A stretch of DNA of 64,000 bases from Pelagibius sp. CAU 1746 (GTDB taxonomy: Bacteria; Pseudomonadota; Alphaproteobacteria; Kiloniellales; Kiloniellaceae): assembly GCF_039839785.1 (NCBI RefSeq), contig NZ_JBDOQT010000001.1, positions 2,294,001 through 2,358,000 of the forward strand, in the 5' to 3' direction. This document shows, piece after piece, positions 1 through 64,000 of the stretch. The notes under the pieces were generated by a model. That model did not search any database. It was given only the letters and a program-made list of their open reading frames with translations, and was not told the DNA's origin. The position numbers were made by a program, and so were the translations under genes. Every line of letters begins with the position of its first letter. Position 1 is the stretch's first letter.

Positions 1-231
1 CTTGGAGTTGCGAACGTTGTCCACCGTCACCTGGATCGTGCTGGCCGCTGGATCGCTTGCGGCCGCCACCGGGGCGGTGCATTTGGCCTCCAGGGGTTCC
101 TCGCCCCGCGCCGGGGAGGATCCGGCCCAGGTCAGGGCGGCGGCGGCGAAGACGGCCGTCAGCAGGGGCAGGAAGGCATCTTTTGTCTGGACCGTACGGG
201 AACTGGGACCCATCTTCGCATTCCCATTCAT
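1..231 (-). CDS. Secreted DUF2141-like protein, N-terminal part only
   Basis: Partial gene running off the left edge; 77 codons are visible from an ATG at 231 (an in-frame ATG at 213 is an alternative). The visible part has a short basic start, a hydrophobic alanine/leucine signal peptide (about residues 18-36) with a likely cleavage after an Ala-rich stretch, and then a segment beginning STIQVTVDNVRNSK. That last stretch resembles the opening beta strand of DUF2141 proteins, small secreted beta-sandwich proteins of unknown function. The signal peptide is seen; the family is inferred from a short match, so it could be another secreted protein. It is transcribed away from the HIT gene. Confidence 0.5.
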   Translation of the reverse strand, partial: MNGNAKMGPSSRTVQTKDAFLPLLTAVFAAAALTWAGSSPARGEEPLEAKCTAPVAAASDPAASTIQVTVDNVRNSK

Positions 232-385
232 TGCAAGCCGGAAGGATGCCCGAGGCGGCACCATCTGATATTACGGGGCGGGGGCGGTTGCCATCCCCCC
301 GCGGCTCCCGCGAGAGCCCGGGCCAGCGTCAGTTCAAGCGAGGTATGACCGCAGCGTGACTTTGTCAAGTAAGCCCAACGAGACC

Positions 386-814
386 ATGGCCAAGTTCGGC
401 TACCCCGGCAGCCTGATCCGCGATTACCGCCGCTGGGTGGTGCTGCTGCGCCCGCATCAGGCGACGCTGGCCGCCCTGGTGCTGGTTTGCAAGGACGAGG
501 CGCAGGCCTTCGGCGACATCTCGGGCGAAGCCTTCGCGGAGTTGCAGCAGGTGATCGGCGACATCGAGGCGGGGCTCGGCGCCTTCCGCCCCTATCGGAA
601 GATCAACTACCTGATGCTGATGATGGTGGACAAGGACGTGCATTTCCACGTCCTGCCGCGCTATGACGCGGCCCAGGAGTTCCAGGGACTCGTCTTCGAG
701 GACACCGGCTGGCCGGCGGCCCCGGCGCTCGCCGGCGGCCTCCATCCGGAGCCCGCGGAGCTGGACGAACTGGCCGCTGCGGTAAGGGCGGTTTGGCCGG
801 CCCCGGCCGGCTGA
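386..814 (+). CDS. HIT-like nucleotide-binding family protein
   Basis: A 142-residue protein of the histidine triad superfamily, whose members hydrolyse or transfer nucleotide phosphates (for example dinucleoside polyphosphates). The signature near residues 85-92 reads DVHFHVLPR, so the first histidine of the usual H-x-H-x-H triad is Asp while the central and last ones remain. I chose the ATG at 386, because the family begins with the KFGYP stretch; a GTG at 356 would add ten residues. The gene ends 29 bases before lptF and may be cotranscribed with it, but nothing ties the two functionally. Substrate unknown. Confidence 0.75.
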   Translation: MAKFGYPGSLIRDYRRWVVLLRPHQATLAALVLVCKDEAQAFGDISGEAFAELQQVIGDIEAGLGAFRPYRKINYLMLMMVDKDVHFHVLPRYDAAQEFQGLVFEDTGWPAAPALAGGLHPEPAELDELAAAVRAVWPAPAG

Positions 815-843
815 CGAGAACGGAGAGCGTTAGCGGCCCTGCC

Positions 844-2076
844 ATGTCGACCATCAACAGCTACATCCTGCGGCAGACGCTGGGTCCGCTCTTCGCGGCC
901 ATCGGCATCGCACTGCTGGTATTGCTGACCGAGCGCATGCTGCGGCTGCTCGACCTGGTGCTGGATACCGGCGGCGGGCTGACGGTGTTGCTGCAGATGC
1001 TGGCCTTCCTGGTGCCGCACTACATGGCTTTGGCGCTGCCGGTCGCCTTCTTTCTTGGCGTGCTGCTGGCTTTCAGCCGCCTGCACCACAGCCGTGAGTT
1101 GGACGCGCTCGGGTCGGCGGGCATCAGCCTGTCGCGCCTCATGGTCCCGGTGGTCCTTCTGGGGATCGGCCTTTCGGTCCTCTCGGCAGCGAATTTCGCA
1201 GTGGGCCAACCCTACACGCGCTACATCTATCGCGCCCTGGTGCACAATGTGTCGGAGGCGGCGGCGAACGTCTATCTGAAGGAGCGAACCTTCATGGAAG
1301 TGAAGGGCGTGACCTTCATGGCCGAGCGCATTTGGCGCAACAGTCAGGAGTTTGCGAAGGTCTTCATCTACCAGGAGGACGACAAGGGCCAGGCGATCGC
1401 GACGACGGCCGAGCGAGGCAGCCTCCACGTGGCCCCGAAGGGCGAGCAGTCGACCTTGCTGCTGCGTGACGGCGTGCGGCTGGAAACGCCGATCGAAAAG
1501 CCGGACGAGGCCGGGGCGGAGAGCCGCAGTTCCGCCGGCCAGGCAGGCGCCCTGCAGTTCGACCAGCTTCAGGTGCCCATCGACCTGGTGGGACAAGAGG
1601 GGTTCCGGCCGCGCGGCGAGGATGAACGCGAGCTCACCCTCTTCGAGCTTTGGCGCTATCGCCACGCACCGCCGCAGGGGGTGACGACGGACCAGATGCT
1701 GGCGGACTTCCACGATCGCCTCGTGCGCAGCTTCTCCGTTCTCTTTCTGCCTTTCCTGGCGGTGTCCTTCGCCCTGGGGCCGCGGCGTGCGCGGCAGTCC
1801 TACGGCATCGCCGCGGGCCTGCTGATTCTGGTGGCCTACAATCAGGCCCTCAGCATCGGCAAGTCGCTGGCTTCTATCGGCAGCGTGCCGCCTCTTCTCG
1901 GGCAATGGCTGCCTTTCGCCGCCCTGGCGCTGGGCAGCGCCTGGCTCTACTACCGCAGCGCTTTCGTGGTGCCGCCGGGCGGCGCCGGCCGTTTCTCTCC
2001 GATTGCTATCCTGGAGGATGCGGTGCAGACCCTGCGCGCCGGCCTGCGCATGAAGCGGCGCCGGCCGTCGGATTGA
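844..2076 (+). CDS. lptF: LptF/LptG-family permease (LptF-like)
   Basis: Inner-membrane half of the ABC transporter LptB2FG that extracts lipopolysaccharide and passes it to the Lpt bridge. The 410-residue product has the YjgP/YjgQ layout: membrane helices in the first 130 residues, a periplasmic beta-jellyroll insert (about 140-270) containing the typical phrase YLKERTFMEV, and a C-terminal helical bundle. The ATG at 844 starts MSTINSYILRQ, the normal N terminus. It is followed 47 bases later by lptG. No lptD, surA or lptB lies nearby, and the next genes build sphingolipid-type lipids, so this pair may serve a lipid other than LPS. The family is sure; the substrate is open. Confidence 0.9.
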   Translation: MSTINSYILRQTLGPLFAAIGIALLVLLTERMLRLLDLVLDTGGGLTVLLQMLAFLVPHYMALALPVAFFLGVLLAFSRLHHSRELDALGSAGISLSRLMVPVVLLGIGLSVLSAANFAVGQPYTRYIYRALVHNVSEAAANVYLKERTFMEVKGVTFMAERIWRNSQEFAKVFIYQEDDKGQAIATTAERGSLHVAPKGEQSTLLLRDGVRLETPIEKPDEAGAESRSSAGQAGALQFDQLQVPIDLVGQEGFRPRGEDERELTLFELWRYRHAPPQGVTTDQMLADFHDRLVRSFSVLFLPFLAVSFALGPRRARQSYGIAAGLLILVAYNQALSIGKSLASIGSVPPLLGQWLPFAALALGSAWLYYRSAFVVPPGGAGRFSPIAILEDAVQTLRAGLRMKRRRPSD

Positions 2077-2123
2077 TCGGGTTGGCGGCATGAACGGGCT
2101 GGCGGAATGAGCGGATCGGCGAC

Positions 2124-3206
2124 ATGAAGACCCTGGCAGGCTATCTCACGCGGCTGCTGGTGATGCGCTTCCTGCTGCTGCTCTTCGGTATGGGCGCCTT
2201 CCTGCTGGGCCTCGACCTGATGGTCAACGCCAATAGCCTCTTGACCGAGGGCGGCGGCATCGAGCCGCTGGTCCGCTATATCCTGCTGCGCAGCCCGACC
2301 ATCGTCTCCGACCTCATCAAGATTGCCACCCTGCTGGCCGGGCTGCTGACCTTCGCGACTCTGATCCGCCATGGGGAGCTGACGGCGATTTGGGGCGCCG
2401 GCATTTCGCAGTTCGGACTCTTCCTGCGGCTCATTCCGCTGGCGGTCGTGCTGGGCGGCCTGCAGTTCGCCGTCGACGATTTCGCGGTGCCCGTGGGCTT
2501 CGACGGCCTGCGCGAGTGGGGCATCGGTGAGTACGATCGGGCGGACGGCGCCGGCCTGACCGAAGGCGTGACCTGGATCCATGTCGGCCGCGACATCGTG
2601 CGGGTGCCCACCGCGAACATCGGGGAAGGACGCCTCGACGATTTCACGATCTTCCAGCGTGACGACAACGGCGGCCTGCTGGCCCGGCTCGACGTTGCCG
2701 AGGCCCACTATGCCGGCGGCTTGTGGGTTTTGAGCGGCATAGAGGAGCGCAGCGCCCAGGGCGGCGTGCTGAGGCAGAGTGCCCGCCGCGACTGGCGCAT
2801 TTCGCTGGACCCGGAAAGCCTGCGCAATCTCAGCGCCCATCCCCGCCATCTCTCTTTCGATCAGATCAGCCGTTTCGCCGGAGGCGATGGGCAGGGCACC
2901 TGGGCGCCCTACCTCTACCGCACCTGGCTTTACGAGAAGTTCAGCACCTGCCTGGTGCCGCTGCTGATGCTGCTGCTTTGCGCCGCCCTGGCGCAGCAGT
3001 CGCAGCGCAGCGGCCGGGTCGAGCTGCTGTTCCTCGGCGGCATTGCCATCGGCTTCGCCTTCTTCATTTTCAACGGCATCACCCTGGCGATGGGCGAGGT
3101 GGGGCTGCTGCCGCCGCTGATCGCCAGCGCCGTGCCCCTGGTGGCCCTTACCGCCGTCGCCATGAGCGTCATCTACTGGCACGAACTGAAGAAGCGGCCG
3201 GCTTAG
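2124..3206 (+). CDS. lptG: LptF/LptG-family permease (LptG-like)
   Basis: Partner permease of the preceding gene (360 residues). It opens with a helix containing TLAGYLTRLLV and three N-terminal membrane segments, then a periplasmic jellyroll domain (about 135-260), and closes with three helices; this is the standard LptG fold. In the known system LptF and LptG form the lateral gate through which lipid enters from the periplasmic leaflet of the inner membrane. The start ATG at 2124 is the first in frame after the lptF stop. A 120-base gap separates it from the lipid headgroup operon on the same strand, so co-regulation is possible but not shown. Confidence 0.9.
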   Translation: MKTLAGYLTRLLVMRFLLLLFGMGAFLLGLDLMVNANSLLTEGGGIEPLVRYILLRSPTIVSDLIKIATLLAGLLTFATLIRHGELTAIWGAGISQFGLFLRLIPLAVVLGGLQFAVDDFAVPVGFDGLREWGIGEYDRADGAGLTEGVTWIHVGRDIVRVPTANIGEGRLDDFTIFQRDDNGGLLARLDVAEAHYAGGLWVLSGIEERSAQGGVLRQSARRDWRISLDPESLRNLSAHPRHLSFDQISRFAGGDGQGTWAPYLYRTWLYEKFSTCLVPLLMLLLCAALAQQSQRSGRVELLFLGGIAIGFAFFIFNGITLAMGEVGLLPPLIASAVPLVALTAVAMSVIYWHELKKRPA

Positions 3207-3326
3207 GGAGGCTTTCTTGACAAGCGCCGCCGGGTCCGATTAATGGAGCGGAACCGCCCCTCTTGCGCCTTGGCGCCGTCCGGAAGAGGCTCGCCAAGGC
3301 CCTGATTTTCATACCAATGTTCTATA

Positions 3327-4493
3327 GTGAGAGTTCACTTGCCCGCTGAGAAGGAGCCACGGCCAATTGTCGCCGCCATCGTCGGCGCCGCCGATCCCCG
3401 GGTGTGGTGCGCCAGCGCTGGAGAGCGCCTGCGCCGTCAGCTCGCCCGAGCCGGCGTCACAGAGATCGTCGAGGAAGGCGCGCTGGCCGGGCAGGAAGGC
3501 TCCGTTCTGCTGCTGCGCTCGGAGGGCGTTATCGACACGCCGCTGCTCCAGGCGCTGCTCGCGGCGCCGGGCGCGGTGCTGCTCTCCAACGGCGCTCCGT
3601 CGGGCGTGCCTCTGGCGGTTCACGCTCCGGCCGGACTGGCCGGCGCGGCGGCCGAAGTGTTGCGGCACGACGGCGCCGGGGAACTGCCCGAAGGCTTGCA
3701 GGCCGTCACCAGCGGCGACCTCGGCGCCTCCTACTGGCAGGCGCTGCGCAAGCGAGAGGAGCCCTATGCCCTGCTTTTACGCGCGGAAAGCCTGAAGCCC
3801 ATCGAGTGGCGCATGTTCATGGGCACCTACAAAGGCGCCACCGACTTCGTCACCAAGTGGTTCTGGCCGCGTCCGGCCTTTCACGCGACCAAGCTCTGCG
3901 CGCGGCTCGGCATCACGCCGAACCAGGTGACGGCGCTGAGTGCGATCCTGGTCGTCGCCGCCTTCTACTGGTTCTGGGAGGGCAACTGGCTGCCCGGCCT
4001 GCTGGCCGCCTGGGGCATGACCTTCCTCGACACCGTCGACGGCAAGCTGGCCCGCATCACCCTGCAGTCCAGCAAGTGGGGCAACGTCTTCGACCACGGC
4101 ATCGATCTGGTGCATCCGCCCTTCTGGTACTGGGCCTGGGGCGTCGGCCTGCAGCAGGCCGTCAGCCCGGACAGCCTGGCGCTGATGCTTGTCGTGATCG
4201 TCGCCGGCTACGTGCTGCAGCGGGTGATCGAGGGCCTCGCCATTTGGCGCCTGGGCCTGGAAATCCACGTCTGGCGCAAGATCGACACCTGGTTCCGCCT
4301 TTTCACCGCGCGGCGCAATCCCAACCTGGTGCTGCTGACCCTCTTCGCGCTCTTTGGCCGCCCGGACCTGGGTCTCGCCGCGGTGGCCGTATGGACGGCG
4401 GTCTGCCTGCTGCTGCATGCCCTGCAGATCCTGCAGGCGCTTTTCGCGGCGCGCCGCGGCAGGCTGAATTCCTGGATGGCGGGGCCGGCGTGA
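3327..4493 (+). CDS. CDP-alcohol phosphatidyltransferase with N-terminal extension
   Basis: Integral membrane enzyme that swaps CMP of a CDP-activated molecule for an alcohol or phosphate group. The 388-residue product carries the complete family signature D-x2-D-G-x2-A-R-x8-G-x3-D-x3-D at residues 235-260 (it begins DTVDGKLAR), surrounded by hydrophobic helices. The first ~170 residues form a soluble domain with a Rossmann-like pattern, reminiscent of a decayed nucleotidyltransferase domain as in bifunctional inositol-phosphate enzymes, but without a clear catalytic motif. Start: GTG at 3327. It overlaps the next gene by four bases (stop TGA 4491-4493, next start GTG 4490). Context suggests a sphingolipid or phospholipid headgroup transferase; donor and acceptor are unknown. 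Confidence 0.85.
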   Translation: MRVHLPAEKEPRPIVAAIVGAADPRVWCASAGERLRRQLARAGVTEIVEEGALAGQEGSVLLLRSEGVIDTPLLQALLAAPGAVLLSNGAPSGVPLAVHAPAGLAGAAAEVLRHDGAGELPEGLQAVTSGDLGASYWQALRKREEPYALLLRAESLKPIEWRMFMGTYKGATDFVTKWFWPRPAFHATKLCARLGITPNQVTALSAILVVAAFYWFWEGNWLPGLLAAWGMTFLDTVDGKLARITLQSSKWGNVFDHGIDLVHPPFWYWAWGVGLQQAVSPDSLALMLVVIVAGYVLQRVIEGLAIWRLGLEIHVWRKIDTWFRLFTARRNPNLVLLTLFALFGRPDLGLAAVAVWTAVCLLLHALQILQALFAARRGRLNSWMAGPA

Positions 4494-5491
4494 GCGCCGG
4501 CGGCGGGAAGCCCAGGATCGGCGTCATCACCAACCCCGGCAGCCAGCGCAACAAGGCGGGCCTGGGGGAACTGCGGGAACTGCTCGACGGCGCGTCCAAT
4601 GTCGAGCACGCCGTGCTCGACAAGATCACCGACATCCCGGAGATCCTGCGCGGCTTCGCCCGGCAGGAGGTTGGCGTGGTGGCCGTGGCCGGAGGCGACG
4701 GCACGGTGCAGGCGGCGCTGACCGAGCTCTACGGCCAGCGCCCTTTCGAAAGCGACCCGCTGCTGGTGGTGGTGCCGCGCGGCATGACCAACATGATCGC
4801 CGCCGACGTCGGCCTGAAGCGGCGCGGCCTCGCGGGGCTGCGGCGGCTGCTGGCCGCCGATGCGGAGATCCTGGCGCGCGCCTGCCTCTCGCGGCGCATC
4901 CTGCGCCTGGAGAACGCCCTGAACCTGCCGCCGCAATACGGTATGTTCTTCGGCGGCGCCGGGATCACCCGCGCCATCGATGCCTGCCGCAGCAAGGTCC
5001 ATCCCTACAACATCAAGTCGGACTCGGCGGCGGCGGTGACCCTGGCGGGCCTGTTGGGCAGTTGGCTGCTGCGCGGCGGGGGGAACGGCCGCGAGGGAGG
5101 AAGCATCTTCTACGGCGACAGGATCGCGATGACCTTTGACGACGCCCCGACACAGACGCTGGAGAGTCTGCTGATCCTCGCGACCACATTGGACAAGCTG
5201 ATCCTCGGCAGCCGGCCCTTCTGGGACGGCGGGGGCGACGAGCCCGGGGGCCATTTGCGATTCACCGCCATCGCCTATCCTCCCAAGGGAATGCTGCGCT
5301 ACGCCCTGCGCATCCTCTACGGCGGCCCCCAGCGCAAGCTGCCGCCGGAGACCTATCTGAGCCGCAGCCCGCGGCGCGTGGCGCTGGCCATGGACTGTCC
5401 CTTCACCCTGGACGGCGAGATCTTCGAGCCGGCACCGGGCAAGGAGATCGTCCTGAGCGCCGCCGACGAAGCCCGTTTCGTGAGGCTGTGA
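4490..5491 (+). CDS. Diacylglycerol/ceramide kinase family protein
   Basis: Lipid kinase of the DAGK catalytic family (333 residues) with the nucleotide-binding signature AGGDGTVQAA near residues 70-79 and the second loop VPRGMTNMIAADVG near 97-110. These kinases phosphorylate diacylglycerol, sphingosine or ceramide at the inner membrane. The gene starts at a GTG inside the stop codon of the CDP-alcohol transferase and ends three bases before the next gene, so the three are translationally coupled. From memory, Caulobacter has a ceramide kinase of this family (CpgB) in the middle of a three-gene set beside spt; the same position here suggests ceramide is the substrate, but diacylglycerol is not excluded. 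Confidence 0.85.
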   Translation: MSAGGGKPRIGVITNPGSQRNKAGLGELRELLDGASNVEHAVLDKITDIPEILRGFARQEVGVVAVAGGDGTVQAALTELYGQRPFESDPLLVVVPRGMTNMIAADVGLKRRGLAGLRRLLAADAEILARACLSRRILRLENALNLPPQYGMFFGGAGITRAIDACRSKVHPYNIKSDSAAAVTLAGLLGSWLLRGGGNGREGGSIFYGDRIAMTFDDAPTQTLESLLILATTLDKLILGSRPFWDGGGDEPGGHLRFTAIAYPPKGMLRYALRILYGGPQRKLPPETYLSRSPRRVALAMDCPFTLDGEIFEPAPGKEIVLSAADEARFVRL

Positions 5492-5494
5492 ACG

Positions 5495-6415
5495 GTGCCC
5501 GGCGACGCGCTGACGGCTTTGCGGGAGGCGGAGACGGCCGAGGCGGTGGCCGCGCCGATCGCCGCCATCGTCGAAGCCGCGCGCGCGCGCCACGGCGCGG
5601 CGGTCTCGGCGGTGATCTTCTACGGCTCCTGCCTGCGCCTGGGCGACGACGACGGCAAGGTTGTCGATCTCTATCTGCTGGTCGACAGCTACGCCGCGGT
5701 CTACGGCCGGGGCCTGCGGGCTTTCCTGAACTGGGTGCTGCCGCCCAACGTCTTCTACCTGGAAGCGCCTTTCGAGGGTCGCCAGGTGCGCGCCAAGTAC
5801 GCGCTGGTCTCGCTGGCCGATTTTGAGCGCGGTGCCTCGGGGCGCTGGTTCCATCCCTATCTCTGGGCCCGCTTCGCGCAGCCCTGCCGCCTGCCATACT
5901 GCCGCGACGCGGCGGTGCGCGCGCGGGTGGTGGCGGCGCTCTGCGGGTCGGCGCGCAAGGTGGCGGGCGAGGGGCTGGCCCTGGTCGACGGTGTCTTCAA
6001 CAGCCGCGATCTCTGGGTTTCCGTGTTCCGCCAGACCTACCGCACCGAGCTGCGCGCCGAACCGCCGGAGCGGGCGGAGGAGATCTACCAGGCCAACGCC
6101 GCCCATTACGGCGAGGTGGCGGCGACGGTGCTGCCGCTGCTGGGCGCGCGGGCGGCGGGCGGCGGCTGGCAGGCGCCGGCGCAGCCGCGCCCGAACCTCA
6201 AATGGCTGCTGCGCCGCTGGCAGGGCAAGCTGTTGTCGGTGGCCCGCCTGGTGAAGGCGGCCTTCACCTTCCAGGATGGCGCGCAGTACCTGCTGTGGAA
6301 GATCGAGCGGCACTCGGGCGTCAATATCGAGGTGACGCCCTGGCAGCGCCGCCATCCGGTCCTGGCCTCGTCGGTGCTGTTCTGGAAGCTCTACCGCAAG
6401 GGCGCGTTCAGGTAG
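5495..6415 (+). CDS. Nucleotidyltransferase-like protein resembling Tam41 CDP-diacylglycerol synthase
   Basis: A 306-residue protein with no signal peptide. Residues 41-64 hold a nucleotidyltransferase-like pattern, IFYGSCLR followed by VVDLYLLVD, that is a Gly-Ser pair and downstream acidic residues. Residues 84-130 continue with NVFYLEA, RAKYALVSLADF and LWARFAQP, which follow the order seen in Tam41/Mmp37, the mitochondrial peripheral CDP-diacylglycerol synthase (there: FNP, KYGV and YLAGRLQKP). I infer a CTP-dependent enzyme activating the phosphorylated lipid made by the kinase before it. The start is a GTG at 5495, three bases after the previous stop. The motifs are seen, the homology is inferred and untested; it may instead make another CDP-linked headgroup. 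Confidence 0.6.
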   Translation: MPGDALTALREAETAEAVAAPIAAIVEAARARHGAAVSAVIFYGSCLRLGDDDGKVVDLYLLVDSYAAVYGRGLRAFLNWVLPPNVFYLEAPFEGRQVRAKYALVSLADFERGASGRWFHPYLWARFAQPCRLPYCRDAAVRARVVAALCGSARKVAGEGLALVDGVFNSRDLWVSVFRQTYRTELRAEPPERAEEIYQANAAHYGEVAATVLPLLGARAAGGGWQAPAQPRPNLKWLLRRWQGKLLSVARLVKAAFTFQDGAQYLLWKIERHSGVNIEVTPWQRRHPVLASSVLFWKLYRKGAFR

Positions 6416-6424
6416 CGGCGGCCC

Positions 6425-6475
6425 CTATTCGGCGGCGGCCCCTATTCGGCGGCGGCCCCTATTCGGCGGCGGATT
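6425..6475. repeat. 17-bp tandem repeat, three copies, at the spt 3' end
   Basis: The unit CTATTCGGCGGCGGCCC occurs at 6425-6441 and 6442-6458, with a third near-copy at 6459-6475. The third copy supplies the spt stop codon and last codons; the first two duplicate this end in the short space between convergent genes. Looks like slippage duplication. Confidence 0.85.
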
Positions 6476-7673
6476 GCGCGGCTTCCCACTCCTTGAGGGC
6501 GCGGCGGGCCGCATCGAAAACCTCGCAGACCTTCTGCACCTGGGCCGGAGTATGGGCGGCCGAGAGGCTGCAGCGCAGCAGGCAGGAGCCGTCCGGGGTG
6601 CCCGGCGGCAACGCGAGGTTCACATAGACGCCGGACTCGATCAGCGCGTTCCACATGAAGACCGCCGCCTCTTCGCTGGGCAGCTTGACGGCGATGATCG
6701 GGCTCGTCTCGGCGCAAATCTCGAAGCCCAGATCCTTCAGGCCGCCGTAGAGCGCCTTGGCGTTGTCCCAGAGTTGGCGGCGCAACTGCGGCTGGGATTG
6801 GATCTTCTTCAGGGTGGCCATGGCCGTGGCGATACTGGACGGCGAGGAGGAGGCCGTGAACATGTAGGGTCGGCTGGTGAAGCGAAGCTGCTCGAACTCC
6901 GGGTTGCTGGAGGCGCCGAAGCCGCCGACCGCGCCCAGGCTCTTGGAGAAGGTGCCGACCACGTAGTCGACGTCGTCCTCGACGCCGTAAGCCTCGGCGA
7001 TGCCGCGGCCGTTCTCGCCGAAGACGCCCAGGGAATGCGCCTCGTCGACCAGCAGGTCCACGCCATGGCGGCGCTTCACGTCGACGAATTCGTCCAGCGG
7101 CGCCTGGTCGCCCAGCATGGAATAGATACCCTCGACGATGATCAGCTTGCTCGTTCCGTCGCCCTTGAGGCGCTCCAGGCGCTTGTCGAGATCGGCCGGG
7201 GAGTTGTGGCGGAACCGGATCAAGGTGGCGCCGCTGAGGCGGCAGCCGTCGTAGATGCTGGCGTGGGAGTCGGCGTCCAGCAGGATGATGTCCTTGGGAC
7301 CGGCCAGGCCTGCGATGATGCCCAGGTTGGCCTGATAGCCGGTCGGGAAGACCATGGCGGCCTCGCGGCCCAGGAAGGCCGCGATTTCCTGCTCCAGCAC
7401 GCGGTGGCTGGCATAGGTGCCGTTGGCGATGCGCGAACCTGTGGTGCCGGTGCCCTGCTGGCGCACGGCTTCCACCGTGGCCTCGACGCAGTCGGGATCG
7501 AAGGTCAGGCCCAGGTAGTTGTTGGTGCCGACCAGGATGGTCTCGCGCCCGTCGATGATCGCCTCGGTTGCCGAGACGATGCGGTCCATGCACATGTTGA
7601 AAGGGTCCCTGCCGGCCGCCAGGAGGCGGTTGTGGCGGAGGGTGATCTGATCGTATTTATCGAACAGGCTCAT
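6459..7673 (-). CDS. spt: Serine palmitoyltransferase (alpha-oxoamine synthase)
   Basis: PLP enzyme condensing L-serine with an acyl thioester to 3-ketosphinganine, the first step of sphingolipid synthesis. The 404-residue product has the alpha-oxoamine synthase features: GTTGSR, the DEAHSLG loop around the PLP-ring aspartate (residue ~210), and the PLP lysine in GTFSKSLGAVGG (~245). 8-amino-7-oxononanoate synthase and KBL share the fold, but an acyl carrier protein gene starts just upstream in the same operon (4-base gap) and a reductase and acyl-ACP synthetase follow the Caulobacter spt gene order, so SPT is the best reading. Start ATG at 7673. The C terminus ends in a repeat-bearing region. 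Confidence 0.88.
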   Translation of the reverse strand: MSLFDKYDQITLRHNRLLAAGRDPFNMCMDRIVSATEAIIDGRETILVGTNNYLGLTFDPDCVEATVEAVRQQGTGTTGSRIANGTYASHRVLEQEIAAFLGREAAMVFPTGYQANLGIIAGLAGPKDIILLDADSHASIYDGCRLSGATLIRFRHNSPADLDKRLERLKGDGTSKLIIVEGIYSMLGDQAPLDEFVDVKRRHGVDLLVDEAHSLGVFGENGRGIAEAYGVEDDVDYVVGTFSKSLGAVGGFGASSNPEFEQLRFTSRPYMFTASSSPSSIATAMATLKKIQSQPQLRRQLWDNAKALYGGLKDLGFEICAETSPIIAVKLPSEEAAVFMWNALIESGVYVNLALPPGTPDGSCLLRCSLSAAHTPAQVQKVCEVFDAARRALKEWEAAQSAAE

Positions 7674-7677
7674 GAGG

Positions 7678-7929
7678 TTAGCCCTTGCTCAGTTGTGCGA
7701 GCACCACATCGATCAGATCCTGGAGGTTGTTCACGTCCGGGAGCAGGCTGATCGGAATGTCGATCTCGAAGCGGTCTTCGATCTCCATGACCAGGTTCAT
7801 GGCCGCTACGGAATCCATATAGAGATCGGCGGAGAGGTCGGTTTCCGGCGTGATGTCGATGTCTTTGGGATTAAAGGGTTGAAGGAGCGTAATAATCTCC
7901 TCTTGGACCTTATCGGCAGTCCACTGCAT
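7678..7929 (-). CDS. acpR: Acyl carrier protein dedicated to sphingolipid synthesis
   Basis: Small acidic carrier protein (83 residues). The phosphopantetheine serine sits in the motif YMDSVAAMNLV (residues ~37-47), followed by the helix MEIEDRFEIDIP typical of ACPs. It is not the housekeeping ACP, whose motif is DSLDTVEL. The gene lies four bases upstream of spt and downstream of the reductase, so it probably delivers the acyl chain loaded by the synthetase at 9118-10914 to serine palmitoyltransferase. The symbol follows my recollection of the Caulobacter nomenclature. The 117 bases before its start hold no gene. Confidence 0.87.
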   Translation of the reverse strand: MQWTADKVQEEIITLLQPFNPKDIDITPETDLSADLYMDSVAAMNLVMEIEDRFEIDIPISLLPDVNNLQDLIDVVLAQLSKG

Positions 7930-8046
7930 GTCGTTCCCTCATGATCGCGGCCTTCTGGCTTTGGAAGGGGCCCCGTTTCCTACCTGGTTCCCCCCAACGG
8001 CAACCGGGCGGCGCGTGCGGTGTCCGCGATGCCTGGGACGCGCGCG

Positions 8047-9057
8047 TCAAAGCCAGCCAGCAGCCTTATACCACGCGACGGTCTTGGAGAAACCCTCGTC
8101 CAGGCCTACCGCCGGACGCCAGGAAATGCAATCGCTCAGCGACGGGGAGCCGGGCAGAGCCTCGGGCGGCCGGGGACGGCAGACCCAGTCGGGATGGCCG
8201 ATTTCGTTGACCTTGCCCTGGGACAGCACGGCGGGGCGGCCGCTCACCAGAGCGCCGGCGGTCCCGAGGGCCGCGGCCAGGCGCTGAAGCGCAGGGGGGA
8301 CGGCGATGGCCCGCACGGGCCGTCCGGCCAGGCGCGCGGCGGCGGCCAGCAGTTCCGGCCAGCCATAGCCCCCGGCAGTGCCGTCATCGGGCTCCAGGAT
8401 GCCGCCGGACGGCAGCTCCGGGGCCAGGGCGGCCACCGCGGCGGCGGCCAGGTCCTCAACATAGATCATGGAAAAACGCCCGCCGCCGCCGGGCACCAGG
8501 GCGAGGCCGCGCAGGAACTGCCGGAACAGGGGCAGAGTGGCCCGGTCGCCCGGCCCGTAGACCACGGCGGGTCGCAGGATCCGCCAGTCCAGATCCGCGC
8601 CGATGCGGCGCAGTTCCTCTTCGGCCTGGCGCTTGCTGTGGGCGTAGGGCGAGAGCTGCGGCTCCCGCGCCGCGAGGGAGGACATGAGCACGAAACACGG
8701 TGCGTCTCCGCCGGCCCGTTTTCTCGCTGTCACGGCGCGCAGCAGGGCCGCCGTGCCTTCCGCATTGACGCGCAGGAAGTCCGCCTTGCGCCGCGCGGCC
8801 ACCAGGCCGGCGCAGTGGATCACCGCGTCCACGCCGGCGACCAGCTCGGCCAGGGCCTCTGCGGACCCGAGGTCGCCCGGAATCGGCGTCACGGTGCCCG
8901 GCGCCACGCCCTCGATCCCGGGCAAGCTGTCGGGGCGGCGGGTGAGGGCGCGCACCTGCCAGCCCTCGGCGACCAAGCGGCGCAGGATATGGCCGCCAAC
9001 GAAGCCGGAGCCGCCGGTCAGGGCGATACTGCCGCGGGGCGTGGTCGCGTCGTTCAT
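8047..9057 (-). CDS. cerR: NAD(P)-dependent epimerase/reductase of the sphingolipid locus
   Basis: Extended short-chain dehydrogenase (336 residues). The N-terminal nucleotide-binding loop reads GGSGFVGGH (residues ~15-23), the catalytic Tyr and Lys are in YAHSK (~150), and RPAVVYGPGD follows. In Caulobacter the gene in this place (CerR) reduces the keto group of the sphingoid or ceramide intermediate; the same role is inferred from gene order. Enzymes of this family also epimerise sugars, so sequence alone does not fix the substrate. It lies 60 bases downstream of the synthetase and 117 upstream of the ACP. Confidence 0.8.
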   Translation of the reverse strand: MNDATTPRGSIALTGGSGFVGGHILRRLVAEGWQVRALTRRPDSLPGIEGVAPGTVTPIPGDLGSAEALAELVAGVDAVIHCAGLVAARRKADFLRVNAEGTAALLRAVTARKRAGGDAPCFVLMSSLAAREPQLSPYAHSKRQAEEELRRIGADLDWRILRPAVVYGPGDRATLPLFRQFLRGLALVPGGGGRFSMIYVEDLAAAAVAALAPELPSGGILEPDDGTAGGYGWPELLAAAARLAGRPVRAIAVPPALQRLAAALGTAGALVSGRPAVLSQGKVNEIGHPDWVCRPRPPEALPGSPSLSDCISWRPAVGLDEGFSKTVAWYKAAGWL

Positions 9058-9117
9058 GGTTGTCTGTCGGCCCCGCGCGGGCGGGGCGGGCTCCCGGCGC
9101 CGGGCGGCGCGGCCAAG

Positions 9118-10914
9118 CTAGCTGCGCTGCTCGGAATAGGCTGGGGCCGGCGCGGCCTGCCGGCTGGTAGCGAGATTGAGATCGCAGATCTCTCCGGAGA
9201 TGTAGTCGGCTTTCACCGCCGAACGGCTGAGCTTGCCGGAGGAGGTGAACTTGAGGGTCTTCGGCGGCACCAGGACCACGCGGCAGTCGGCACCGCAGGT
9301 CTTGCGCACCGTGGCCGCAACCTTCTTGCGCAGGCTTTCGCGCGCGGCGATGTCGTGCAAGCGGCATTGCAGGACGACGATCATGCGCTCGCTGCCGTCC
9401 GGCTCGATAACGGAGAAGCAGGCGACGTCGCTGCCACGGACTTCATCCAGGGCCTCGACCGCCCATTCGACGTCTTGGGGCCAGATGTTGAGGCCGTTGA
9501 GGATGACGAGATCCTTGCGGCGCCCGGTCACGACCAGCTTGCCGTCGATCATGTAGCCGAGGTCGCCGGTGTCGAGCCAGCCGTCCTCCGTGGTTACCGC
9601 GGCGGTGGCCGAGGGGTCGTTGAAGTAGCCGTCCATGACGCTGGGGCCGCGCACGACGATGCGCCCGACGTTGTGGTCCGCCAGCGGCGCGTTGGTCTCG
9701 CTGCGCACCTCGACCTCGTGGCCGGGAATGGGCGCGCCGCAGACCACGAAGGAGCGGGCGGCGCGGTCGTTGCCGTTGACGGTGCCGTTGGCCTTGCCGT
9801 TGACCGGAGTGACGTTGCCGGTGTGGGTGTAGTGCTCCTGGTCGATACGGTCGACCTCGACGCCCTGGTCCAGTGCCGCGAAGGCGACGGCGAGCGTGGA
9901 TTCCGCCAAGCCGTAGCTGGGCAGGAAGGCTTTGGGCGAGAAACCCGTCACCGCGAAGGTCTCGGCAAAGCGGGCCAGCGTTTCGGCGCGGACCATCTCG
10001 CCGCCGATGCCGGCGACGCGCCAATGCGACAGGTCGATGGTCTTGGCCGACCCGTTGAGGCCGCGAGTCGCGCAGAGTTCGTAGCCGAAGGTCGGGCTGA
10101 AGGAGATGGTGCCGCCGTGCTGCGACAGCAGCTTCAACCAAGTCAGCGGGCGCAGGGCGAAGCTCTTGGTCGCCAGGTAGTCGAGAGTGATCTGACTCAG
10201 CATCGGGGTCAGGCAGAAGCCGACCAGGCCCATGTCATGGTACAGCGGCAACCAGGAGGTGGCGCGATCGCCGGCGCGCAGCTTCAGGCCGTGCTGGCCG
10301 ATGCCGCGGGCATTGCTGGTGATGGCGCGCTGGGAGACGAAGACGCCGCGCGGCAGGCTGGTGCTGCCCGAGGAATACTGGATGTAGCAGGCTTCGTCTT
10401 TGGCGAAGGGGCGCAGGTCGCCGCCTACGGCGGGCAGGGCGTAGAAGTCTTCGGGTGTGCCGACCATCTTCAGGCCGTCCGCCGCTTCCTTCAAGTAATG
10501 CAGCATCTCGGCGGGGCCGACGGCAATCTCGGCACCGGCGCGGGTGATCATGTTGCGCAGGCGTCCGACATAGGCTTCATGGCCGCCCAGGTTGATGGTC
10601 AGCGGCAGGGGCACCGGAATCAGGCCTGCGTACTGGCAGGCGTAAAAGAAGATCAGGAAGTCGGGGGAGGTTTCGGCAACCAGGGCGACGCGGGCGCCGC
10701 GTTCGAGCCCAAGGCGGCCAAAGCGCTGCGCGAGGGAAACGGCGCGGTCGCGAATGTCTCGATAAGTCAGCGCTTCGCGCAGCTCGCCGCGCGGGGAAAA
10801 GAAATTGCACCCGGTTTCGCCCTGGGCCGCGTAGTCCAATCCGTCGACGAGTGTTTCGAATTCTGCGATGCGGAACGACAGGTTGCTGTTCGTTGATGCC
10901 GTAACACTTGGCAT
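9118..10914 (-). CDS. aasR: Fatty acyl-AMP ligase / acyl-ACP synthetase
   Basis: Adenylate-forming enzyme (598 residues) of the FAAL type: the ATP loop is YSSGSTSLPRGV (residues ~176-187), the A5-like region holds YGLAEST, and the C-terminal part carries DTGDLGY, VTGRRKDLVI and a final SGKLSRSAVK with the catalytic lysine. It would activate a fatty acid with ATP and load it on the ACP encoded downstream, feeding serine palmitoyltransferase. First gene of the four-gene minus-strand operon. Start ATG at 10914 with AGGGA 7 bases upstream. Alternative: a polyketide-loading FAAL, but no such synthase is nearby. Confidence 0.85.
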   Translation of the reverse strand: MPSVTASTNSNLSFRIAEFETLVDGLDYAAQGETGCNFFSPRGELREALTYRDIRDRAVSLAQRFGRLGLERGARVALVAETSPDFLIFFYACQYAGLIPVPLPLTINLGGHEAYVGRLRNMITRAGAEIAVGPAEMLHYLKEAADGLKMVGTPEDFYALPAVGGDLRPFAKDEACYIQYSSGSTSLPRGVFVSQRAITSNARGIGQHGLKLRAGDRATSWLPLYHDMGLVGFCLTPMLSQITLDYLATKSFALRPLTWLKLLSQHGGTISFSPTFGYELCATRGLNGSAKTIDLSHWRVAGIGGEMVRAETLARFAETFAVTGFSPKAFLPSYGLAESTLAVAFAALDQGVEVDRIDQEHYTHTGNVTPVNGKANGTVNGNDRAARSFVVCGAPIPGHEVEVRSETNAPLADHNVGRIVVRGPSVMDGYFNDPSATAAVTTEDGWLDTGDLGYMIDGKLVVTGRRKDLVILNGLNIWPQDVEWAVEALDEVRGSDVACFSVIEPDGSERMIVVLQCRLHDIAARESLRKKVAATVRKTCGADCRVVLVPPKTLKFTSSGKLSRSAVKADYISGEICDLNLATSRQAAPAPAYSEQRS

Positions 10915-11763
10915 TAAATGATCCCTAGCTTCCTTTTTTGATCTCTCTGTCTTCGCGGCCGGACCGGACGCTCGGGAAGGGTGAGGCTCCTGATCGCCCG
11001 ACTATTCCCCGGACTGCCTGTTTCCAGTGTCGTCGAGGCAGCCTTGCCGACCCTGTTTCCCCTTCCAGCGATCCGGCCAAGAACTACACCTAGGGATCGT
11101 GAATTCCACTGCAGACCTGCATCCTTTGCCGCTTTATTGCGGCTTCGTCAATCTTTGAAGACGCCAAAGGACGTACCGGCTCTGACGCTTCGTGGTCTTC
11201 TTCCCCCGATAATCACCTTGCGTAGCCGGCGTAGCGGCCCGAAACCGGCACGATCCGGGCGACTCGCCAAGCTCGCTTTAGTCCTGTGATTTACGACACT
11301 TGTGCCGGGCAATCAATCAGACAGGTAACAGTCGCCTCTGACCGGAACCTGACGGAAACGCCCGGAAGCTGCGCATTTCAAGGCGGCGCGGCGGGCGCCT
11401 TGGGCCCGGATGGACGATCGCCGCGGGTCGGTGTTACCGTCCGCAAAGTGCCGCCGCGCTTGCCTCTTTCGGGGCGCGGGGGTGTATTCGGCCGGCCGGG
11501 GCCGCGAAAACCGAACCCGGCGGACCCCGCAGGGATGAAATATTGCGTAACAATTTGTGACCGTAGCGGGTGCCGGCAGCGGGGAAAGCGGCGGGACGCC
11601 GCGGCGTTGGGCCGCGCAGCGGCGGCACCTCCAGGCCATTGCCGATTTTTCTTGTCCCGGCTGCGATACCGGAGCGTACTCAGCTTTTGGTTGATTTCGC
11701 CGCGCTTCGGCAGCGAGGATCGCCAAGGACCGTGGGTACCAGGGGACCGTGAATAAAGGCGCA
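10915..11763. other. 849-base gap without a convincing gene
   Basis: Lies between the start of the sphingolipid operon and the end of the upstream catabolic operon. Short open frames exist on both strands but have no recognisable protein features. It should contain the promoter of the sphingolipid operon; a purine-rich AAAAAAGGAAG stretch lies just before the aasR start. I see no clear terminator, repeat or RNA gene. Confidence 0.6.
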
Positions 11764-12198
11764 TCAGCCGGGGTCGGCTTCAAACCCCGCCGCCTCGATG
11801 CCGGCGATTGCGCAGGCTTCGTCGTGGTCGGAGGTGTCGCCGGTGATGCCCACGGCGCCGACGATGACGCCGGCCGCATCACGCACCAGCACGCCACCGG
11901 GCACCGGCACGAGGGATCCGTCGCACAGCGCATTGACCGCCTGAATGAAGAAGGGCTGTTCCTGGGCGCGCTGGAAGAGGGCGCGGGAGCCGAGGCCCAG
12001 GGCGATGGCGCCGCGCGCCTTGCCCTGGGCCATCTCCGGGCGCAGCGTCGAGGTGCCGTCCTGGCGCGCCAGTGCTTTCAGGTGGCCGCCGGCATCCAGC
12101 ACCGCGACGGTCAGCGGTTTCAGCTTCATCTCTGCGGCTTTCTCAAGCGCGACCTCGATGATGGCATTGGCCTGCGTGAGGCTGATGGGGTCCGGCAT
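11764..12198 (-). CDS. GlcG/HbpS-like heme-binding family protein
   Basis: A 144-residue single-domain protein of the GlcG/HbpS (PduO-C-like) family: begins with an ISLTQANAIIEVALEKA helix, then VAVLDAGGHLKAL, and later VPVPGGVLVRD and GAVGITGDTSDHDEAC, all hallmarks of the fold. Members bind heme or corrinoid-like ligands and often sit in operons for glycolate or other organic acid use; the precise role is unknown. The start is the ATG at 12198, 28 bases after the CoA-transferase stop. Last gene of the minus-strand catabolic operon. Confidence 0.85.
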   Translation of the reverse strand: MPDPISLTQANAIIEVALEKAAEMKLKPLTVAVLDAGGHLKALARQDGTSTLRPEMAQGKARGAIALGLGSRALFQRAQEQPFFIQAVNALCDGSLVPVPGGVLVRDAAGVIVGAVGITGDTSDHDEACAIAGIEAAGFEADPG

Positions 12199-12226
12199 CG
12201 TCTGGCCTTTTTGCTGGCAGTTGGGG

Positions 12227-13444
12227 CTACAGGGGTGCGGCATCGATGGTTGCGCCGGCCTGAACAAGGCGGTCGATCTCGGTGCCGGAGTAGCCCAATT
12301 CGGTGAGGATCTCGCGGCTGTGCTGGCCGAGCAGCGGGGCGGGGCGGGCAACACCGCCCGGCGTCTCCGAGAACTTCACCGGCAGGCCGATGCTCTTCAC
12401 CGCGCCAGCGACAGGGTGCTCGGTCTCGACGATCATCTCGCGGGCGAGCGCCTGGGGGTCTTGGTGCATCTCGCCGACGGAGAGCACGGGCCCGGCGGGA
12501 AAGCCGCCTTGCTCGAGAACGCGCAGCCACTCATCCGTCGTCCTGGTCTCGAAGACCTTGTTGAGCTCGGCCTCCAGCGCCTCGCGGTTGGCCATGCGCT
12601 TGTCGTTGCTGAGGAAACGCCCGTCGTCGCGCAGTTCGCGGTGGTCGAGGATGTCCAGCAGGCGCTCCCAGTTCTTCTGATTGGCGGCGCCGATGTTGAT
12701 CCAGCCGTCGGCGGTGCGGAAGGCCTGGTAGGGTGCGTTCAGAGGATGGGCCGAGCCCATGGCGCCCGGCGAGACGCCGGTGGCGAAGGCGATGGCCGAT
12801 TGCCAGTAGGTGTGGACGATGCCGGCCTCGAAGAGCGAAGTGTCGACCTTCTGGCCCTCGCCGGTCTGTAGCTTGCGCGCGTAGGCGGCGCAGACGCCCA
12901 TGGCGGCCAGGATGCCGGCGGTGATGTCGGTGACCGGCGCGCCGACCTTCACCGGCGGACGGCCGGGCCCCTCGCCGGTGATCGACATGAGGCCGGACAT
13001 GCCCTGGGCGATGAGGTCGAAGCCGCCGCGCTCTGCGTAGGGGCCGCTGCGGCCGAAGCCGGAGATTTCGCAGTAGATCAGCCCGGGGTTGCGGGCCTTC
13101 AGGGTCTCGTAGCCGAGGCCCAGCTTCTCCATGGTGCCCTTGCGGTAATTTTCGATCACCACGTCGGCGCGGTCGAGCAGGCGCAGGAGCGCTTCCTTGC
13201 CCTCCGGCTGCTTGAGGTCCAGGGCGATGCCGCGCTTGTTGCGGTTCATCATCATGAAGGCGGCGGGTTCGCCGGCGATGTCGGGCGGCAGCATGCGCCG
13301 GGTGTCGTCGCCGGCCAGCTTCTCTACTTTGATGACCTCGGCGCCCATGTCGGCCAGCATCAGTCCGCAGACAGGCCCGGCCATGATGTGCGCCAGTTCG
13401 ACGACGCGGCAGCCGGTGAGGGGGCCGTTCTTTCGTTCGGTCAT
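12227..13444 (-). CDS. CaiB/BaiF family CoA-transferase
   Basis: Class III CoA-transferase (405 residues) moving CoA between carboxylic acids. Seen are the N-terminal RVVELAHIMAGP, MGAEVIKVE, the NRNKRGIALDL segment, the DVVIENYRKG motif (~95-104), and the catalytic aspartate region GGFDLIAQGMSG (~140-152). Substrates cannot be read from sequence. It lies one base after the crotonase stop, in an operon with a TRAP transporter, suggesting that the imported acid is activated here as its CoA ester. Confidence 0.9.
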   Translation of the reverse strand: MTERKNGPLTGCRVVELAHIMAGPVCGLMLADMGAEVIKVEKLAGDDTRRMLPPDIAGEPAAFMMMNRNKRGIALDLKQPEGKEALLRLLDRADVVIENYRKGTMEKLGLGYETLKARNPGLIYCEISGFGRSGPYAERGGFDLIAQGMSGLMSITGEGPGRPPVKVGAPVTDITAGILAAMGVCAAYARKLQTGEGQKVDTSLFEAGIVHTYWQSAIAFATGVSPGAMGSAHPLNAPYQAFRTADGWINIGAANQKNWERLLDILDHRELRDDGRFLSNDKRMANREALEAELNKVFETRTTDEWLRVLEQGGFPAGPVLSVGEMHQDPQALAREMIVETEHPVAGAVKSIGLPVKFSETPGGVARPAPLLGQHSREILTELGYSGTEIDRLVQAGATIDAAPL

Positions 13445-13445
13445 C

Positions 13446-14225
13446 TCAGCGGCCTTTCCAGTCCGGTTTGCGCTTGGCGAGGAAGGCTTCCAGGCCTTCG
13501 CGGAAGTCGGCGCTGGTGTAGCACATGACGATGAGGTCCTCGTCCTCCACCTCGGCGCCGGCCACGGCGAGGCGGCGCAGGGCCTCCTTGGTCGCCTTGA
13601 GGGTCAGCGGTGCCTGGCCGGCGAGCTGCTCCGCGAGTTCGGCCGCGCGCGCCTCCACCGCCGCCTTGCCGTCCAGCAGCTCGGTCACCAGGCCCGCCGC
13701 GAAGGCTTCCTCGGCGCCGACCAGGCGGCTGGTGAAAATGACCTCCTTGGCGCGTCCGGCCCCCATCAAGGCCGAGAGGCGGGCCAGGTTCATGGCCGAG
13801 AGGCAGTTGCCCAGCGTGCGGGCGATGGGAAAGCCGAACTTCAAGTCGCGCGCGGCGATGCGGATGTCGCAGGCCGCGGCGATGCCGGCGCCGCCGCCGG
13901 TGCAGGCCCCGGCCAGCGCCGCCACGGTGGGCAGCGGGCAGCGTTCCACCGCCGTCAGCACCCGGTCGATACGCCGTTCGTACTGTATTGCATCCTCGGG
14001 CGTCTTGAAGTCCCGGAACTGGGCGATGTCGGTGCCGGCGGCGAAGGCCTTGTCGCCGGCGCCCTGGATGACCAGGGCCTTGGCGTCGCCTTTGTCGGCG
14101 GCGGTGCCGCAGATCTCCGCCAGGCCTTCGTACATGGCGAAGGTCAGGGCGTTGCGCGCCTGCGGCCGGTTGAAGGTGACGAAACCGATGCCGTCACGCA
14201 CTTGGTAGAGCAGTTCGTCGCTCAT
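13446..14225 (-). CDS. Enoyl-CoA hydratase/isomerase (crotonase) family, catalytic Glu residues missing
   Basis: Crotonase-fold protein (259 residues). The first oxyanion-hole segment AFAAGTDIAQF (residues 60-70) and the second in CTGGGAGIAAACD (108-120) are present. Where hydratases carry their two catalytic glutamates (GGGxE and xPE), this protein has Gly114 and Ile134 (FGFPIARTLG). It therefore is unlikely to hydrate a double bond in the normal way, and could be an isomerase, hydrolase, racemase or decarboxylase of the superfamily. It sits directly upstream of the CoA-transferase, so its substrate is probably the CoA ester made there. Confidence 0.85.
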   Translation of the reverse strand: MSDELLYQVRDGIGFVTFNRPQARNALTFAMYEGLAEICGTAADKGDAKALVIQGAGDKAFAAGTDIAQFRDFKTPEDAIQYERRIDRVLTAVERCPLPTVAALAGACTGGGAGIAAACDIRIAARDLKFGFPIARTLGNCLSAMNLARLSALMGAGRAKEVIFTSRLVGAEEAFAAGLVTELLDGKAAVEARAAELAEQLAGQAPLTLKATKEALRRLAVAGAEVEDEDLIVMCYTSADFREGLEAFLAKRKPDWKGR

Positions 14226-14234
14226 GACTTCATC

Positions 14235-15515
14235 CTACCTGTAGAAGTACTCGACCAGGAACATCGGGATAGCCGGCACGTAGGTGCAGATCATCAGTAC
14301 CGTCAATAGCACGGCGATGAAATAGACGTTCACCTTCGAGACTTCCCAGATGTTGGCGCGGGCCACGGTGCAGGCGGTGATCAGCACGCTGGCGACCGGC
14401 GGCGTCTGCTGGCCGATGGCCAGGTTGAGCGTCACCACCAGGCCGAAATGGACCGGATCGATGCCGGCCGCCGCGATCAGCGGGATGACGATGGGAACGA
14501 CCAGGATGATCGCCGCCGCCGAATGCAGGAAGAAGCCGATCACCAGGAAGAAGACGTTGAGGATCAGCAGGATGACGTACTTGTTCTCGGTGAAGTCGAG
14601 GATCGCCGCGGCGAGATCCTGCGGCACCTGGGCGCGGGTCAGGAATCCGCCCATCAGGACGGAGGAGGCGACCAGCAGCATGACCACCGCCGTCTGTATT
14701 CCGCCGTCCAGCATCGCCCGTTTCAGGTGGCGGATGTCGATCTGCCGATACCAGAGACCGACCAGCAGGGCGGCGATGACCGCCAGGCCCGCGGCCTCGG
14801 TCGCGGTCACGAAGCCGCCGAAGATGCCGCCCAGAATGATGATGGGCAGGGTGAAGGCCGGCAGGGCCTCGACGAAGGTGCGCCGCAGGCGCGCCATGTC
14901 GAAGGCTTCCTCGACGGGCAGGTTGTAACGGCGCGCGAAGGCGTAGGCGACGCCCATCAGGCCGGCGGCGCCGATCAGCCCGGGGACCACGCCAGCGACG
15001 AAGAGCTGCTCCACCGAGGTGCCGGCGGAGACGGCGTAGAGGATCATCGGGATCGAAGGCGGGATGATGATCGCCAAGGAGGCCGAGGAAGAGGTGACCG
15101 CGGCGGCGAGCGGTCCGCTATAGCCGCGCTTCTTCATCTGCGGAATGAGGATCGAGCCCAGCGCCGCCACGTCGGCCACCGCCGAGCCGGAGATCTCAGC
15201 GAAGAACAGCGAGACGCCGATGTTGATCATGGCCAGTCCGCCGCGCACGAAGCCGATCAGGGCGGAGACGAAGTTGATCAAGCGGTCGGTGATGCCGCCG
15301 GCGTTCATGATGGCTCCGGCCAGCACGAACATCGGGATGGCGATGAGCGAGAACTTCGTGGAGCCGTCGTACATGTCGAGGGCGACGGTGACCAGGCTGC
15401 CGGCGCCCTCGGTGGCGACCAGGCCGATGACAGCGGAAACCGCCAGCGCGATGGCGATCGGCACGTTGAGGCAGATCATCAGCACCAGGGCTGCGAAAAT
15501 CACGAACATAAGCAT
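14235..15515 (-). CDS. dctM: TRAP transporter large permease (DctM)
   Basis: Main membrane subunit of a sodium-driven TRAP carboxylate transporter (426 residues, about 12-13 hydrophobic segments). Typical phrases are VPIAIALAVS near the N terminus, AEISGSAVADVAALGSILIP, the IIPPSIPMILY loop and TPPVASVLITAC. It works with the small subunit and periplasmic binding protein encoded just upstream. Three bases separate it from dctQ and nine from the crotonase. The transported acid is not evident from sequence. Confidence 0.92.
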   Translation of the reverse strand: MLMFVIFAALVLMICLNVPIAIALAVSAVIGLVATEGAGSLVTVALDMYDGSTKFSLIAIPMFVLAGAIMNAGGITDRLINFVSALIGFVRGGLAMINIGVSLFFAEISGSAVADVAALGSILIPQMKKRGYSGPLAAAVTSSSASLAIIIPPSIPMILYAVSAGTSVEQLFVAGVVPGLIGAAGLMGVAYAFARRYNLPVEEAFDMARLRRTFVEALPAFTLPIIILGGIFGGFVTATEAAGLAVIAALLVGLWYRQIDIRHLKRAMLDGGIQTAVVMLLVASSVLMGGFLTRAQVPQDLAAAILDFTENKYVILLILNVFFLVIGFFLHSAAAIILVVPIVIPLIAAAGIDPVHFGLVVTLNLAIGQQTPPVASVLITACTVARANIWEVSKVNVYFIAVLLTVLMICTYVPAIPMFLVEYFYR

Positions 15516-15518
15516 GGC

Positions 15519-16061
15519 TCAGCGGCCTCCCGCCTGTTTCAGTTCGTGCTCCACTTCCTGCTCGATTTCGGCATGCTCCAGCGAGGTGCCGGAGGCGGTC
15601 ATGCGCCAGTAGTGCGGTAAACTGAGAAGTTCACAGAGGATGAACAGCGCGCCGCCGATCGGGATGACCGACTGGGTGAGCTGCACCGGCACCCAGGTGA
15701 GGGAGATCAGGTAGGTACCTTCAAGCACCTCCAGCACCTCCATGCCCGCCCAGGTCATGATTACGAAGAAGCCGATGACGGTGATCTCGGCCAGCGCCAC
15801 GGCGACCATGCGCGCCGGCATGGGGACGGCCAGAAGGACGCTGTCGAAGCCGATGTGGCTGCGCTTCAGCGCGGCCAGGGCTGCGCCGTAGTAGGTGATC
15901 CAGGAAAGCTGAATGGCGGCGATCTCGTCGTACCAGGACAGGGAGTCTCCCACCATACGGAAACAGACTGCGATGATGACCACCACGGAGAGGGCGACCA
16001 TCAGGATGATGGTGATCCACTCCAGCAGCCACTCCAGGGTTCTTTGGGCCGCCTTCAGCAT
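15519..16061 (-). CDS. dctQ: TRAP transporter small permease (DctQ)
   Basis: Small membrane subunit (180 residues, four hydrophobic helices) with the family phrase SWYDEIAAIQLSWITYYGAA and the conserved R/K-x-H-I-G-F-D segment (KRSHIGFD). I chose ATG 16061, which has AGGAG 11-12 bases upstream; a GTG at 16073 would leave no room for that site. It helps the DctM subunit engage the binding protein. Confidence 0.9.
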   Translation of the reverse strand: MLKAAQRTLEWLLEWITIILMVALSVVVIIAVCFRMVGDSLSWYDEIAAIQLSWITYYGAALAALKRSHIGFDSVLLAVPMPARMVAVALAEITVIGFFVIMTWAGMEVLEVLEGTYLISLTWVPVQLTQSVIPIGGALFILCELLSLPHYWRMTASGTSLEHAEIEQEVEHELKQAGGR

Positions 16062-16158
16062 CGGCAGGCACACTCCTCAAGATAGCGCCCATCGCCATTG
16101 CTTCGGCGGGCGAACGATTCTCGCCGGCAGGCGCCGGCACGGTGTCGCATGAAAGAAG

Positions 16159-16187
16159 AAACCCGGGACCGCTGGGGTCCCGGGTTT
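16159..16187 (-). terminator. Stem-loop between dctP and dctQ
   Basis: Perfect 12-bp stem (AAACCCGGGACC / GGTCCCGGGTTT) with a 5-base loop, followed on the minus strand by a T-rich run. It lies within the dctPQM operon just after dctP, so it probably ends or stabilises most dctP transcripts, giving more binding protein than permease. Confidence 0.8.
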
Positions 16188-16197
16188 GGGTCAAGCC

Positions 16198-17181
16198 TTA
16201 GGAGCCTTCGCCGAGCTTCAGCACGGTGTCGATCAGCTCCTGGCCGCCATCGATGGAGGTGGCGAACTCGGTGTAGATCGGCTTGGAAGCGGCGATGAAG
16301 GCGTCCTTGTCGGCGACGTTGACCTGGATGCCGCCGGCCTTGAGCTTGCTCAGCAGATCGGTTTCCAGATCCGCGGCCGTCTTGTAGACGAAGTCCTGCG
16401 TCGCGGTGGCGCACTTGGAGAGCTCGGCCTGGACGTCGCCGGGCAGGGCCGAGAAGTGCTTGTCCGAGACCAGCAGGTAAGCCGGGGTGTAGACGTGGCC
16501 GGTGATCGAGAGGTACTTCTGGACCTCCTGGAACTTGGCCGACCAGATCTGCGCGTAGGGGTTCTCCTGGCCGTCGATGACACCGGTCTGCAGTGCGGTG
16601 AAGACTTCGGAGAACGCCATCGGCGTCGGGTTGGCGCCGTACAGCTTGAACATCTTCACCCGCCAGGCGCCCTTGGGCGTGCGCAGCTTGATGCCGTCCA
16701 GATCTTCCGGCTTGTTGATCGGCCGGGTGTTGTTGGTGATGTTGCGGAAGCCGTTCTCCCACACGCCGAGGATGCGGTAGCCCTTGGCCTGGACCGCCGG
16801 CTGCAGCTTGCTCTCCAGGATGGCGTCCTGAACCCGCTTCATGTGCTCGCGGCTCTTGATGATGTAGGGCATCTCGAAGACGCCGAACTCGTTCGCCACC
16901 GAGGACATGACCGACGACGGCAGGGAGAAATCCACCTGTCCGAGCTTCAGTTTCTGGAGCAGTTCGCTGTCCTTGCCCAACTGAGAAGAGCCGAAGACCT
17001 GTACCTCGGCCTTGTCGCCCAGCGCGGCGTTGGAACAGCGGGCAAACTCGTTGGCGCTCGCCTCGAAGAGCGAGCCGGGCGCGCCGACGTGACCGAACTT
17101 CAGGGTGAGTTTCTCGGCCGCCGCCGGGCTGGCGAGCAGCCCCGTCAGGGCAACTGCACTTACAAGTCCAATAATTCGCAT
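16198..17181 (-). CDS. dctP: TRAP transporter solute-binding protein (DctP family)
   Basis: Periplasmic binding protein of the TRAP system (327 residues). A signal peptide (residues 1-22, ending SPAAAEK) precedes TLKFGHVGAPGS, and the family motifs KAEVQVFGSSQLGKDSE, the ligand-carboxylate region GIKLRTPKG and FSEVFTALQTGVIDGQENP follow. Start ATG at 17181 with a strong GGAGG site 5 bases upstream. The ligand is a carboxylate by family rule, exact identity unknown. It lies 65 bases downstream of the aminotransferase and is followed by a strong hairpin. Confidence 0.93.
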   Translation of the reverse strand: MRIIGLVSAVALTGLLASPAAAEKLTLKFGHVGAPGSLFEASANEFARCSNAALGDKAEVQVFGSSQLGKDSELLQKLKLGQVDFSLPSSVMSSVANEFGVFEMPYIIKSREHMKRVQDAILESKLQPAVQAKGYRILGVWENGFRNITNNTRPINKPEDLDGIKLRTPKGAWRVKMFKLYGANPTPMAFSEVFTALQTGVIDGQENPYAQIWSAKFQEVQKYLSITGHVYTPAYLLVSDKHFSALPGDVQAELSKCATATQDFVYKTAADLETDLLSKLKAGGIQVNVADKDAFIAASKPIYTEFATSIDGGQELIDTVLKLGEGS

Positions 17182-17246
17182 TGTATCCTCCCCAGGGTTT
17201 TGTTTGTCGTTATCGCGGATCTGCGCAGGTGTTGATTGCTCTCGGT

Positions 17247-18434
17247 TCAGTCGGCGGCGCCCTCCGCCAAGGACTGGTCCTGGCCCGAAAGGTATCCGAG
17301 GGCCGCTTGCACCCCACCACGGCGGTAGGGAATGCCGGACAGCTCCAGGCCCATCTCCACGCCGGAGAGGGTGCCCATGAGCATGAGATCGTTGAAGTCG
17401 CCCAGGTGGCCGATGCGGAACACCTTGTCGGCGATCTTGGACAGGCCGTTGCCGAGCGACATGTCGAAGTTTTCCAGGGTCACCTTGCGGAAGTGGTCGG
17501 CGCTCTGCCCCTCGGGCACCAGCACCGCGGTCAGCGAGCTGGAGTAATGGCGCGGGTTCTTGCACAGCACTTCCAGGCCCCAGGCGCGCACGGCACGGCG
17601 CGTCGCCTCGGCGTGGCGGTCGTGGCGCTTGAAGACGTTGTCGAGCCCTTCCTCGTGCAGCATGTCGACGGCTTCGGCCAGGCCGTACAGCAGGTTGGTG
17701 GCCGGCGTGTAGGGGAAGAAGCCGGTGTCGTTGGGGCCCTGCATCTCGTCCCACGACCAGTAGGAACGCGGCAGCTTCGCGGTCTTGGAGGCCGCCAGCG
17801 CCTTTTCGCTGATGGCGTTGAAGGACAGGCCCGGCGGCAACATGAGGCCCTTCTGAGAGCCCGCCACCGTGACGTCGACACCCCACTCGTCATGGCGATA
17901 GTCGATGGACCCCAAGGAAGAGATGGTGTCCACCATCAGCAGCGCCGGATGGCCGGCCTCGTCGATCGCCTTGCGCACCTCGTCGATGCGGCTGGTGGCG
18001 CCGGTCGAGGTTTCGTTGTGGACGACGCAAACCGCCTTGATCTGGTGGGCCTTGTCTTCCGCCAGGCGGGCGCCGATGGCCGCCGGGTCGGCGCCGCTGC
18101 GCCAATCGCCGGCGATGAACTCCGGCACCACGCCGATGCGTTCGGCCAGGCCTTTCCATAGAGTGGCGAAATGGCCGGTCTCGAACATGAGCACCCGGTC
18201 GCCGGGGGATAGGGTGTTGACCAAGGCCGCCTCCCAGGCACCGGTGCCGGAGGCGGGGTAGATCACCACCCGGCCCTTGGTCTTGAAGATGGAACGCATA
18301 CCTTCCAGCACGCGCTGGCCCAGCACGCCGAACTTCGGCCCGCGGTGATCCATGGTTGGAAGGTCCATGGCCCGGAGCACGCGATCCGGTACGTTGGTGG
18401 GTCCTGGAATTTGAAGAAAATGACGCCCTGGCAT
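17247..18434 (-). CDS. Class V aminotransferase, serine/alanine/aspartate-glyoxylate type
   Basis: PLP aminotransferase (395 residues) of the SGAT/AGXT family. The start MPGRHFLQIPGPTNVP is characteristic; PASGTGAWEAAL binds PLP phosphate, VCVVHNETSTG and MVDTISSLGS follow, and the PLP lysine is in VAGSQKGLMLPPGL (~195). Members transfer amino groups between serine, alanine or aspartate and glyoxylate or hydroxypyruvate at the end of photorespiration-like or amino-acid pathways. Divergent from the FAD/Fe-S oxidase, which could produce the 2-oxo acid this enzyme uses. Start ATG 18434. Exact donor amino acid not decidable from sequence. Confidence 0.85.
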   Translation of the reverse strand: MPGRHFLQIPGPTNVPDRVLRAMDLPTMDHRGPKFGVLGQRVLEGMRSIFKTKGRVVIYPASGTGAWEAALVNTLSPGDRVLMFETGHFATLWKGLAERIGVVPEFIAGDWRSGADPAAIGARLAEDKAHQIKAVCVVHNETSTGATSRIDEVRKAIDEAGHPALLMVDTISSLGSIDYRHDEWGVDVTVAGSQKGLMLPPGLSFNAISEKALAASKTAKLPRSYWSWDEMQGPNDTGFFPYTPATNLLYGLAEAVDMLHEEGLDNVFKRHDRHAEATRRAVRAWGLEVLCKNPRHYSSSLTAVLVPEGQSADHFRKVTLENFDMSLGNGLSKIADKVFRIGHLGDFNDLMLMGTLSGVEMGLELSGIPYRRGGVQAALGYLSGQDQSLAEGAAD

Positions 18435-18572
18435 GCTTCCCCTATCAGCCGTTCCGGCTTTTCCCGACGGACCCGCTCGCGATACCTGCTGTTTGACCAG
18501 CCCTTGCGCATCCCGGGTTTTTGTCGCTATGAATACTGAATACAAAATACATATCTGAGGCGATTGTCAACA
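18435..18572. promoter_or_regulatory. Divergent promoter region with AATAC repeats
   Basis: This 138-base spacer drives the aminotransferase/TRAP operon leftward and the oxidase/GntR genes rightward. Around 18530-18556 it turns AT-rich and holds three close AATAC copies within TGAATACTGAATACAAAATAC, a plausible operator for the GntR/FCD regulator at 21541-22206. The operator assignment is inference. Confidence 0.4.
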
Positions 18573-21518
18573 ATGAGCAGTGGTGACCTGGCCAGAAGCC
18601 TGGAACAGCACATCGAAGGGCAGGTTCTCTTCGATCTCTTCAGCCGTGGCCGCTACGCGACGGATGCCTCTGTCTATCAAGTCGTGCCGCTGGGCGTGGT
18701 GGTGCCCGAGACTTGGGCCGACGTCGAAGCCACGCTGGAGATCGCCCGCGAAGCGGGAGTGCCGGTTCTGCCGCGCGGCGGCGGCACCTCTCAGTGCGGG
18801 CAGACCGTTAACCGCGCCGTGGTCGTCGACCTGTCCAAGAATCTGCGCAATCTGGTCTCCGTCGATCCGGAGTCGCAGACCTGCGTGGTCGAGCCGGGGC
18901 TGGTGCTCGACCAGTTGAACGCAGCGCTGAAGCCCACCGGCCTGTGGTTCCCGGTCGACGTCTCCACGGCTTCGCGCGCCACCATCGGCGGCATGGCGGC
19001 CAACAACTCCTGCGGTTCGCGCTCGATTCGCTACGGCCTGATGCGCGACAACGTCGCTTCCATCGACGCCCTGCTGGCCGACGGCAGCAAGGCGACCTTC
19101 GGCGAGGTGCGCCGCGACGCGGGGCCGGGCTTGGCGGAGACCAATGCGGTGGCAGCGCTGTTCCAGGATCTGCTCGACCTCGGCGGGCGCGAGGCGGAGG
19201 AAATCCGTGCGCGTTTCCCACAGGTGCTGCGCCGGGTCGGCGGCTATAACATCGACGCCTTGATGCCGGGGCTCGGTGAGGGCGGCGCGACCAACAACCT
19301 TGCCCACCTGCTGGTGGGCTCCGAGGGCACGCTGGCGCTGAGCGAGCGCCTCACCCTGAAGCTTTCGCCGATCCTGGCCAACAAGACCCTGGGCGCCTGT
19401 CATTTCCCGACGCTCTACGACGCCATGGACGCGGCCCAGCATCTGGTGACCCTGGGTCCGACGGCGGTCGAACTGGTCGACCGCAACATGATCGAGCTGA
19501 GCCGCGACATCCCGATGTTCCGCCCGGTGGTCGACCGCTTCGTGCGCGGCGAACCCGGCGCCATCCTGCTGGTCGAATTCGCCGAGGAGGACCAGGACGA
19601 AAACCTGCGCCGGCTGAAGGCGCTGGGCGAGATGATGGCGCAGCTCGGCTACCGCTGGGGGGACCCGGGCAAGAAGGACGGCGGCGTGGTGGAAGCCGTC
19701 GACGCCGGATTTCAAAAGCAGATCTGGGAGGTTCGCAAACAGGGCCTCAACATCATGATGTCCATGAAGGCGGAGCGTAAGCCGGTGTCCTTCGTCGAGG
19801 ACTGTGCCGTCGAACTGCCCGACCTGGCGGAGTACACCCGCCGCCTGACCGAGATCTTCCACAAGCACGGCACCGACGGCACCTGGTACGCCCACGCCTC
19901 GGTCGGCACCCTGCACGTGCGACCGGTCCTGAACCTGAAGCTGGACCAGGACGTGAAGGCCATGCGCGCCATCGCCGAAGAAGCCTTCGAAATGGTCCGG
20001 GAATACAAGGGATCGCATTCCGGCGAGCATGGCGACGGCATCGTGCGGTCGGAATTCCACCGCGAGATGTTCGGCGACCGCATGGTCGAGAGTTTCGAGT
20101 GGGTGAAGGACCGTATGGACCCGGCGGGGGTTCTGAACCCCGGCCGCGTGGTGCGGCCGCCGAAGATGGACGACCGCTCGCTCTTCCGCTTCGCGCCGGA
20201 CTACCGGGTGCCGGAGCTGGATACCGTCTTCGACTGGTCGGCCTATCCGGGCGCCGGCGGCGGGTTCCAGGGCGCCGTTGAGATGTGCAACAACAACGGC
20301 GCCTGCCGCAAGGTCGACGGGGTCATGTGCCCTTCCTACAAGGTTACCCATGACGAACGCGACCTGACGCGCGGGCGCGCCAACAGCCTGCGCCTGGCGA
20401 TTTCCGGCCAGCTTGGGCCGGACGCCTTCGCCTCAGACGAGATGGCCGAGACCCTGTCCCTCTGCGTCTCCTGCAAAGGCTGCAAGCGCGAGTGCCCGAC
20501 CGGCGTCGACATGGCCAAGATGAAGATCGAGGTTCTGGCGGCCCGCGCCGAAAAGCAGGGCGTGGCCCTGCGCGAGATGCTGGTCGCCTATCTGCCGCGC
20601 TATGCCCCCTATGCGTCCAAGGCGCCCTGGCTGCTGAACCTGCGCGACCGCCTGCCGGGTCTGGCGGCGCTGTCGCAGCGCCTTCTGGGCTTTGCCGCCG
20701 ACCGCCCGCTGCCGCGCTGGCGCGGCGACGTCTACCGTCAGAAGGAACTGCCGGCGCAAGGCGACGAGGTCATTCTCTTCGCCGACACCTTCAACCGCTA
20801 CTTCGAGCCGGACAATCTTCGCGACGCCGAAACGGTGCTGTTGCGCGCCGGCTTCGCGCCGGTCGAGGCGCGGCCCGACGATGGAGGCCGCCCGCTGTGC
20901 TGCGGGCGCAGCTTCCTCGCCGCCGGCTTGGTTGAGGAGGCCAAGGCGGAGATGCGCCGCAGTCTCGCGGTCATCGGCCACGCCGTCGACCGCGGGGTGC
21001 CGGTGGTGGGCCTGGAGCCCTCCTGCCTGCTGACCTTCCGCGACGAGGCCCCGGCGCTGCTGGGCGAGGAGTGGACGGCCGAACAGGCCAAGCGGGTCAT
21101 GCTCTTCGAAGAGTTCGTGGCCGCCAGGCTCGATCCCGAAGGCGGCGGCTTCGAGCTGCCGCTGGCGCCGCTGCCGGGCGGCAGTGCTCTCTTGCACGGG
21201 CATTGCCACCAAAAGGCATTCGACGCGGTGGCGCCGATCGAGGCGGTGCTGGCGCTCATTCCCGGGCTCGAGGTGGAGTTGATCCAATCGTCCTGCTGCG
21301 GCATGGCCGGCAGCTTCGGCTATCAGGCGGAGACCGCCGAAATCTCCCGCAAGATGGGCGAACTCAGCCTGCTGCCGCGAGTGCGCGCGGCAGGCGCCGA
21401 GGCGCTGGTCGTCGCCGACGGCACCTCCTGCCGGCACCAGATTGCCGACGGCGCGGGGAGGGAAGCCGTTCACGTTGCACGCGTGCTTCGCGAATCCTCC
21501 GATCTTGCGCTAAACTAA
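18573..21518 (+). CDS. FAD-binding and 4Fe-4S fused oxidoreductase (GlcD/GlcF or D-lactate dehydrogenase type)
   Basis: Large fusion enzyme (981 residues). Residues ~40-230 form a PCMH FAD-binding domain (PVLPRGGGTSQCGQ; NNSCGSRSIRYG), followed by the FAD-oxidase C-terminal domain ending in GEHGDGIVRSEF. Residues ~570-660 carry two 4Fe-4S motifs (CVSCKGCKRECP clear), and the tail holds CCG domains (CCGRSF, GHCHQKAF, CCGMAGSFGY) as in GlcF/LutA. It should oxidise a 2-hydroxy acid and pass electrons to quinone or cytochromes. I prefer ATG 18573 over an in-frame TTG at 18564. Its place between the aminotransferase and GntR gene suggests a hydroxy acid imported by the TRAP system. Confidence 0.87.
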   Translation: MSSGDLARSLEQHIEGQVLFDLFSRGRYATDASVYQVVPLGVVVPETWADVEATLEIAREAGVPVLPRGGGTSQCGQTVNRAVVVDLSKNLRNLVSVDPESQTCVVEPGLVLDQLNAALKPTGLWFPVDVSTASRATIGGMAANNSCGSRSIRYGLMRDNVASIDALLADGSKATFGEVRRDAGPGLAETNAVAALFQDLLDLGGREAEEIRARFPQVLRRVGGYNIDALMPGLGEGGATNNLAHLLVGSEGTLALSERLTLKLSPILANKTLGACHFPTLYDAMDAAQHLVTLGPTAVELVDRNMIELSRDIPMFRPVVDRFVRGEPGAILLVEFAEEDQDENLRRLKALGEMMAQLGYRWGDPGKKDGGVVEAVDAGFQKQIWEVRKQGLNIMMSMKAERKPVSFVEDCAVELPDLAEYTRRLTEIFHKHGTDGTWYAHASVGTLHVRPVLNLKLDQDVKAMRAIAEEAFEMVREYKGSHSGEHGDGIVRSEFHREMFGDRMVESFEWVKDRMDPAGVLNPGRVVRPPKMDDRSLFRFAPDYRVPELDTVFDWSAYPGAGGGFQGAVEMCNNNGACRKVDGVMCPSYKVTHDERDLTRGRANSLRLAISGQLGPDAFASDEMAETLSLCVSCKGCKRECPTGVDMAKMKIEVLAARAEKQGVALREMLVAYLPRYAPYASKAPWLLNLRDRLPGLAALSQRLLGFAADRPLPRWRGDVYRQKELPAQGDEVILFADTFNRYFEPDNLRDAETVLLRAGFAPVEARPDDGGRPLCCGRSFLAAGLVEEAKAEMRRSLAVIGHAVDRGVPVVGLEPSCLLTFRDEAPALLGEEWTAEQAKRVMLFEEFVAARLDPEGGGFELPLAPLPGGSALLHGHCHQKAFDAVAPIEAVLALIPGLEVELIQSSCCGMAGSFGYQAETAEISRKMGELSLLPRVRAAGAEALVVADGTSCRHQIADGAGREAVHVARVLRESSDLALN

Positions 21519-21540
21519 AGCGGTACCAGAGGACGTTGGC

Positions 21541-22206
21541 ATGAGCATAGAAGTCGCAGCCCCCATTCAAAGGCGCCCGCTCCACAACGAGCTGGCCGAC
21601 CGCCTGCGCCACATGATCGCCGAGGGCGACCTGGCCCCGGGCGAGAAGCTGGCGGAAAAAGAGCTCTGCGAGCAGTTCGGCGTGTCGCGCACGCCGCTGC
21701 GCGAGGCCATGAAGGTGCTGGCCACCGAAGGCCTGGTGCTCCTGACGCCCAACCGCGGCTGTGCCGTGGCCAAGCTGACCCTGGCCGACCTGGATGAGGC
21801 CTTTCCGATCATGGGCGCCCTGGAGGCGCTGTCCGGCGAGCTGGCCTGCCAGCACATCACCGATGCGGAGCTGGAGCGCATCCAGGAACTGCACGACCGC
21901 ATGGTGGTGAAGTATGAGGCCGGCGCGCTGCGCGACTACTTCAAGCTCAACGAGCAGATCCACCAGATGATCCTGGATGCCGCCCGCAATCCGACGCTGG
22001 CGCAGATGCAGCTCAGCCTCTCGGGCAGGGTGCGCCGCGCGCGCTACATGGCCAACATGTCGCCGGCACGCTGGCGCAATGCGGTGGACGAGCACGAGAA
22101 GATCCTGCAAGCCTTGAAGGCCCGCGACGGCAAGCGTCTGGCGGTGCTGCTGAAGGAGCATCTGTCCAACAAGCTGCAGACCGTGAAGGATGCCCTCACG
22201 GAGTAG
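21541..22206 (+). CDS. GntR family regulator, FCD/FadR subgroup
   Basis: Transcription factor (221 residues): N-terminal winged helix with ADRLRHMIAEGDLAPGEKLAEKE and SRTPLREAMKVL (residues ~18-60), and a C-terminal all-helical FCD ligand domain with an acidic/histidine ligand set (HDRMVV, NEQIHQMI, DEHEKIL). FCD regulators sense carboxylic acids. It lies 22 bases after the oxidase and likely controls this catabolic locus, including the divergent operon. Whether it represses or activates is not visible. Confidence 0.9.
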   Translation: MSIEVAAPIQRRPLHNELADRLRHMIAEGDLAPGEKLAEKELCEQFGVSRTPLREAMKVLATEGLVLLTPNRGCAVAKLTLADLDEAFPIMGALEALSGELACQHITDAELERIQELHDRMVVKYEAGALRDYFKLNEQIHQMILDAARNPTLAQMQLSLSGRVRRARYMANMSPARWRNAVDEHEKILQALKARDGKRLAVLLKEHLSNKLQTVKDALTE

Positions 22207-22362
22207 CCTGCCGGCCGATTGAGGCTTCGGCGGCAGACCGGGAGAGCGGACTTTTCACAAGGGTGCCCGGCTCGCAAGGGTGCCCGGCGTCCCGGATGGC
22301 GGTGTGAGCCTGACCGGCGATCCCGCACGGCGAAGGGGCCGCGCCTCCGAAAGCGTTTCCGT

Positions 22363-23715
22363 CTATTGCAGCATGGCCTTGGGGGGCTTCGCGCCGGCCC
22401 TGTGCGCGCCCTCGGTATCCTTGGGAACTCCGGGCTGCGGCGCGGCCGGGCGGGCTTCCTCTTCGCCGTTCGGCTCAAAGTCGACCGGCCCAAAATCGAC
22501 CGGCGTCATGCCGCCGTCCTGCAGTGGGACGCGGCCGTCCAGTCCCAGGAGCCGCATGGTGGTTTCCGCCGGTGTGCGGACGCTGTCGGGCAGCGACGGC
22601 AGGGTGGCCTGGCTCGGCGCTTCGACCGCTTCGTCGGCGAAGGCGTGGCGCAGTTCGGCGCCCAGGCGTTCGGCGCGCTGCCAATCGGCCATCACGCAGT
22701 CCAATAGACGCTGGGCCCCGGAGTTGTGAAGCTTGATGCCTTCGAAGTACGGCTCTTCGAAACTGCGGTACATGATGGCGGCATGCTGGCCGCCTTCCAG
22801 GTAGCCGGGCATCAGCCCGCTGCAGGCGTAACCCCAGCCGCGCAACAGCTCCACGGCGGCGGCGCCTTCCGGCGTACCGAGGCCGATGAAGACTTGGAAA
22901 CTGCGCCGCCCGGCGGCCTCCGCCTGGGCCTCATGGTCGCCGACCAGAGTCCAGAAGTCGTTGCCGGCGCGGCGCACCACCAGGCGCGCCATATCGAAGC
23001 GCGGCATGTCCTTGCTTTCGCAGATGCTGGGGCGCTGCTCGAGGCCGGTGGCCAGAGTGATCTGGCGGTGCCCGTCGATCGAGGCGTCGTTCAACAGGCG
23101 CGCGAACCACAAGGCATAGGAAGGGGGCAGGTGGCAGGGGGCGTGCGGGCTGCGCCCCAGGTCGAGATATTGCAGCAGCGTGGCGGCCGGGCCGCCGGCG
23201 CCTTCGCGCGCCAGCATGCGCTGAGGCACGTAGTCGATTTCCAAGCCGACGTCGCGGAACCCCAGTTTGCAGACGACCTTCTGCGAGACGATGTGGTTGG
23301 TGAGCGAAATGCCGAGGATCGCCTGGGCGCCCAGCGTGGTGCGGGCGAAGTCCAGGGCGCGGTCGATCATCCGCACGAAGATGCCGGACTTGCGGTGCTC
23401 CGGGGAGACGATGCCCTGGCAGAGTTCGACCACGCCCCGGTTGGGGGAGGAGAAGGCCAGGGCGATGTGCCCGGCGATCTCGCCCTGCGGATCGCGCGCG
23501 ATGAAGGATATCTGCTCGCCGGAATTCACCAGTTCGGTGAAGGCCGCTGGATCGTAGACCAGAGGACTGAGGTAGTCCTCGCCATAGACCGCCCGGAAAG
23601 CGCATGGAATATCGGGCGCGTCTGCCGCCGTGAAGCCGGCGATGGTATAGCCCCCCGCTTCTTGCGACAGCGGCGGAACCAGGACTCCGATTTCGGGAAT
23701 GGATGATTTAAGCAT
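22363..23715 (-). CDS. GNAT-family N-acyltransferase with long C-terminal region
   Basis: A 450-residue protein. Residues ~22-175 look like a GNAT acyltransferase: IAGHIALAFSS (beta4), VVELCQGIVSPEHRKSGIF (motif A, acyl-CoA pyrophosphate loop) and VCKLGFRDVGLEIDYVP. Residues ~175-370 contain a second region with GYACSGLMPGYLEGGQHAAIMYR that may be another degenerate GNAT-like half, and the last ~80 residues are Pro/Glu-rich and probably disordered. Substrate unknown. It stands alone, 100 bases downstream of a near-perfect palindrome, and is convergent with the GntR gene (156-base gap). Confidence 0.75.
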   Translation of the reverse strand: MLKSSIPEIGVLVPPLSQEAGGYTIAGFTAADAPDIPCAFRAVYGEDYLSPLVYDPAAFTELVNSGEQISFIARDPQGEIAGHIALAFSSPNRGVVELCQGIVSPEHRKSGIFVRMIDRALDFARTTLGAQAILGISLTNHIVSQKVVCKLGFRDVGLEIDYVPQRMLAREGAGGPAATLLQYLDLGRSPHAPCHLPPSYALWFARLLNDASIDGHRQITLATGLEQRPSICESKDMPRFDMARLVVRRAGNDFWTLVGDHEAQAEAAGRRSFQVFIGLGTPEGAAAVELLRGWGYACSGLMPGYLEGGQHAAIMYRSFEEPYFEGIKLHNSGAQRLLDCVMADWQRAERLGAELRHAFADEAVEAPSQATLPSLPDSVRTPAETTMRLLGLDGRVPLQDGGMTPVDFGPVDFEPNGEEEARPAAPQPGVPKDTEGAHRAGAKPPKAMLQ

Positions 23716-23809
23716 GACCCCATCTCGCAGATTGCGTCAGTGAATTTTCGAAATTCACGCAACCACGAGTAAGAGGTTACTTGGATAAAATTAAAATAAA
23801 ATTGAGTCT

Positions 23810-23836
23810 ATTGTGTAAATGATTTGTTTACACAAT
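23810..23836. promoter_or_regulatory. 27-base palindrome, candidate operator
   Basis: ATTGTGTAAA, seven bases, then its exact reverse complement TTTACACAAT. It lies in an AT-rich 156-base spacer upstream of the GNAT gene and downstream of the PAS gene. No T-run follows either arm directly, so an operator is more likely than a terminator. Confidence 0.6.
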
Positions 23837-23871
23837 GAAAAGTAAAGATTTATGGTTAATATTTCCGGGTG

Positions 23872-24393
23872 CTAGGTAAATATCTTTTTACCGTCACTAT
23901 CGAAGAACTGGGCGAACCCCAGGATGCGCTCCACGCCCAGATCGTCCCCGAAAGGTAACAATATCCGCTCGAACTGGACTTCCGAGCCCCGTTCGCGCCA
24001 GGTCATCCTGTTCACGTCGTAGACAGGAGTTCTCTCCTGCATGCAGCGCCCGTAGCTGAGCGAGATGTCTCCCCGATTGTCGAAGGGAATCAGTTCGGTG
24101 ACTTTCTTGCCGGTGACCTCGAAGCCGTAGAGTTCCCGGTAGACGGTGCCGGCCAGGCGGACTTGGAGTTCCTCGACGCTGCGGCCCTCGACAATGAAGA
24201 CGCGCGAAAGGTAGGCGAAGAAGTCGAGTGGATCGAGCACCTCACAGGAAGGGAGTAGGGCGTCTCCTTTCAGGCGGAGCCAGTAGTCGCAGAAGAAGCG
24301 CACTTCTTCGCAGGCCGTGTCGGGAATTTCCTCCAACGCGATCTTTACCACTGAACCCTGCTTTTGTTTGGGCCGGCAAGCGGACATAGCCAC
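23872..24393 (-). CDS. PAS domain protein (PAS_5 type)
   Basis: Single-domain protein (173 residues) of the alphaproteobacterial PAS_5 family: a lead helix, then DPLDFFAYLSRVFIVEG, VRLAGTVYRELYGFEVTGK and the closing strand ERILLPFGDD. Such proteins carry no output domain and their ligand and partner are unknown. About 160 AT-rich bases separate it from each neighbour, so it is probably transcribed alone. The start at 24393 is the first ATG; an ATG two codons downstream is equally possible. Confidence 0.75.
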   Translation of the reverse strand: MAMSACRPKQKQGSVVKIALEEIPDTACEEVRFFCDYWLRLKGDALLPSCEVLDPLDFFAYLSRVFIVEGRSVEELQVRLAGTVYRELYGFEVTGKKVTELIPFDNRGDISLSYGRCMQERTPVYDVNRMTWRERGSEVQFERILLPFGDDLGVERILGFAQFFDSDGKKIFT

Positions 24394-24555
24394 ATCATCT
24401 TGCCGACCGCGATTCCAACCGACCAGCTACCAACCAGTTCTTACTTAAAGCAATATGAAGAGGCTTGGAAGCTATTGAAATCAATAAAGCACTGAACGCG
24501 AAGTATTACGAACCTTGGCCGTGCGAGGAAGTGATATTTGGAGCGCTGGACCGCT

Positions 24556-24957
24556 TCAGTCGCTGCCGCCAGAGGGGTGGCGCGGCAGGTCGTCCCTGAC
24601 ATCGAACCATGGCAGCCGCTCGGCGCAGTGGACGTGGCCTTGCGGCTGGTAGGCCTCGGGTTTGTCGAGGCTGGCTGCGTAGAGGTGGATTTCATCCGGA
24701 AAGCGCAGGGATTCATAGGCCATGGGCGTGCCGCAGCGGCCGCAGAAATGGCGGCGGACTCCGGGCGATGATTCGTACACATGCGGTTTCTTGCCGGTGA
24801 AGCGGCAGGCTGCCCGCGCCACGCCGAAGAAGGCGGTGACCGGAGAGGAGGTGTTGCGCCGGCAACTCTCGCAGTGGCAGTAGGCGCGCCAGTTCTCCGG
24901 CCCGTCGTACTCGTATGTCACTTCGCCGCAAAGACAGCGCCCGCCTGTCGTCGTCAT
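24556..24957 (-). CDS. GFA family zinc protein (CENP-V/GFA fold)
   Basis: Small zinc protein (133 residues) of the glutathione-dependent formaldehyde-activating-like family. Zinc ligands are seen in GRCLCGEV (residues 7-12), CHCESCRR (~28-35) and FCGRCGTPM (~72-80). Few of these proteins actually activate formaldehyde; most have no known substrate. It lies 54 bases upstream of the cytochrome gene's end on the same strand, with no functional link evident. Confidence 0.88.
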   Translation of the reverse strand: MTTTGGRCLCGEVTYEYDGPENWRAYCHCESCRRNTSSPVTAFFGVARAACRFTGKKPHVYESSPGVRRHFCGRCGTPMAYESLRFPDEIHLYAASLDKPEAYQPQGHVHCAERLPWFDVRDDLPRHPSGGSD

Positions 24958-25010
24958 TCCACTGTCGCTCCTTGCCTGCCACCCGAAGGGCCGCCGGCGC
25001 GCGCAAAGGG

Positions 25011-25511
25011 TCAGCGCGTCATGTTGTCTGGGTCGAGTTCCTCGTAGACCTCGTCGACCATCCAGTCGCGGATGACCTCCGGAATATCGCTTTCACCGAA
25101 GCGGTTCTGCACGTCGGGATCGGAGGCGAAAGCCGCCAGGTGCGCCAGTTCCTCGCCGCTGAGATCGATCTGATAGCCCAGTTCCATTTCCTGCAGCAGG
25201 ATCATGGTCGGTGCGCCGCGCCACATGCGGGCGACGAAATCGAAGACGTCGAAATAGGGATCGTCTCCATCGGCGTCCAGCGCCGGCGCCGCCTTGCCGC
25301 CGACGCCGTTCACTGCATGGCAGACGACGCAACCCTTGCCGACGAAGAGTTTCAGGCCCTCCTCGGCATTGGCGAGAGGAAGGACCAGTTTGCGTTGGCC
25401 CGATGCCGCGGCATCCTGGGCCGTCGCCGGCGCGGCGCCGGTCACTGCCAGGACGGCAAGCAATGTCGCGAAGACGAAACTTGCTCTGCGGGGGGCGGCG
25501 GCGGATTGCAT
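25011..25511 (-). CDS. Periplasmic c-type cytochrome, monoheme
   Basis: Exported monoheme cytochrome c (166 residues). A signal peptide (residues 1-32, ending ATAQDA) is followed by the heme motif CVVCH (~61-65) in KGCVVCHAVNGVGG. Several methionines (MWRGAP, MILLQEMEL) could supply the sixth ligand. The tail is acidic. I start at ATG 25511; longer frames lack a signal peptide. It would carry electrons in the periplasm; its partners are not nearby. Confidence 0.85.
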   Translation of the reverse strand: MQSAAAPRRASFVFATLLAVLAVTGAAPATAQDAAASGQRKLVLPLANAEEGLKLFVGKGCVVCHAVNGVGGKAAPALDADGDDPYFDVFDFVARMWRGAPTMILLQEMELGYQIDLSGEELAHLAAFASDPDVQNRFGESDIPEVIRDWMVDEVYEELDPDNMTR

Positions 25512-25639
25512 ATGGCCGATCCTTTCAGACGGTGGAATAAGGTACCCAGTACAGAGAGTGGTAGCATTCCCGGGCGAGTCGGGGATAGCCTGATTGGCCG
25601 CCGCAGGCAGGCGGCGCAATCGACGAAGGGAGCAACGCC

Positions 25640-26071
25640 TTGTACCTGAGTGCCCGGAATCTCCTGCTCTTGCCTCTTGCCGCGGCGGGGCTGGCGGCTT
25701 GCGCTCTCGGCCCGGATGACACCAATGAAGATGCCGAGCCCCTGTTTGATCGTACCTGGGTGGCGCAAGAGGTGGCGGGACAGCCTGTCGCCCCGCAGCC
25801 GCAGTCGAATCTCCACGTCGCCGCCGATGGGAAAGTGAGCGGGCACACCGGCTGCAACGGCTATTTCGGATCGGTGATCATCGATGGGCAGGCCATGTCC
25901 TTCGGGAACCTGGGCGCCACGAAGATCGCTTGCCCGGAGCCGCTCATGAGTCAGGAGGTCCGTTTGTTGAACGCCCTCGACGGCACCCGCGGCTATCGCC
26001 TTCAAGGCGGCGATCTGCTGCTGCTCGACGGCGCCGGCAACATTCTGGTCCGTTTCCGCGCGGACGAGTGA
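25640..26071 (+). CDS. META-domain lipoprotein (HslJ-like)
   Basis: A 143-residue lipoprotein: signal peptide with lipobox LAAC (cysteine ~21) and a META domain with WVAQEVAGQPV, HTGCNGYFG and ATKIACPEP (the two conserved cysteines). META domains occur in envelope-stress and heat-shock proteins such as HslJ; no enzyme activity is known. The start is a TTG at 25640 with AAGGGAG about 8 bases upstream. It converges on the ChaN-like gene with a 25-base gap. Confidence 0.85.
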   Translation: MYLSARNLLLLPLAAAGLAACALGPDDTNEDAEPLFDRTWVAQEVAGQPVAPQPQSNLHVAADGKVSGHTGCNGYFGSVIIDGQAMSFGNLGATKIACPEPLMSQEVRLLNALDGTRGYRLQGGDLLLLDGAGNILVRFRADE

Positions 26072-26096
26072 AGATCCGGCCGAAGGCCGTCATCCG

Positions 26097-27065
26097 CTAG
26101 TCAGGGACCGGTTCTTCAGGGCCTCGCTCTTCAGAAAACGCCGCGCAGGGGTCCTTGTCGTCCACGCGGGGCGTGAACCAGACGAAATCGAAAAGCCGCG
26201 GATCGAAGGCGGGGTAGTCCGCCGCGGTCTGGCGCCCGGCTACGACTTCCACCAGGGCGACCGTGAGGCTCTCACCTTCCAGGTGCCAGGGGACGGCGCG
26301 ATCTTCGCGCACGTGGCCGCTGCCGGCGATGAGGATGGCTCCTTCGGCGTCGTGAGGCGGCTGTGTGGCTTGGCGCAGGGCATCGGCCATGGAGGCATCC
26401 CAGAAGCGCTGCACCTCGGCCATGGGGGCGAGCGCCGCTTCGGGCAGTCTGCCGCAATGGCTCGCCGCCAGTTCCTCCAGCAAATCGCTTTGCACCGCAG
26501 GCGGATAGCGCCGTGAGCGGGACAGCAATTCGGCAGTGTCCGGTGCCAGATCCTCGCCACGCGCCAGGGCGCGCACCTGAGACGGGGAGGGCTTCCCCGG
26601 CAGCATCGGCATTCTTGCGGCCAGGGCCGCCTCGGCGATCGGCTGGTATTCGTCCCAGTCGGGCCAGCCGCGGGCCTTCCAGGCCAGTGCTGCCTCCAGG
26701 CTGCCGACGTCTTCCAGGCGGGCGGCGGCGAGGGCCCCGGCGTGTTCCGGCTCGGCCATTTCCCAGACGACGGCCATGCGCCGCCCGCGGCGCCCGAGGG
26801 CGGCGACGATGCGCGCCTGCAGGCGGTGGTGCTCGCCATTGTCGTGCTTCTCGCCGATCAGAACCCAGTCGGCGGCCGCCGCTGCGGAGAAAAGCGCATC
26901 CTCGGTCGTGGGCTGGCCGCTGCGCGTGTCCCAGAGACTGCCGTTCAGGGGATGGTCGTTCAGAAGGCGGGCCGGCGCCGCCTCGGCGGCGGCGGTCAGG
27001 AGGCAGGATAACGCCGCCAGGCAGAGAAGTGCGCGCAAATGATTGGATCCCGCCGCTGGCCTCAA
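26097..27065 (-). CDS. ChaN-like heme-binding protein
   Basis: Exported protein (322 residues) of the ChaN/DUF399 family. Signal peptide at residues ~8-29. The core signature VLIGEKHDNGEHHRLQ (~69-84) is close to the ChaN motif, and AILIAGSGHVREDRAVP later matches the second conserved block. ChaN proteins bind heme at the membrane and have been linked to iron uptake; a TIKI-like protease fold is shared. The C terminus is acidic and lacks a lipobox at the N terminus, so it is probably soluble periplasmic. Confidence 0.82.
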   Translation of the reverse strand: MRPAAGSNHLRALLCLAALSCLLTAAAEAAPARLLNDHPLNGSLWDTRSGQPTTEDALFSAAAAADWVLIGEKHDNGEHHRLQARIVAALGRRGRRMAVVWEMAEPEHAGALAAARLEDVGSLEAALAWKARGWPDWDEYQPIAEAALAARMPMLPGKPSPSQVRALARGEDLAPDTAELLSRSRRYPPAVQSDLLEELAASHCGRLPEAALAPMAEVQRFWDASMADALRQATQPPHDAEGAILIAGSGHVREDRAVPWHLEGESLTVALVEVVAGRQTAADYPAFDPRLFDFVWFTPRVDDKDPCAAFSEERGPEEPVPD

Positions 27066-27103
27066 CCAGCGTTCTTAGTGGCGGTTCGGCGCCGCCCCGT
27101 CAA

Positions 27104-27167
27104 GTCGGGGCGGGAGCAGGTCGGGGCGGGAGCAGGTCGGGGCGGGAGGATGTCGGGGCGGGAGGAT
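27104..27167. repeat. 16-bp tandem repeat, four copies
   Basis: Unit GTCGGGGCGGGAGCAG (copies 1-2) or GTCGGGGCGGGAGGAT (copies 3-4), at 27104, 27120, 27136 and 27152, with a decayed fifth start at 27168. It lies in the 125-base spacer between the ChaN-like and DUF6356 genes. Number of copies is likely variable between strains. Confidence 0.9.
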
Positions 27168-27190
27168 GTCGAGCGGGAGAGGCTGCGCGG

Positions 27191-27481
27191 TCAGGCGGTG
27201 GAGCGGCCGGCCTCTGCCGGCGTTCCGGCCGAAGAGTCGGCGCCGCTGTGCTGGGCTGCCTGGCGGTGGCGGTTCACCACCATGCGGTCGTGCAGGCCGG
27301 TGATTGCACGGCTGCCGGTCTTCACGAAGAGAAAGGGCAGCAGGGCATGGATCAGACAGGCGAGGGAGGCCAGCATCATGCGCCAGGAAAAGCCCCAAGC
27401 TGAGGCCAAGTGCTGCCAGTAGGTTTCCCCGACGCTGGCCGGGTGTTCGGTAAAGAGATCTCGAAAGGACACGGGGGACAT
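27191..27481 (-). CDS. DUF6356-like small membrane protein
   Basis: A 96-residue protein starting FTEHPASVGETYWQHL a few residues in, followed by a hydrophobic segment (LASLACLIHALLPFLF, ~38-53) and then LHDRMVVNR. This pattern is typical of the DUF6356 family of small proteobacterial inner-membrane proteins; function unknown. The C-terminal tail (from ~75) is polar and low in complexity. The upstream neighbour is the divergent Lrp gene. Confidence 0.8.
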   Translation of the reverse strand: MSPVSFRDLFTEHPASVGETYWQHLASAWGFSWRMMLASLACLIHALLPFLFVKTGSRAITGLHDRMVVNRHRQAAQHSGADSSAGTPAEAGRSTA

Positions 27482-27611
27482 CGGGCTCCAAACTCAAGCG
27501 GCCCTCAAGAATAGGCCGCCGTGGGCGGAATCGGCTTGCAAAGTTACCGCAATTTCGGGAATTTCATGGTAATTCATATCTCTAAGTTGGTAATTATTGG
27601 ATTATTATTCC

Positions 27612-28073
27612 ATGGATGACATCGATCGAAGAATCCTCAAACTGTTGCAGGAGGACGTGGACCTGCCGGTGGCGGAGGTCGCCGAGCGGGTCGGCCTTTC
27701 GGCTTCGCCCTGCTGGCGGCGCATTCAGAAGTTGGAGGCCGAGGGGATCATCGAGCGGCGTGTCGCTCTTCTGAATCCGGAGAAGATGAACGTCGGCGTC
27801 ACCGTCTTCGTGGCCATCCGCACCAGCCAGCACGACGAGAAATGGCTGAAGGATTTTGCCCAGAAGGTGACGCGGATCCCGGAGGTGGTCGAGCTCTACC
27901 GCATGAGCGGCGAGATCGACTACATGATGCGGGTGGTGGTGCCGGACATCAGGGCCTACGACGACGTCTACAAGCGACTCATCGCCGCGGTGCCGCTGTT
28001 CGATGTGAGTTCCAGCTTCGCCATGGAGGCGATCAAGTACACCACGGCGCTGCCCGTCGACTACGCGCCCTAG
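27612..28073 (+). CDS. Lrp/AsnC family transcriptional regulator
   Basis: Regulator of 153 residues: N-terminal helix-turn-helix (DIDRRILKLLQED, VAEVAERVGLSASPCWRRIQKLE) and a C-terminal RAM ligand-sensing domain (VGVTVFVAIRTSQHDE, YRMSGEIDYMMRVVVPDI). These factors usually sense amino acids and often regulate their divergent neighbour or themselves. The start chosen is ATG 27612; a TTG at 27597 is possible. The 130-base AT-rich region before it should contain its promoter. Confidence 0.92.
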   Translation: MDDIDRRILKLLQEDVDLPVAEVAERVGLSASPCWRRIQKLEAEGIIERRVALLNPEKMNVGVTVFVAIRTSQHDEKWLKDFAQKVTRIPEVVELYRMSGEIDYMMRVVVPDIRAYDDVYKRLIAAVPLFDVSSSFAMEAIKYTTALPVDYAP

Positions 28074-28104
28074 CGCAGTCCGCCTCCGGGCCGCAGCGGG
28101 CGGG

Positions 28105-28128
28105 TCGCTCCAACCTTTCTCGGAGCGA
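28105..28128 (+). terminator. Possible terminator after the Lrp gene
   Basis: TCGCTCC and GGAGCGA form a 7-bp stem with a 10-base loop just after the Lrp stop, between convergent genes. The following run is only ATTT, so termination strength is uncertain. Confidence 0.4.
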
Positions 28129-28142
28129 TTTGGACCGGGGCG

Positions 28143-28721
28143 CTATTCGGGCAGCGTGAAGCCGGTATCGACGCGGCGGACCTGATAGCGGTTGCCGTTC
28201 ACGAAGTGCTCGTACTCGAAAACCTGCTGTTCCAGCTTCAGGATCTTGTAGGCGTCGTAGAGCTGACCGTTGCTGGTGTCGGCCTTCAGGAACATGCCGT
28301 CGTCGACCCAGCCCTTGGTCGAGAGGAAGTAGACCGGGCCGGAAATCCCCCATTCGCCGACCTCGATCTGCTCGCGGTAGCCGCCATCATCTTCATAGAA
28401 GCGGAAGGTGATGCGGAAAACGCCGTCGGGGAAGGCGTCGACCAGCCAGCGCTTGGTGATGCTGCCGGCCTCCATGTCCTCGCCGTACCAGCGGCCGACG
28501 AAGACCTCGCGCGGCGACTTGGCCATGTCGAGGGTCTCCTCGGCCTGGCCGGCGGTGATGGCGGCGTCGCCGATGGCGGCGCGCGCCTGCTGCGCCCACA
28601 TGAAGAGCAGCAGGGCCATCAGGATCGTGATGACGACGCCCAGCAACGCCGACTGCCGCCGGGCGGAGGCTGGTACGGCGCGCGTCTGCGGCCGCTTTCT
28701 GTTCCTCGTCTGCCTGTGCAT
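28143..28721 (-). CDS. Membrane-anchored periplasmic protein of unknown function
   Basis: A 192-residue protein with a basic N terminus and one hydrophobic helix (ALLGVVITILMALLLFMWA, ~25-43), then a periplasmic domain. The domain contains FVGRWYGEDMEAGS and later FRITFRFYEDDGGYREQ, resembling lipocalin-like or nuclear-transport-like beta barrels. I do not recognise a family. It has its own transcription direction and no informative neighbours. Confidence 0.65.
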   Translation of the reverse strand: MHRQTRNRKRPQTRAVPASARRQSALLGVVITILMALLLFMWAQQARAAIGDAAITAGQAEETLDMAKSPREVFVGRWYGEDMEAGSITKRWLVDAFPDGVFRITFRFYEDDGGYREQIEVGEWGISGPVYFLSTKGWVDDGMFLKADTSNGQLYDAYKILKLEQQVFEYEHFVNGNRYQVRRVDTGFTLPE

Positions 28722-29166
28722 CTTCGCCTCTTACTGTTGTCTGTTTTTACGGTGTCGGCCGGTCCGTCCCCGGCCGCTCTGCCAGCCGCTCGGTCCCTGG
28801 GGGCGTTAACCATGACCTCTGTCATTGCCTTGTATTTTAAGAGATTTTTTACTGGTTTGCGACGTTTTCGACGCGCGGATGGGGAATCTCATACATAAGT
28901 CTTGCGCCGGCCGCTCCATGGCGAAGGAAGGGGCGAAGAACGGCGCGATTTCTTCGACGCCGGCGCTGGCAGGGTTAACGCCACGCGCGCCTGCGGGCGC
29001 CGAGATGTCCGGCCCTGAGGCGTTTCGGCTTTAGCCGGCAAGGCCCAAGCGGCATTGGAAAAGGGTATCCCGCCAACTTGTCTCATAGTAATATCTGAAT
29101 AATAAAATGTATTGGCGTGTGTCGGTTGCCGCGCTGTCGTCGAATGAAGTCAGGAGAGCTTTGGTT
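28722..29166. other. 445-base gap without a gene
   Basis: Separates two divergent genes. The part near 29080-29110 is AT-rich (ATAGTAATATCTGAATAATAA) and probably holds the promoter of the MBL-fold gene. Short open frames show no protein features. Confidence 0.5.
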
Positions 29167-30117
29167 ATGCGTTTTCAGGTCCCGGCTCTGGTTTTCCTTC
29201 TCGCCGCCGCGTCCCCCGGCTTCGCCAGCGAGGACATCCCCGACCAGTATCCTCAGTCGGTGCTCTACAGCAAACCGGTGGAAGTGATTCCCCATGTCTG
29301 GTCGGCGATCGGGGCCACGGCGCCGCCCAGCTACGAGAATTCCGGACACAACAACAATCTGTCCTTCATCGTGACGGGCGAGGGGGTCGTGGTCGTCAAC
29401 GCCGGCGCCTGCACGCAGCTCGCCCAGGCGCTGCACGAGGAGATCAAGCAGGTCACCGACGAGCCGGTGAAGCTCGTGATCAACGAGAACGGACAGGGGC
29501 ATGCCATGCTGGGCAACGCCTACTGGGCGGGGCAGGGCGTGCCGATCCTGGCGCAGGCGGACGCGGCCACCGAGTTCGGGGACCGCGGGCCGCAGATCCT
29601 CGCGCAGATGCGGGGCTACAACAAGGACAAGGCGGAAGGCACGGTGTTGCAGGGGCCGACGGAGACCTTCGAGGACGAGAAGGTCATCGAGATGGGCCGC
29701 TTCCGCATCGAAGTGAAGAACCTGGGTCCCGCCCACTCGCCGGGCGACGTCGCCGTCTGGTTGCCGGGACAGAGCCTGGTCATCGCCGGCGACATGGCGT
29801 TCCACGAACGGCTGCTGCCCATTTTCGAGGACACGGGCACAGCCGCCTGGTTGGAGAGCTGGGAGAATTTCGAGGCGCTGGAGGCCACCTATGTCATTCC
29901 GGGCCACGGCCATCCGACCAACATGGATCAGGTGCGCCGCTACACGAAGGACTACCTGGTCTTCTTGCGCGGGGAGATCCGCAAGCTGCTGGACGAGGGC
30001 GGCGGCCTGGAGGATGCCTTCTACGTCGACCAGTCGCCCTACGCCCACCTCGACACCTTCGACGAACTGGCCAAGCGCAACGCCGGGCGGGTCTTCGAGC
30101 AGATGGAGTTCGAATAG
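29167..30117 (+). CDS. Exported MBL-fold protein with degenerate zinc motif
   Basis: Metallo-beta-lactamase fold protein (316 residues) with a signal peptide (residues 1-20, ending PGFASE). The usual zinc motif H-x-H-x-D-H is replaced: residues 105-117 read INENGQGHAMLGN, where related enzymes have INTHWHGDH. Later ligand positions are kept: GPAHSPGDV, AGDMAF and IPGHGHPTN. The Zn1 site may thus be lost or rebuilt. Start ATG 29167 with AGGAG upstream. Related exported proteins occur beside quinoprotein systems, but none is seen here. Confidence 0.85.
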   Translation: MRFQVPALVFLLAAASPGFASEDIPDQYPQSVLYSKPVEVIPHVWSAIGATAPPSYENSGHNNNLSFIVTGEGVVVVNAGACTQLAQALHEEIKQVTDEPVKLVINENGQGHAMLGNAYWAGQGVPILAQADAATEFGDRGPQILAQMRGYNKDKAEGTVLQGPTETFEDEKVIEMGRFRIEVKNLGPAHSPGDVAVWLPGQSLVIAGDMAFHERLLPIFEDTGTAAWLESWENFEALEATYVIPGHGHPTNMDQVRRYTKDYLVFLRGEIRKLLDEGGGLEDAFYVDQSPYAHLDTFDELAKRNAGRVFEQMEFE

Positions 30118-30683
30118 ACGGCTGCCGGGGGCCGGGGCGCGGGTCGATAAGGTCCCCGCGGCTCACGTCGGGTTCGAAAAGCGGATGCTCCGGGCCGGCA
30201 GTCCGGCGATCTTGGGGGCGGCGCAACCGCGGTCGGTCATCAGGTTCCCGGCGGCGCCATCGGCGAGGCTCACCCGGCCGCCGGGCGGCAAAATGAAGCG
30301 AAAGAAACAAAATTTCCGGACTCGCGAAATCCGGCAGAAACAGAGGCGGCCTAGGGTCTCCGTCATTGACCTGCCCCGTTCCGGAGGGCCAACCCCATCT
30401 CCCGGCGCTCCGGAACACCAGGGATCACCCAGTCCCTGGACCGGCGGGGTGCCGGCGCCCATCCGGCACCCCGCCGATCATTTTTCCCAGCAAGCCCCTG
30501 CAGCCCGGCCCCGTTCAGCCGCTTTGCCGTCGCTGGCGGCGGTTGGTGCCCGATCCGCGGTGCCCCGGTGCCGGCCTTCCTGTTGTCTGCTGCCTGCGCC
30601 TTCGGCTCCGTCCCTGTCGGAGAGTTGGACAAGTAAAAGGGTCAGGTCTTGGAATTTGCATTGGGAAGCGATAGAATCCGGCC
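30118..30683. other. 566-base gap before the RAYT-like gene
   Basis: No supported gene. The end of the gap (30635-30660) carries AAAAGGGTCAGGTCTTGGAA and an AT-rich tail, a sequence type I recall seeing repeatedly before IS200-like/RAYT genes. No second copy was found after the gene. Confidence 0.45.
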
Positions 30684-31625
30684 ATGGCACGGCCCCTTCG
30701 CCTCGAACTGCCCGGCGCGGTCTATCATCTCACCACCCTCGGCAATGCCGGTCAGACGGTGTTCCGGGCGGCGGAGGATTCCGAGCTATTCCTGGAGATC
30801 GTCGGCCAGGCCTGCGAACGCTTCGACTGGCGCTGCCTGGCCTACTGCCTGCTGCCGGACCGCTATCATCTGGTGGTGGAGACCCGGCGGGCGACGCTGG
30901 CCCGCGGCATGCGCCAGATCAACGGACGCTACACCCAGGCCTTCAACCGCCGCCACGGCGTCGGCGGGCATCTGTTTCAGGGCCGCTACCGGGCGGTCAT
31001 GGTGGAGAAGCCGGGCTTCGTCGCCGCGGTCTGCCGTGACGTCCTGCGCCGGCCGTTGGAACTGGGTCTGGCCGAAGAGGCCGCCGCTTGGCGCTGGAGT
31101 TCCTGCCGGGCCCTGCTGGGGCGCCTGCCGTCGGGACGGTCGGCGCCCGACTGGCTGGCGGTAGACGATCTGCTGGGCCTCTATGCCGGCGCTTCCGCCG
31201 CCCCGGACCTGCCTGCCCCGGACCTGGATGCCCCGGACCTGGATGCCCCGGACCTGGATGCGGCGCGCCGCCGCTGCGCGGCGGACATCGCCGCTGACCG
31301 CCCCTCCGTCTGGGAGAGCCTGCGCCATCAAGTGTTTCTCGGCTCCGAGGACTTCGTTGTCCGGATGCGCGAGCGCGCCGCCGCCGAAGCGGCGGGCCGG
31401 GGCAGCCTGGCGGAAATTCCCAAGGCGCAGTGGCAGGCGCCGCCGCCGCCCTTGCAGAGTTTCGCCGCGCAGGCGCCCAGCCGCGAGGAAGCCATGGCAC
31501 GGGCTTATCTGAGCGGCGCCTATAGCCAGAACACTATTGCCGCGCACTTCGGCGTGCATTACAGCACCGTCAGCCGCGCGGTGCGGCGCTTCGAAAAGGA
31601 TCTTGAAGAGCGGGCCGCCTCCTGA
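30684..31625 (+). CDS. RAYT-like transposase (IS200-type Y1 domain) with HTH tail
   Basis: Protein of 313 residues. The N terminus matches the Y1 transposase domain of REP-associated transposases: RPLRLELPGAVYHLTTLGN, YCLLPDRYHLVVET, RQINGRYTQAFNRRHG and HLFQGRYRAV. The HUH motif of active enzymes (HVH in the same place) reads RYH at residues 60-62, so one metal-binding histidine is missing. A DLDAP repeat region (~173-192) leads to a C-terminal helix-turn-helix, YSQNTIAAHFGVHYSTVSRAV. No terminal inverted repeats or target duplications seen. Probably a domesticated RAYT; host function unknown. Confidence 0.8.
   Translation: MARPLRLELPGAVYHLTTLGNAGQTVFRAAEDSELFLEIVGQACERFDWRCLAYCLLPDRYHLVVETRRATLARGMRQINGRYTQAFNRRHGVGGHLFQGRYRAVMVEKPGFVAAVCRDVLRRPLELGLAEEAAAWRWSSCRALLGRLPSGRSAPDWLAVDDLLGLYAGASAAPDLPAPDLDAPDLDAPDLDAARRRCAADIAADRPSVWESLRHQVFLGSEDFVVRMRERAAAEAAGRGSLAEIPKAQWQAPPPPLQSFAAQAPSREEAMARAYLSGAYSQNTIAAHFGVHYSTVSRAVRRFEKDLEERAAS
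31200..31259 (+). repeat. In-frame 15-bp minisatellite, four copies
   Basis: The unit GCCCCGGACCTGGAT is repeated four times (first copy ends CCT). It encodes A-P-D-L-D/P repeats linking the catalytic domain to the C-terminal part of the RAYT-like protein. Length in multiples of three allows copy-number change without frameshift. Confidence 0.9.
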
Positions 31626-31683
31626 TTTCAATGGAGACAGGCGGCGTCGCCGACAGCGGCGGCTCAGGCAAGGAGAGTTCCAC

Positions 31684-31911
31684 GTGGTTCTGTTGCGAAA
31701 CCTGCTGGTCTCCGCGGCGCGGCGCATTGCCGCCGACCCGGAGGTACAGGCGAAGGCGGCCGAGACCTATGAGACGTCGGTGAAGCCGCGTCTCGCATCG
31801 GCGCGCGACGAGCTGCGCGACCTGGCCGGGGAAATCGATCCCATGAAGCAGCCGGGCGCCTTTGCGCGGCGGCTGCGCGAGCGCCTCCGCGAGGTCAACA
31901 AGCGCGGCTAG
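31684..31911 (+). CDS. Small conserved helical protein of unknown function
   Basis: A 75-residue, charged, mostly helical protein (LLRNLLVSAARRIAADPEVQ..., then DEIDPMKQPGAF-like segment and a basic tail). Start GTG at 31684 with a good AAGGAG site 9 bases upstream; the same frame extends upstream but without start signals. I know similar small proteins in alphaproteobacteria but no function. It follows the RAYT-like gene by 58 bases. Confidence 0.65.
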   Translation: MVLLRNLLVSAARRIAADPEVQAKAAETYETSVKPRLASARDELRDLAGEIDPMKQPGAFARRLRERLREVNKRG

Positions 31912-32045
31912 CCGTCGTTCCAGTTTCATTCAAGCTTCATAGAGCCGAGGTTGGGGCCTGCCCGGAAAATGCGGCAGTCTTTTGGGTCTTGCTAACCCTT
32001 GGTGCTATACTGGCGCATTTCGTTTCACCTCAGGGGTAGCTCGTC

Positions 32046-32588
32046 ATTTCAGTCGGATTCACAGAGGCCGAGCGGCAGCGGTTTCACAATCTGTTGCAGT
32101 TGGCGGCCGAAAGCCCCTTCGAAGGCGAAAGGTCGAACGCCCTTGCGGCCGCCGAACGGCTGGCCAAGCGTTTCGGCCTGACGCTGGACGAGGCGGCGGC
32201 CGGCGGCATCGATGAAGAGCCGCGGCAGGCGCCGCCGCGCGGCGATGCGCACATGACGGACGATCTGGGCTTCCATCCCGAATCCCTCGACCGCTTCGCG
32301 CGCGCCGTCCATCTGATGGATAACTTCATCATGGAGGACAAGGCGCGGCGCGAGGCCGCCCTGCGCGCCGCGCAGTCGCGCGGCCTGGATGCCGACGAAC
32401 TGCGCAAGGCGGTGACCTCGACGGTGACCCAGGCGCGCAAAACCAAGCAGCGGCGCATGAATCCCTACCGTCATGCGGCCACACTGTTGCGCGAGACCTC
32501 GCTGTCGTTTCGCGAGATCGCCAGCATCACCGGCCTCGATGTCTACAAGGTGGTCGGTCTGAAGCTGAAGCTGCGGGCGGCGAGCTGA
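32046..32588 (+). CDS. DUF2786-like protein, start codon uncertain
   Basis: About 180 residues. The N-terminal part (TEAERQRFHNLLQLAAES, then NALAAAERLAKRFGLTLDEAA) resembles DUF2786 repeats; the C-terminal part has a helix-turn-helix-like segment, SLSFREIASITGLDVYKVVG, suggesting DNA binding. The frame is open from the TAG at 32037; the only candidate before the first helix is ATT 32046, with AGGGG 9 bases upstream. Starting at TTG 32094 would cut off the first helix. Function unknown. Confidence 0.65.
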   Translation: MSVGFTEAERQRFHNLLQLAAESPFEGERSNALAAAERLAKRFGLTLDEAAAGGIDEEPRQAPPRGDAHMTDDLGFHPESLDRFARAVHLMDNFIMEDKARREAALRAAQSRGLDADELRKAVTSTVTQARKTKQRRMNPYRHAATLLRETSLSFREIASITGLDVYKVVGLKLKLRAAS

Positions 32589-32905
32589 GCCTCGCGACCG
32601 TCATAAGCCGATGTCTCAAATTGTCGTCAGATTTGAACTGAATCCACGTGGCCGCAGGCCCTGGAAGGCGGCCTGAATCCGCAGTTCTTCTACCGCCGAT
32701 TTGCTTCAATTTCCCGGCTTCTGTGACAAACCCAGGGTCTCTGGGCACTGGTAAGATTCGGGAAAGGCTGAATCACCCAGACTGCTTCACGCGAGAGTAA
32801 GTGCCGGAAAAGGCCGGCCGCGGCACCTGCGGAGGATCGGGTGCGGCGGCGGCAACAAGGCCCGCCCGGCTATGCGATGCGAATGCTTCAGGTGAGGACA
32901 GAGAT
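32589..32905. other. 317-base gap, no gene seen
   Basis: Between two same-strand hypothetical genes. It should hold the promoter of the second; no repeat, hairpin or RNA gene is evident. Confidence 0.5.
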
Positions 32906-33397
32906 ATGGGCAATTCAAACAAGAGATTTCGATTCAAGCACAAGGGGCACCCGCGGGGCCGTTTCAAGAAACGCGCCCTGGCCACCGTGGTCGCCATGGC
33001 GGCGATCGGCACGTCGGTGAGCGCGGCGCACTCCTTGGTCGTGCCGATGCTGATCGACGAGACCATCGAGGATCGTGCCGCGGCGGTGTTCACATATCAG
33101 AACCAGGTCTCGGGCGATCTGGCGCAGACCATCGTCGAGGCCGAGAGCCACGATCTGCCGCTGCTCGACGCGCTCTACTCGGTCGAGGAGCAGCTCAACG
33201 ACGCTTGCGGTCCGCTGCAGGAGGCCGGCCGCCGCCACATCGAGGGCGAGCAGTTGAGCGGCCTGCTGCAGATCTCCGTCTACGGCGCTCTGGACGGCTG
33301 TGCGGCCAAGAGCGAGGAGGTCGCCTACTACGTCCGCATGGCGCGCTCCTACTCCGCCAAGATGACCGGCAGCGCGCAGGCCTCGGCCTGGAACTGA
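32906..33397 (+). CDS. Exported protein of unknown function
   Basis: A 163-residue protein with a very basic N terminus (KHKGHPRGRFKKRAL) and one hydrophobic segment (ATVVAMAAIGTSVSAAHSLVV, ~26-46) that may be a signal peptide or an anchor. The mature part is helical with two cysteines (DACGPLQ, DGCAAKS) that could form a disulphide. It ends at a strong hairpin. ATG 32906 has AGGTGAGG upstream. I do not recognise a family. Confidence 0.65.
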   Translation: MGNSNKRFRFKHKGHPRGRFKKRALATVVAMAAIGTSVSAAHSLVVPMLIDETIEDRAAAVFTYQNQVSGDLAQTIVEAESHDLPLLDALYSVEEQLNDACGPLQEAGRRHIEGEQLSGLLQISVYGALDGCAAKSEEVAYYVRMARSYSAKMTGSAQASAWN

Positions 33398-33430
33398 TAG
33401 CGACTCTTCGTTGACGGCAGCGACGCAGCA

Positions 33431-33457
33431 GGGCGGCCCGGTCTCTCCGGGCCGCCC
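33431..33457 (+). terminator. Stem-loop terminator
   Basis: Perfect 11-bp GC stem (GGGCGGCCCGG / CCGGGCCGCCC) with loop TCTCT, 33 bases after the preceding stop. It lacks a long T-run, so may be Rho-assisted. Confidence 0.65.
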
Positions 33458-33695
33458 TTGCGGCTGCCCGGGTTGCCGCCGTTTCCGGCCATCCAACGCA
33501 ACCGCCAGGCACAACCGCCGCGCGCACTGGCCAAGTGCCAGACAAAATCATACCCTCTTCTTCTAGGGCCGTTTGGCCGCGCCGCTGTCCGGGCGCGTGC
33601 GGTGGCCTTGCGCCGAACCGGTTTCGGGCTATCTAGTGTCGGGCGGCGCGGGCCGGGTTGCGGTTGGGCCGGGTTGCGGTTGGAATGCGGAGGTC

Positions 33696-34241
33696 ATGGA
33701 AAAAAGCGAGACCATGCCCCTTGGCGTGGTGATCGAGCGGCAACGCTCCGATCACCCTTGGATCGATTTCAACTGGCGGCCGGTGGCGGTGGTTCCGGGA
33801 GCGCCGGTCCTCGATTCCCAGGGCGAGTGGACGGAACTGCGCCGAGGCGAGGGCTGGGTCCAGTACCATTGCGGCACCCTGCGCCTCGAACTGTTCCGGG
33901 CCGAAACCGAGAGCTACAAGGTGAACCTCTCGCAAAACCCGCCCTGCATCTATGTATTGCTGCGTCGTGACGACGATCCGGAATCGCCGCACAGCTATTT
34001 GCCCTTCCTGGTGACCGCCAGCCCTTACGAGGCGCAGGACTACTTGGACAGCGGCGAGGAAATCGTCGAGCCCGTGCCGATGCCCGAGGATGTCGCCGCC
34101 TTCGTTCAGGCTTTCGTCGACGCTCACCACGTCGACGAGGTCTTCACCAAGCGCAAACGCAAGAAGGCCGCGCCCGGCGACGAGTTGTTCAGCCGCCGCC
34201 CGCCGGTCTCCCTGCCGCCGAAGGACCGGCGCAGTCCCTGA
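33696..34241 (+). CDS. DUF3305 protein, formate dehydrogenase accessory
   Basis: A 181-residue cytoplasmic protein of the DUF3305 family: MPLGVVIERQRSDHPWIDFNW near the start and YKVNLSQNPPCIYVLL further on are its marks. DUF3305 and DUF3306 genes habitually open Tat-exported formate dehydrogenase operons and are thought to aid assembly; the biochemical role is unknown. Start ATG 33696 gives MEKSETMPLG. The DUF3306 gene starts 18 bases downstream. Confidence 0.88.
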   Translation: MEKSETMPLGVVIERQRSDHPWIDFNWRPVAVVPGAPVLDSQGEWTELRRGEGWVQYHCGTLRLELFRAETESYKVNLSQNPPCIYVLLRRDDDPESPHSYLPFLVTASPYEAQDYLDSGEEIVEPVPMPEDVAAFVQAFVDAHHVDEVFTKRKRKKAAPGDELFSRRPPVSLPPKDRRSP

Positions 34242-34259
34242 TGTGCGACCGAGGAACCT

Positions 34260-34997
34260 ATGACTAAAGAGGACCGAGACGGCGGCAAGGCCTTCCTCTC
34301 CCGCTGGTCGCAGCGCAAGCGGGAAGCGGCCGAGGCCGAATTGGCGCAGGACGGCACGAAGCCCGGCGACGCTCCGGCGGACCTCGCCGCGGCGGGACAG
34401 GAGGCCCTGCCGGAGGAGGGCCGGGCTCCGATCGAGCCGGCTGACCTGCCCGATATCGACAGTCTGGACGCCGAGTCCGATTTCACGGTCTTCCTGCAGG
34501 ACGGCGTCCCGGACGCTTTGCGCCGGCGCGCGTTGCGCAAGCTGTGGCGCCTGGACCCTGTGTTCGGTCATCTCGATGGCCTCAACGACTACGATCTGGA
34601 CTATACCGATGCCGCGACCGTAGTGGCGGGGCTGAAGACCATTTATCAGGTCGGCAAGGGCATGGTGCTGGGCGAGGACGAGGAAGAGGCGGAGAAGGCG
34701 GAGGAGCGGGCCGTGGAGGCGACAGCCGGCACGGCGCCGGCGCCGGCCGGGGCTTCTGGCGCCGAGGAGTCCGGCGACGCGGCCGCGGGAGATCCCGGCG
34801 CGGCATCGGACTTGTCCGAACCCCAAGGTGGAGAGGGCGCGCCGCCGGAGGTTGGCGGCGGCGCGGGCTCCCTTGGCCAGAAGGCGCGCAACCCCGGCGA
34901 ACCGCTGGCGGCGGCCGCCCCGGCACGGCGGCACGGGGGCGCGCGTGCGCCGCAGCGCTCCGCCTCCCAGCGCCGCTGGGGCGAGCCGACCCGCTAG
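34260..34997 (+). CDS. DUF3306 protein, formate dehydrogenase accessory
   Basis: A 245-residue cytoplasmic protein. The conserved N-terminal half contains FLSRWSQRKREA, DIDSLDAESDFTVFLQDGVPD and LRKLWRLDPVFGHLDGLNDYDLDY, the DUF3306 signature. The C-terminal half (from ~140) is Ala/Glu/Gly-rich and probably disordered. Found with DUF3305 and formate dehydrogenase genes; role unproven. Confidence 0.88.
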   Translation: MTKEDRDGGKAFLSRWSQRKREAAEAELAQDGTKPGDAPADLAAAGQEALPEEGRAPIEPADLPDIDSLDAESDFTVFLQDGVPDALRRRALRKLWRLDPVFGHLDGLNDYDLDYTDAATVVAGLKTIYQVGKGMVLGEDEEEAEKAEERAVEATAGTAPAPAGASGAEESGDAAAGDPGAASDLSEPQGGEGAPPEVGGGAGSLGQKARNPGEPLAAAAPARRHGGARAPQRSASQRRWGEPTR

Positions 34998-35114
34998 GCA
35001 TTCCTTCAGGTTGCTAATCTCTCCCCGCGCATTGCGTAAAGGTCGCAAGGCGGCGGGCAGAAATAGGCCTTTCCGAGCCTGCTTTGGGTTGTGCGCTGCA
35101 GCATGCGATTATGT

Positions 35115-35144
35115 TGACAGTCGCCGCGCAAAGGGGGTCTAATT
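35115..35144 (+). promoter_or_regulatory. Sigma-70-like promoter before the TorD/formate dehydrogenase genes
   Basis: TTGACA at 35115-35120 and TCTAAT at 35139-35144 with an 18-base spacer, about 140 bases before the chaperone gene in a 284-base intergenic stretch. Inferred from consensus only. Confidence 0.5.
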
Positions 35145-35281
35145 CGAAAGGTTCTAAGATAGAAACCCTGGGAAAATCAGGGATATAGAGCCGATAGAGC
35201 CAGATTCGCGGGGCTTTAGGAGTACTGATCGGTACTCGGCTTCGCAGGCCGGAGACCGGCCTCTGGCGGAAGGTTGGGAGA

Positions 35282-35896
35282 GTGTCGCGCTTGGGTAGCA
35301 TGGCGGCGCAGGTTCAGATATCGGAGGAAGACCAGTTGCGCGCCGGATGGTATGCGCTGCTGGCGCAGTTGTTGTCGCGTGAGCCGAACGAGCAACTGCT
35401 GCTGATGCTGCGTGGCCTCGAAGGCGACGACTCCGAACTGGGGCAGGGGATCAAGGCCCTGGCCGCGGCGGCCCGCGGCACCAGCATGGAAACCGCCAAG
35501 CAGGAATACTTCGACCTCTTTGTCGGCATCGGCCACGGCGAGCTTTTGCCTTATGCTTCCTACTACCTCACCGGGTTCCTGAACGAGAAGCCCCTGGCGC
35601 GGCTGCGCGGCGATATGGCCAAACTGCAGATCGCCCGCGCCGATGACGTCGCCGAGCCCGAAGACCATATCGCCGCGCTCTGCGAGATGATGGCCGGACT
35701 GATCACCGGCGGCTTCGGCGAGCCCGCCGACCTGGCGGTGCAGCGCGAATTCTTCGACACACACATCGGCTGCTGGGCGCCGCGGTTCTTCGAGGACCTG
35801 CAGGCGGCCCAGTCGGCCGTCCTCTACATGCCTGTGGGCACCATCGGCCGCCTTTTCCTGGCGGTCGAGACCCAGGCGTTCGACATGGCGGCCTAG
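35282..35896 (+). CDS. TorD/DmsD-family chaperone for formate dehydrogenase
   Basis: Cytoplasmic all-helical chaperone (204 residues) of the TorD family, which hold molybdoenzymes until cofactor insertion and guard the Tat signal. Seen are RAGWYALLAQLL, the conserved YFDLFVGIGHGELLPYASYYLTG (E-x-x-Y/L-x-x-L-F motif region) and EDHIAALCEMM. Start GTG 35282 (GGAAGG upstream) or ATG 35300; both keep the domain. It precedes the Tat peptide gene and the catalytic subunit, its presumed client. Confidence 0.88.
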   Translation: MSRLGSMAAQVQISEEDQLRAGWYALLAQLLSREPNEQLLLMLRGLEGDDSELGQGIKALAAAARGTSMETAKQEYFDLFVGIGHGELLPYASYYLTGFLNEKPLARLRGDMAKLQIARADDVAEPEDHIAALCEMMAGLITGGFGEPADLAVQREFFDTHIGCWAPRFFEDLQAAQSAVLYMPVGTIGRLFLAVETQAFDMAA

Positions 35897-36011
35897 CGCC
35901 ATCGTCCGTTGGCCGGTCGATCCGGAAAACGGGCGGAATTCGGGAGCGCAGCGGACTTCTAGGCCCGACCGCTGCAACGACAAGGTCACCACGACAAAGG
36001 AGGGTGGACCG

Positions 36012-36206
36012 TTGAGCAAGAAGGAAGAGATCAACGCGGGCCGTCGGGACTTCTTCAAGAAGGCCGGCCTTGGTGCCGGTGCCGCCGCGATTGCCGTGAC
36101 AGCGTCCCAGGCGGGCGCGGTCGAGGCCGTCTCGCCGCCGTCGAAGGGAACCGGCTACGCGGAAACCGACCACGTGCGGAAGTTCTACGAACTGGCCCGT
36201 TTCTAG
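36012..36206 (+). CDS. Formate dehydrogenase-region Tat-signal small protein
   Basis: A 64-residue protein with a twin-arginine signal (GRRDFFKKAGLGAGAAAIAV) and a short mature part ending YAETDHVRKFYELARF. This is the small Tat-target family found before formate dehydrogenase alpha genes; function unknown. The start is TTG 36012 with a strong AGGAGGG site 6-7 bases upstream. A gap of 87 bases follows. Confidence 0.85.
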   Translation: MSKKEEINAGRRDFFKKAGLGAGAAAIAVTASQAGAVEAVSPPSKGTGYAETDHVRKFYELARF

Positions 36207-36293
36207 GTCGGTTCGTCCAAAGGGCTTTCGGGGCCATGAGGAAATTTCCAAGACGGGCCCTTCCGTACCAACTCACTCTTTAGGGAGAGGTCA

Positions 36294-39161
36294 ATGCTTA
36301 CCAAAAGGACGAATGGGGTTGCGAATGGCCCCCGTTTGTCAAAGGCGGTAGCCGGCGGTGCCGGTAGCGCCATTGACCGCCGTACCTTCCTGAAACGATC
36401 CGGATTGACCGCTGGCGGTATCGCCGCGGCGTCGGTTCCGCTCGGGATGGTCAAGAAGGCCGAAGCGGCCTCAGCGGCGACAGGCAACGTGAAGATCGTC
36501 AAGTCCGTGTGCACGCATTGCTCCGTGGGCTGCACGGTCATGGCCGAAGTTCAAGACGGCGTCTGGGTCGGGCAGGAGCCCGGCTGGGACAGCCCCTTCA
36601 ACCTCGGCTCGCACTGCGCCAAGGGCGCCTCGGTGCGTGAGCACGCGCACGGCGAACGCCGCCTGAAGCATCCGACCAAGTTGGTTGACGGCAAGTGGAC
36701 CAAGATTACCTGGGAACAGGCGATCGATGAAATCGGCGACAAGATGCTGGAGATCTACCAGAGCTCCGGCCCCGATTCCGTCTACTGGCTGGGCTCCGCG
36801 AAGCACAGCAACGAGCAGGCCTATCTTTTCCGCAAGTTCTACGCTTTCTGGGGGTCGAACAACGGCGACCACCAGGCGCGTATCTGTCACTCGACCACGG
36901 TCGCGGGTGTTGCGAACACCTGGGGCTACGGCGCGATGACGAACAGCTACAACGACATCCACAACTCGCGCGCCATCTTCCAGATCGGCGGCAACCCGGC
37001 CGAAGCCCACCCCGTCGCCATGCAGCACATGCTGAAGGCCAAGGAGCAGAACAACGCGCCCTTCATCGTCTGCGACCCGCGCTTCACGCGCACCGCGGCG
37101 CATGCCGATGAATACGTGCGGTTCCGCCCCGGCACCGACGTGGCGCTGATCTGGGGTATCCTCTGGCATGTTTTCGAGAACGGCTGGGAGGACAAGGAGT
37201 TCATCCGCCAGCGCGTCTGGGGCATGGACCAGATCAAGGCCGAAGTCGCTAAGTGGACGCCCGAGGAAACCGAGCGTGTCACCGGCGTGCCGGGCTCGCA
37301 GTTGAAGCGCGTTGCGCGGACGCTGGCCAACAACCGCCCCTTCACCATCATCTGGTGCATGGGCGGCACCCAGCATACCAACGGCAACAACAACACCCGG
37401 GCCTACTGCATCCTCGGTCTCTCCCTCGGCGTGATCGGGACCAGCGGCGGCGGCACCAACATCTACCGCGGCCACGACAACGTTCAGGGCGCGACCGATC
37501 TGGGCGTGCTCTGCCACACCCTGCCGGGCTACTACGGTCTTTCGGCCGGCGCCTGGAAGCATTGGTCGCGGGTCTGGGATATCGACTACGAGTGGCTGCA
37601 GGGCCGTTTCGTCAGCAAGGACTTCATGGAGAAGGCCGGCGTGCCGGTGTCGCGCTGGTTCGACCTTGCCTTGGAGGCGAAGGAAAACATCGACCAGCCG
37701 GACAACCTCCGGGCCATGGTCTTCTGGGGGCACGCGGCGAACTCGCAGACCCGTCTGCCCGACATGAAGAAGGCGATGGAGAAGCTGGACCTCCTGGTCA
37801 TCGTCGACCCCTATCCGACGATGGCGGCGGTGATGAACGACCGCAAGGACGGCACCTACCTGCTGCCGGCGGCCACGCAGTTCGAGACCTATGGCTCCGT
37901 GACCGCGTCCAACCGCTCGCTGCAGTGGCGCGACAAGGTCTTCGACCCGCTCTTTGAGTCCAAGGTCGACCACGAGATCATGTATCTCTTCGCCAAGAAG
38001 CTCGGTTTCGCGGACGAGATGTTCAAGAACATCAAGGTCGAGAACAATGTTCCGCTGGTCGAGGACGTGCTGCGCGAGATCAATCGCGGCATGTGGACCA
38101 TCGGCTACACCGGACAGTCGCCGGAGCGCCTGAAGACCCACATGGCGAACCAGCAGACCTTCGACAAGACCTCGTTGCAGGCCCGCGGTGGTCCTGCCGA
38201 CGGCGACTACTACGGCCTGCCGTGGCCCTGCTGGGGCACGGCGGAGATGGGTCATCCGGGCACCCCGGTCCTCTACGATCCGTCGAAGCCGGTCGCCGAG
38301 GGCGGTCTCTGCTTCCGCGCGCGTTTCGGCGTGGAGCGCGACGGCGACAACCTTCTCGCCGAAGGGTCCTACCCGGTCGGCTCGGAGATCCAGGACGGTT
38401 ATCCCGAGTTCACCATGGCCATGCTGAAGAAGCTGGGCTGGGACAAGGATCTGACCGACGAGGAGCGTTCGTCCATCGAGGCCGTCGCCGGCGACAAGAC
38501 CAACTGGAAGATCGACCTTTCGGGCGGTATCCAGCGCGTCGCCATCAAGCACGGCTGCGCCCCCTTCGGCAATGCCAAGGCACGTACCGTGGTGTGGAAC
38601 TTCCCGGATCCGGTGCCGCTGCACCGCGAGCCGCTCTACACGCCGCGGCGCGATCTGGTGGCCGACTACCCGACCTACGACGATCGCAAGATGTATCGCT
38701 TGCCGATCCTCTACAAGTCGATCCAGGACAAGGATTTCTCGGGCGACTTCCCGACCATTCTCACGTCCGGCCGTCTGGTCGAATATGAGGGCGGCGGCGA
38801 AGAATCCCGGTCCAACCCTTGGCTGGCCGAGTTGCAGCAGGACATGTTCGTCGAGATCAACCCCGTGGACGCCAACAACAGCGGCGTGCGCGACGGCGAA
38901 ATGGTCTGGGTACACAGCCCCGAGGGCGCGAAGGTCAAGGTCAAAGCAATGGTGACCGAGCGTGTCGGGCGCGGCGTGGCATTCATGCCGTTCCACTTCG
39001 GCGGTCATTGGCAAGGTGAGGATCAGCGCCACAAGTATCCGAAGGGCGCCGATCCTTACGTACTCGGTGAAGCCAGCAACACGGCACAGACATACGGGTA
39101 TGACTCGGTGACCAACATGCAGGAAACCAAAGTCACGCTCTGCCGTGTCGAGCCGGCTTAA
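36294..39161 (+). CDS. fdhA: Formate dehydrogenase catalytic (alpha) subunit
   Basis: Molybdopterin enzyme (955 residues) that oxidises formate to CO2 in the periplasm. A Tat signal is seen at residues 29-37 (RRTFLKRSG). The N-terminal 4Fe-4S motif has Cys73, Cys76, Cys80 and Cys108. The molybdenum/tungsten ligand is Cys198 in RICHSTTVAGV (TGT codon, so not selenocysteine), followed by the proton-transfer His199. The C-terminal MGD-binding domain ends normally. It is expected to form a three-subunit complex with the Fe-S and cytochrome b subunits encoded downstream. Confidence 0.95.
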   Translation: MLTKRTNGVANGPRLSKAVAGGAGSAIDRRTFLKRSGLTAGGIAAASVPLGMVKKAEAASAATGNVKIVKSVCTHCSVGCTVMAEVQDGVWVGQEPGWDSPFNLGSHCAKGASVREHAHGERRLKHPTKLVDGKWTKITWEQAIDEIGDKMLEIYQSSGPDSVYWLGSAKHSNEQAYLFRKFYAFWGSNNGDHQARICHSTTVAGVANTWGYGAMTNSYNDIHNSRAIFQIGGNPAEAHPVAMQHMLKAKEQNNAPFIVCDPRFTRTAAHADEYVRFRPGTDVALIWGILWHVFENGWEDKEFIRQRVWGMDQIKAEVAKWTPEETERVTGVPGSQLKRVARTLANNRPFTIIWCMGGTQHTNGNNNTRAYCILGLSLGVIGTSGGGTNIYRGHDNVQGATDLGVLCHTLPGYYGLSAGAWKHWSRVWDIDYEWLQGRFVSKDFMEKAGVPVSRWFDLALEAKENIDQPDNLRAMVFWGHAANSQTRLPDMKKAMEKLDLLVIVDPYPTMAAVMNDRKDGTYLLPAATQFETYGSVTASNRSLQWRDKVFDPLFESKVDHEIMYLFAKKLGFADEMFKNIKVENNVPLVEDVLREINRGMWTIGYTGQSPERLKTHMANQQTFDKTSLQARGGPADGDYYGLPWPCWGTAEMGHPGTPVLYDPSKPVAEGGLCFRARFGVERDGDNLLAEGSYPVGSEIQDGYPEFTMAMLKKLGWDKDLTDEERSSIEAVAGDKTNWKIDLSGGIQRVAIKHGCAPFGNAKARTVVWNFPDPVPLHREPLYTPRRDLVADYPTYDDRKMYRLPILYKSIQDKDFSGDFPTILTSGRLVEYEGGGEESRSNPWLAELQQDMFVEINPVDANNSGVRDGEMVWVHSPEGAKVKVKAMVTERVGRGVAFMPFHFGGHWQGEDQRHKYPKGADPYVLGEASNTAQTYGYDSVTNMQETKVTLCRVEPA

Positions 39162-39176
39162 GGGAGGAGTTGAATC

Positions 39177-39773
39177 ATGGCACGAATGAAATTCCTCTGC
39201 GACGCCGAGCGTTGCATCGAGTGCAATGCCTGCGTCACGGCGTGCAAGAACGAGCATGAGGTGCCTTGGGGCGTGAACCGGCGCCGGGTGGTGACCATCA
39301 ATGATGGCAAGCCCGGTGAGCGGTCCATCTCCGTGGCCTGCATGCACTGTTCCGACGCGCCCTGCATGGCCGTCTGCCCGGTGGACTGCTTCTACCAGAC
39401 CGAAGACGGTGTGGTGCTGCACTCCAAGGATCTCTGCATCGGCTGCGGCTACTGCTTCTACGCCTGTCCTTTCGGCGCGCCGCAGTATCCGCAGGCCGGC
39501 AACTTCGGCAGCCGCGGTAAGATGGACAAGTGCACCTTCTGCTCCGGCGGTCCCGAGGAGGACAACTCCGCGGCCGAGTTCCAGAAGTACGGGCGCAACC
39601 GTCTGGCCGAGGGCAAGCTGCCGCTTTGCGCGGAGATGTGCTCGACCAAGGCCCTGCTCGCCGGCGACGGCGATGTGGTGTCCGACATCTACCGCGAGCG
39701 CGTCGTCGCCCGCGGGTTCGGGTCGGGCGCCTGGGGCTGGGGGACGGCCTACGACCAGAAATCGGGCTCTTGA
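39177..39773 (+). CDS. fdhB: Formate dehydrogenase iron-sulfur (beta) subunit
   Basis: Electron-transfer subunit (198 residues) with four 4Fe-4S cysteine groups: the first in [15 protein letters not shown] (Cys13, 16, 19, 23), then [25 protein letters not shown] and CTFCSGG. It lacks the C-terminal membrane anchor of the E. coli FdnH type. It carries electrons from the catalytic subunit to the cytochrome b. The gap to the alpha gene is 15 bases, with GGGAGGAG as ribosome-binding site. Confidence 0.95.
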
Positions 39774-39825
39774 GCCCGATTCGGTCGGAGTAATCGGGAG
39801 CGATCCTGCGCCCCGATATGGAATG

Positions 39826-39848
39826 GGGGCGGCGCTTGGCGCCGCCCC
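39826..39848 (+). terminator. Hairpin after fdhB
   Basis: GGGGCGGCGC / GCGCCGCCCC stem of 10 bp with a 3-base loop, then TCTTTCCCCTT. It is placed between fdhB and the small lipoprotein gene, so may attenuate rather than end the operon. Confidence 0.65.
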
Positions 39849-39935
39849 TCTTTCCCCTTGGGGTCTGGAGTCCGTAAGGAAATATTAACCATGACCCGTT
39901 TGTTCTTGTTGCCTCGATTGGAGGTAGAAATCCCG

Positions 39936-40130
39936 ATGATCCTGCACAAGCTGATACCTGTCGCCGCCGGTGCTACCCTTGTCCTGGCTCTGGCGGGCTG
40001 TGACGAGTCCGAGCAGGGGCGCGTGCTGCGCTACGAGAAGGGCACCTATCTCGGCAAGGCCGACAGCGAGCTGAGCGAGGAGCGACGCGACGAACTGCGC
40101 TCCCGCGCGACGCTGCAGAGCGGCGGCTGA
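39936..40130 (+). CDS. Small lipoprotein in the formate dehydrogenase operon
   Basis: A 64-residue lipoprotein: signal peptide with lipobox LAGC (Cys21-23) and a short charged mature part (GTYLGKADSELSEERRDELRSR). I chose ATG 39936, which has GGAGGT 11 bases upstream and gives a standard lipoprotein signal; ATG 39891 would add 15 residues. Similar short lipoproteins occur in formate dehydrogenase operons of alphaproteobacteria; role unknown. Confidence 0.8.
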   Translation: MILHKLIPVAAGATLVLALAGCDESEQGRVLRYEKGTYLGKADSELSEERRDELRSRATLQSGG

Positions 40131-40199
40131 CCCGATAACGGCATCCCCTTTCATTGCTCCCAGACGATGAAGAGAAGTAGCCCGGTGAGAGGAAATACC

Positions 40200-41318
40200 A
40201 TGACCGCCTCCGTCTTGCGCACACGGCGCAATGTCTTTTCCCTTATGTTCGGCACCCTGCTGCTGCTGGCCGCCGCCGCGGCGATGTCGCTTCCTGCGAC
40301 CTCCGCCTGGGCGCAGAGCGCCGACCAGACGCCCAGTGAGAGCCCGACGGCGGGCAACGTTCCCGGTAACGTTCTGGGCAATACCGCCGACAGCGAGTTC
40401 TGGCGCGCGATCCGCCGCGGCGAGGCTGGTTCGGTTTCCATCCCCAATGCGCAGGCAGGTCAGTTGATCCAGTCGGAAGGCGACAACTGGCGCGCGGTGC
40501 GCAACGGCCCGGTGACGGTCTACGGCGCTTGGGCGATGCTTGGTATCGTCGCCGTGATCGCCGTGTTCTTTGCCGTGCGCGGGCGCATCCGGATCGATGC
40601 AGGCCCCAGCGGATCGACCATCGAGCGGTTCAACATGATCGAGCGCACGGCGCACTGGATCACCGCCATTTCCTTCATCGTCCTGGCGCTGACCGGCCTT
40701 AACATCCTCTACGGCCGCCATGTGCTGCTGCCGATCCTCGGCCCGGACATCTTCGCCGCGATCACCATCGCGGGTAAGTACGCCCACAACTTCCTGTCCT
40801 TCGCCTTCATGGTCGGCGTGGTGATGATCTTCTTCCTCTGGGTCGGGCGGAACATCCCCAAGAAGCAGGACCTGCACTGGCTGGCGGTCGGTGGCGGCCT
40901 GTTCAAGAAGGGCGTGCATCCTCCGGCAGGCAAGTTCAATGCCGGGCAGAAGCTGATCTTCTGGTCGGTCATCCTGGGGGGCGTCTCGATCAGTCTTTCC
41001 GGCGTCGCGCTGCTCTTCCCGTTCCAGTTCTCTTTCTTCGCCGGCACTTTCGAGGTGCTGAACATCTTTGGCTTCGGCCTGCCGACCGACCTGACCATGA
41101 TGCAGGAAATGCAGCTTTCGCAGCTTTGGCACGGCGTGGTGGCCTTGATTCTCATCGCCATCATCATCGGCCACATCTACATCGGGTCCCTGGGCATGGA
41201 AGGCGCCTTCGAAGCGATGGGCAGCGGCCAGGTGGACCTCAACTGGGCCAAGGAGCACCACGCCCTCTGGGTGAAGGAGGTGCGCAGCGGCCCGGAGGCG
41301 CAACAACCGGCTGAATAG
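40200..41318 (+). CDS. Formate dehydrogenase cytochrome b (gamma) subunit
   Basis: Membrane subunit (372 residues) that passes electrons from formate dehydrogenase to quinone. A signal peptide and a periplasmic linker (~30-105) come first, then the cytochrome b core: RFNMIERTAHWITAISFIVLALTGL-type first helix with a heme histidine, GKYAHNFLSFAFM, and a late LWHGVVALILIAIIIGHIYIG-type helix with two further histidines. Start ATG 40200 with GAGAGGAAA upstream. Downstream PepSY gene starts 8 bases later. Confidence 0.92.
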   Translation: MTASVLRTRRNVFSLMFGTLLLLAAAAAMSLPATSAWAQSADQTPSESPTAGNVPGNVLGNTADSEFWRAIRRGEAGSVSIPNAQAGQLIQSEGDNWRAVRNGPVTVYGAWAMLGIVAVIAVFFAVRGRIRIDAGPSGSTIERFNMIERTAHWITAISFIVLALTGLNILYGRHVLLPILGPDIFAAITIAGKYAHNFLSFAFMVGVVMIFFLWVGRNIPKKQDLHWLAVGGGLFKKGVHPPAGKFNAGQKLIFWSVILGGVSISLSGVALLFPFQFSFFAGTFEVLNIFGFGLPTDLTMMQEMQLSQLWHGVVALILIAIIIGHIYIGSLGMEGAFEAMGSGQVDLNWAKEHHALWVKEVRSGPEAQQPAE

Positions 41319-41326
41319 GGGGTTCC

Positions 41327-41668
41327 ATGATCGGGTGGTGCCGTAGTCTTTTCTTCGCGTTTGCCTGTGCCGGCGTACTGGCGGCTGTGCCCTTGCCGTC
41401 CTCCGCCGAGGCCGCGGTCAGCCAAGAGGCCGCCGCCAAGAGCATCTCCGAGGCCTATGGGGTCCAGGTCCTGAAGGTTCGCGCCGGAGAGCTGGACGGA
41501 CGCAAGGTATGGCTGTTGACGGTCATGCGGCCCGGCGGCAACAGCAACGGCGCTTTCCAGGTACATCTCCTGGCCGTTGACCAGCAGAGCGGCGAACTGG
41601 TTTCCTCCTTCAGGCACCATGCCAGCGGATACACCTTGCCGCCGCTTCCACCCGGCGGCGAAAGGTGA
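41327..41668 (+). CDS. Exported PepSY-like protein
   Basis: A 113-residue secreted protein: signal peptide (residues 1-29, ending AEAAVS) and a single PepSY-like domain with AKSISEAYGVQVLKVRAGEL, VWLLTVMRP and LLAVDQQSGEL. PepSY domains are thought to inhibit or tether. It lies 8 bases after the cytochrome b gene, clearly within the operon. Confidence 0.75.
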   Translation: MIGWCRSLFFAFACAGVLAAVPLPSSAEAAVSQEAAAKSISEAYGVQVLKVRAGELDGRKVWLLTVMRPGGNSNGAFQVHLLAVDQQSGELVSSFRHHASGYTLPPLPPGGER

Positions 41669-41789
41669 GGGCGCGGGGGCGGAGCCGGCAAGTCCGGTCG
41701 AGCCCGCGCTGCGGGGTACCGGGGTGGCGGAAAGCGAGCGGATCGCTCGCGCCATGGTCGGCCCCTGGTAAAGAAGATAGGTCAGCCCG

Positions 41790-43181
41790 TTGATCGACTG
41801 CCCTTCGAAATCGACTAAAGCGCAGCCCGCCGCCGGGCGGTGGCCGCTGTGTTTTCCTCTGCGGCTGGCTCTGGCCGCGGTTTGCCTGGCGGCGGCCTGG
41901 AGTGCCGTGCCCGCCGAGGCGGAATTACGCGGCCATGGCGGCTTCGTGAAGGGCATCGCCGTCACGCCCGACGGTCGCCGGGCGGTGTCCGCCAGTTTCG
42001 ATTACAGCGTCATCCTCTGGAATCTGGACAGTCAGGAAGCACTGGAGGTGTTGGACGACCACGACGGCGCGGTCAATGCCGTGGCGCTGCTGGAGGGTGG
42101 CCGTAAGGCGCTCTCCGCCAGCGACGACGGGACTCTCCGCCTCTGGGACCTGGAAACCAGCAAGCTGCTGCATGTCTTCACCGGCCACGCGGGCAAAGTG
42201 GCGGGGGTGGCCGTCTCGCCCGACGGCCGCCTGGCGGCCTCCGCCGGGTGGGACCGCACGGTGCGGCTGTGGGATTTGATCGGCCTGAAGCAGCTCAACT
42301 CGCTCGACGACTTCCGCAGCAACGTGAACGCTGTGGCGTTCTCGCCTGACGGTCATGGGCTGTTGGCCGGCAGCTACGATTCCGTGCTGCGCTATTACGA
42401 GTTGCCGGAGGACGGCGGCGCGCCACGGCTGCTGCGCCTTATGGAGGGCCACGACTTCGGCGTTAACGCCGTCGCCTTCCTGCCGGATGGCCGGCAGGCG
42501 CTTTCGGCCTCCGTCGATGAGACGGTGCGCCTCTGGGATCTGAGCAGCGGCGAGGAACTGGCCGTGCTGCGCGGGCACGAAGGTCCGGTTTTCGCGGTGG
42601 CGGTGTCGCCGGACGGCGGTCTGGCCGCGTCCGGGGGCGTCGATGGCACGATCAACCTTTGGAACATCGGGGAACGCCGCATCATCGCCTCGCTCTACGG
42701 CCATCGCCAGCCGGTCTGGTCGCTGACGTTCACCCCCGACGGCAAGCGACTGCTTTCCGCCGGGGCGGACGCCGTGACCCGCATCTGGGACATGGAGACC
42801 CGCAGCGAAGTCGGCGCTTCCGAGGACGTCGCGGCCTTGCCTGAAGCGGCCGCGGCGGCGGGGAAGGCCGACGGGCGCGGCGCCAAGCTGTTCCGCAAGT
42901 GCGTGGCCTGCCACACCGTTACGGCCGATGGCGGCAATCGCGCCGGGCCAACGCTGTATGGAGTCTTTGGCCGGCGCGCGGGGACCATCGAGGGTTACAA
43001 CTACTCCGATGCCCTCAGCCATAGCAGCCTTGTGTGGACCGAAGAGACCATCGACCGGCTTTTCGCCGAGGGACCTGATGCCTTCACGCCGGGCAGCAAG
43101 ATGCCGCTTCAGCGTATGCCTTCGGCAAAAGACCGCGAAGACCTGATCAGCTACCTGAAGAGCATCACCTCCGCCCAGTGA
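41790..43181 (+). CDS. WD40 beta-propeller fused to a C-terminal cytochrome c
   Basis: An exported 463-residue protein. The signal peptide (~25-45, ending VPAEAEL) is followed by about seven WD40 repeats (units ending in SVILWNL, TLRLWDL, TVRLWDL, TVRLWDL, TINLWNI, VTRIWDM; residues ~47-335). A monoheme cytochrome c domain follows (CVACH at 371-375; methionine ligand near GSKMPLQRM). Start TTG 41790, with no ATG upstream of the signal peptide. It sits in the formate dehydrogenase operon, so may take electrons from it or scaffold a periplasmic partner; inferred. Confidence 0.88.
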   Translation: MIDCPSKSTKAQPAAGRWPLCFPLRLALAAVCLAAAWSAVPAEAELRGHGGFVKGIAVTPDGRRAVSASFDYSVILWNLDSQEALEVLDDHDGAVNAVALLEGGRKALSASDDGTLRLWDLETSKLLHVFTGHAGKVAGVAVSPDGRLAASAGWDRTVRLWDLIGLKQLNSLDDFRSNVNAVAFSPDGHGLLAGSYDSVLRYYELPEDGGAPRLLRLMEGHDFGVNAVAFLPDGRQALSASVDETVRLWDLSSGEELAVLRGHEGPVFAVAVSPDGGLAASGGVDGTINLWNIGERRIIASLYGHRQPVWSLTFTPDGKRLLSAGADAVTRIWDMETRSEVGASEDVAALPEAAAAAGKADGRGAKLFRKCVACHTVTADGGNRAGPTLYGVFGRRAGTIEGYNYSDALSHSSLVWTEETIDRLFAEGPDAFTPGSKMPLQRMPSAKDREDLISYLKSITSAQ

Positions 43182-43252
43182 AGGGCGGCCCGAGGCAGGC
43201 CGCCCGCTGTGCGGGGACATCGGAGACCATCTTTGTTGAGGATTGCAGGACT

Positions 43253-43375
43253 ATGAAATCGATCATTGCGGGTGCCGTTGCGGCTATCCTGATCGCCGTT
43301 CTTGGGGCGGTGGTGCTGTCGAGCATGCCGATGAAGGCCGCGGACGTCTACTCGACCTCCAACGTCCGCCTATAG
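43253..43375 (+). CDS. Forty-residue membrane peptide ending the formate dehydrogenase operon
   Basis: A 40-residue peptide: MKSIIAGAVAAILIAVLGAV gives one membrane helix, followed by a short polar tail (SSMPMKAADVYSTSNVRL). Start ATG 43253 preceded by a purine-rich GAGGATTGCAGGACT. Tails ending in such short conserved phrases recur beside formate dehydrogenase genes in alphaproteobacteria; function unknown. Confidence 0.65.
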   Translation: MKSIIAGAVAAILIAVLGAVVLSSMPMKAADVYSTSNVRL

Positions 43376-43382
43376 CCACCGA

Positions 43383-44624
43383 TTACTCGGGCGCGCCGGC
43401 CAGGCGCAGCAGCTCCACGATCTCGCTGTCGCCGATCATCTCGGCGGCGGTGAGGGCGGTCCAACCGTCCTTGGCCGCGAGGTTCGGGTCGGCGCCGGCC
43501 TGGAGCAGCAGTTTCACTTCCTCCAGGCGGGCCCGGTTGGCCGCCATCATCAACGCGGTGTTGCCGGTCTCGACTTCGCGGGCGTCGGGGTCGGCGCCGC
43601 TGTTCAACAGGACATAGAGCGCTCCGGCCTGGCCTGCCGCCGCCGCCAGCACCACCGGCGGACGGCCGCCGCGCCCCGGCCGGTTGGGGTCGGCGCCCGC
43701 ATCCAGCAGAGCGATCACGGTATCGACCTGCGCGGCTTCGATCGCTTCACCCAGGGCCGTCTCTCCTTCGGAGGCCTGCTGGTCGGCGGGTAGGCCGCTG
43801 TCCAGCAGGTCGCGCAGCAGCTTGGTATGGCCGTGCCCGGCGGCGATGTGCAGGGCCGAGCGGCCGTCGCGGCGGCGCGCCCCGGCGTCGGCGCCGGCCG
43901 CCAGCAGCAACTGGAAGCCGCCTTCCGCGCCGGCGCGGGTCGCCGCCATCAACGCTGTGGTGCCGTCCGCCGCCGCCAGGTTGGGATCGGCCCCGGCCGC
44001 CAGAAGCTCCGCCACCAGGGGCGTGCCGAGCGGATCGAATGCGGCGTCGATCAGCGCGGTGTTGCCGTCGGCTTCGTCGCGGGCGTCGACCTCGGCGCCG
44101 GCGGCCAGGAGGACTGCCAGCACCGGCCGCTTGAGCCGCCGTGCGGCAATGTGCAGCGGCGTGTTGCCGTGGTCCTTCTCCCGCGCGTCGAGCGGCGCGC
44201 CCGCCTTGACGAGCAGTTCGGCAACCCGGTCGTAGCCCTCGTAAGCGGCGTAGTGGAGGGCGGTCCAGCTATCGTCCGGCGTCGCCGCCGCGGGGTCGGC
44301 GCCGCGGGTCAGCAGCAGTTCCGTCACGGCCGGGCTGCCGTACATGGCGGTGACGTGCAGCGGCGTATTGCCGAGCTGGTCGCGGGCTTCCGGATCGGCG
44401 CCCCGCTCCAAGGCGAAGCCCGCCAGCTCCACGTCGTTGCTGCGCGCCGCCTGGTGCAGTGCCTGGTCGGCCACCGGCCGGTCCGGCGCCGGCTGGGCGC
44501 CCAGTGGAGCGGTCTGGGACGACCAGATCAGCAGCAGTAGCGGCAGCAGGGTATGGCGCAGGGCGGCGGGCGAAAGGAAGGGGAGGGCTGTCGGCGGCAT
44601 GGCGCCGGCTATTCTAGTGGGCAT
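43383..44624 (-). CDS. Exported ankyrin-repeat protein
   Basis: A 413-residue protein with an N-terminal hydrophobic signal (ALRHTLLPLLLLIWSSQ) and roughly ten ankyrin repeats covering the rest (units such as GNTPLHVTAMYGSPAVTELL, GDTALHYA-type and ALHIAAGHGHTKLLRDLL). It is probably a periplasmic scaffold. Start: ATG 44624, which overlaps the stop of the DUF3553 gene and suggests translational coupling; a further ATG at 44600 is possible. It converges on the formate dehydrogenase operon with a 7-base gap. Confidence 0.88.
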   Translation of the reverse strand: MPTRIAGAMPPTALPFLSPAALRHTLLPLLLLIWSSQTAPLGAQPAPDRPVADQALHQAARSNDVELAGFALERGADPEARDQLGNTPLHVTAMYGSPAVTELLLTRGADPAAATPDDSWTALHYAAYEGYDRVAELLVKAGAPLDAREKDHGNTPLHIAARRLKRPVLAVLLAAGAEVDARDEADGNTALIDAAFDPLGTPLVAELLAAGADPNLAAADGTTALMAATRAGAEGGFQLLLAAGADAGARRRDGRSALHIAAGHGHTKLLRDLLDSGLPADQQASEGETALGEAIEAAQVDTVIALLDAGADPNRPGRGGRPPVVLAAAAGQAGALYVLLNSGADPDAREVETGNTALMMAANRARLEEVKLLLQAGADPNLAAKDGWTALTAAEMIGDSEIVELLRLAGAPE

Positions 44625-44799
44625 CGTCGGCAACGACTTCCAGTTCCACCTGCGAGGCGATGATCAGCAGCTTGCCGGCATGCTCGAAATTGACGGTGAC
44701 GCGCCCGTCGATCACCGATTGGATCTGCCCCAGGCCCCAGTCGGGCTGGGTCGGGTGTCGGACGAGCATGCCCGGCGCCAGGTGGTGAGTGGTGCTCAC
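44614..44799 (-). CDS. DUF3553 protein
   Basis: A 61-residue protein of the DUF3553 family: APGMLVRHPTQPDWGLGQIQSV then RVTVNFEHAGKLLI. The domain also occurs at the C terminus of UvrD-like helicases, so nucleic acid or helicase contact is possible. It overlaps the ankyrin gene by 11 bases and is divergent from chpT. Confidence 0.85.
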   Translation of the reverse strand: MSTTHHLAPGMLVRHPTQPDWGLGQIQSVIDGRVTVNFEHAGKLLIIASQVELEVVADDAH

Positions 44800-44941
44800 G
44801 GCCGCCGTCTTCCCGATTTCCGCATGCTATGGGTCTCCGGTTTCGCCTACGCCTTTAGTGTAGCTTGCCGCTTAGTGTATAAGGAAGCGTGGGCTGCGGA
44901 AATGCCGGGCCATTCAGGACTATCTTGGGGATTGCAGGCTG

Positions 44942-45583
44942 ATGGACTTGAAGATTGACGTGCGTGTTGCGGAGCTTCTGGCTTCGCGCCTGTGCCATGA
45001 TCTGGTGGGCCCGATCGGGGCCATCGGCAACGGGCTGGAATTGCTGTCGGACGACGAATTCGGAATGGCCGACGACGCCATGCAGCTGACCACCAACTCC
45101 GCACGGCAGGCATCGACTATCCTACAGTACTTTCGCCTGGCCTACGGCATGGCCGGCGCGCGCGTCGGCCCGGACTACACGCCGCTGCGCGACCTGGCCG
45201 CCGCCTTGCTGGAAACCTCGCGCACCAAGCTGGACTGGACGCTGCTCCAGGCGCCTGAGGGGGCTCCTGACGGGATCGCCAAGCTGGTGCTCAACATGAT
45301 CGCCTTGGGCCACGAAGCGCTCCCCCGCGGCGGCACCTTGAGCGTAGAGATTTCGCCAGGCCCGCAGGGCATCGACTGCGCGGTGACGGCTAAGGGCCAG
45401 GACGCCCACCTGCGGCCGGAATCCCTCGCCGGCCTGCAGGAGGACGTCGATCTGGAGGAGCTCAGCCCGCGCGGCGTGCATGGGTATTTCACTCGCCTTA
45501 TCGCCCGGCGGCTGGGAAGCGACCTGGAAATCGAGACACCGGCCGGCGACAGTGTGCGGTTCAGCGTGAAGCTGGCGGGCTGA
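44942..45583 (+). CDS. chpT: Histidine phosphotransferase ChpT
   Basis: Phosphorelay protein (213 residues). The phosphorylated histidine is His19 in SRLCHDLVGPIGAIGNGLEL, and the C-terminal half has a degenerate HATPase fold (no ATP-binding G boxes). In Alphaproteobacteria ChpT takes phosphate from CckA and passes it to CtrA and CpdR. The ctrA gene lies 12.5 kb away in this window. Start ATG 44942. Confidence 0.9.
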   Translation: MDLKIDVRVAELLASRLCHDLVGPIGAIGNGLELLSDDEFGMADDAMQLTTNSARQASTILQYFRLAYGMAGARVGPDYTPLRDLAAALLETSRTKLDWTLLQAPEGAPDGIAKLVLNMIALGHEALPRGGTLSVEISPGPQGIDCAVTAKGQDAHLRPESLAGLQEDVDLEELSPRGVHGYFTRLIARRLGSDLEIETPAGDSVRFSVKLAG

Positions 45584-45620
45584 CCCGCCGCGGTTGGCGG
45601 GAGAGGGCAGGGCAGACAGC

Positions 45621-45658
45621 AAGACGCCGGCAGTGCCCAGAAGCGCTGCCGGCGTCTT
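45621..45658. terminator. Bidirectional terminator between chpT and the chemoreceptor gene
   Basis: AAGACGCCGGCAG / CTGCCGGCGTCTT, a perfect 13-bp stem with a 12-base loop and TTTT after the right arm, between convergent genes. Confidence 0.85.
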
Positions 45659-45685
45659 TTCCTTGCCTCGTCCCTATCCGGAAGC

Positions 45686-47380
45686 TCAGCTCACGCGGAT
45701 GTTGGCGAGGAAGTGGTCGACCTGATTGCTGAGGCTCTTCGACTGCTCGGCCAGCTCGTTGGCGGCGGTCAGCATGGTCTTGGCGGAATCGCCGGACTGA
45801 GCCGCCGCCGAGGTCACGTCGCCGATGTTGGCGGAGACTTCGCTGGTGCTGGCCGAGGCTTCCTGCACGTTGCGGGAGATTTCTTCCGTCGCCGAGCTCT
45901 GTTCCTCGACCGCCGCGGCGATGCCGTTGGCGATGCCGTGAACTTCCTCGATGGTCGAGGTGATCTTGGCGATGGCGTCGACCGCGCCGCCCGTGGCGTT
46001 CTGGATCTCGTTGATCTGCTGGCCGATCTGCTCGGTGGCCTTGGCCGTCTGGGTCGCCAGTTGCTTGACCTCCGAGGCCACGACGGCGAAGCCCTTGCCG
46101 GCCTCGCCCGCCCGCGCCGCCTCGATGGTGGCGTTGAGGGCCAGCAGGTTGGTCTGCTCGGCAATGTCCTGGATCATGGTGACGACGTCGCCGATCTTCT
46201 GGGCGGCGTCGGCCAGGGCGCCGACCTCCTGGTTGGTGGTGCGGGCCTGATCCGCCGCATCGCTGGCGATCTTCGTCGACTGCGCCACCTGGCGGCCGAT
46301 CTCCTGGATCGAGGCGGTGAGCTGCTCGGCGGCGCTGGCGACCGTCTGCACGTTGTTGGCGGCCTGGTCGGTGGCGGCCGCGACGGCAGCGGTCTTCTGG
46401 CTGGTCTGCTCGGCAGTTTGGGACATCGACTGAGCCGTCGTCTGCACCTGGCCTGAGGCGCTGGTGACATTGTCCACCACGCCGCGCACGCTGGACTCGA
46501 ACTCGTCGGCCAGCTTCTGCATGGCCTGACGCTTCTCTTCCTCGGCCTTGGCCTTCTCGGCCTCGCGGGCCGCGGTCGAGCGTTCCAGCTCGATGGCGTT
46601 GGTTTTGAAGGTCTCGACCGTCCGCGCCATGGCGCCAATGTCGTCGTGGCGGTCCATGGCGGGCACTTCGACGGAGGTGTCGCCATCGGCCAGCTTGCCC
46701 ATGGTGGTGGTCATCATCGCCAGCGGCTTGCCGATCAGGCGGCTGGTGACGAAACCGAGCAGGCCGATCAGAATCACCAGGGCACCGACCGAAATGATGC
46801 CCTGCTGCATAGCGGCGGATTGAATGCTGCCGTTCAGCCCTTCGATCGACCAGGCGATGATCACCGTGCCGATGAAGGAGCCGTCCTTGGGATTGAGGGC
46901 GGGGCTGGAGATAAGAACATGGTTCTCCAGCCTCTGGAAATGACGCTCCGATGCCCCCTTGGCTTCGCCGATGAAGGCGTTCATGTCGGCCTGGGTCAGC
47001 GATGGATGATTGAAGCGGATAAGCTCCTCGCCATCCTTGTTCAGCGCCACGACGTTGGCGATCACCGAGTCTTCGGCGGTCGCGAAGTCGATATAGGCCG
47101 TCTCGATGGCGTCGGGCTTGTTCCAACGGATGCCGCCGGCCGCGTTGTTGGCGATCAGGCGGGTCATGGTCGCGAAGCCGGCCTCGCCGGTGGCGAGGGC
47201 AAGCTTGGTGGTCTGGCCGATACTGATGGCCACCAGGGCCACCAGGATCAGTGTTGCCGTGGTCGCGGCGGTCAGAATGACTTTACGGGCCACGGAAAGG
47301 CGAGAAAATCCGCCCAGGCTCATCCGTGAAAGACCGGCTTTCGCGGTCTTCGAAGATTGCGGTTTCTGAGGTTTGCTCAT
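45686..47380 (-). CDS. Methyl-accepting chemotaxis protein
   Basis: Chemoreceptor (564 residues). Two membrane helices ([20 protein letters not shown] and [17 protein letters not shown]) bracket a ~130-residue periplasmic sensor; a HAMP domain (~210-265) leads to the signalling domain with the hairpin tip [21 protein letters not shown]. No C-terminal CheR-docking pentapeptide (ends NIRVS). Start ATG 47380 with GGGGTGG upstream. It is in an operon with a periplasmic protein gene that starts 79 bases upstream. Confidence 0.92.
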
Positions 47381-47458
47381 CAAATCCACCCCTTACAGGC
47401 GTCTTGCCTGGACGGATAATCTCACTACTCGCAGGGACCGCAACGGTCCCGGCGAAAC

Positions 47459-48037
47459 TTACAGCGCGTCGACGTTGATGCCGACGGTAATGGCGCCGAT
47501 GACCTCGCCGGAGGCCGGGTCGACGATCGACATGGAGACCTGGGACTGGAAGGTCTGGGTCGACTCGTCCATCTCCACCTCGTCGACGAAGATGGCGTCC
47601 GGACCGGCGCTGTAGGTCTTCTGCCACTTGGCTTCGTCGCCCTGCCAGTAGTCGGAGGTGACGTCGCTCTGGCCGACGTTCAGGCCGCGGTTGTCCATCA
47701 CGAAGACTTCGGTCACCAGGCCCTGGGAGCTGTCCTTCTGCTGGCGCAGGAAGGAAGACAGGGCGTTGCCGAGGACGGCGTCGATCATCGGCTTGCTGCC
47801 GGCGTCGGTCTGGGAGCGCCAGTCCTTGTCCATGTTGTCGATGTCGGCCTGGCTGAGACCGGCATGCTTGGCGTTCTGCGCCTTGACGGCTTCGATCACG
47901 GTGGCGCTGGAGACCCACTGCTTGACCGTGTTCTTGGCGAAATCGGTGGCCGGGGCGACGTGCGCCTCGCTTGCCCAAGCAGCCGTGGCGAGCAGCGTAC
48001 CCGCGAGGCCGGACACAATTCCCTTCATAAGTGACAT
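47459..48037 (-). CDS. Periplasmic Cache-like sensor protein paired with the chemoreceptor
   Basis: A secreted protein of 192 residues: signal peptide (~8-23) and a domain whose core, LVTEVFVMDNRGLNVGQS...SDYWQGDE and VSMSIVDPASGEVIGAITVGI, matches the PAS-like Cache fold found in receptor sensors. Start ATG 48037 has GGAGCC 8 bases upstream. Being free in the periplasm and encoded directly upstream of the chemoreceptor, it may bind a ligand and present it to the receptor; that role is inference. Confidence 0.8.
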   Translation of the reverse strand: MSLMKGIVSGLAGTLLATAAWASEAHVAPATDFAKNTVKQWVSSATVIEAVKAQNAKHAGLSQADIDNMDKDWRSQTDAGSKPMIDAVLGNALSSFLRQQKDSSQGLVTEVFVMDNRGLNVGQSDVTSDYWQGDEAKWQKTYSAGPDAIFVDEVEMDESTQTFQSQVSMSIVDPASGEVIGAITVGINVDAL

Positions 48038-48260
48038 GTTGTTGGCTCCAATAGAGTTCCTCATACAGACGCTCGCTGCCGCGCTCGCCTTTCCAAAGCA
48101 GGGATCATTAGCCCATCCGGTTTAACTTAAGGTTACTTTTGCCGATTTACGGTCTTGGAAGTTATCGAGATCTCACGCAGGAGTTGTTCGGGGTGAGGGC
48201 CAACCTCCCGGTGTGTTGAGCACCCTCCGCTTCCCGCCGGGGCTCGCGCCGCGAGGCCAC

Positions 48261-48289
48261 TTGACAATGCGAATGATTTGCAATAACTG
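48261..48289 (+). promoter_or_regulatory. Promoter with Fur-type box before the iron-binding protein gene
   Basis: TTGACA at 48261-48266 and a -10-like TAACTG at 48284-48289. The spacer holds TGCGAATGATTTGCA (48268-48282), a palindrome matching itself at 12 of 15 positions and close to alphaproteobacterial Fur boxes. Iron repression is likely. Confidence 0.65.
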
Positions 48290-48382
48290 TTGCCGCTGGA
48301 CCATAACCGAATGGCCGGGAACGGAGCCACGCCAGCCCGATGCTTCGGGAGTGGACGCTCAGGAAAATCAAGGAGGTAAACG

Positions 48383-49414
48383 ATGAACTTATGCCGGCGC
48401 GCGGTCCTTGGGACTGCGATCAGTGTTGCCGTGCTGGCAAGCGGGCTGCCGGCCCAGGCGCAGGAAGTGCTCAATCTCTATTCCTCGCGCCATTACCAGA
48501 CCGACGAAGCGCTCTACGCGGGTTTCACCGAACTGACGGGGATCGAGATCAATCGCATCGAAGGCAAGGGAGATGCCCTGATCGAGCGTATCAAGAGCGA
48601 AGGCCAGAACAGTCCTGCCGACGTTTTTCTGACGGTCGACGTGGGGCGCATCTGGCGCGCCGAGGAAGCGGGTCTGTTCCAGCCGGTCGTTTCAGAGGCG
48701 CTGGCCGCGGCGGTGCCGGAGAACCTGCGCCACCCCGATGGCCTGTGGTACGGATTTTCGGCCCGCGCGCGGTTGATCTACTACAGCAAGGCGGCGGTCC
48801 AGCCGGGTGAGATCAAGGACTATGAAGACCTCGCCGACCCCAAGTGGAAGGGCAAGGTCTGCATCCGCAGCAGCTCCAACGTCTACAATCAGTCGCTGCT
48901 CAGTTCGATCATCGCGGCGGATGGCGAGGAGGCTGCCCGCGCCTGGGCTCAGGGGGTGGTCGACAACTTCGCCCGCAAGCCGGTGGGCGGCGACACCGAT
49001 CAGCTGCGCGGTCTGGGCGCCGGCGAGTGCGAGGTCGCCGTGGCCAATTCCTATTACTTCGTCCGCCTGATGACCAACCCCGGCGACAAGGACAAGGGAC
49101 TGGCCGACAAGATTGGCTGGGTCTTTCCCAATCAGGAGAACCGCGGCACTCATGTGAACATCTCCGCTGCCGGCGTGCTGAAGCACGCTCCGCACAAAGA
49201 GGCCGCGGTGAAGTTCATGGAGTATCTCGCCAGCCCGCAGGCCCAGCGGTACTTCGCCGACGGCAACAACGAGTATCCGATCGTGGAGGGGGTTGCGCCC
49301 AACGAGGCGTTGCAGGAACTCGGCGACTTCAAGCTCGATCCCGTGAACGTCTCGGTCTACGGCACCAACCAGGCGAAGGCGCAGATGATCTTCGACAGCG
49401 TCGGCTGGAACTGA
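48383..49414 (+). CDS. fbpA: Ferric iron ABC transporter substrate-binding protein
   Basis: Periplasmic iron-binding protein (343 residues): signal peptide 1-26, then EVLNLYSSRHYQTDEALY, the family start. The two adjacent tyrosines that ligate Fe3+ appear in AVANSYYFVRL (~219-229). Start ATG 48383 with AAGGAGG upstream. A Fur-like box lies about 100 bases before it. A strong terminator follows. The matching permease is encoded convergently at 49911-51659. Confidence 0.92.
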   Translation: MNLCRRAVLGTAISVAVLASGLPAQAQEVLNLYSSRHYQTDEALYAGFTELTGIEINRIEGKGDALIERIKSEGQNSPADVFLTVDVGRIWRAEEAGLFQPVVSEALAAAVPENLRHPDGLWYGFSARARLIYYSKAAVQPGEIKDYEDLADPKWKGKVCIRSSSNVYNQSLLSSIIAADGEEAARAWAQGVVDNFARKPVGGDTDQLRGLGAGECEVAVANSYYFVRLMTNPGDKDKGLADKIGWVFPNQENRGTHVNISAAGVLKHAPHKEAAVKFMEYLASPQAQRYFADGNNEYPIVEGVAPNEALQELGDFKLDPVNVSVYGTNQAKAQMIFDSVGWN

Positions 49415-49438
49415 TCCGACGGCGTCGTGAAGCCTTCG

Positions 49439-49474
49439 AGCCCGCGGGACCCGACCGGTTCCGCGGGCTTTTTT
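49439..49474 (+). terminator. Terminator after fbpA
   Basis: AGCCCGCGG / CCGCGGGCT stem with a 13-base loop, followed by TTTTTT, 25 bases after the stop codon. Confidence 0.9.
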
Positions 49475-49655
49475 CTTGCCCAGGGGCAGGGCGCGGCAGC
49501 CTTTCGCGTCCTGGTTTGGTGGTTGTCGCCGCACGGCTGCGACCTATGCAGGCGGCATTTGCAATTGCCAAACCGCAGGCCCTGAAGCCACCCTTTACAT
49601 AGTGGATTGTCCTGTCGTCCCGGGGGTCTTCTCGTAGTTCGCAGGAGGGTTCTAT

Positions 49656-49895
49656 ATGTCGAGGAATGTGATTGCTGCCGCCGTTGTTGCGGCGGCTTTG
49701 GGCCTCTCGGGAGGCTTCCTGGCCACAACCGCATTCGCCAAGTCGGACGCGGAAATCAAAGCGCAGCTTGAGGAGTGCAAGAAGCTGGCAGATCCCAAGG
49801 CCAAGGACGAGTGCGTGAAGAAGGTCGGCCAGGGCGCCGAGAAGGCCGAGGCGGCAAAAGAAAGCAAGGGCGGCAAGAAGCCGAAAGGCAACTAG
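49656..49895 (+). CDS. Small exported lysine-rich protein
   Basis: A 79-residue protein: signal peptide or single helix (residues 5-28, ending TTAFAKS) and a short, charged mature part with two cysteines (EECKKL, DECVKK) spaced 14 apart, ending in a Lys/Gly-rich tail. ATG 49656 has AGGAGG about 10 bases upstream. No family recognised; transcribed alone. Confidence 0.6.
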   Translation: MSRNVIAAAVVAAALGLSGGFLATTAFAKSDAEIKAQLEECKKLADPKAKDECVKKVGQGAEKAEAAKESKGGKKPKGN

Positions 49896-49910
49896 ACCGC
49901 GCCGGCTGCT

Positions 49911-51659
49911 TTAGCGGCGCAGCCGCCGGGCGCGCGCGCCGGGCCGCCCGCGGGCGATGGCCCGGCTCAACAGGATGACCGGCGGAATGCCGACCGCAAC
50001 AATCGTCAGCGCCGGTGTCGCCGCCTCGGTCAGGCGCTCGTCGGCGGCGAAGTTGTGCGCCTGCACCGCGAGGGTATCGAAGTTGAAGGGCCGCATCACC
50101 AGAGTGGCCGGCAGTTCCTTCATCACGTCGACGAAGACCACCAGGCCGGCGGTCAGCAGCGAGGGCCACATCATCGGCGCGTGGACCCGCGCCAGGGCGC
50201 CGAGAGGCCGCACGCCCAGGGCGCGGGCGGCGTCGTCCATGGAAGGACGGATCTTGCCCAGGCCGGACTCTACGGTGTTCAGCGACACCGCCAGAAAGCG
50301 GACGAGATAGGCGAAGACCAGGGCGGCGATGCTGCCGGTCAGCAGCAGGCCGCTGGAGATGCCCAGGGTGGCGCGCAGCCAAGCGTCCAGGGCATTGTCG
50401 AAGGCGGCGAAGGGCACCAGGACGCCAACGGCGATGATGGTGCCCGGGATCGCGTACCCCAGGGCCGCCAGACGGTTGGCGGTCTGCACCACCGCACCCC
50501 CCTGCAGGCGGCGGCCATAGGCCATGAGGGTCGCCAGGCCGACGGCGAGGACCGCGGTGACGACCGCCAGAATGACGCTGTTGCCCACGAGTTCGAGATA
50601 GCGCTCGCCGAACTGCTGGTCGCCGGCCGTCAGCGCCATAGTCATGAGGATGCCTGCCGGCAGCAGGAAGCCGAGGAATAGCGGTAGGAAGCAGGCCAGG
50701 AAGGCGCCGAGGGCGCTCAGACCTTTCAAGCGGTTTCCCGGCAGTTGCTGATAGCGGTCTGTTGCGTGGTGGAAGCGCGCCCGGCCGCGGCTCTGCATTT
50801 CCAGCAGCATCACCAGGAAGACGAAAATCAGCAGGATCGAGGAAAGCTGGCCTGCGGTGGTGCGGTCGCCGAAGGAGATCCAGGCGCGCACGATCCCGGT
50901 GGTGAAGTTGGGCACGCCAAAGAAGGACACGGTGCCGAAGTCGGCCAGCGTCTCCATCAGGGCCAGCGCGGTGCCCGCGATGATCGCCGGCCGGGCCAGC
51001 GGCAGCGCGACGCGGAAGAAGGTGGCCCAGGGGCCGCAGCCCAGCGTACGGCTGACGTCCAGTGCGCAGACCGACTGGTCGAGAAAGGCCGTGCGCGACA
51101 GCATGTAGGCATAGGGATAGAGCACCAGGGTCAGCATGGCGACTGCGCCGCCCAGCGACCTGATCTCGGGAAACCAGTATTCCCGGTAGGTGAGGCCCGT
51201 GAATTCCCGCAACAGGCTCTGCACCGGGCCCGCGGGCTGCAGGAAATCCGTATAGGCATAGGCCATGACGTAGGCGGGGACCGCCAGGGGCAGGATCAGC
51301 GCCCATTCGAAGACGCGGCGCCCTGGAAAGCGGCACATGGTGACCAGCCAGGCGGTTCCAGCCCCCAGCACCGGTACGCCGATGCCGACGCCGCCGATCA
51401 GGACCGCCGTGTTGAAGAGGTAACGGGGCAGAACCGTGTTGGCCAGGTGGCTCCAGGTGCCGCCGCCCGATTGGGTCAGGCTGAAGAGCACGCTGACCAC
51501 TGGAATGAGGAACAGCCCGGCGACCGCGACCGAGAGCCAGGTGAGCGGGCTCCAGGGGCGCCGCCGTCCGCTCCGGTCGCCATACGGCCGCCGACCGGGC
51601 CGCGGATCGAGCGGACCGGCCGGAGACAGCGGCGCGGGGAGAGGCGGATCGCTGGGCAC
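49911..51659 (-). CDS. fbpB: Iron(III) ABC transporter permease (FbpB type)
   Basis: Double-length permease (582 residues, about 12 membrane helices) of the ferric-iron ABC family. Each half carries an EAA-type loop: DVSRTLGCGPWATFFRVALPL near ~205 and DAARALGVRPLGALARVHAPM near ~485. The GTG at 51659 follows directly after an upstream stop. An ATPase gene (fbpC) is not present in this window; a conserved ATPase elsewhere may serve it. Convergent with the small exported protein gene. Confidence 0.88.
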   Translation of the reverse strand: MPSDPPLPAPLSPAGPLDPRPGRRPYGDRSGRRRPWSPLTWLSVAVAGLFLIPVVSVLFSLTQSGGGTWSHLANTVLPRYLFNTAVLIGGVGIGVPVLGAGTAWLVTMCRFPGRRVFEWALILPLAVPAYVMAYAYTDFLQPAGPVQSLLREFTGLTYREYWFPEIRSLGGAVAMLTLVLYPYAYMLSRTAFLDQSVCALDVSRTLGCGPWATFFRVALPLARPAIIAGTALALMETLADFGTVSFFGVPNFTTGIVRAWISFGDRTTAGQLSSILLIFVFLVMLLEMQSRGRARFHHATDRYQQLPGNRLKGLSALGAFLACFLPLFLGFLLPAGILMTMALTAGDQQFGERYLELVGNSVILAVVTAVLAVGLATLMAYGRRLQGGAVVQTANRLAALGYAIPGTIIAVGVLVPFAAFDNALDAWLRATLGISSGLLLTGSIAALVFAYLVRFLAVSLNTVESGLGKIRPSMDDAARALGVRPLGALARVHAPMMWPSLLTAGLVVFVDVMKELPATLVMRPFNFDTLAVQAHNFAADERLTEAATPALTIVAVGIPPVILLSRAIARGRPGARARRLRR

Positions 51660-52089
51660 TCAGGCCACCGCTGCCGGCAGGGTTGGGCGGAATGTCGTCA
51701 TTCCTGGTCCTGTCTCACATCTCGCCCTCTCCGGCAAGGCGAAGAGGCAACGCGCGCCGCCCGGCGGAACAGGATTTGAGTTAAGGGGCGGCGGTGAAGC
51801 GGGGTCTGGCGAAGCGACGATCTTCTCCGTGGTCAGGCTACTCACATAGTTCAGTTTCATGGGCTTGAAGAGCTGCTTTGGCGGGACGTTCTTGCCGGTC
51901 ATTGCGCCTTTCCGGTTTTGATGAAAATCCCCTCTATGCGGCAATTCCCCTGCGGTTCCCAGGAGTTAAGTAAGGGCTTCTTAATCTATGTTTGGCACTG
52001 TTCTGCGTCAATTCGGGGGCCTTGGTTAACAGCGTTGATCGCCCCGGGCTAAGCGTCCGCCTTTTCGGGCAAAGAGTAGGACTGTGGCG
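51660..52089. other. 430-base divergent gap between fbpB and cheA
   Basis: No convincing gene. It must contain both promoters. The stretch 51965-52030 is AT-richer (TTAAGTAAGGGCTTCTTAAT and GGTTAACAGCG). I see no clear palindrome. Confidence 0.5.
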
Positions 52090-54960
52090 ATGGATGATCT
52101 TCTAAGCGAATTTTTGACCGAGACCAACGAGAGCCTCGCGGAACTCGATGTCGAGCTGGTTCAGCTCGAGCAGAACCCCAACGACAAGGATCTCTTGGGG
52201 AACATCTTCCGGCTGATGCACACCATCAAGGGGACCTGCGGTTTCCTGGGGCTGCCCCGCCTGGAGAGCGTCGCGCATGCCGGCGAGAACGTGCTGGGCA
52301 AGCTGCGCGACGGCGAGTTGGAGGTCACCCCCGAAGCGGTCACCTTGATCCTGGAATGCCTCGACAATATCCGTGCCCTGCTGGAGCAGCTGGAAGCGAC
52401 CGAGGCGGAGCCGGAAGGTGACGATTCCGATCTGATCGCACGTCTAAACGCCTTCGCCGACGGCGGCGGTGCCGCGGCCGAAGCCGCGCCGGCCGCAGAC
52501 GAAGCGCCGGCCGCCGAAGAGGCGCCCGCCGAGGAGAGCGGCAGCGGCGACGTGACGCTCGACGAGCTGGAGCTGGCGTTCCAGAACGCCAAGGGCCCGG
52601 CCGAGCTGGCGGCCGAGAAGGCGGCCCAGGAAGCCGCCGAGGCGGAAGCCGAGCCGGAGCCGGTGAAGGCGGAGGAGCCGAAGAAAGAGGCTGCGCCCAA
52701 GAAGGACGCCGCACCGAAGCAGGCCGACAAGGAGCCGGCCGCCGCCGATGCCAAGAAGGAAGGCTCGGTCGCCAACCAGTCGCTGCGCGTCAACGTCGAT
52801 GTGCTCGAGAACCTCATGACCATGGTCTCCGAGCTGGTGCTGACCCGTAACCAGCTACTGCAGATTCTGCGTAGCCAGAACGAGAGCGAGTTCGCCGCGC
52901 CGCTGCAGCGCCTGAACCATGTGGTCTCCGAGCTGCAGGAAGGCGTGATGGCCACGCGGATGCAGCCGATCGGAAATGCCTGGGCCAAGCTGCCCCGCAT
53001 CGTCCGCGACCTGGCGCACGAGCTCGACAAGAAGATCGACCTGGTGATGAAGGGCGCCGAGACCGAACTGGACCGCCAGGTGCTGGAGCTGATCAAGGAT
53101 CCGCTCACTCACATGGTGCGCAACTCGGCGGACCATGGCCTGGAAATTCCGGCCGAACGCCTGAAGGCGGGCAAGCCGGAATCCGGCACGGTCACTCTGA
53201 ACGCCTTCCACGAAGGCGGCCATATCATCATCGAGATCGCCGACGACGGCAAAGGTCTCTCGGTCGACAAGATCAGGCAGAAGTGCCTCGACAACGGCCT
53301 GGCCAGCGAGACCGAGCTGGACCAGATGAGCGAGCAGCAGATCCAGCAGTTCATCTTCAAGGCCGGCTTCTCCACGGCGGCGGCGGTGACCTCCGTCTCC
53401 GGCCGCGGCGTCGGCATGGACGTGGTGCGCACGAACATCGAGAAGATCGGCGGCACCATCGAGCTGACTTCGGTCGAAGGGCGGGGAACCAAGTTCGTCA
53501 TCAAGATTCCGCTGACCCTGGCCATCGTCTCCGCGCTGATCGTCGAGTGCGCTTCCGAGCGCTTCGCCATCCCGCAGCTCTCGGTGGTCGAGCTGGTACG
53601 GGCTTCTGCGCACACCGAGCACACCATCGAGCGCATCAACGGCACCCCGGTGCTGCGCCTGCGCAACCGCCTGCTGCCGCTGGTTAATCTGCGCCATCTG
53701 CTGAAGCTGGACGGTGAGAACACCGCCAAGGCCGCCAAGGACGCATTGCCGGCCCCGGTCGCCGAGACCGAGCAGGCCATGGAGGCCGGGGGCGCCGAGG
53801 CGCCGAAGGACTCCGCCAAGGCGGGGCCGAAGCTGGTCGAGGAAGCCGGGGCGCCCGAAGCCAAGGGCGCGGACGACGAGGAGGTCTTTATCGTCGTGGC
53901 CCAGATTGGCAACTACTCCATGGGCATCATCGTCGACCGCGTCTTCGATACCGAGGAAATCGTGGTCAAGCCCGTGGCGCCGATCCTGCGCAACATCCAA
54001 CTCTTCTCCGGCAATACCATTCTGGGCGACGGCAGCGTCGTGATGATCCTCGATCCCAACGGCATCGCGGCGGCCACCGGCGAAATCTCGGTGGCCGAGG
54101 GCGCCGAGGACGACGCCAAGGGCCGTCACGTGGCGAGCAGTTCCGACAGCGTGGCGATGCTCATCTTCCGCGCGGTGGACGACACGCCCAAGGCGGTGCC
54201 GCTGGCCCTGGTGGCGCGGCTCGAGGAAATCGACCTGCAGAAGGTCGAGTTCTCGAACGGCCAGTATGTGGTGCAGTACCGCGGCCAGCTGATGCCGCTG
54301 GTGATGATGGACTCCGCTCAAAAGCTGGAATCCGAAGGCCGCCAGCCGGTCCTCGTCTTCGCCGATCGCAGCCGCACCATGGGCCTGGTGGTCCAGGAGA
54401 TCGTCGATATCGTCGAAGGCCGCATGAATATCGAGCTGTCTTCCGAGCGCGAAGGCTATGTCGGCACGGCGGTGATCGACAGCAAGGCGACCGATATCAT
54501 CGACGCCGGTTATTATCTGACCCTGGCGTTCCACGATTGGTTCCAGGCCGACCGGGAGACCCTGGACGGCGACGGTCGCGGCCGCCGTCTTCTGGTCGTC
54601 GATGACAGCCCCTTCTTCCGCAACCTTCTGCAGCCCCTGCTGACGGTCGCGGGATATGAAGTGGTCTGCGTCGAGTCGGCCGACGCGGCATTGGAGCTCT
54701 GCGAGGCCGGAGAGGACTTCGACGTCATCATCTCCGACATCGAGATGCCGGGCATGAACGGCTTCGAGTTCGCCCGCAAGGTCACGGCGGAGACCCGCTG
54801 GGCCGAGACGCCGATCGTCGCGCTCTCCAGCTTCTCCAACCCGAGCGACCTGGCGCGGGGCCGCGAGGCCGGCTTCAAGGACTACGTCGCCAAGACCGAC
54901 CGCGATGCCTTGTTGAACACCCTACACGATACCCTGTCTGAACTGAGAGGTGCGGCATGA
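52090..54960 (+). CDS. cheA: Chemotaxis histidine kinase CheA with C-terminal receiver domain
   Basis: Hybrid CheA (956 residues). P1 phosphotransfer domain with His44 in RLMHTIKGTCGF; an acidic Ala/Glu-rich linker (~120-225); dimerisation and ATPase domains (NQSLRVNVDVLENLM..., NSADHGLE, GRGVGMDVVR); a first CheW-like domain with a long insert, a second CheW-like domain, and a receiver domain (~830-950, VVDDSPFFRN and ISDIEMPGMNGFE). It phosphorylates CheY and CheB on receptor signals. Start ATG 52090 preceded by GTAGGA. Confidence 0.93.
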   Translation: MDDLLSEFLTETNESLAELDVELVQLEQNPNDKDLLGNIFRLMHTIKGTCGFLGLPRLESVAHAGENVLGKLRDGELEVTPEAVTLILECLDNIRALLEQLEATEAEPEGDDSDLIARLNAFADGGGAAAEAAPAADEAPAAEEAPAEESGSGDVTLDELELAFQNAKGPAELAAEKAAQEAAEAEAEPEPVKAEEPKKEAAPKKDAAPKQADKEPAAADAKKEGSVANQSLRVNVDVLENLMTMVSELVLTRNQLLQILRSQNESEFAAPLQRLNHVVSELQEGVMATRMQPIGNAWAKLPRIVRDLAHELDKKIDLVMKGAETELDRQVLELIKDPLTHMVRNSADHGLEIPAERLKAGKPESGTVTLNAFHEGGHIIIEIADDGKGLSVDKIRQKCLDNGLASETELDQMSEQQIQQFIFKAGFSTAAAVTSVSGRGVGMDVVRTNIEKIGGTIELTSVEGRGTKFVIKIPLTLAIVSALIVECASERFAIPQLSVVELVRASAHTEHTIERINGTPVLRLRNRLLPLVNLRHLLKLDGENTAKAAKDALPAPVAETEQAMEAGGAEAPKDSAKAGPKLVEEAGAPEAKGADDEEVFIVVAQIGNYSMGIIVDRVFDTEEIVVKPVAPILRNIQLFSGNTILGDGSVVMILDPNGIAAATGEISVAEGAEDDAKGRHVASSSDSVAMLIFRAVDDTPKAVPLALVARLEEIDLQKVEFSNGQYVVQYRGQLMPLVMMDSAQKLESEGRQPVLVFADRSRTMGLVVQEIVDIVEGRMNIELSSEREGYVGTAVIDSKATDIIDAGYYLTLAFHDWFQADRETLDGDGRGRRLLVVDDSPFFRNLLQPLLTVAGYEVVCVESADAALELCEAGEDFDVIISDIEMPGMNGFEFARKVTAETRWAETPIVALSSFSNPSDLARGREAGFKDYVAKTDRDALLNTLHDTLSELRGAA

Positions 54961-55451
54961 GCGGCCCTAAAGACGAAGGCGCGGCGGAACGCTCGCCGAT
55001 GACGGATGCCTTCGCGGATACGGAAGACTTCGTAACCTTTACCATTGCGGACCAGTTGTTCGGCATCCCCGTGCTGAAGGTTCAGGACGTCCTCAGTTCG
55101 CACAACATCACCCGCATCCCGCTGGCGCCGCCCGAGATTGCCGGTTCCCTGAACCTGCGCGGCCGTATCGTGACGGCGATGGACGTGCGTCTGCGTCTCG
55201 GCCTGCCGCCGCGCGATCGTAAGGCTTCCATGAGCATCGTCGCCGAGCACGAGGGCGAGCTCTATAGCCTGATGGTCGATTCGGTCGGCGAGGTGCTGGC
55301 GTTGAAGAGCTCCGCCTGGGAACGCAATCCGCCGACCCTGGATCCGAAGTTTCGGGATTACTCGTTGGGCATCTACCGGCTGGACGGCCAGCTTCTGGTG
55401 GTCCTCGACGTGAACAGGCTGCTGGACTACGACCGCGTTCAGGCGGCCTGA
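54957..55451 (+). CDS. cheW: Chemotaxis coupling protein CheW
   Basis: A 164-residue CheW: a ~25-residue tail, then DFVTFTIADQLFGIPVLKVQDVL, the receptor/CheA contact segment NLRGRIVTAMDVRLRLGLP, and a closing FRDYSLGIYRLDGQLLVVLDV. It bridges receptors to CheA. It overlaps the cheA stop by four bases (ATGA). Confidence 0.95.
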   Translation: MSGPKDEGAAERSPMTDAFADTEDFVTFTIADQLFGIPVLKVQDVLSSHNITRIPLAPPEIAGSLNLRGRIVTAMDVRLRLGLPPRDRKASMSIVAEHEGELYSLMVDSVGEVLALKSSAWERNPPTLDPKFRDYSLGIYRLDGQLLVVLDVNRLLDYDRVQAA

Positions 55452-55537
55452 GGCCGCGCGCATACTTTGGGGGCCGGCTGGAAGCGACCGAAAGGGCCAA
55501 AGGGACAGCCAGTCGGGATGTTAGCTGGAGCATGAAA

Positions 55538-55903
55538 ATGAAGTCATGTCTGATCGTCGATGACTCGAAGGTGGTGCGCATGGTAGCGCGCAAGATCCTT
55601 GAAGGTCTTAGCTTCGCGACCGACGAGGCCGAGGATGGCCAGAAGGCGATTGAAGCCTGCCAGCGCAACATGCCGGATGCGGTGCTGCTCGACTGGAACA
55701 TGCCCGTCAAGAACGGCCTGGAGTTCCTGCAGGAGCTGCGGGCCATGCAGGATGTCGATCAGCCGGTTGTGGTGTTCTGCACGACCGAGAACGACATGGA
55801 GCATATCAAGAAGGCCATAGAGGCCGGGGCCAACGAGTACATCATGAAGCCCTTCGATAGCGACATCATTGAGTCGAAATTCGTCCAGGTAGGTCTCATC
55901 TGA
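55538..55903 (+). CDS. cheY: Response regulator CheY
   Basis: Single receiver domain (121 residues): acidic pair in LIVDDSKVVR, phosphoacceptor Asp52 in AVLLDWNMPVKNG, and the KPF motif in YIMKPF near the end. Binds the flagellar switch when phosphorylated. The start at ATG 55538 has GGAG 7 bases upstream; an ATG at 55532 is too close to it. Its stop TGA overlaps the cheB start by one base. Confidence 0.93.
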   Translation: MKSCLIVDDSKVVRMVARKILEGLSFATDEAEDGQKAIEACQRNMPDAVLLDWNMPVKNGLEFLQELRAMQDVDQPVVVFCTTENDMEHIKKAIEAGANEYIMKPFDSDIIESKFVQVGLI

Positions 55904-57039
55904 TGCCAGAAAGCAAGTCCGCCCCTGGCGGCGCCGATGGAAGATCGGGCGATCCCTACCGCGTGATGGTGGTAGACGATTCGGCGGTCATTCGCGGCCT
56001 GCTGACCCGGTCGCTGGAAGAAGACCCCAGCATCAAGGTCGTCGCCTCCGTGGGCAATGGCGAAATTGCAGTAAAGACCCTGGATCGTCATGACATCGAG
56101 GTCATCATCCTCGATATCGAGATGCCGGTGATGGACGGCCTGACAGCGCTGCCCAAGCTTCTTGAGAAGAAGCCCGGCGTGCAGGTGGTCATGGCGTCGA
56201 CCCTCACCCGGAAGAACGCGGAAGTCAGCCTGCGCGCCCTTCAGGCAGGCGCGGCGGACTATCTGCCGAAGCCGAGCTCGACCAGCGAGCTCACCTCCAA
56301 AGATGCGTTTCAGCGTGAGCTGACGGAGAAAGTCAAGGGCCTGGCGGCAGCGGCGCGGCCGGCAAACCGGCCGGTCGTCGCACGGCCCGTCGCCAGCAAG
56401 AGCCCCATGCCTGCGCCGGCCGTACGCAAGATCGAATTGCGGAAGGCCTCGCCGGCCTTGCCGCGGCTCATCGCCATCGGCAGCTCGACCGGGGGGCCGC
56501 AGGCGCTTCTGGAAGTGCTGCGCGACATGGCGGCGGCGGTCAAGCTGCCTATCCTGATCACTCAGCACATGCCGGCGACCTTCACCACCCTGCTGGCCGA
56601 GCACATCGGCCGCGCCACGGGCGTGCCCTGCGCCGAGGCAAAGGATGGTGACAAGATCGTCGGCGGGCAAATTTATCTCGCCCCCGGCAACTACCACATG
56701 GTGGTGGAACGCAAGGGTGTCGACAGCATCATTCGTCTGAATCAGGACCCGCCTGAAAACTTCTGCCGGCCGGCGGTCGATCCGATGCTGCGCAGTTTGT
56801 CGAAGATTTACGGCTCCGACCTGCTGACCATCATCCTGACGGGAATGGGGTCGGACGGGAAGAAGGGGGCCGTCGAGGTGGTCGAGGCCGGTGGAACGGT
56901 CATCGCTCAGGATGAAGCCACCAGCGTTGTTTGGGGCATGCCGGGAGCTGTCGCCACGAGCGGTCTGTGTTCGGCCGTTCTGCCGATCAAGGAGATCGGC
57001 CCCAGCGTCCGCAAGTTGGTCATGAGGTCAGCGGCATGA
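55903..57039 (+). CDS. cheB: Chemotaxis methylesterase CheB
   Basis: A 378-residue receptor methylesterase/deamidase: N-terminal receiver with Asp71 in VIILDIEMPVMDG, a Pro/Ala linker, and the catalytic domain with the serine in AIGSSTGGPQAL, the histidine in ITQHMPATFT and the aspartate near ILTGMGSDGKKG. Resets receptor sensitivity with CheR. ATG shares a base with the cheY stop. Confidence 0.95.
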   Translation: MPESKSAPGGADGRSGDPYRVMVVDDSAVIRGLLTRSLEEDPSIKVVASVGNGEIAVKTLDRHDIEVIILDIEMPVMDGLTALPKLLEKKPGVQVVMASTLTRKNAEVSLRALQAGAADYLPKPSSTSELTSKDAFQRELTEKVKGLAAAARPANRPVVARPVASKSPMPAPAVRKIELRKASPALPRLIAIGSSTGGPQALLEVLRDMAAAVKLPILITQHMPATFTTLLAEHIGRATGVPCAEAKDGDKIVGGQIYLAPGNYHMVVERKGVDSIIRLNQDPPENFCRPAVDPMLRSLSKIYGSDLLTIILTGMGSDGKKGAVEVVEAGGTVIAQDEATSVVWGMPGAVATSGLCSAVLPIKEIGPSVRKLVMRSAA

Positions 57040-57878
57040 ATGTGAACGATTTCGAGTTTATTGCCCAGTTGCTCTATCAGCGCTCGGGCCTGGTGATCAC
57101 CCAGGAGAAGGCCTATCTCCTGGAAAGCCGCTTGAATCCCGTCGCGCGGAAATGGAGCCTGGACGGCTTCGATCCGCTGATCGCCGCCCTGCGGAGCAAC
57201 AAGGACGAGCGCCTGCTGGTCGACGTCACCGAGGCCATGACGACCAACGAGTCCTTCTTCTTCCGCGACAACCGGCCCTTCGACCAGTTCAGGGAGATCG
57301 TCCTGCCGCATCTGCTGGAGGCGCGTGCCGCGCGCAAGCAGATTCGCATCTGGAGCGCCGCCTGCTCCAGCGGGCAGGAGCCCTATACTCTGGCCATGAT
57401 CCTGAAGGAGCAGGCGGCCAAGCTGTCCGGCTGGAAGATCGAGATCGTCGCCACCGACCTTTCCACGGAGATCCTGAACAAGGCCAAGGAAGGTCTCTAT
57501 TCCCAGTTCGAGGTTCAGCGCGGCCTGCCGATCCAACTGCTGATGAAGTACTTCACCCAGGAGGGCGAGAAGTGGCGGATCAGCGAGGAGATCCGCAAAA
57601 TGATCTCCTACCGGCCCTTCAACCTGCTGGAAAGTCCCGCGGCGCTGGGCACCTTCGATGTGGTGTTCTGCCGCAATGTGCTGATCTACTTCGACCAGAC
57701 CACCAAGGGGCAGGTGCTGTCGCGCATCGCCCAGATCATGCCGGCCGACGGCTACCTCTATCTGGGGGGCGCCGAGACGGTGCTGGGCATTTCCGAGTCC
57801 TTCGAGGTGGTTCCCGGCCAGCGGGGCATCTACCGCCTGACCAACGGCAACGCCAACCTGGATCGCAAGGTCGGCTGA
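57036..57878 (+). CDS. cheR: Chemotaxis methyltransferase CheR
   Basis: SAM-dependent methyltransferase (280 residues) that methylates receptor glutamates. Seen are the N-terminal helical domain with LLYQRSGLVI and LESRLNPVARK, TTNESFFFRD, the SAM-binding IRIWSAACSSGQEPYTLAM, and VFCRNVLIYFD. It overlaps the cheB stop by four bases and closes the operon before a terminator. Confidence 0.95.
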   Translation: MNVNDFEFIAQLLYQRSGLVITQEKAYLLESRLNPVARKWSLDGFDPLIAALRSNKDERLLVDVTEAMTTNESFFFRDNRPFDQFREIVLPHLLEARAARKQIRIWSAACSSGQEPYTLAMILKEQAAKLSGWKIEIVATDLSTEILNKAKEGLYSQFEVQRGLPIQLLMKYFTQEGEKWRISEEIRKMISYRPFNLLESPAALGTFDVVFCRNVLIYFDQTTKGQVLSRIAQIMPADGYLYLGGAETVLGISESFEVVPGQRGIYRLTNGNANLDRKVG

Positions 57879-57940
57879 GTCCCGGCTGCTTCCCGCGGAG
57901 CCGCCGCCGCGCCCCCGGACGTTGCATTGAGATCGTAAAA

Positions 57941-57971
57941 AAGGCCGCTAATCCAGTTGGATAGCGGCCTT
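57941..57971. terminator. Bidirectional terminator between cheR and ctrA
   Basis: AAGGCCGCT...AGCGGCCTT stem, extended inward by ATCCA/TGGAT with one bulge, flanked by A- and T-runs on the two sides. Placed between convergent genes. Confidence 0.85.
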
Positions 57972-58042
57972 CTTTATGATTGGTTCCAGCCCCTGCGGGC
58001 GGCGCCGGAAGCTGTCCCCCTGTCTGGGGACCCCCGCCGGTT

Positions 58043-58762
58043 TCAGGCGTTGGCGGCGTGCTTCGCGGGCTCGGCGCTGTCGGTGCTGACCGGATCGCGC
58101 AGCACGTAGCCGCGGCCCCAGACGGTCTCGATGTAGTTGTCGCCGCCGGTCGCGTTGGCCAGTTTCTTGCGCAGCTTGCAGACGAAGACGTCGATGATCT
58201 TCAGTTCGGGCTCGTCCATGCCGCCGTAGAGATGGTTGAGGAACATCTCCTTGGTCAGGGTCGTGCCCTTGCGCAGCGACAACAGCTCCAGGATCCCGTA
58301 TTCCTTGCCGGTCAAGTGGAGGGGCTGGCCTTCCACCTCGACGGTGCGGGTATCCAGGTTGACCGTCAGCTTGCCGGTCGAAATCACCGAGTCCGAATGG
58401 CCCTTGGAGCGGCGGACGATGGCCTGGATGCGCGCGACCAGCTCTCGCTTGTCGAACGGCTTGGTCAGGTAGTCGTCGGCGCCGACGCCGAGGCCCTTGA
58501 TCTTGTCATCGAGGCCGCTGAGGCCCGAGAGGATCAGGATCGGTGTCTTGACCCGGGCGGCGCGGAGGCGCCGCAGCACCTCGTAGCCGTCCATGTCCGG
58601 CAACATCAGATCAAGAATGATGATGTCGTAGTCGTAGAGTTTCCCGATCTCAAGGCCGTCTTCGCCCATATCGGTCGTGTCGCACACATAGCCTTCCGAC
58701 CGGAGCATCATCTCGATGCCTTGGGCTGTGGCGGTATCGTCCTCGACAAGCAGAACTCTCAT
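58043..58762 (-). CDS. ctrA: Cell-cycle response regulator CtrA
   Basis: OmpR-type regulator (239 residues): receiver domain with Asp51 in [16 protein letters not shown], Lys in [12 protein letters not shown], and a winged-helix DNA-binding domain with the CtrA-specific [32 protein letters not shown]-region wording (partly quoted: [12 protein letters not shown]). It binds TTAA-N7-TTAA sites and, in relatives, turns on flagellar and cell-division genes. A candidate site lies in its upstream region shared with fliI. Confidence 0.95.
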
Positions 58763-58828
58763 GGTGGTGACCTAATGCCTGTATGGTTCCCCTGGGATTT
58801 GATTATTAACCATTTTGCCGAAGCATTG

Positions 58829-58843
58829 TTAATAAATTCTTAC
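58829..58843. promoter_or_regulatory. Candidate CtrA box between ctrA and fliI
   Basis: TTAA, seven bases, then TTAC (consensus TTAA-N7-TTAA, seven of eight positions), 67-81 bases upstream of ctrA. Further TTAA elements lie at 58849-58852 and around 58920-58940. Suggests ctrA autoregulation and possibly control of fliI. Confidence 0.55.
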
Positions 58844-59008
58844 CATCGTTAATTATTGTTGATTGGCGGCAAACAAGCGGTCCGGAGGTTGCGGCGGCCC
58901 GGTGCCGATTGCCGATTTTCTTAATTTTACCCAACCTTAAGGCCGATACCGGAGACTGCCTCGAAAGGTCGTTGTTCTTGGACCGGGGGGCCTCAGGCGA
59001 ATTACTGG

Positions 59009-60550
59009 ATGGTTGTTTCCACCGTCGTTAAGGAAATTGGTCAGCTGGCGGATTACCGCCTGTATGGCCGCGTTGCCGGCGTGCTCGGCATGCTGGTCGA
59101 AGTCGCCGGTCTCGAACAGGCTCTTTCCATCGGCTCACGCTGCGCCATTCACGCCCAGGGGGACCGCCGGGTGATCTGCGAGGTCATCGGCTTCCGCCAG
59201 CGCCGCGCCCTGCTGCTGCCCTTCGGCTCCCTGGAAGGGGTCGGGCTTGGCTGCAAGGCGGAGGTCTTGGAGAGCGAGCCGCTGGTGCGGCCCTCCAGCG
59301 CCTGGCTGGGTCGCGTGGTCAACGCCCTCGGCGAGCCCATCGACGGCAAGGGGCCGCTGCCCGACGGGCCGGCCGCCTACAGCCTGCGCGCCTCGCCGCC
59401 GCCAGCGCACAGCCGCAAGCGCCTAGGCGGCAAGATCGATCTGGGCGTGCGCGCCATCAACACTTTCCTCTCCTGCTGCCGCGGCCAGCGCATGGGCATC
59501 TTCGCCGGTTCGGGCGTCGGCAAGTCCGTGCTGCTTTCGATGCTGGCGCGTTACGCCGAGGCCGACGTGAACGTCATCGGCCTGATCGGCGAGCGCGGCC
59601 GCGAGGTTCAGGAGTGGCTGGAGGACGACCTGGGGCCGGAGGGCCTGGCCCGTTCGGTGGTCGTGGTTGCCACTTCCGACGAGCCGCCGCTGATGCGCCG
59701 CCAGGCCGCCTACCTCACCATGGCGCTCAGCGAGTGCTTCCGCGACGAGGGCCAGGACGTTCTTTGCCTGATGGACTCCGTCACACGCTTCGCCATGGCG
59801 ATGCGCGAGATCGGCCTCTCGGCCGGCGAGCCGCCGGCCAGCAAGGGCTATCCACCCTCGGTCTTTGCCGAATTGCCGCGCCTGCTGGAACGAGCCGGCC
59901 CGGGCATCGAGGACGGCTCGGTCACTGGCCTCTTCACGGTACTGGTGGAGGGCGACGACCACAACGAACCCATCGCCGACGCGGTGCGCGGCATCCTGGA
60001 CGGCCATATCGTCCTGGAGCGCGCGGTGGCCGAGCGCAACCGCTATCCGGCCATCAATCTGCTGCGCAGCGTTTCGCGCACCATGCCGGACTGTAACAGC
60101 GAGGGCGAGAACGCCCTGGTCCACCGGGCCCGCAACCTGCTGTCGACTTATGAGAACATGGCCGAACTGATCCGCATCGGCGCCTATAAGCAAGGCAGCG
60201 ATCCGGCGGTCGACGAGGCGATCCACTACAACGACGCCCTGGAGGCCTTCCTCGGCCAGAAGAAGGACGAGATCAGTCATCTGGCGGAAGGCTACAGCCA
60301 GCTCGCCGGTCTGCTCGGCATGGACGATCCTGTTGCCGTTCAGGCCGCGCAGCCGCAAGCCGCCAGGGAAGACATCGAGGTGGAAGGATTGGCCGCGGCC
60401 CAAACGGCGGTGCCCGAAGGCGGTCTCGACGCCGTTCAGGCCCAGGAACGCCGGCCCGGCGAGCGGGGTTTCGAGCAGCGCCGCGACCGCATGGCCGCCG
60501 CGCTCAATCTGGCCCAGGCGAAAGCCGTGGCTTCCGGCCAGGCACAATGA
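59009..60550 (+). CDS. fliI: Flagellar export ATPase FliI, long C terminus
   Basis: Type III export ATPase (513 residues) that unfolds flagellar substrates. Walker A is [12 protein letters not shown] (~167-178), followed by [34 protein letters not shown] and SRTMPDC. The core ends near residue 440; the last ~70 residues are Gln/Ala/Glu-rich and end with a basic helix, longer than usual for FliI. The start ATG 59009 follows the spacer shared with ctrA. FliJ follows 71 bases later. Confidence 0.93.
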
Positions 60551-60621
60551 AGGACGGTGCGGTGGCGGGAGTGACGCCCCGCAGGCGCGAGAACGGGTAT
60601 TTTGTTAGGAGTTGATTTGCG

Positions 60622-61053
60622 GTGACTGCCCTTGATCAGTTGGTGCGCCTGCACCGTTGGAACCTGGACGAGAAGCGTCAGAAGCTTGCCGAACTGGAAC
60701 GTTTTCGGACCAAGCTGCTGGGCAACATCGAAGCGCTGCAAGCCGAGCTTGCCCGCGAGCAGGCCGCGGCCGAGCGCTCGGAGATCGCCAGTATCTCCCT
60801 GCCGGCCTTCATAAAGGCCACCATCGACCGGCGCCAGAAGATCGAGGAATCGATCGCCGGGGTCGACCGCTCCATCGCCTTCGCCCGCGACGAGATCGCT
60901 CAGGCCTTTCAGGAATTCAAGAAGTACGAGACGGCGCACGGCAACCACCAGCGCCGCGAGGCCTTGAAGCAGTCGCGCAGAGAGCAGAACGCTTCCGACG
61001 AGCTGGGCATCGACCTGCACCGCCGCCAGGCGGCGGGAGCCGCCCAGAGTTAG
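60622..61053 (+). CDS. fliJ: Flagellar export protein FliJ
   Basis: Coiled-coil protein (143 residues), almost wholly helical with heptad patterns (LHRWNLDEKRQKLAELERF, QAELAREQAAAERSE, RREALKQSRREQN). FliJ sits in the FliI ring and ferries chaperones. The start is GTG 60622. Its placement after fliI fixes the identity; sequence alone is only a coiled coil. Confidence 0.8.
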   Translation: MTALDQLVRLHRWNLDEKRQKLAELERFRTKLLGNIEALQAELAREQAAAERSEIASISLPAFIKATIDRRQKIEESIAGVDRSIAFARDEIAQAFQEFKKYETAHGNHQRREALKQSRREQNASDELGIDLHRRQAAGAAQS

Positions 61054-61068
61054 CGAGAAAATCTAAGC

Positions 61069-62958
61069 TCAGACGTTCAACCCGTCGTGCGGCCGGCCGG
61101 CGGACTGCGCCGCCAGTAGCTGCAGCCAATCCGGTGAAGCCTGGAAGACGAGCTGGCCGGTATAGCCGGCGATGGCGTTGGCCTCCTCGAAAAGCGCCAT
61201 GAGGTCGCCTCGCACCAGGGCGGGCAGGGGACGGCGGCTGCGCAGCAGCAGGTCGAAGCGGCGCGCCCGCACCAGTCCGTCGAGCTGCAGCTCGCCGTGA
61301 CGCTCCAGTTCCAGTTCCAGCACGAAGCGGGTGGCCTTGTCGCCGTCTTGCCCATCCTTGCCGCCGCCGTGATGCTGGTGGCGGAAGAAGCAGCGCAGCT
61401 CGCGCAGGCCCTGCTCGCTCCACAGCGGCAGGTTCACGAAGCGCCACTCGCCGGCCGGGGTATCGATGCTGCGGTTGAGGCCGGCGAACTCGCGGCCCAG
61501 ACGCTCGAAAAGATCGCCGTGCTCGGCGCGCTCTGCAGCGGCCGCGGCCGGCGCCAGCCAGCCGCCGAGGTTGCCCTGGTTCAGGGCCGAGAGGAAGAAC
61601 AGCATGCCGGAGGCGAGGCGCGGGCCGACCTGGGGCAGGGTTCGGGTCACGGCTTCCGCCTGCGCCGGCTGCAGCCCGTGGAAGATCGCTTCCTCCAGCG
61701 CTTCCAGGCTGGGCCAGGCGGCGGCCAGGGCGCGGGCGGCCGGCGTGTCCTGACCGGGCTGCAGGGCGGCGGGCAGGGTGATCTGCAGCGCCAGGCTGCT
61801 GCCCGGCGGCAGGGCGGCGCGCGTGTCCAGGGTGAGTGTCCCCAGCGGCGTGTGCAGGATGGGCTGGCCGCTGCTGGTGGTTGCCGTGACCAGGCCGGTC
61901 AGGCGCAGGCCCGCTGCGGCAGGAGATGCGGTGCCGCCGGGACCGGCCGGGAGGGCCTGGGCGCCTTGAGGGCGCCCTTGGGGGCCGCTGGGGGTGCCGG
62001 CGGCGCGGGCCGCGGCTTCGGTCGAGAGGTTTTGCAGAGCGGAGGCAACGGAGTGGCCGGAATTGGCGACCGGGGTCTGTGGCGCCAGGCGCAGGCCCGC
62101 CGTGGTATTGCCTGTGGCAGGGGTGCCGGGGGTGGCGGCGCCGGCGGCCGAAGCGCTTGGGGCCGAAGCGCTTGACGGCGTGGCGCTGCCGGGCGCCAGG
62201 CTCTGCGGCGCGCCTGTGGCCGGGGTGACGGCTTGACCGACGGTCGGCCCCGTCGCCGGCGTGCCCGGGGGAGCCGCCGGGGCTGCGGAGGTGCCCGCTT
62301 GCCCGCCGGACTGGCCCGGGATCTGGCCGGCTGCTTGACCGGCGGCAGGAGCTGTCGCAGGTATGGCGGCCGGGTGCGGGAGGGGACCGGATGGCGGTGC
62401 TCCGGGTGCGGTGGCGGCGGTTTGCGACTGGACGCCCAGCGCCAGGATGCGCACCAGCAGTTCGGCGCCCGGTTGCGCGGTCGGCAGGCCGGCCAGCAGC
62501 GGCACCGGCGGGGCGGCGTGCAGGACGCCGCGCAGCACCTGGGCCGGCTGCACAAGGTCGTGGGGAGTGGCCGGCAGGGTGCTGGGCGTCTGCGCCGCCG
62601 CGGCGCCCGGCGGCAGCGTCTGAACCGCTCCGCCGCCGGCGTTCGGCACAGCCGCGCCAGCGCTGTCCAACAGGAGGAGGTTTATCATCACCTGTGGCCC
62701 GACGCTGCGCACCTGCAGCACGACTTCGCTGCCGACGGGCAGCGCACGGGTCGCCGCAAGCTGCAGAACGCCGACGCGCGTGCGCACCAGGAGGTGCCCG
62801 TGCTCATCCTTGCCGACGACGGTGCCACGCAGGCTTTCACCCGTTGCCAGGCGCGAGAGGTCGGGGGAGGGATCGACGACGCGGACGGCGCTTTCACCGC
62901 CCGTCGCGGACGCCGGGCGCGTCGTTCCTGCGGCAAGGGTCGCGAAGATATCGCTCAT
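61069..62958 (-). CDS. FliK-like flagellar hook-length control protein
   Basis: A 629-residue protein. The N-terminal ~100 residues form an OB-like domain (SLRGTVVGKDEHGHLLVRT, GVLQLAA); the middle (~130-370) is a low-complexity Ala/Pro/Gly/Thr region, as expected of a molecular ruler; the C-terminal ~170 residues contain FVNLPLWSEQGLRELRCFF and RFVLELELERHGELQLDGLV, typical of FliK C-domains. The flagellar neighbours support the call. It converges on fliJ (15 bases apart) and follows the FlhG gene. Confidence 0.75.
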   Translation of the reverse strand: MSDIFATLAAGTTRPASATGGESAVRVVDPSPDLSRLATGESLRGTVVGKDEHGHLLVRTRVGVLQLAATRALPVGSEVVLQVRSVGPQVMINLLLLDSAGAAVPNAGGGAVQTLPPGAAAAQTPSTLPATPHDLVQPAQVLRGVLHAAPPVPLLAGLPTAQPGAELLVRILALGVQSQTAATAPGAPPSGPLPHPAAIPATAPAAGQAAGQIPGQSGGQAGTSAAPAAPPGTPATGPTVGQAVTPATGAPQSLAPGSATPSSASAPSASAAGAATPGTPATGNTTAGLRLAPQTPVANSGHSVASALQNLSTEAAARAAGTPSGPQGRPQGAQALPAGPGGTASPAAAGLRLTGLVTATTSSGQPILHTPLGTLTLDTRAALPPGSSLALQITLPAALQPGQDTPAARALAAAWPSLEALEEAIFHGLQPAQAEAVTRTLPQVGPRLASGMLFFLSALNQGNLGGWLAPAAAAAERAEHGDLFERLGREFAGLNRSIDTPAGEWRFVNLPLWSEQGLRELRCFFRHQHHGGGKDGQDGDKATRFVLELELERHGELQLDGLVRARRFDLLLRSRRPLPALVRGDLMALFEEANAIAGYTGQLVFQASPDWLQLLAAQSAGRPHDGLNV

Positions 62959-62971
62959 GCCGCAGGGCCCT

Positions 62972-63760
62972 TCAGGTCTTGCCGTTAAGCCGCCGTGTCA
63001 GGGCTTCGATGTCGCTGGCCGCCTGCGAGTTCGGGTGGCGGACGAGCAACGGTACCTGGTGGCGGATGGCGTCCTTCACCTTGCTGTCGCGGCGGATCAC
63101 GCCGGCCAGCGGCGGGGATATCTTCAGGAAAGACTCGCAGGCTTTCAGCAGGGTGGCATAGGTGCGTTCACCCTCTGCCGGAGAAGTCGCCATGTTGATG
63201 ACGATGCGCAGATCGGCTTTGGGGTTCTGCATCTGGGCCAGCTTGATGAAGGCGTAGGCGTCGGTCAGCGAAGTCGGCTCGTCGGTCGCCACCACCAAGG
63301 TGGTGCGGGCGGCGGCGGCCAGATCCCGCACGGTGCGCTCCAGGCCGGCACCCAGGTCCAGGATCACCCGGTCGTAGGAAGACGCCAGGGCGGCCAGGTC
63401 GTCCATCAGCTGCCGGAGGCGCCCGGCGGGAATGTTGGCCAGGCTGCCGCTGCCCGAGCGCCCGGCGATGACGTCGAAGCCGCCGGCGTCGTGATGGGTC
63501 GCCGCCTCCTTCAGTTCGTAGCTGCCGTCCAGCACGCCGCCCAGATCGTTGGAGGGGTGCAGGCCGAGCTGGATGTCGACGTTGGCCAGGCCCAGGTCGC
63601 CGTCGAACAGCAGCACGCGTCCGCCGCCGCGGGCAAGGGCCTGCGCCAGAGTGACGGAGAGCCAGGTCTTGCCGACGCCGCCCTTGCCGGAAGCGACCGC
63701 CAGCATGTTCGCGCAGCTCGTCCGCTGCTCTTCACGTTCCATCATGGGGGCTTCGATCAT
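62972..63760 (-). CDS. flhG: MinD-like ATPase FlhG/FleN
   Basis: ParA/MinD family ATPase (262 residues) that controls flagellar number or placement. Deviant Walker A in VASGKGGVGKTWLSV (~22-36), the switch DGDLGLANVDIQLGL, and VILDLGAGLERT follow. The N-terminal tail before it (MIEAPMMEREEQRT) is short. Start ATG 63760, four bases after the flhF stop. It works opposite FlhF, whose gene is upstream. Confidence 0.88.
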   Translation of the reverse strand: MIEAPMMEREEQRTSCANMLAVASGKGGVGKTWLSVTLAQALARGGGRVLLFDGDLGLANVDIQLGLHPSNDLGGVLDGSYELKEAATHHDAGGFDVIAGRSGSGSLANIPAGRLRQLMDDLAALASSYDRVILDLGAGLERTVRDLAAAARTTLVVATDEPTSLTDAYAFIKLAQMQNPKADLRIVINMATSPAEGERTYATLLKACESFLKISPPLAGVIRRDSKVKDAIRHQVPLLVRHPNSQAASDIEALTRRLNGKT

Positions 63761-63764
63761 TCTG

Positions 63765-64000
63765 TTAGTCCGCCGCGAGAAGGGTGGAGGCTTGGAAAGG
63801 CGCCCGGCTGCTGAGCAGGCGCGCCAGGGAAACCGGGTTGACGGCGACCAGGCCGCCGCCAATATGGCGGGAGACACCCGCCGCGAGAAAACTCATGCCG
63901 CCGACGTGGGCGGCGCTGATCAGACCGCCGAAGCGGCGCGCGGAATCCAGGCGGGTGGGGATCAGGCACCGCACCCCTTCTTCTGCGAAGGCCAGCGCCA
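63765..64000 (-). CDS. flhF: Flagellar GTPase FlhF, C-terminal end only
   Basis: Final 78 codons of a gene continuing beyond the right edge. The readable end (IPTRLDSARRFGGLI, then GVSRHIGGGLVAVNPVSLARLL) matches the end of the FlhF GTPase, with the conserved TRLD motif. FlhF places flagella at the pole. Its stop TAA is at 63765-63767. Confidence 0.85.
   Translation of the reverse strand, partial: ALAFAEEGVRCLIPTRLDSARRFGGLISAAHVGGMSFLAAGVSRHIGGGLVAVNPVSLARLLSSRAPFQASTLLAAD

What the first reader, a model, noticed from the sequence alone, without database searches (positions are those of the whole stretch)
3327..10914. Complete-looking sphingolipid locus with a linked headgroup operon
Serine palmitoyltransferase, a dedicated ACP, a reductase and an acyl-ACP synthetase form one minus-strand operon, convergent with three coupled genes: a CDP-alcohol transferase, a DAGK-family kinase and a nucleotidyltransferase-like protein. 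This echoes the Caulobacter region in which ceramide synthesis and ceramide-phosphoglycerate genes are neighbours (recollection: kinase CpgB in the middle of a three-gene set). It predicts that this organism makes a ceramide with a phosphorylated, anionic headgroup. The headgroup chemistry is the undescribed part.
Basis: partly seen in the sequence, partly recalled or inferred. Interest (0 to 1): 0.85.

Follow-up and report, generated by a model that had tools for sequence, protein, structure and literature searches.

The report
Ceramide-diphosphoglycerate gene cluster with own mutase
This stretch carries genes by which an alphaproteobacterium probably builds and exports an acidic sphingolipid already known from Caulobacter, plus an added gene that may supply the small sugar-acid building block for its headgroup.

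Summary
The seven genes at 3327-10914 match, in order and relative orientation, the Caulobacter genes for ceramide and its phosphoglycerate headgroups (CPG, CPG2). The other published CPG2 genes lie just upstream, mostly outside the window: ceramide synthase, CpgD, a CC_1153-like nucleotidyltransferase and a phosphoesterase; so do a HIT gene and a second LptF/LptG pair. The headgroup is thus not undescribed; CPG/CPG2 is the best prediction. The synthase is a serine palmitoyltransferase by curated model, solved-structure match and tree. CpgC, without a Pfam match, is predicted to fold like the CDP-DAG synthase Tam41, which suggests a CDP-ceramide intermediate (inferred). Two points I did not see in the papers consulted: (1) here and in three relatives the cluster holds a phosphoglycerate mutase although this genome has a separate iPGM, a candidate for the 'dedicated yet unidentified' phosphoglycerate source proposed in 2025; (2) in 289 genomes gene presence is nested (SPT 40, CpgC 34, CpgA and CpgD the same 20), suggesting a first and a second headgroup step. 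A new variant of a known system; no activity or lipid was tested.

The parts
356..814 (+). HIT-family protein, ortholog of the gene between LptF2 and the phosphoesterase in Caulobacter L092 (CC_1157 by gene order; that label is inferred). Predicted nucleotidyl-His hydrolase or transferase.
   Evidence: Present in 67 of 80 related loci; xVHFHVxPRY stretch conserved; the Caulobacter ortholog passes Pfam HIT, 26.4 bits vs 21.5; the window copy scores only 14.3.
844..2076 (+). LptF2, second LptF-type permease subunit, predicted sphingolipid exporter
   Evidence: PF03739 230.9 bits (read from 847); the genome has another LptF/LptG pair, beside SurA and LptD, 24% identical to this LptF. Start ATG 844 or TTG 793.
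2124..3206 (+). LptG2, second LptG-type permease subunit
   Evidence: PF03739 174.2 bits; 20% identical to the other LptG.
3327..4493 (+). CpgA: CDP-alcohol phosphotransferase with a cytidylyltransferase-like N-terminal domain; predicted to move phosphoglycerate from CDP-glycerate to CPG
   Evidence: Pfam 43.9 bits; DxxDGxxARx8Gx3Dx3D motif, D235-D260, invariant in 19 of 19 rows; model pLDDT 89.5, nearest solved folds AF2299, PIP synthase and IPCT-DIPPS.
4490..5491 (+). CpgB: ceramide kinase, DAGK family
   Evidence: DAGK_cat 47.7 bits; GGDG present and the CxxxCxxC motif of eukaryotic ceramide kinase absent, as reported for Caulobacter CpgB (PMC10331486, passages).
5495..6415 (+). CpgC: Tam41-like nucleotidyltransferase fold, predicted CTP:ceramide-1-phosphate cytidylyltransferase
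   Evidence: No Pfam hit; 40-row alignment with invariant Y43 G44 D58 Y60 K101 and near-invariant S45 R48; model pLDDT 93.6; five best solved folds are all Tam41, best E 1.8e-8.
6459..7673 (-). Serine palmitoyltransferase
   Evidence: NF047599 636.6 bits vs 500; best solved match 2jg2 SPT 461.7 bits, best KBL 230; tree groups it with SPTs of the cluster.
7678..7929 (-). AcpR-type dedicated acyl carrier protein
   Evidence: PP-binding 41.8 bits; DS site; found in 49 of 80 loci.
8047..9057 (-). CerR-type NAD(P)-dependent reductase of the ceramide pathway
   Evidence: Pfam Epimerase 89.5 bits; 40% identical to the L092 (Caulobacter) protein.
9118..10914 (-). AasR-type acyl-ACP synthetase
   Evidence: NF006624 755.3 bits vs 600; 46% identical to the L092 protein.

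Best explanation
The region is an alphaproteobacterial gene cluster for making and exporting ceramide diphosphoglycerate. The minus-strand operon (AasR, AcpR, SPT, CerR) with the upstream ceramide synthase makes dihydroceramide, probably modified by the upstream fatty-acid hydroxylase. CpgB phosphorylates it. CpgC, with a Tam41-like fold, probably activates ceramide-1-phosphate with CTP to CDP-ceramide on the way to CPG; the enzyme that then attaches the first glycerate is not known. CpgD makes CDP-glycerate from CTP and 2-phosphoglycerate, and CpgA uses it to add the second phosphoglycerate. The cluster-borne phosphoglycerate mutase (L005:13264-14022, that is window -5736 to -4978) probably turns 3-phosphoglycerate into D-2-phosphoglycerate for CpgD. 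LptF2/LptG2 probably take the lipid out of the inner membrane towards the outer membrane. Shown here: gene similarity, order, motifs, co-occurrence. Shown by others in Caulobacter: CpgB and CpgD activities and the mutant lipid profiles. Inferred: everything about this organism's lipids, the CDP-ceramide step, the mutase role and export.
For: Same gene set as Caulobacter L092, with the seven reported genes in the same order. All 17 cluster proteins of this genome found in one order in L038, L039 and L040. SPT. CpgC fold. CpgA motif and fold. CpgD 46% identical to L092 over 216 residues, and strong CpgD matches (E<=1e-60) occur in exactly the 20 of 289 genomes that have CpgA. CpgC in 34 of 289, all inside the 40 with SPT. 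Mutase: TIGR01258 259.6 bits vs 81.7; residues aligning with E. coli GpmA H11, R62, E89 and H184 kept (those positions are recalled as catalytic); the only match over that cut-off in the genome, which has a separate iPGM; dN/dS about 0.28 and 0.16. CpgD prefers D-2-PG in vitro, and a dedicated phosphoglycerate source was proposed (PMC12275187).
Against: No lipid data. The mutase is in only 3 of 80 loci (L038-L040), in one clade with the window, so the pathway does not generally need it; its loop after the second catalytic His is HTSS where GpmA has HGNS, and it misses the strict equivalog NF010713, 261 vs 305, so mutase activity is not certain. A sequence profile of CpgC finds no solved Tam41 and only 2 of 40 members touch Pfam Tam41, best E 0.0036. 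LptC2, the putative flippase and CC_1167 of Caulobacter have no match in window, L005 or L006; the rest of the genome was not searched for them, nor for the CC_0202 hydroxylase. The CC_1153-like gene follows CpgC (33 of 34), not CpgA, although the published mutant lost CPG2 and kept CPG (PMC11324152).
Confidence: 0.82

Rival explanations
1. The final lipid is CPG or another phosphoglycerate ceramide rather than CPG2, or a phosphoinositol-type headgroup made by the CDP-alcohol transferase.
For: CpgA's nearest solved folds include PIP synthase, and its NCBIfam hits include PI-phosphate synthase, far below cut-off, 45.6 vs 170.
Against: CpgA and CpgD are both present and similar to the CPG2 pair of Caulobacter, and they occur in the same 20 of 289 genomes. 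Published CpgD makes CDP-glycerate.
Confidence: 0.12
2. The cluster mutase is a hitch-hiking glycolytic gene, or a phosphatase acting on a lipid or nucleotide intermediate, and does not feed CpgD.
For: Clade-restricted (3 of 80 loci); HTSS instead of HGNS after the second catalytic His; a separate iPGM could supply 2-PG.
Against: Adjacent and co-directional with hydroxylase, CerS and the CC_1153-like gene in all 4 genomes, with about 100-140 bases between mutase and hydroxylase in the three relatives (starts assigned by length); RHG and NERHYG stretches of GpmA kept; dN well under dS, as for its neighbours (dS to L040 is saturated).
Confidence: 0.4
3. CpgC does not activate ceramide-1-phosphate but uses its nucleotidyltransferase fold otherwise, for instance to transfer a glycerate group directly.
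For: The motif is G-S then D-x-Y, not the D-x-D of many Pol-beta-type enzymes (recalled); no transferase for the step after CDP-ceramide is known when CpgA is absent, as in 14 of 34 CpgC genomes.
Against: The five best fold matches are all Tam41, from three entries, two of them with CTP bound. The 2024 paper also read an InterPro CDP-DAG synthase domain in CC_1161.
Confidence: 0.35

Closest known systems
Caulobacter crescentus CC_1168-CC_1152 phosphosphingolipid cluster (CPG/CPG2)
   Same: Ceramide operon, CpgA-B-C, CpgD, CC_1153-like NTase, CC_1158-like phosphoesterase, HIT gene, LptF2/LptG2 and CerS; same order and relative orientation of SPT-ACP-CerR-AasR against CpgA-B-C (compared with L092, C. 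vibrioides DSM 9893; CC_ numbers assigned by gene order).
   Different: Here a phosphoglycerate mutase and a fatty-acid hydroxylase sit in front of CerS; the genes left of CpgA are rearranged and HIT, LptF2, LptG2 and phosphoesterase point the other way relative to CpgA; the LptC2, flippase and CC_1167 genes downstream of AasR in L092 are not in window, L005 or L006.
Tam41 mitochondrial and bacterial CDP-DAG synthase (for CpgC)
   Same: Predicted fold; five best solved matches.
   Different: 16% identity or less; lipid substrate would be ceramide-1-phosphate; no sequence-profile match to the solved Tam41 chains.
IPCT-DIPPS / AF2299 CDP-alcohol phosphotransferases (for CpgD plus CpgA)
   Same: A cytidylyltransferase and a membrane transferase with a cytidylyltransferase-like N-terminal domain; CpgD hits the IPCT-DIPPS NCBIfam model at 49.7 bits, far under its cut-off of 580.
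   Different: Two separate proteins; headgroup phosphoglycerate and acceptor a sphingolipid (published for CpgD, inferred for CpgA).

Membership tests
Bacterial serine palmitoyltransferase | Curated equivalog model above cut-off, not AONS/KBL | tested here: met
   NF047599 636.6 vs 500; bioF 327.6 vs 426.45 and KBL models below their cut-offs; the model NF047603 (SerpalmtaseAlphaP) is not reached, 514.1 vs 670.
Bacterial serine palmitoyltransferase | Groups with SPT rather than AONS/KBL in a tree | tested here: met
   52 SPT rows apart from E. coli BioF, Kbl and the genome's own paralog, 100/99; the outgroup branches are very long, so the split is an easy test.
CPG/CPG2 cluster of Caulobacter type | Five ceramide genes aasR, cerR, acpR, spt, cerS | tested here: met
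   All five present at the locus.
CPG/CPG2 cluster of Caulobacter type | Six headgroup genes CC_1161, 1160, 1159, 1158, 1153, 1152 | tested here: met
   Counterparts of all six by neighbourhood and similarity to L092, 28-51% identity; no reciprocal best-hit test was run.
CPG/CPG2 cluster of Caulobacter type | Second LptF/LptG pair | tested here: met
   Two pairs in the genome.
CPG/CPG2 cluster of Caulobacter type | LptC2 and putative flippase | tested here: inconclusive
   Not in window, L005 or L006; rest of the genome not searched.
CPG/CPG2 cluster of Caulobacter type | CPG and CPG2 in lipid extracts | not testable with these tools
   Needs mass spectrometry.
Tam41 CDP-DAG synthase (CpgC) | Fold | tested here: met
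   Foldseek E 1.8e-8 to 7ecd, TM 0.51 by query length.
Tam41 CDP-DAG synthase (CpgC) | Pfam PF09139 match | tested here: not met
   2 of 40 members, best E 0.0036 (Polbeta PF18765 in 3, best 0.002); window member no hit at E<=0.1. So it is read as working like a Tam41 by fold, not filed as a member.
2,3-BPG-dependent phosphoglycerate mutase | TIGR01258 above cut-off and catalytic His, Arg, Glu, His | tested here: met
   259.6 vs 81.7; the four positions kept against GpmA. The stricter equivalog NF010713 is not reached, 261.1 vs 305.
HIT family | Pfam HIT above cut-off | tested here: inconclusive
   Window 14.3 vs 21.5, not met; Caulobacter ortholog 26.4, met; HxH core kept.

The most novel reading that the evidence does not exclude
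The cluster encodes a self-supplied phosphoglycerate-lipid pathway using two opposite activation chemistries: a CDP-activated sphingolipid (CDP-ceramide, made by the Tam41-like CpgC) for the first phosphoglycerate and a CDP-activated acid (CDP-glycerate, made by CpgD from D-2-phosphoglycerate delivered by the cluster's own mutase) for the second, with the HIT protein policing a nucleotide intermediate of the second step.
Probability: 0.3. Interest if true: 0.75.

Novelty: new variant of a known kind. Interest (0 to 1): 0.5.

Why it matters
CPG2 helps Caulobacter live without LPS, so where it occurs and how its headgroup is made bears on how outer membranes can be built without lipid A. This locus gives another lineage with the eleven published CPG2 genes. 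It offers a candidate for the dedicated phosphoglycerate source that the CpgD authors proposed without knowing the enzyme, and so a way to learn which isomer is used in cells. The nested gene distribution predicts which bacteria stop at CPG and raises the CC_1153-like gene for retesting, and the CpgC model turns an 'unidentified mechanism' into one assay: CTP plus ceramide-1-phosphate.

Tried and rejected
AONS/KBL identity for the synthase: rejected. An undescribed headgroup: set aside because the eleven published CPG2 genes have counterparts here. A ceramide-free phosphoglycerate module in L094, L104 and L106, where CpgA, CpgD, the CC_1153-like gene, phosphoesterase and HIT sit without CpgB, CpgC and SPT within the DNA held: weakened, since 11 of 12 genomes checked (these three and nine more loci without SPT nearby) have an SPT elsewhere at E<=1e-60; the genome of L085 shows none. 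HIT as a strict CPG2 gene: only partly held. It is in 15 of 20 CpgA genomes and 0 of 14 with CpgC but no CpgA, yet also in 8 genomes with neither CpgA nor SPT; two of these (L125, L126) were fetched and show none of the other 16 cluster genes nearby. The phosphoesterase as a marker of the second step: not held, 14 of 20 CpgA genomes, 7 of 14 CpgC-only and 2 of the other 6 SPT genomes. Pfam, NCBIfam and a PDB sequence profile did not identify CpgC.

Literature searches, all within the held open-access library. (4 of 5 terms: ceramide, phosphoglycerate mutase, sphingolipid, gene cluster, bacteria): 304 papers, 10 listed; the two rows with the mutase term are about Aplysia and a cyanotoxin. (2 of CPG2, sphingolipid, mutase): 331 papers, 10 listed; none of the four with CPG2 holds mutase. 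'CDP-ceramide', 0 papers. (2 of Tam41, ceramide, Caulobacter): 101 papers, 15 listed, the only one with Tam41 is a review of lipid transfer proteins. No search was made for the nested gene distribution itself.

The 289 genomes are one class sample; the Fisher tests ignore relatedness. Cut-offs were set by me for each search.
Full report
What is there. The seven reported genes are all present. The plus-strand trio is tightly packed: the kinase, started at GTG 4490, overlaps the transferase by four bases, and three bases separate its stop from the third gene. Domain scans support each call except the third plus-strand gene, which has no Pfam match at E<=1. The window is G000:C1:2294001-2358000 of a 4.66 Mb genome. 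I fetched the 19 kb to its left (L005; window position = L005 position minus 19000) and found, from far to near, all but two on the plus strand: a 2,3-BPG-dependent phosphoglycerate mutase (L005 13264-14022), a fatty-acid hydroxylase (about 14055-14882), a GNAT-like ceramide synthase (14879-16048), an NTP_transf_3 protein like CC_1153 (16045-16845), a CpgD-like cytidylyltransferase (16852-17625, minus), a calcineurin-like phosphoesterase (17738-18661) and a DUF2141 protein (18668-19264, minus, reaching window 264). Then, in the window, HIT, LptF2 and LptG2 precede CpgA.

Is the synthase an SPT? NCBIfam NF047599 gives 636.6 bits against a cut-off of 500, while AONS and KBL models stay under theirs. 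The best solved matches are SPTs (461.7 bits), with KBL at 230. In a tree of 55 rows it sits with L038, L039 and L040 (96/96) inside the SPTs of the cluster and apart from E. coli BioF, Kbl and the genome's own paralog. The outgroup branches are very long, so the tree alone is a weak test; the other two do not depend on it.

Relation to Caulobacter. tblastn of 17 cluster proteins against them shows the Caulobacter vibrioides locus L092 with CpgD, CC_1153-like, CerS, LptG2, LptF2, HIT, phosphoesterase, CpgA, CpgB, CpgC, SPT, ACP, CerR and AasR, with best identities of about 28% to 55%. By the length filters, of 80 loci CpgC is in 67, HIT in 67, CpgB in 65, the CC_1153-like gene in 62, CerS in 58, CpgD in 56 and SPT in 51; many loci are truncated contigs, so these are lower bounds. 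Only L038, L039 and L040 (a Kiloniellaceae MAG, a Rhodospirillales MAG and Pelagibius litoralis) carry all 17 genes, in the order of this genome.

What the papers say. PMC11324152 (abstract, sections 8 part 1, 9 and 13, and passages): five genes for ceramide, six for CPG2, second LptC/F/G copies and a putative flippase; CC_1157 and CC_1167 'probably unrelated'; CC_1161 suggested to be CDP-DAG-synthase-like. PMC12275187 (parts 1 and 2 of 4; [quoted passage not shown] PMC13228409 (passages): CpgC acts 'via an unidentified mechanism'. PMC10331486 (passages, part of the abstract among them): CpgB is a ceramide kinase with GGDG and without the eukaryotic CxxxCxxC motif, which is also what the window kinase shows.

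CpgC. From 40 orthologs AlphaFold gives a confident model (pLDDT 93.6). Its five best matches among solved structures are Tam41 CDP-DAG synthases, best E 1.8e-8, TM 0.51; aminoglycoside nucleotidyltransferases and other Pol-beta-type folds follow. Sequence methods are nearly blind to this: 2 of 40 members touch Pfam Tam41, at best E 0.0036, and 3 touch Polbeta; a profile finds no Tam41 chain. The conserved YGS...R...D-x-Y pattern is where such enzymes usually carry their active site (recalled); I did not align it with Tam41 residue by residue. I infer CTP-dependent activation of ceramide-1-phosphate. No paper in the library holds the term CDP-ceramide; the 2024 paper had proposed an NDP-activated ceramide.

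CpgA. The full CDP-alcohol phosphotransferase motif is invariant in 19 of 19 rows. The model (pLDDT 89.5) matches AF2299, PIP synthase and IPCT-DIPPS, and stand-alone cytidylyltransferases weakly. Together with CpgD this looks like a split version of the IPCT-DIPPS logic.

Order of steps from gene distribution. In one sample of 289 genomes of the class: SPT in 40 (E<=1e-100), CpgC in 34 (E<=1e-8), CpgA in 20 (E<=1e-15), CpgD in the same 20 at E<=1e-60 with 7 more only at 1e-25 to 1e-20, CC_1153-like in 33 (E<=1e-12). The sets are nested: CpgA within CpgC within SPT. All 33 CC_1153-like genomes are among the 34 with CpgC; the missing one, G071, is 82% complete. The same-order genome G159 is a natural example: the 20 kb fetched hold the ceramide genes, CpgB, CpgC, LptF2/G2, phosphoesterase, CC_1153-like and hydroxylase, but no mutase (L127), and the genome has no CpgA, HIT or strong CpgD match. 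This fits ceramide, then CPG, then CPG2, and puts the CC_1153-like gene with the first headgroup step. That conflicts with the published mutant, which kept CPG and lost CPG2, though it also piled up ceramide; I leave this open.

HIT. The protein's INYLMLMMVDxxVHFHVxPRY stretch is much alike from the window to Caulobacter and Iodidimonas. Among the 40 SPT genomes it occurs only with CpgA: 15 of 20 against 0 of 20 without CpgA (Fisher p about 8e-7, relatedness ignored). The 2024 paper also reports Z. mobilis to lack both CC_1159 and CC_1157. Against this, 8 genomes have a HIT homolog with neither SPT nor CpgA, and 5 CpgA genomes show none. A role in the second step is plausible, not established.

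The mutase. It passes TIGR01258 (259.6 vs 81.7) but not the strict equivalog NF010713 (261.1 vs 305). Against E. coli GpmA the residues at H11, R62, E89 and H184 are kept in all four copies, but the loop after H184 reads HTSS instead of HGNS. It is the only match over the TIGR01258 cut-off in the genome, which also has an iPGM, so glycolysis does not obviously need it. It lies directly before the hydroxylase-CerS-CC_1153-like genes in all four genomes, with dN/dS of about 0.28 and 0.16 to L038 and L040, in the range of its neighbours (dS to L040 is saturated). I read it as a dedicated supplier of D-2-phosphoglycerate, at about 60%.

Export. The genome has two LptF/LptG pairs; the other lies beside SurA and LptD, and the window pair is only 20-24% identical to it. 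Export of the sphingolipid by LptF2/G2 is inference, following the published proposal.

Verdict. A genuine CPG2 cluster of the known Caulobacter kind, with the eleven published synthesis genes, in a lineage where a phosphoglycerate mutase and a hydroxylase have joined it.

Noticed in passing
L092:18512-19636 (-); L094, L104, L106 right after CpgA: A CC_1167-like protein with a weak CDP-glycerol glycerophosphotransferase match (PF04464, E 0.014, under cut-off) lies near the cpg genes in 22 of 85 stretches compared, the query's own included. Published as probably unrelated; it may belong to the phosphoglycerate pathway.
   Followed up: partly
G037:C11, G165:C4, G263:C4: Three genomes of one genus have three CpgA-like genes each, two of them divergent (33-38% identity) and within about 17 kb of the main one; possibly longer phosphoglycerate chains.
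   Followed up: no
window about 6412-6470: The convergent 3' ends of CpgC and SPT hold a unit of about 17 bases repeated three times (seen by eye).
   Followed up: no
L070, L082, L083, L110: The cluster occurs in beta- and gammaproteobacterial contigs too; in L082, L083 and L110 CpgA and CpgC are present without a detected CpgB in the DNA held (L082 ends soon after CpgC).
   Followed up: no
L127 (G159:C1:308000-327999): A same-order genome with a compact cluster lacking CpgA, CpgD, HIT and the mutase: a natural CPG-only candidate.
   Followed up: partly
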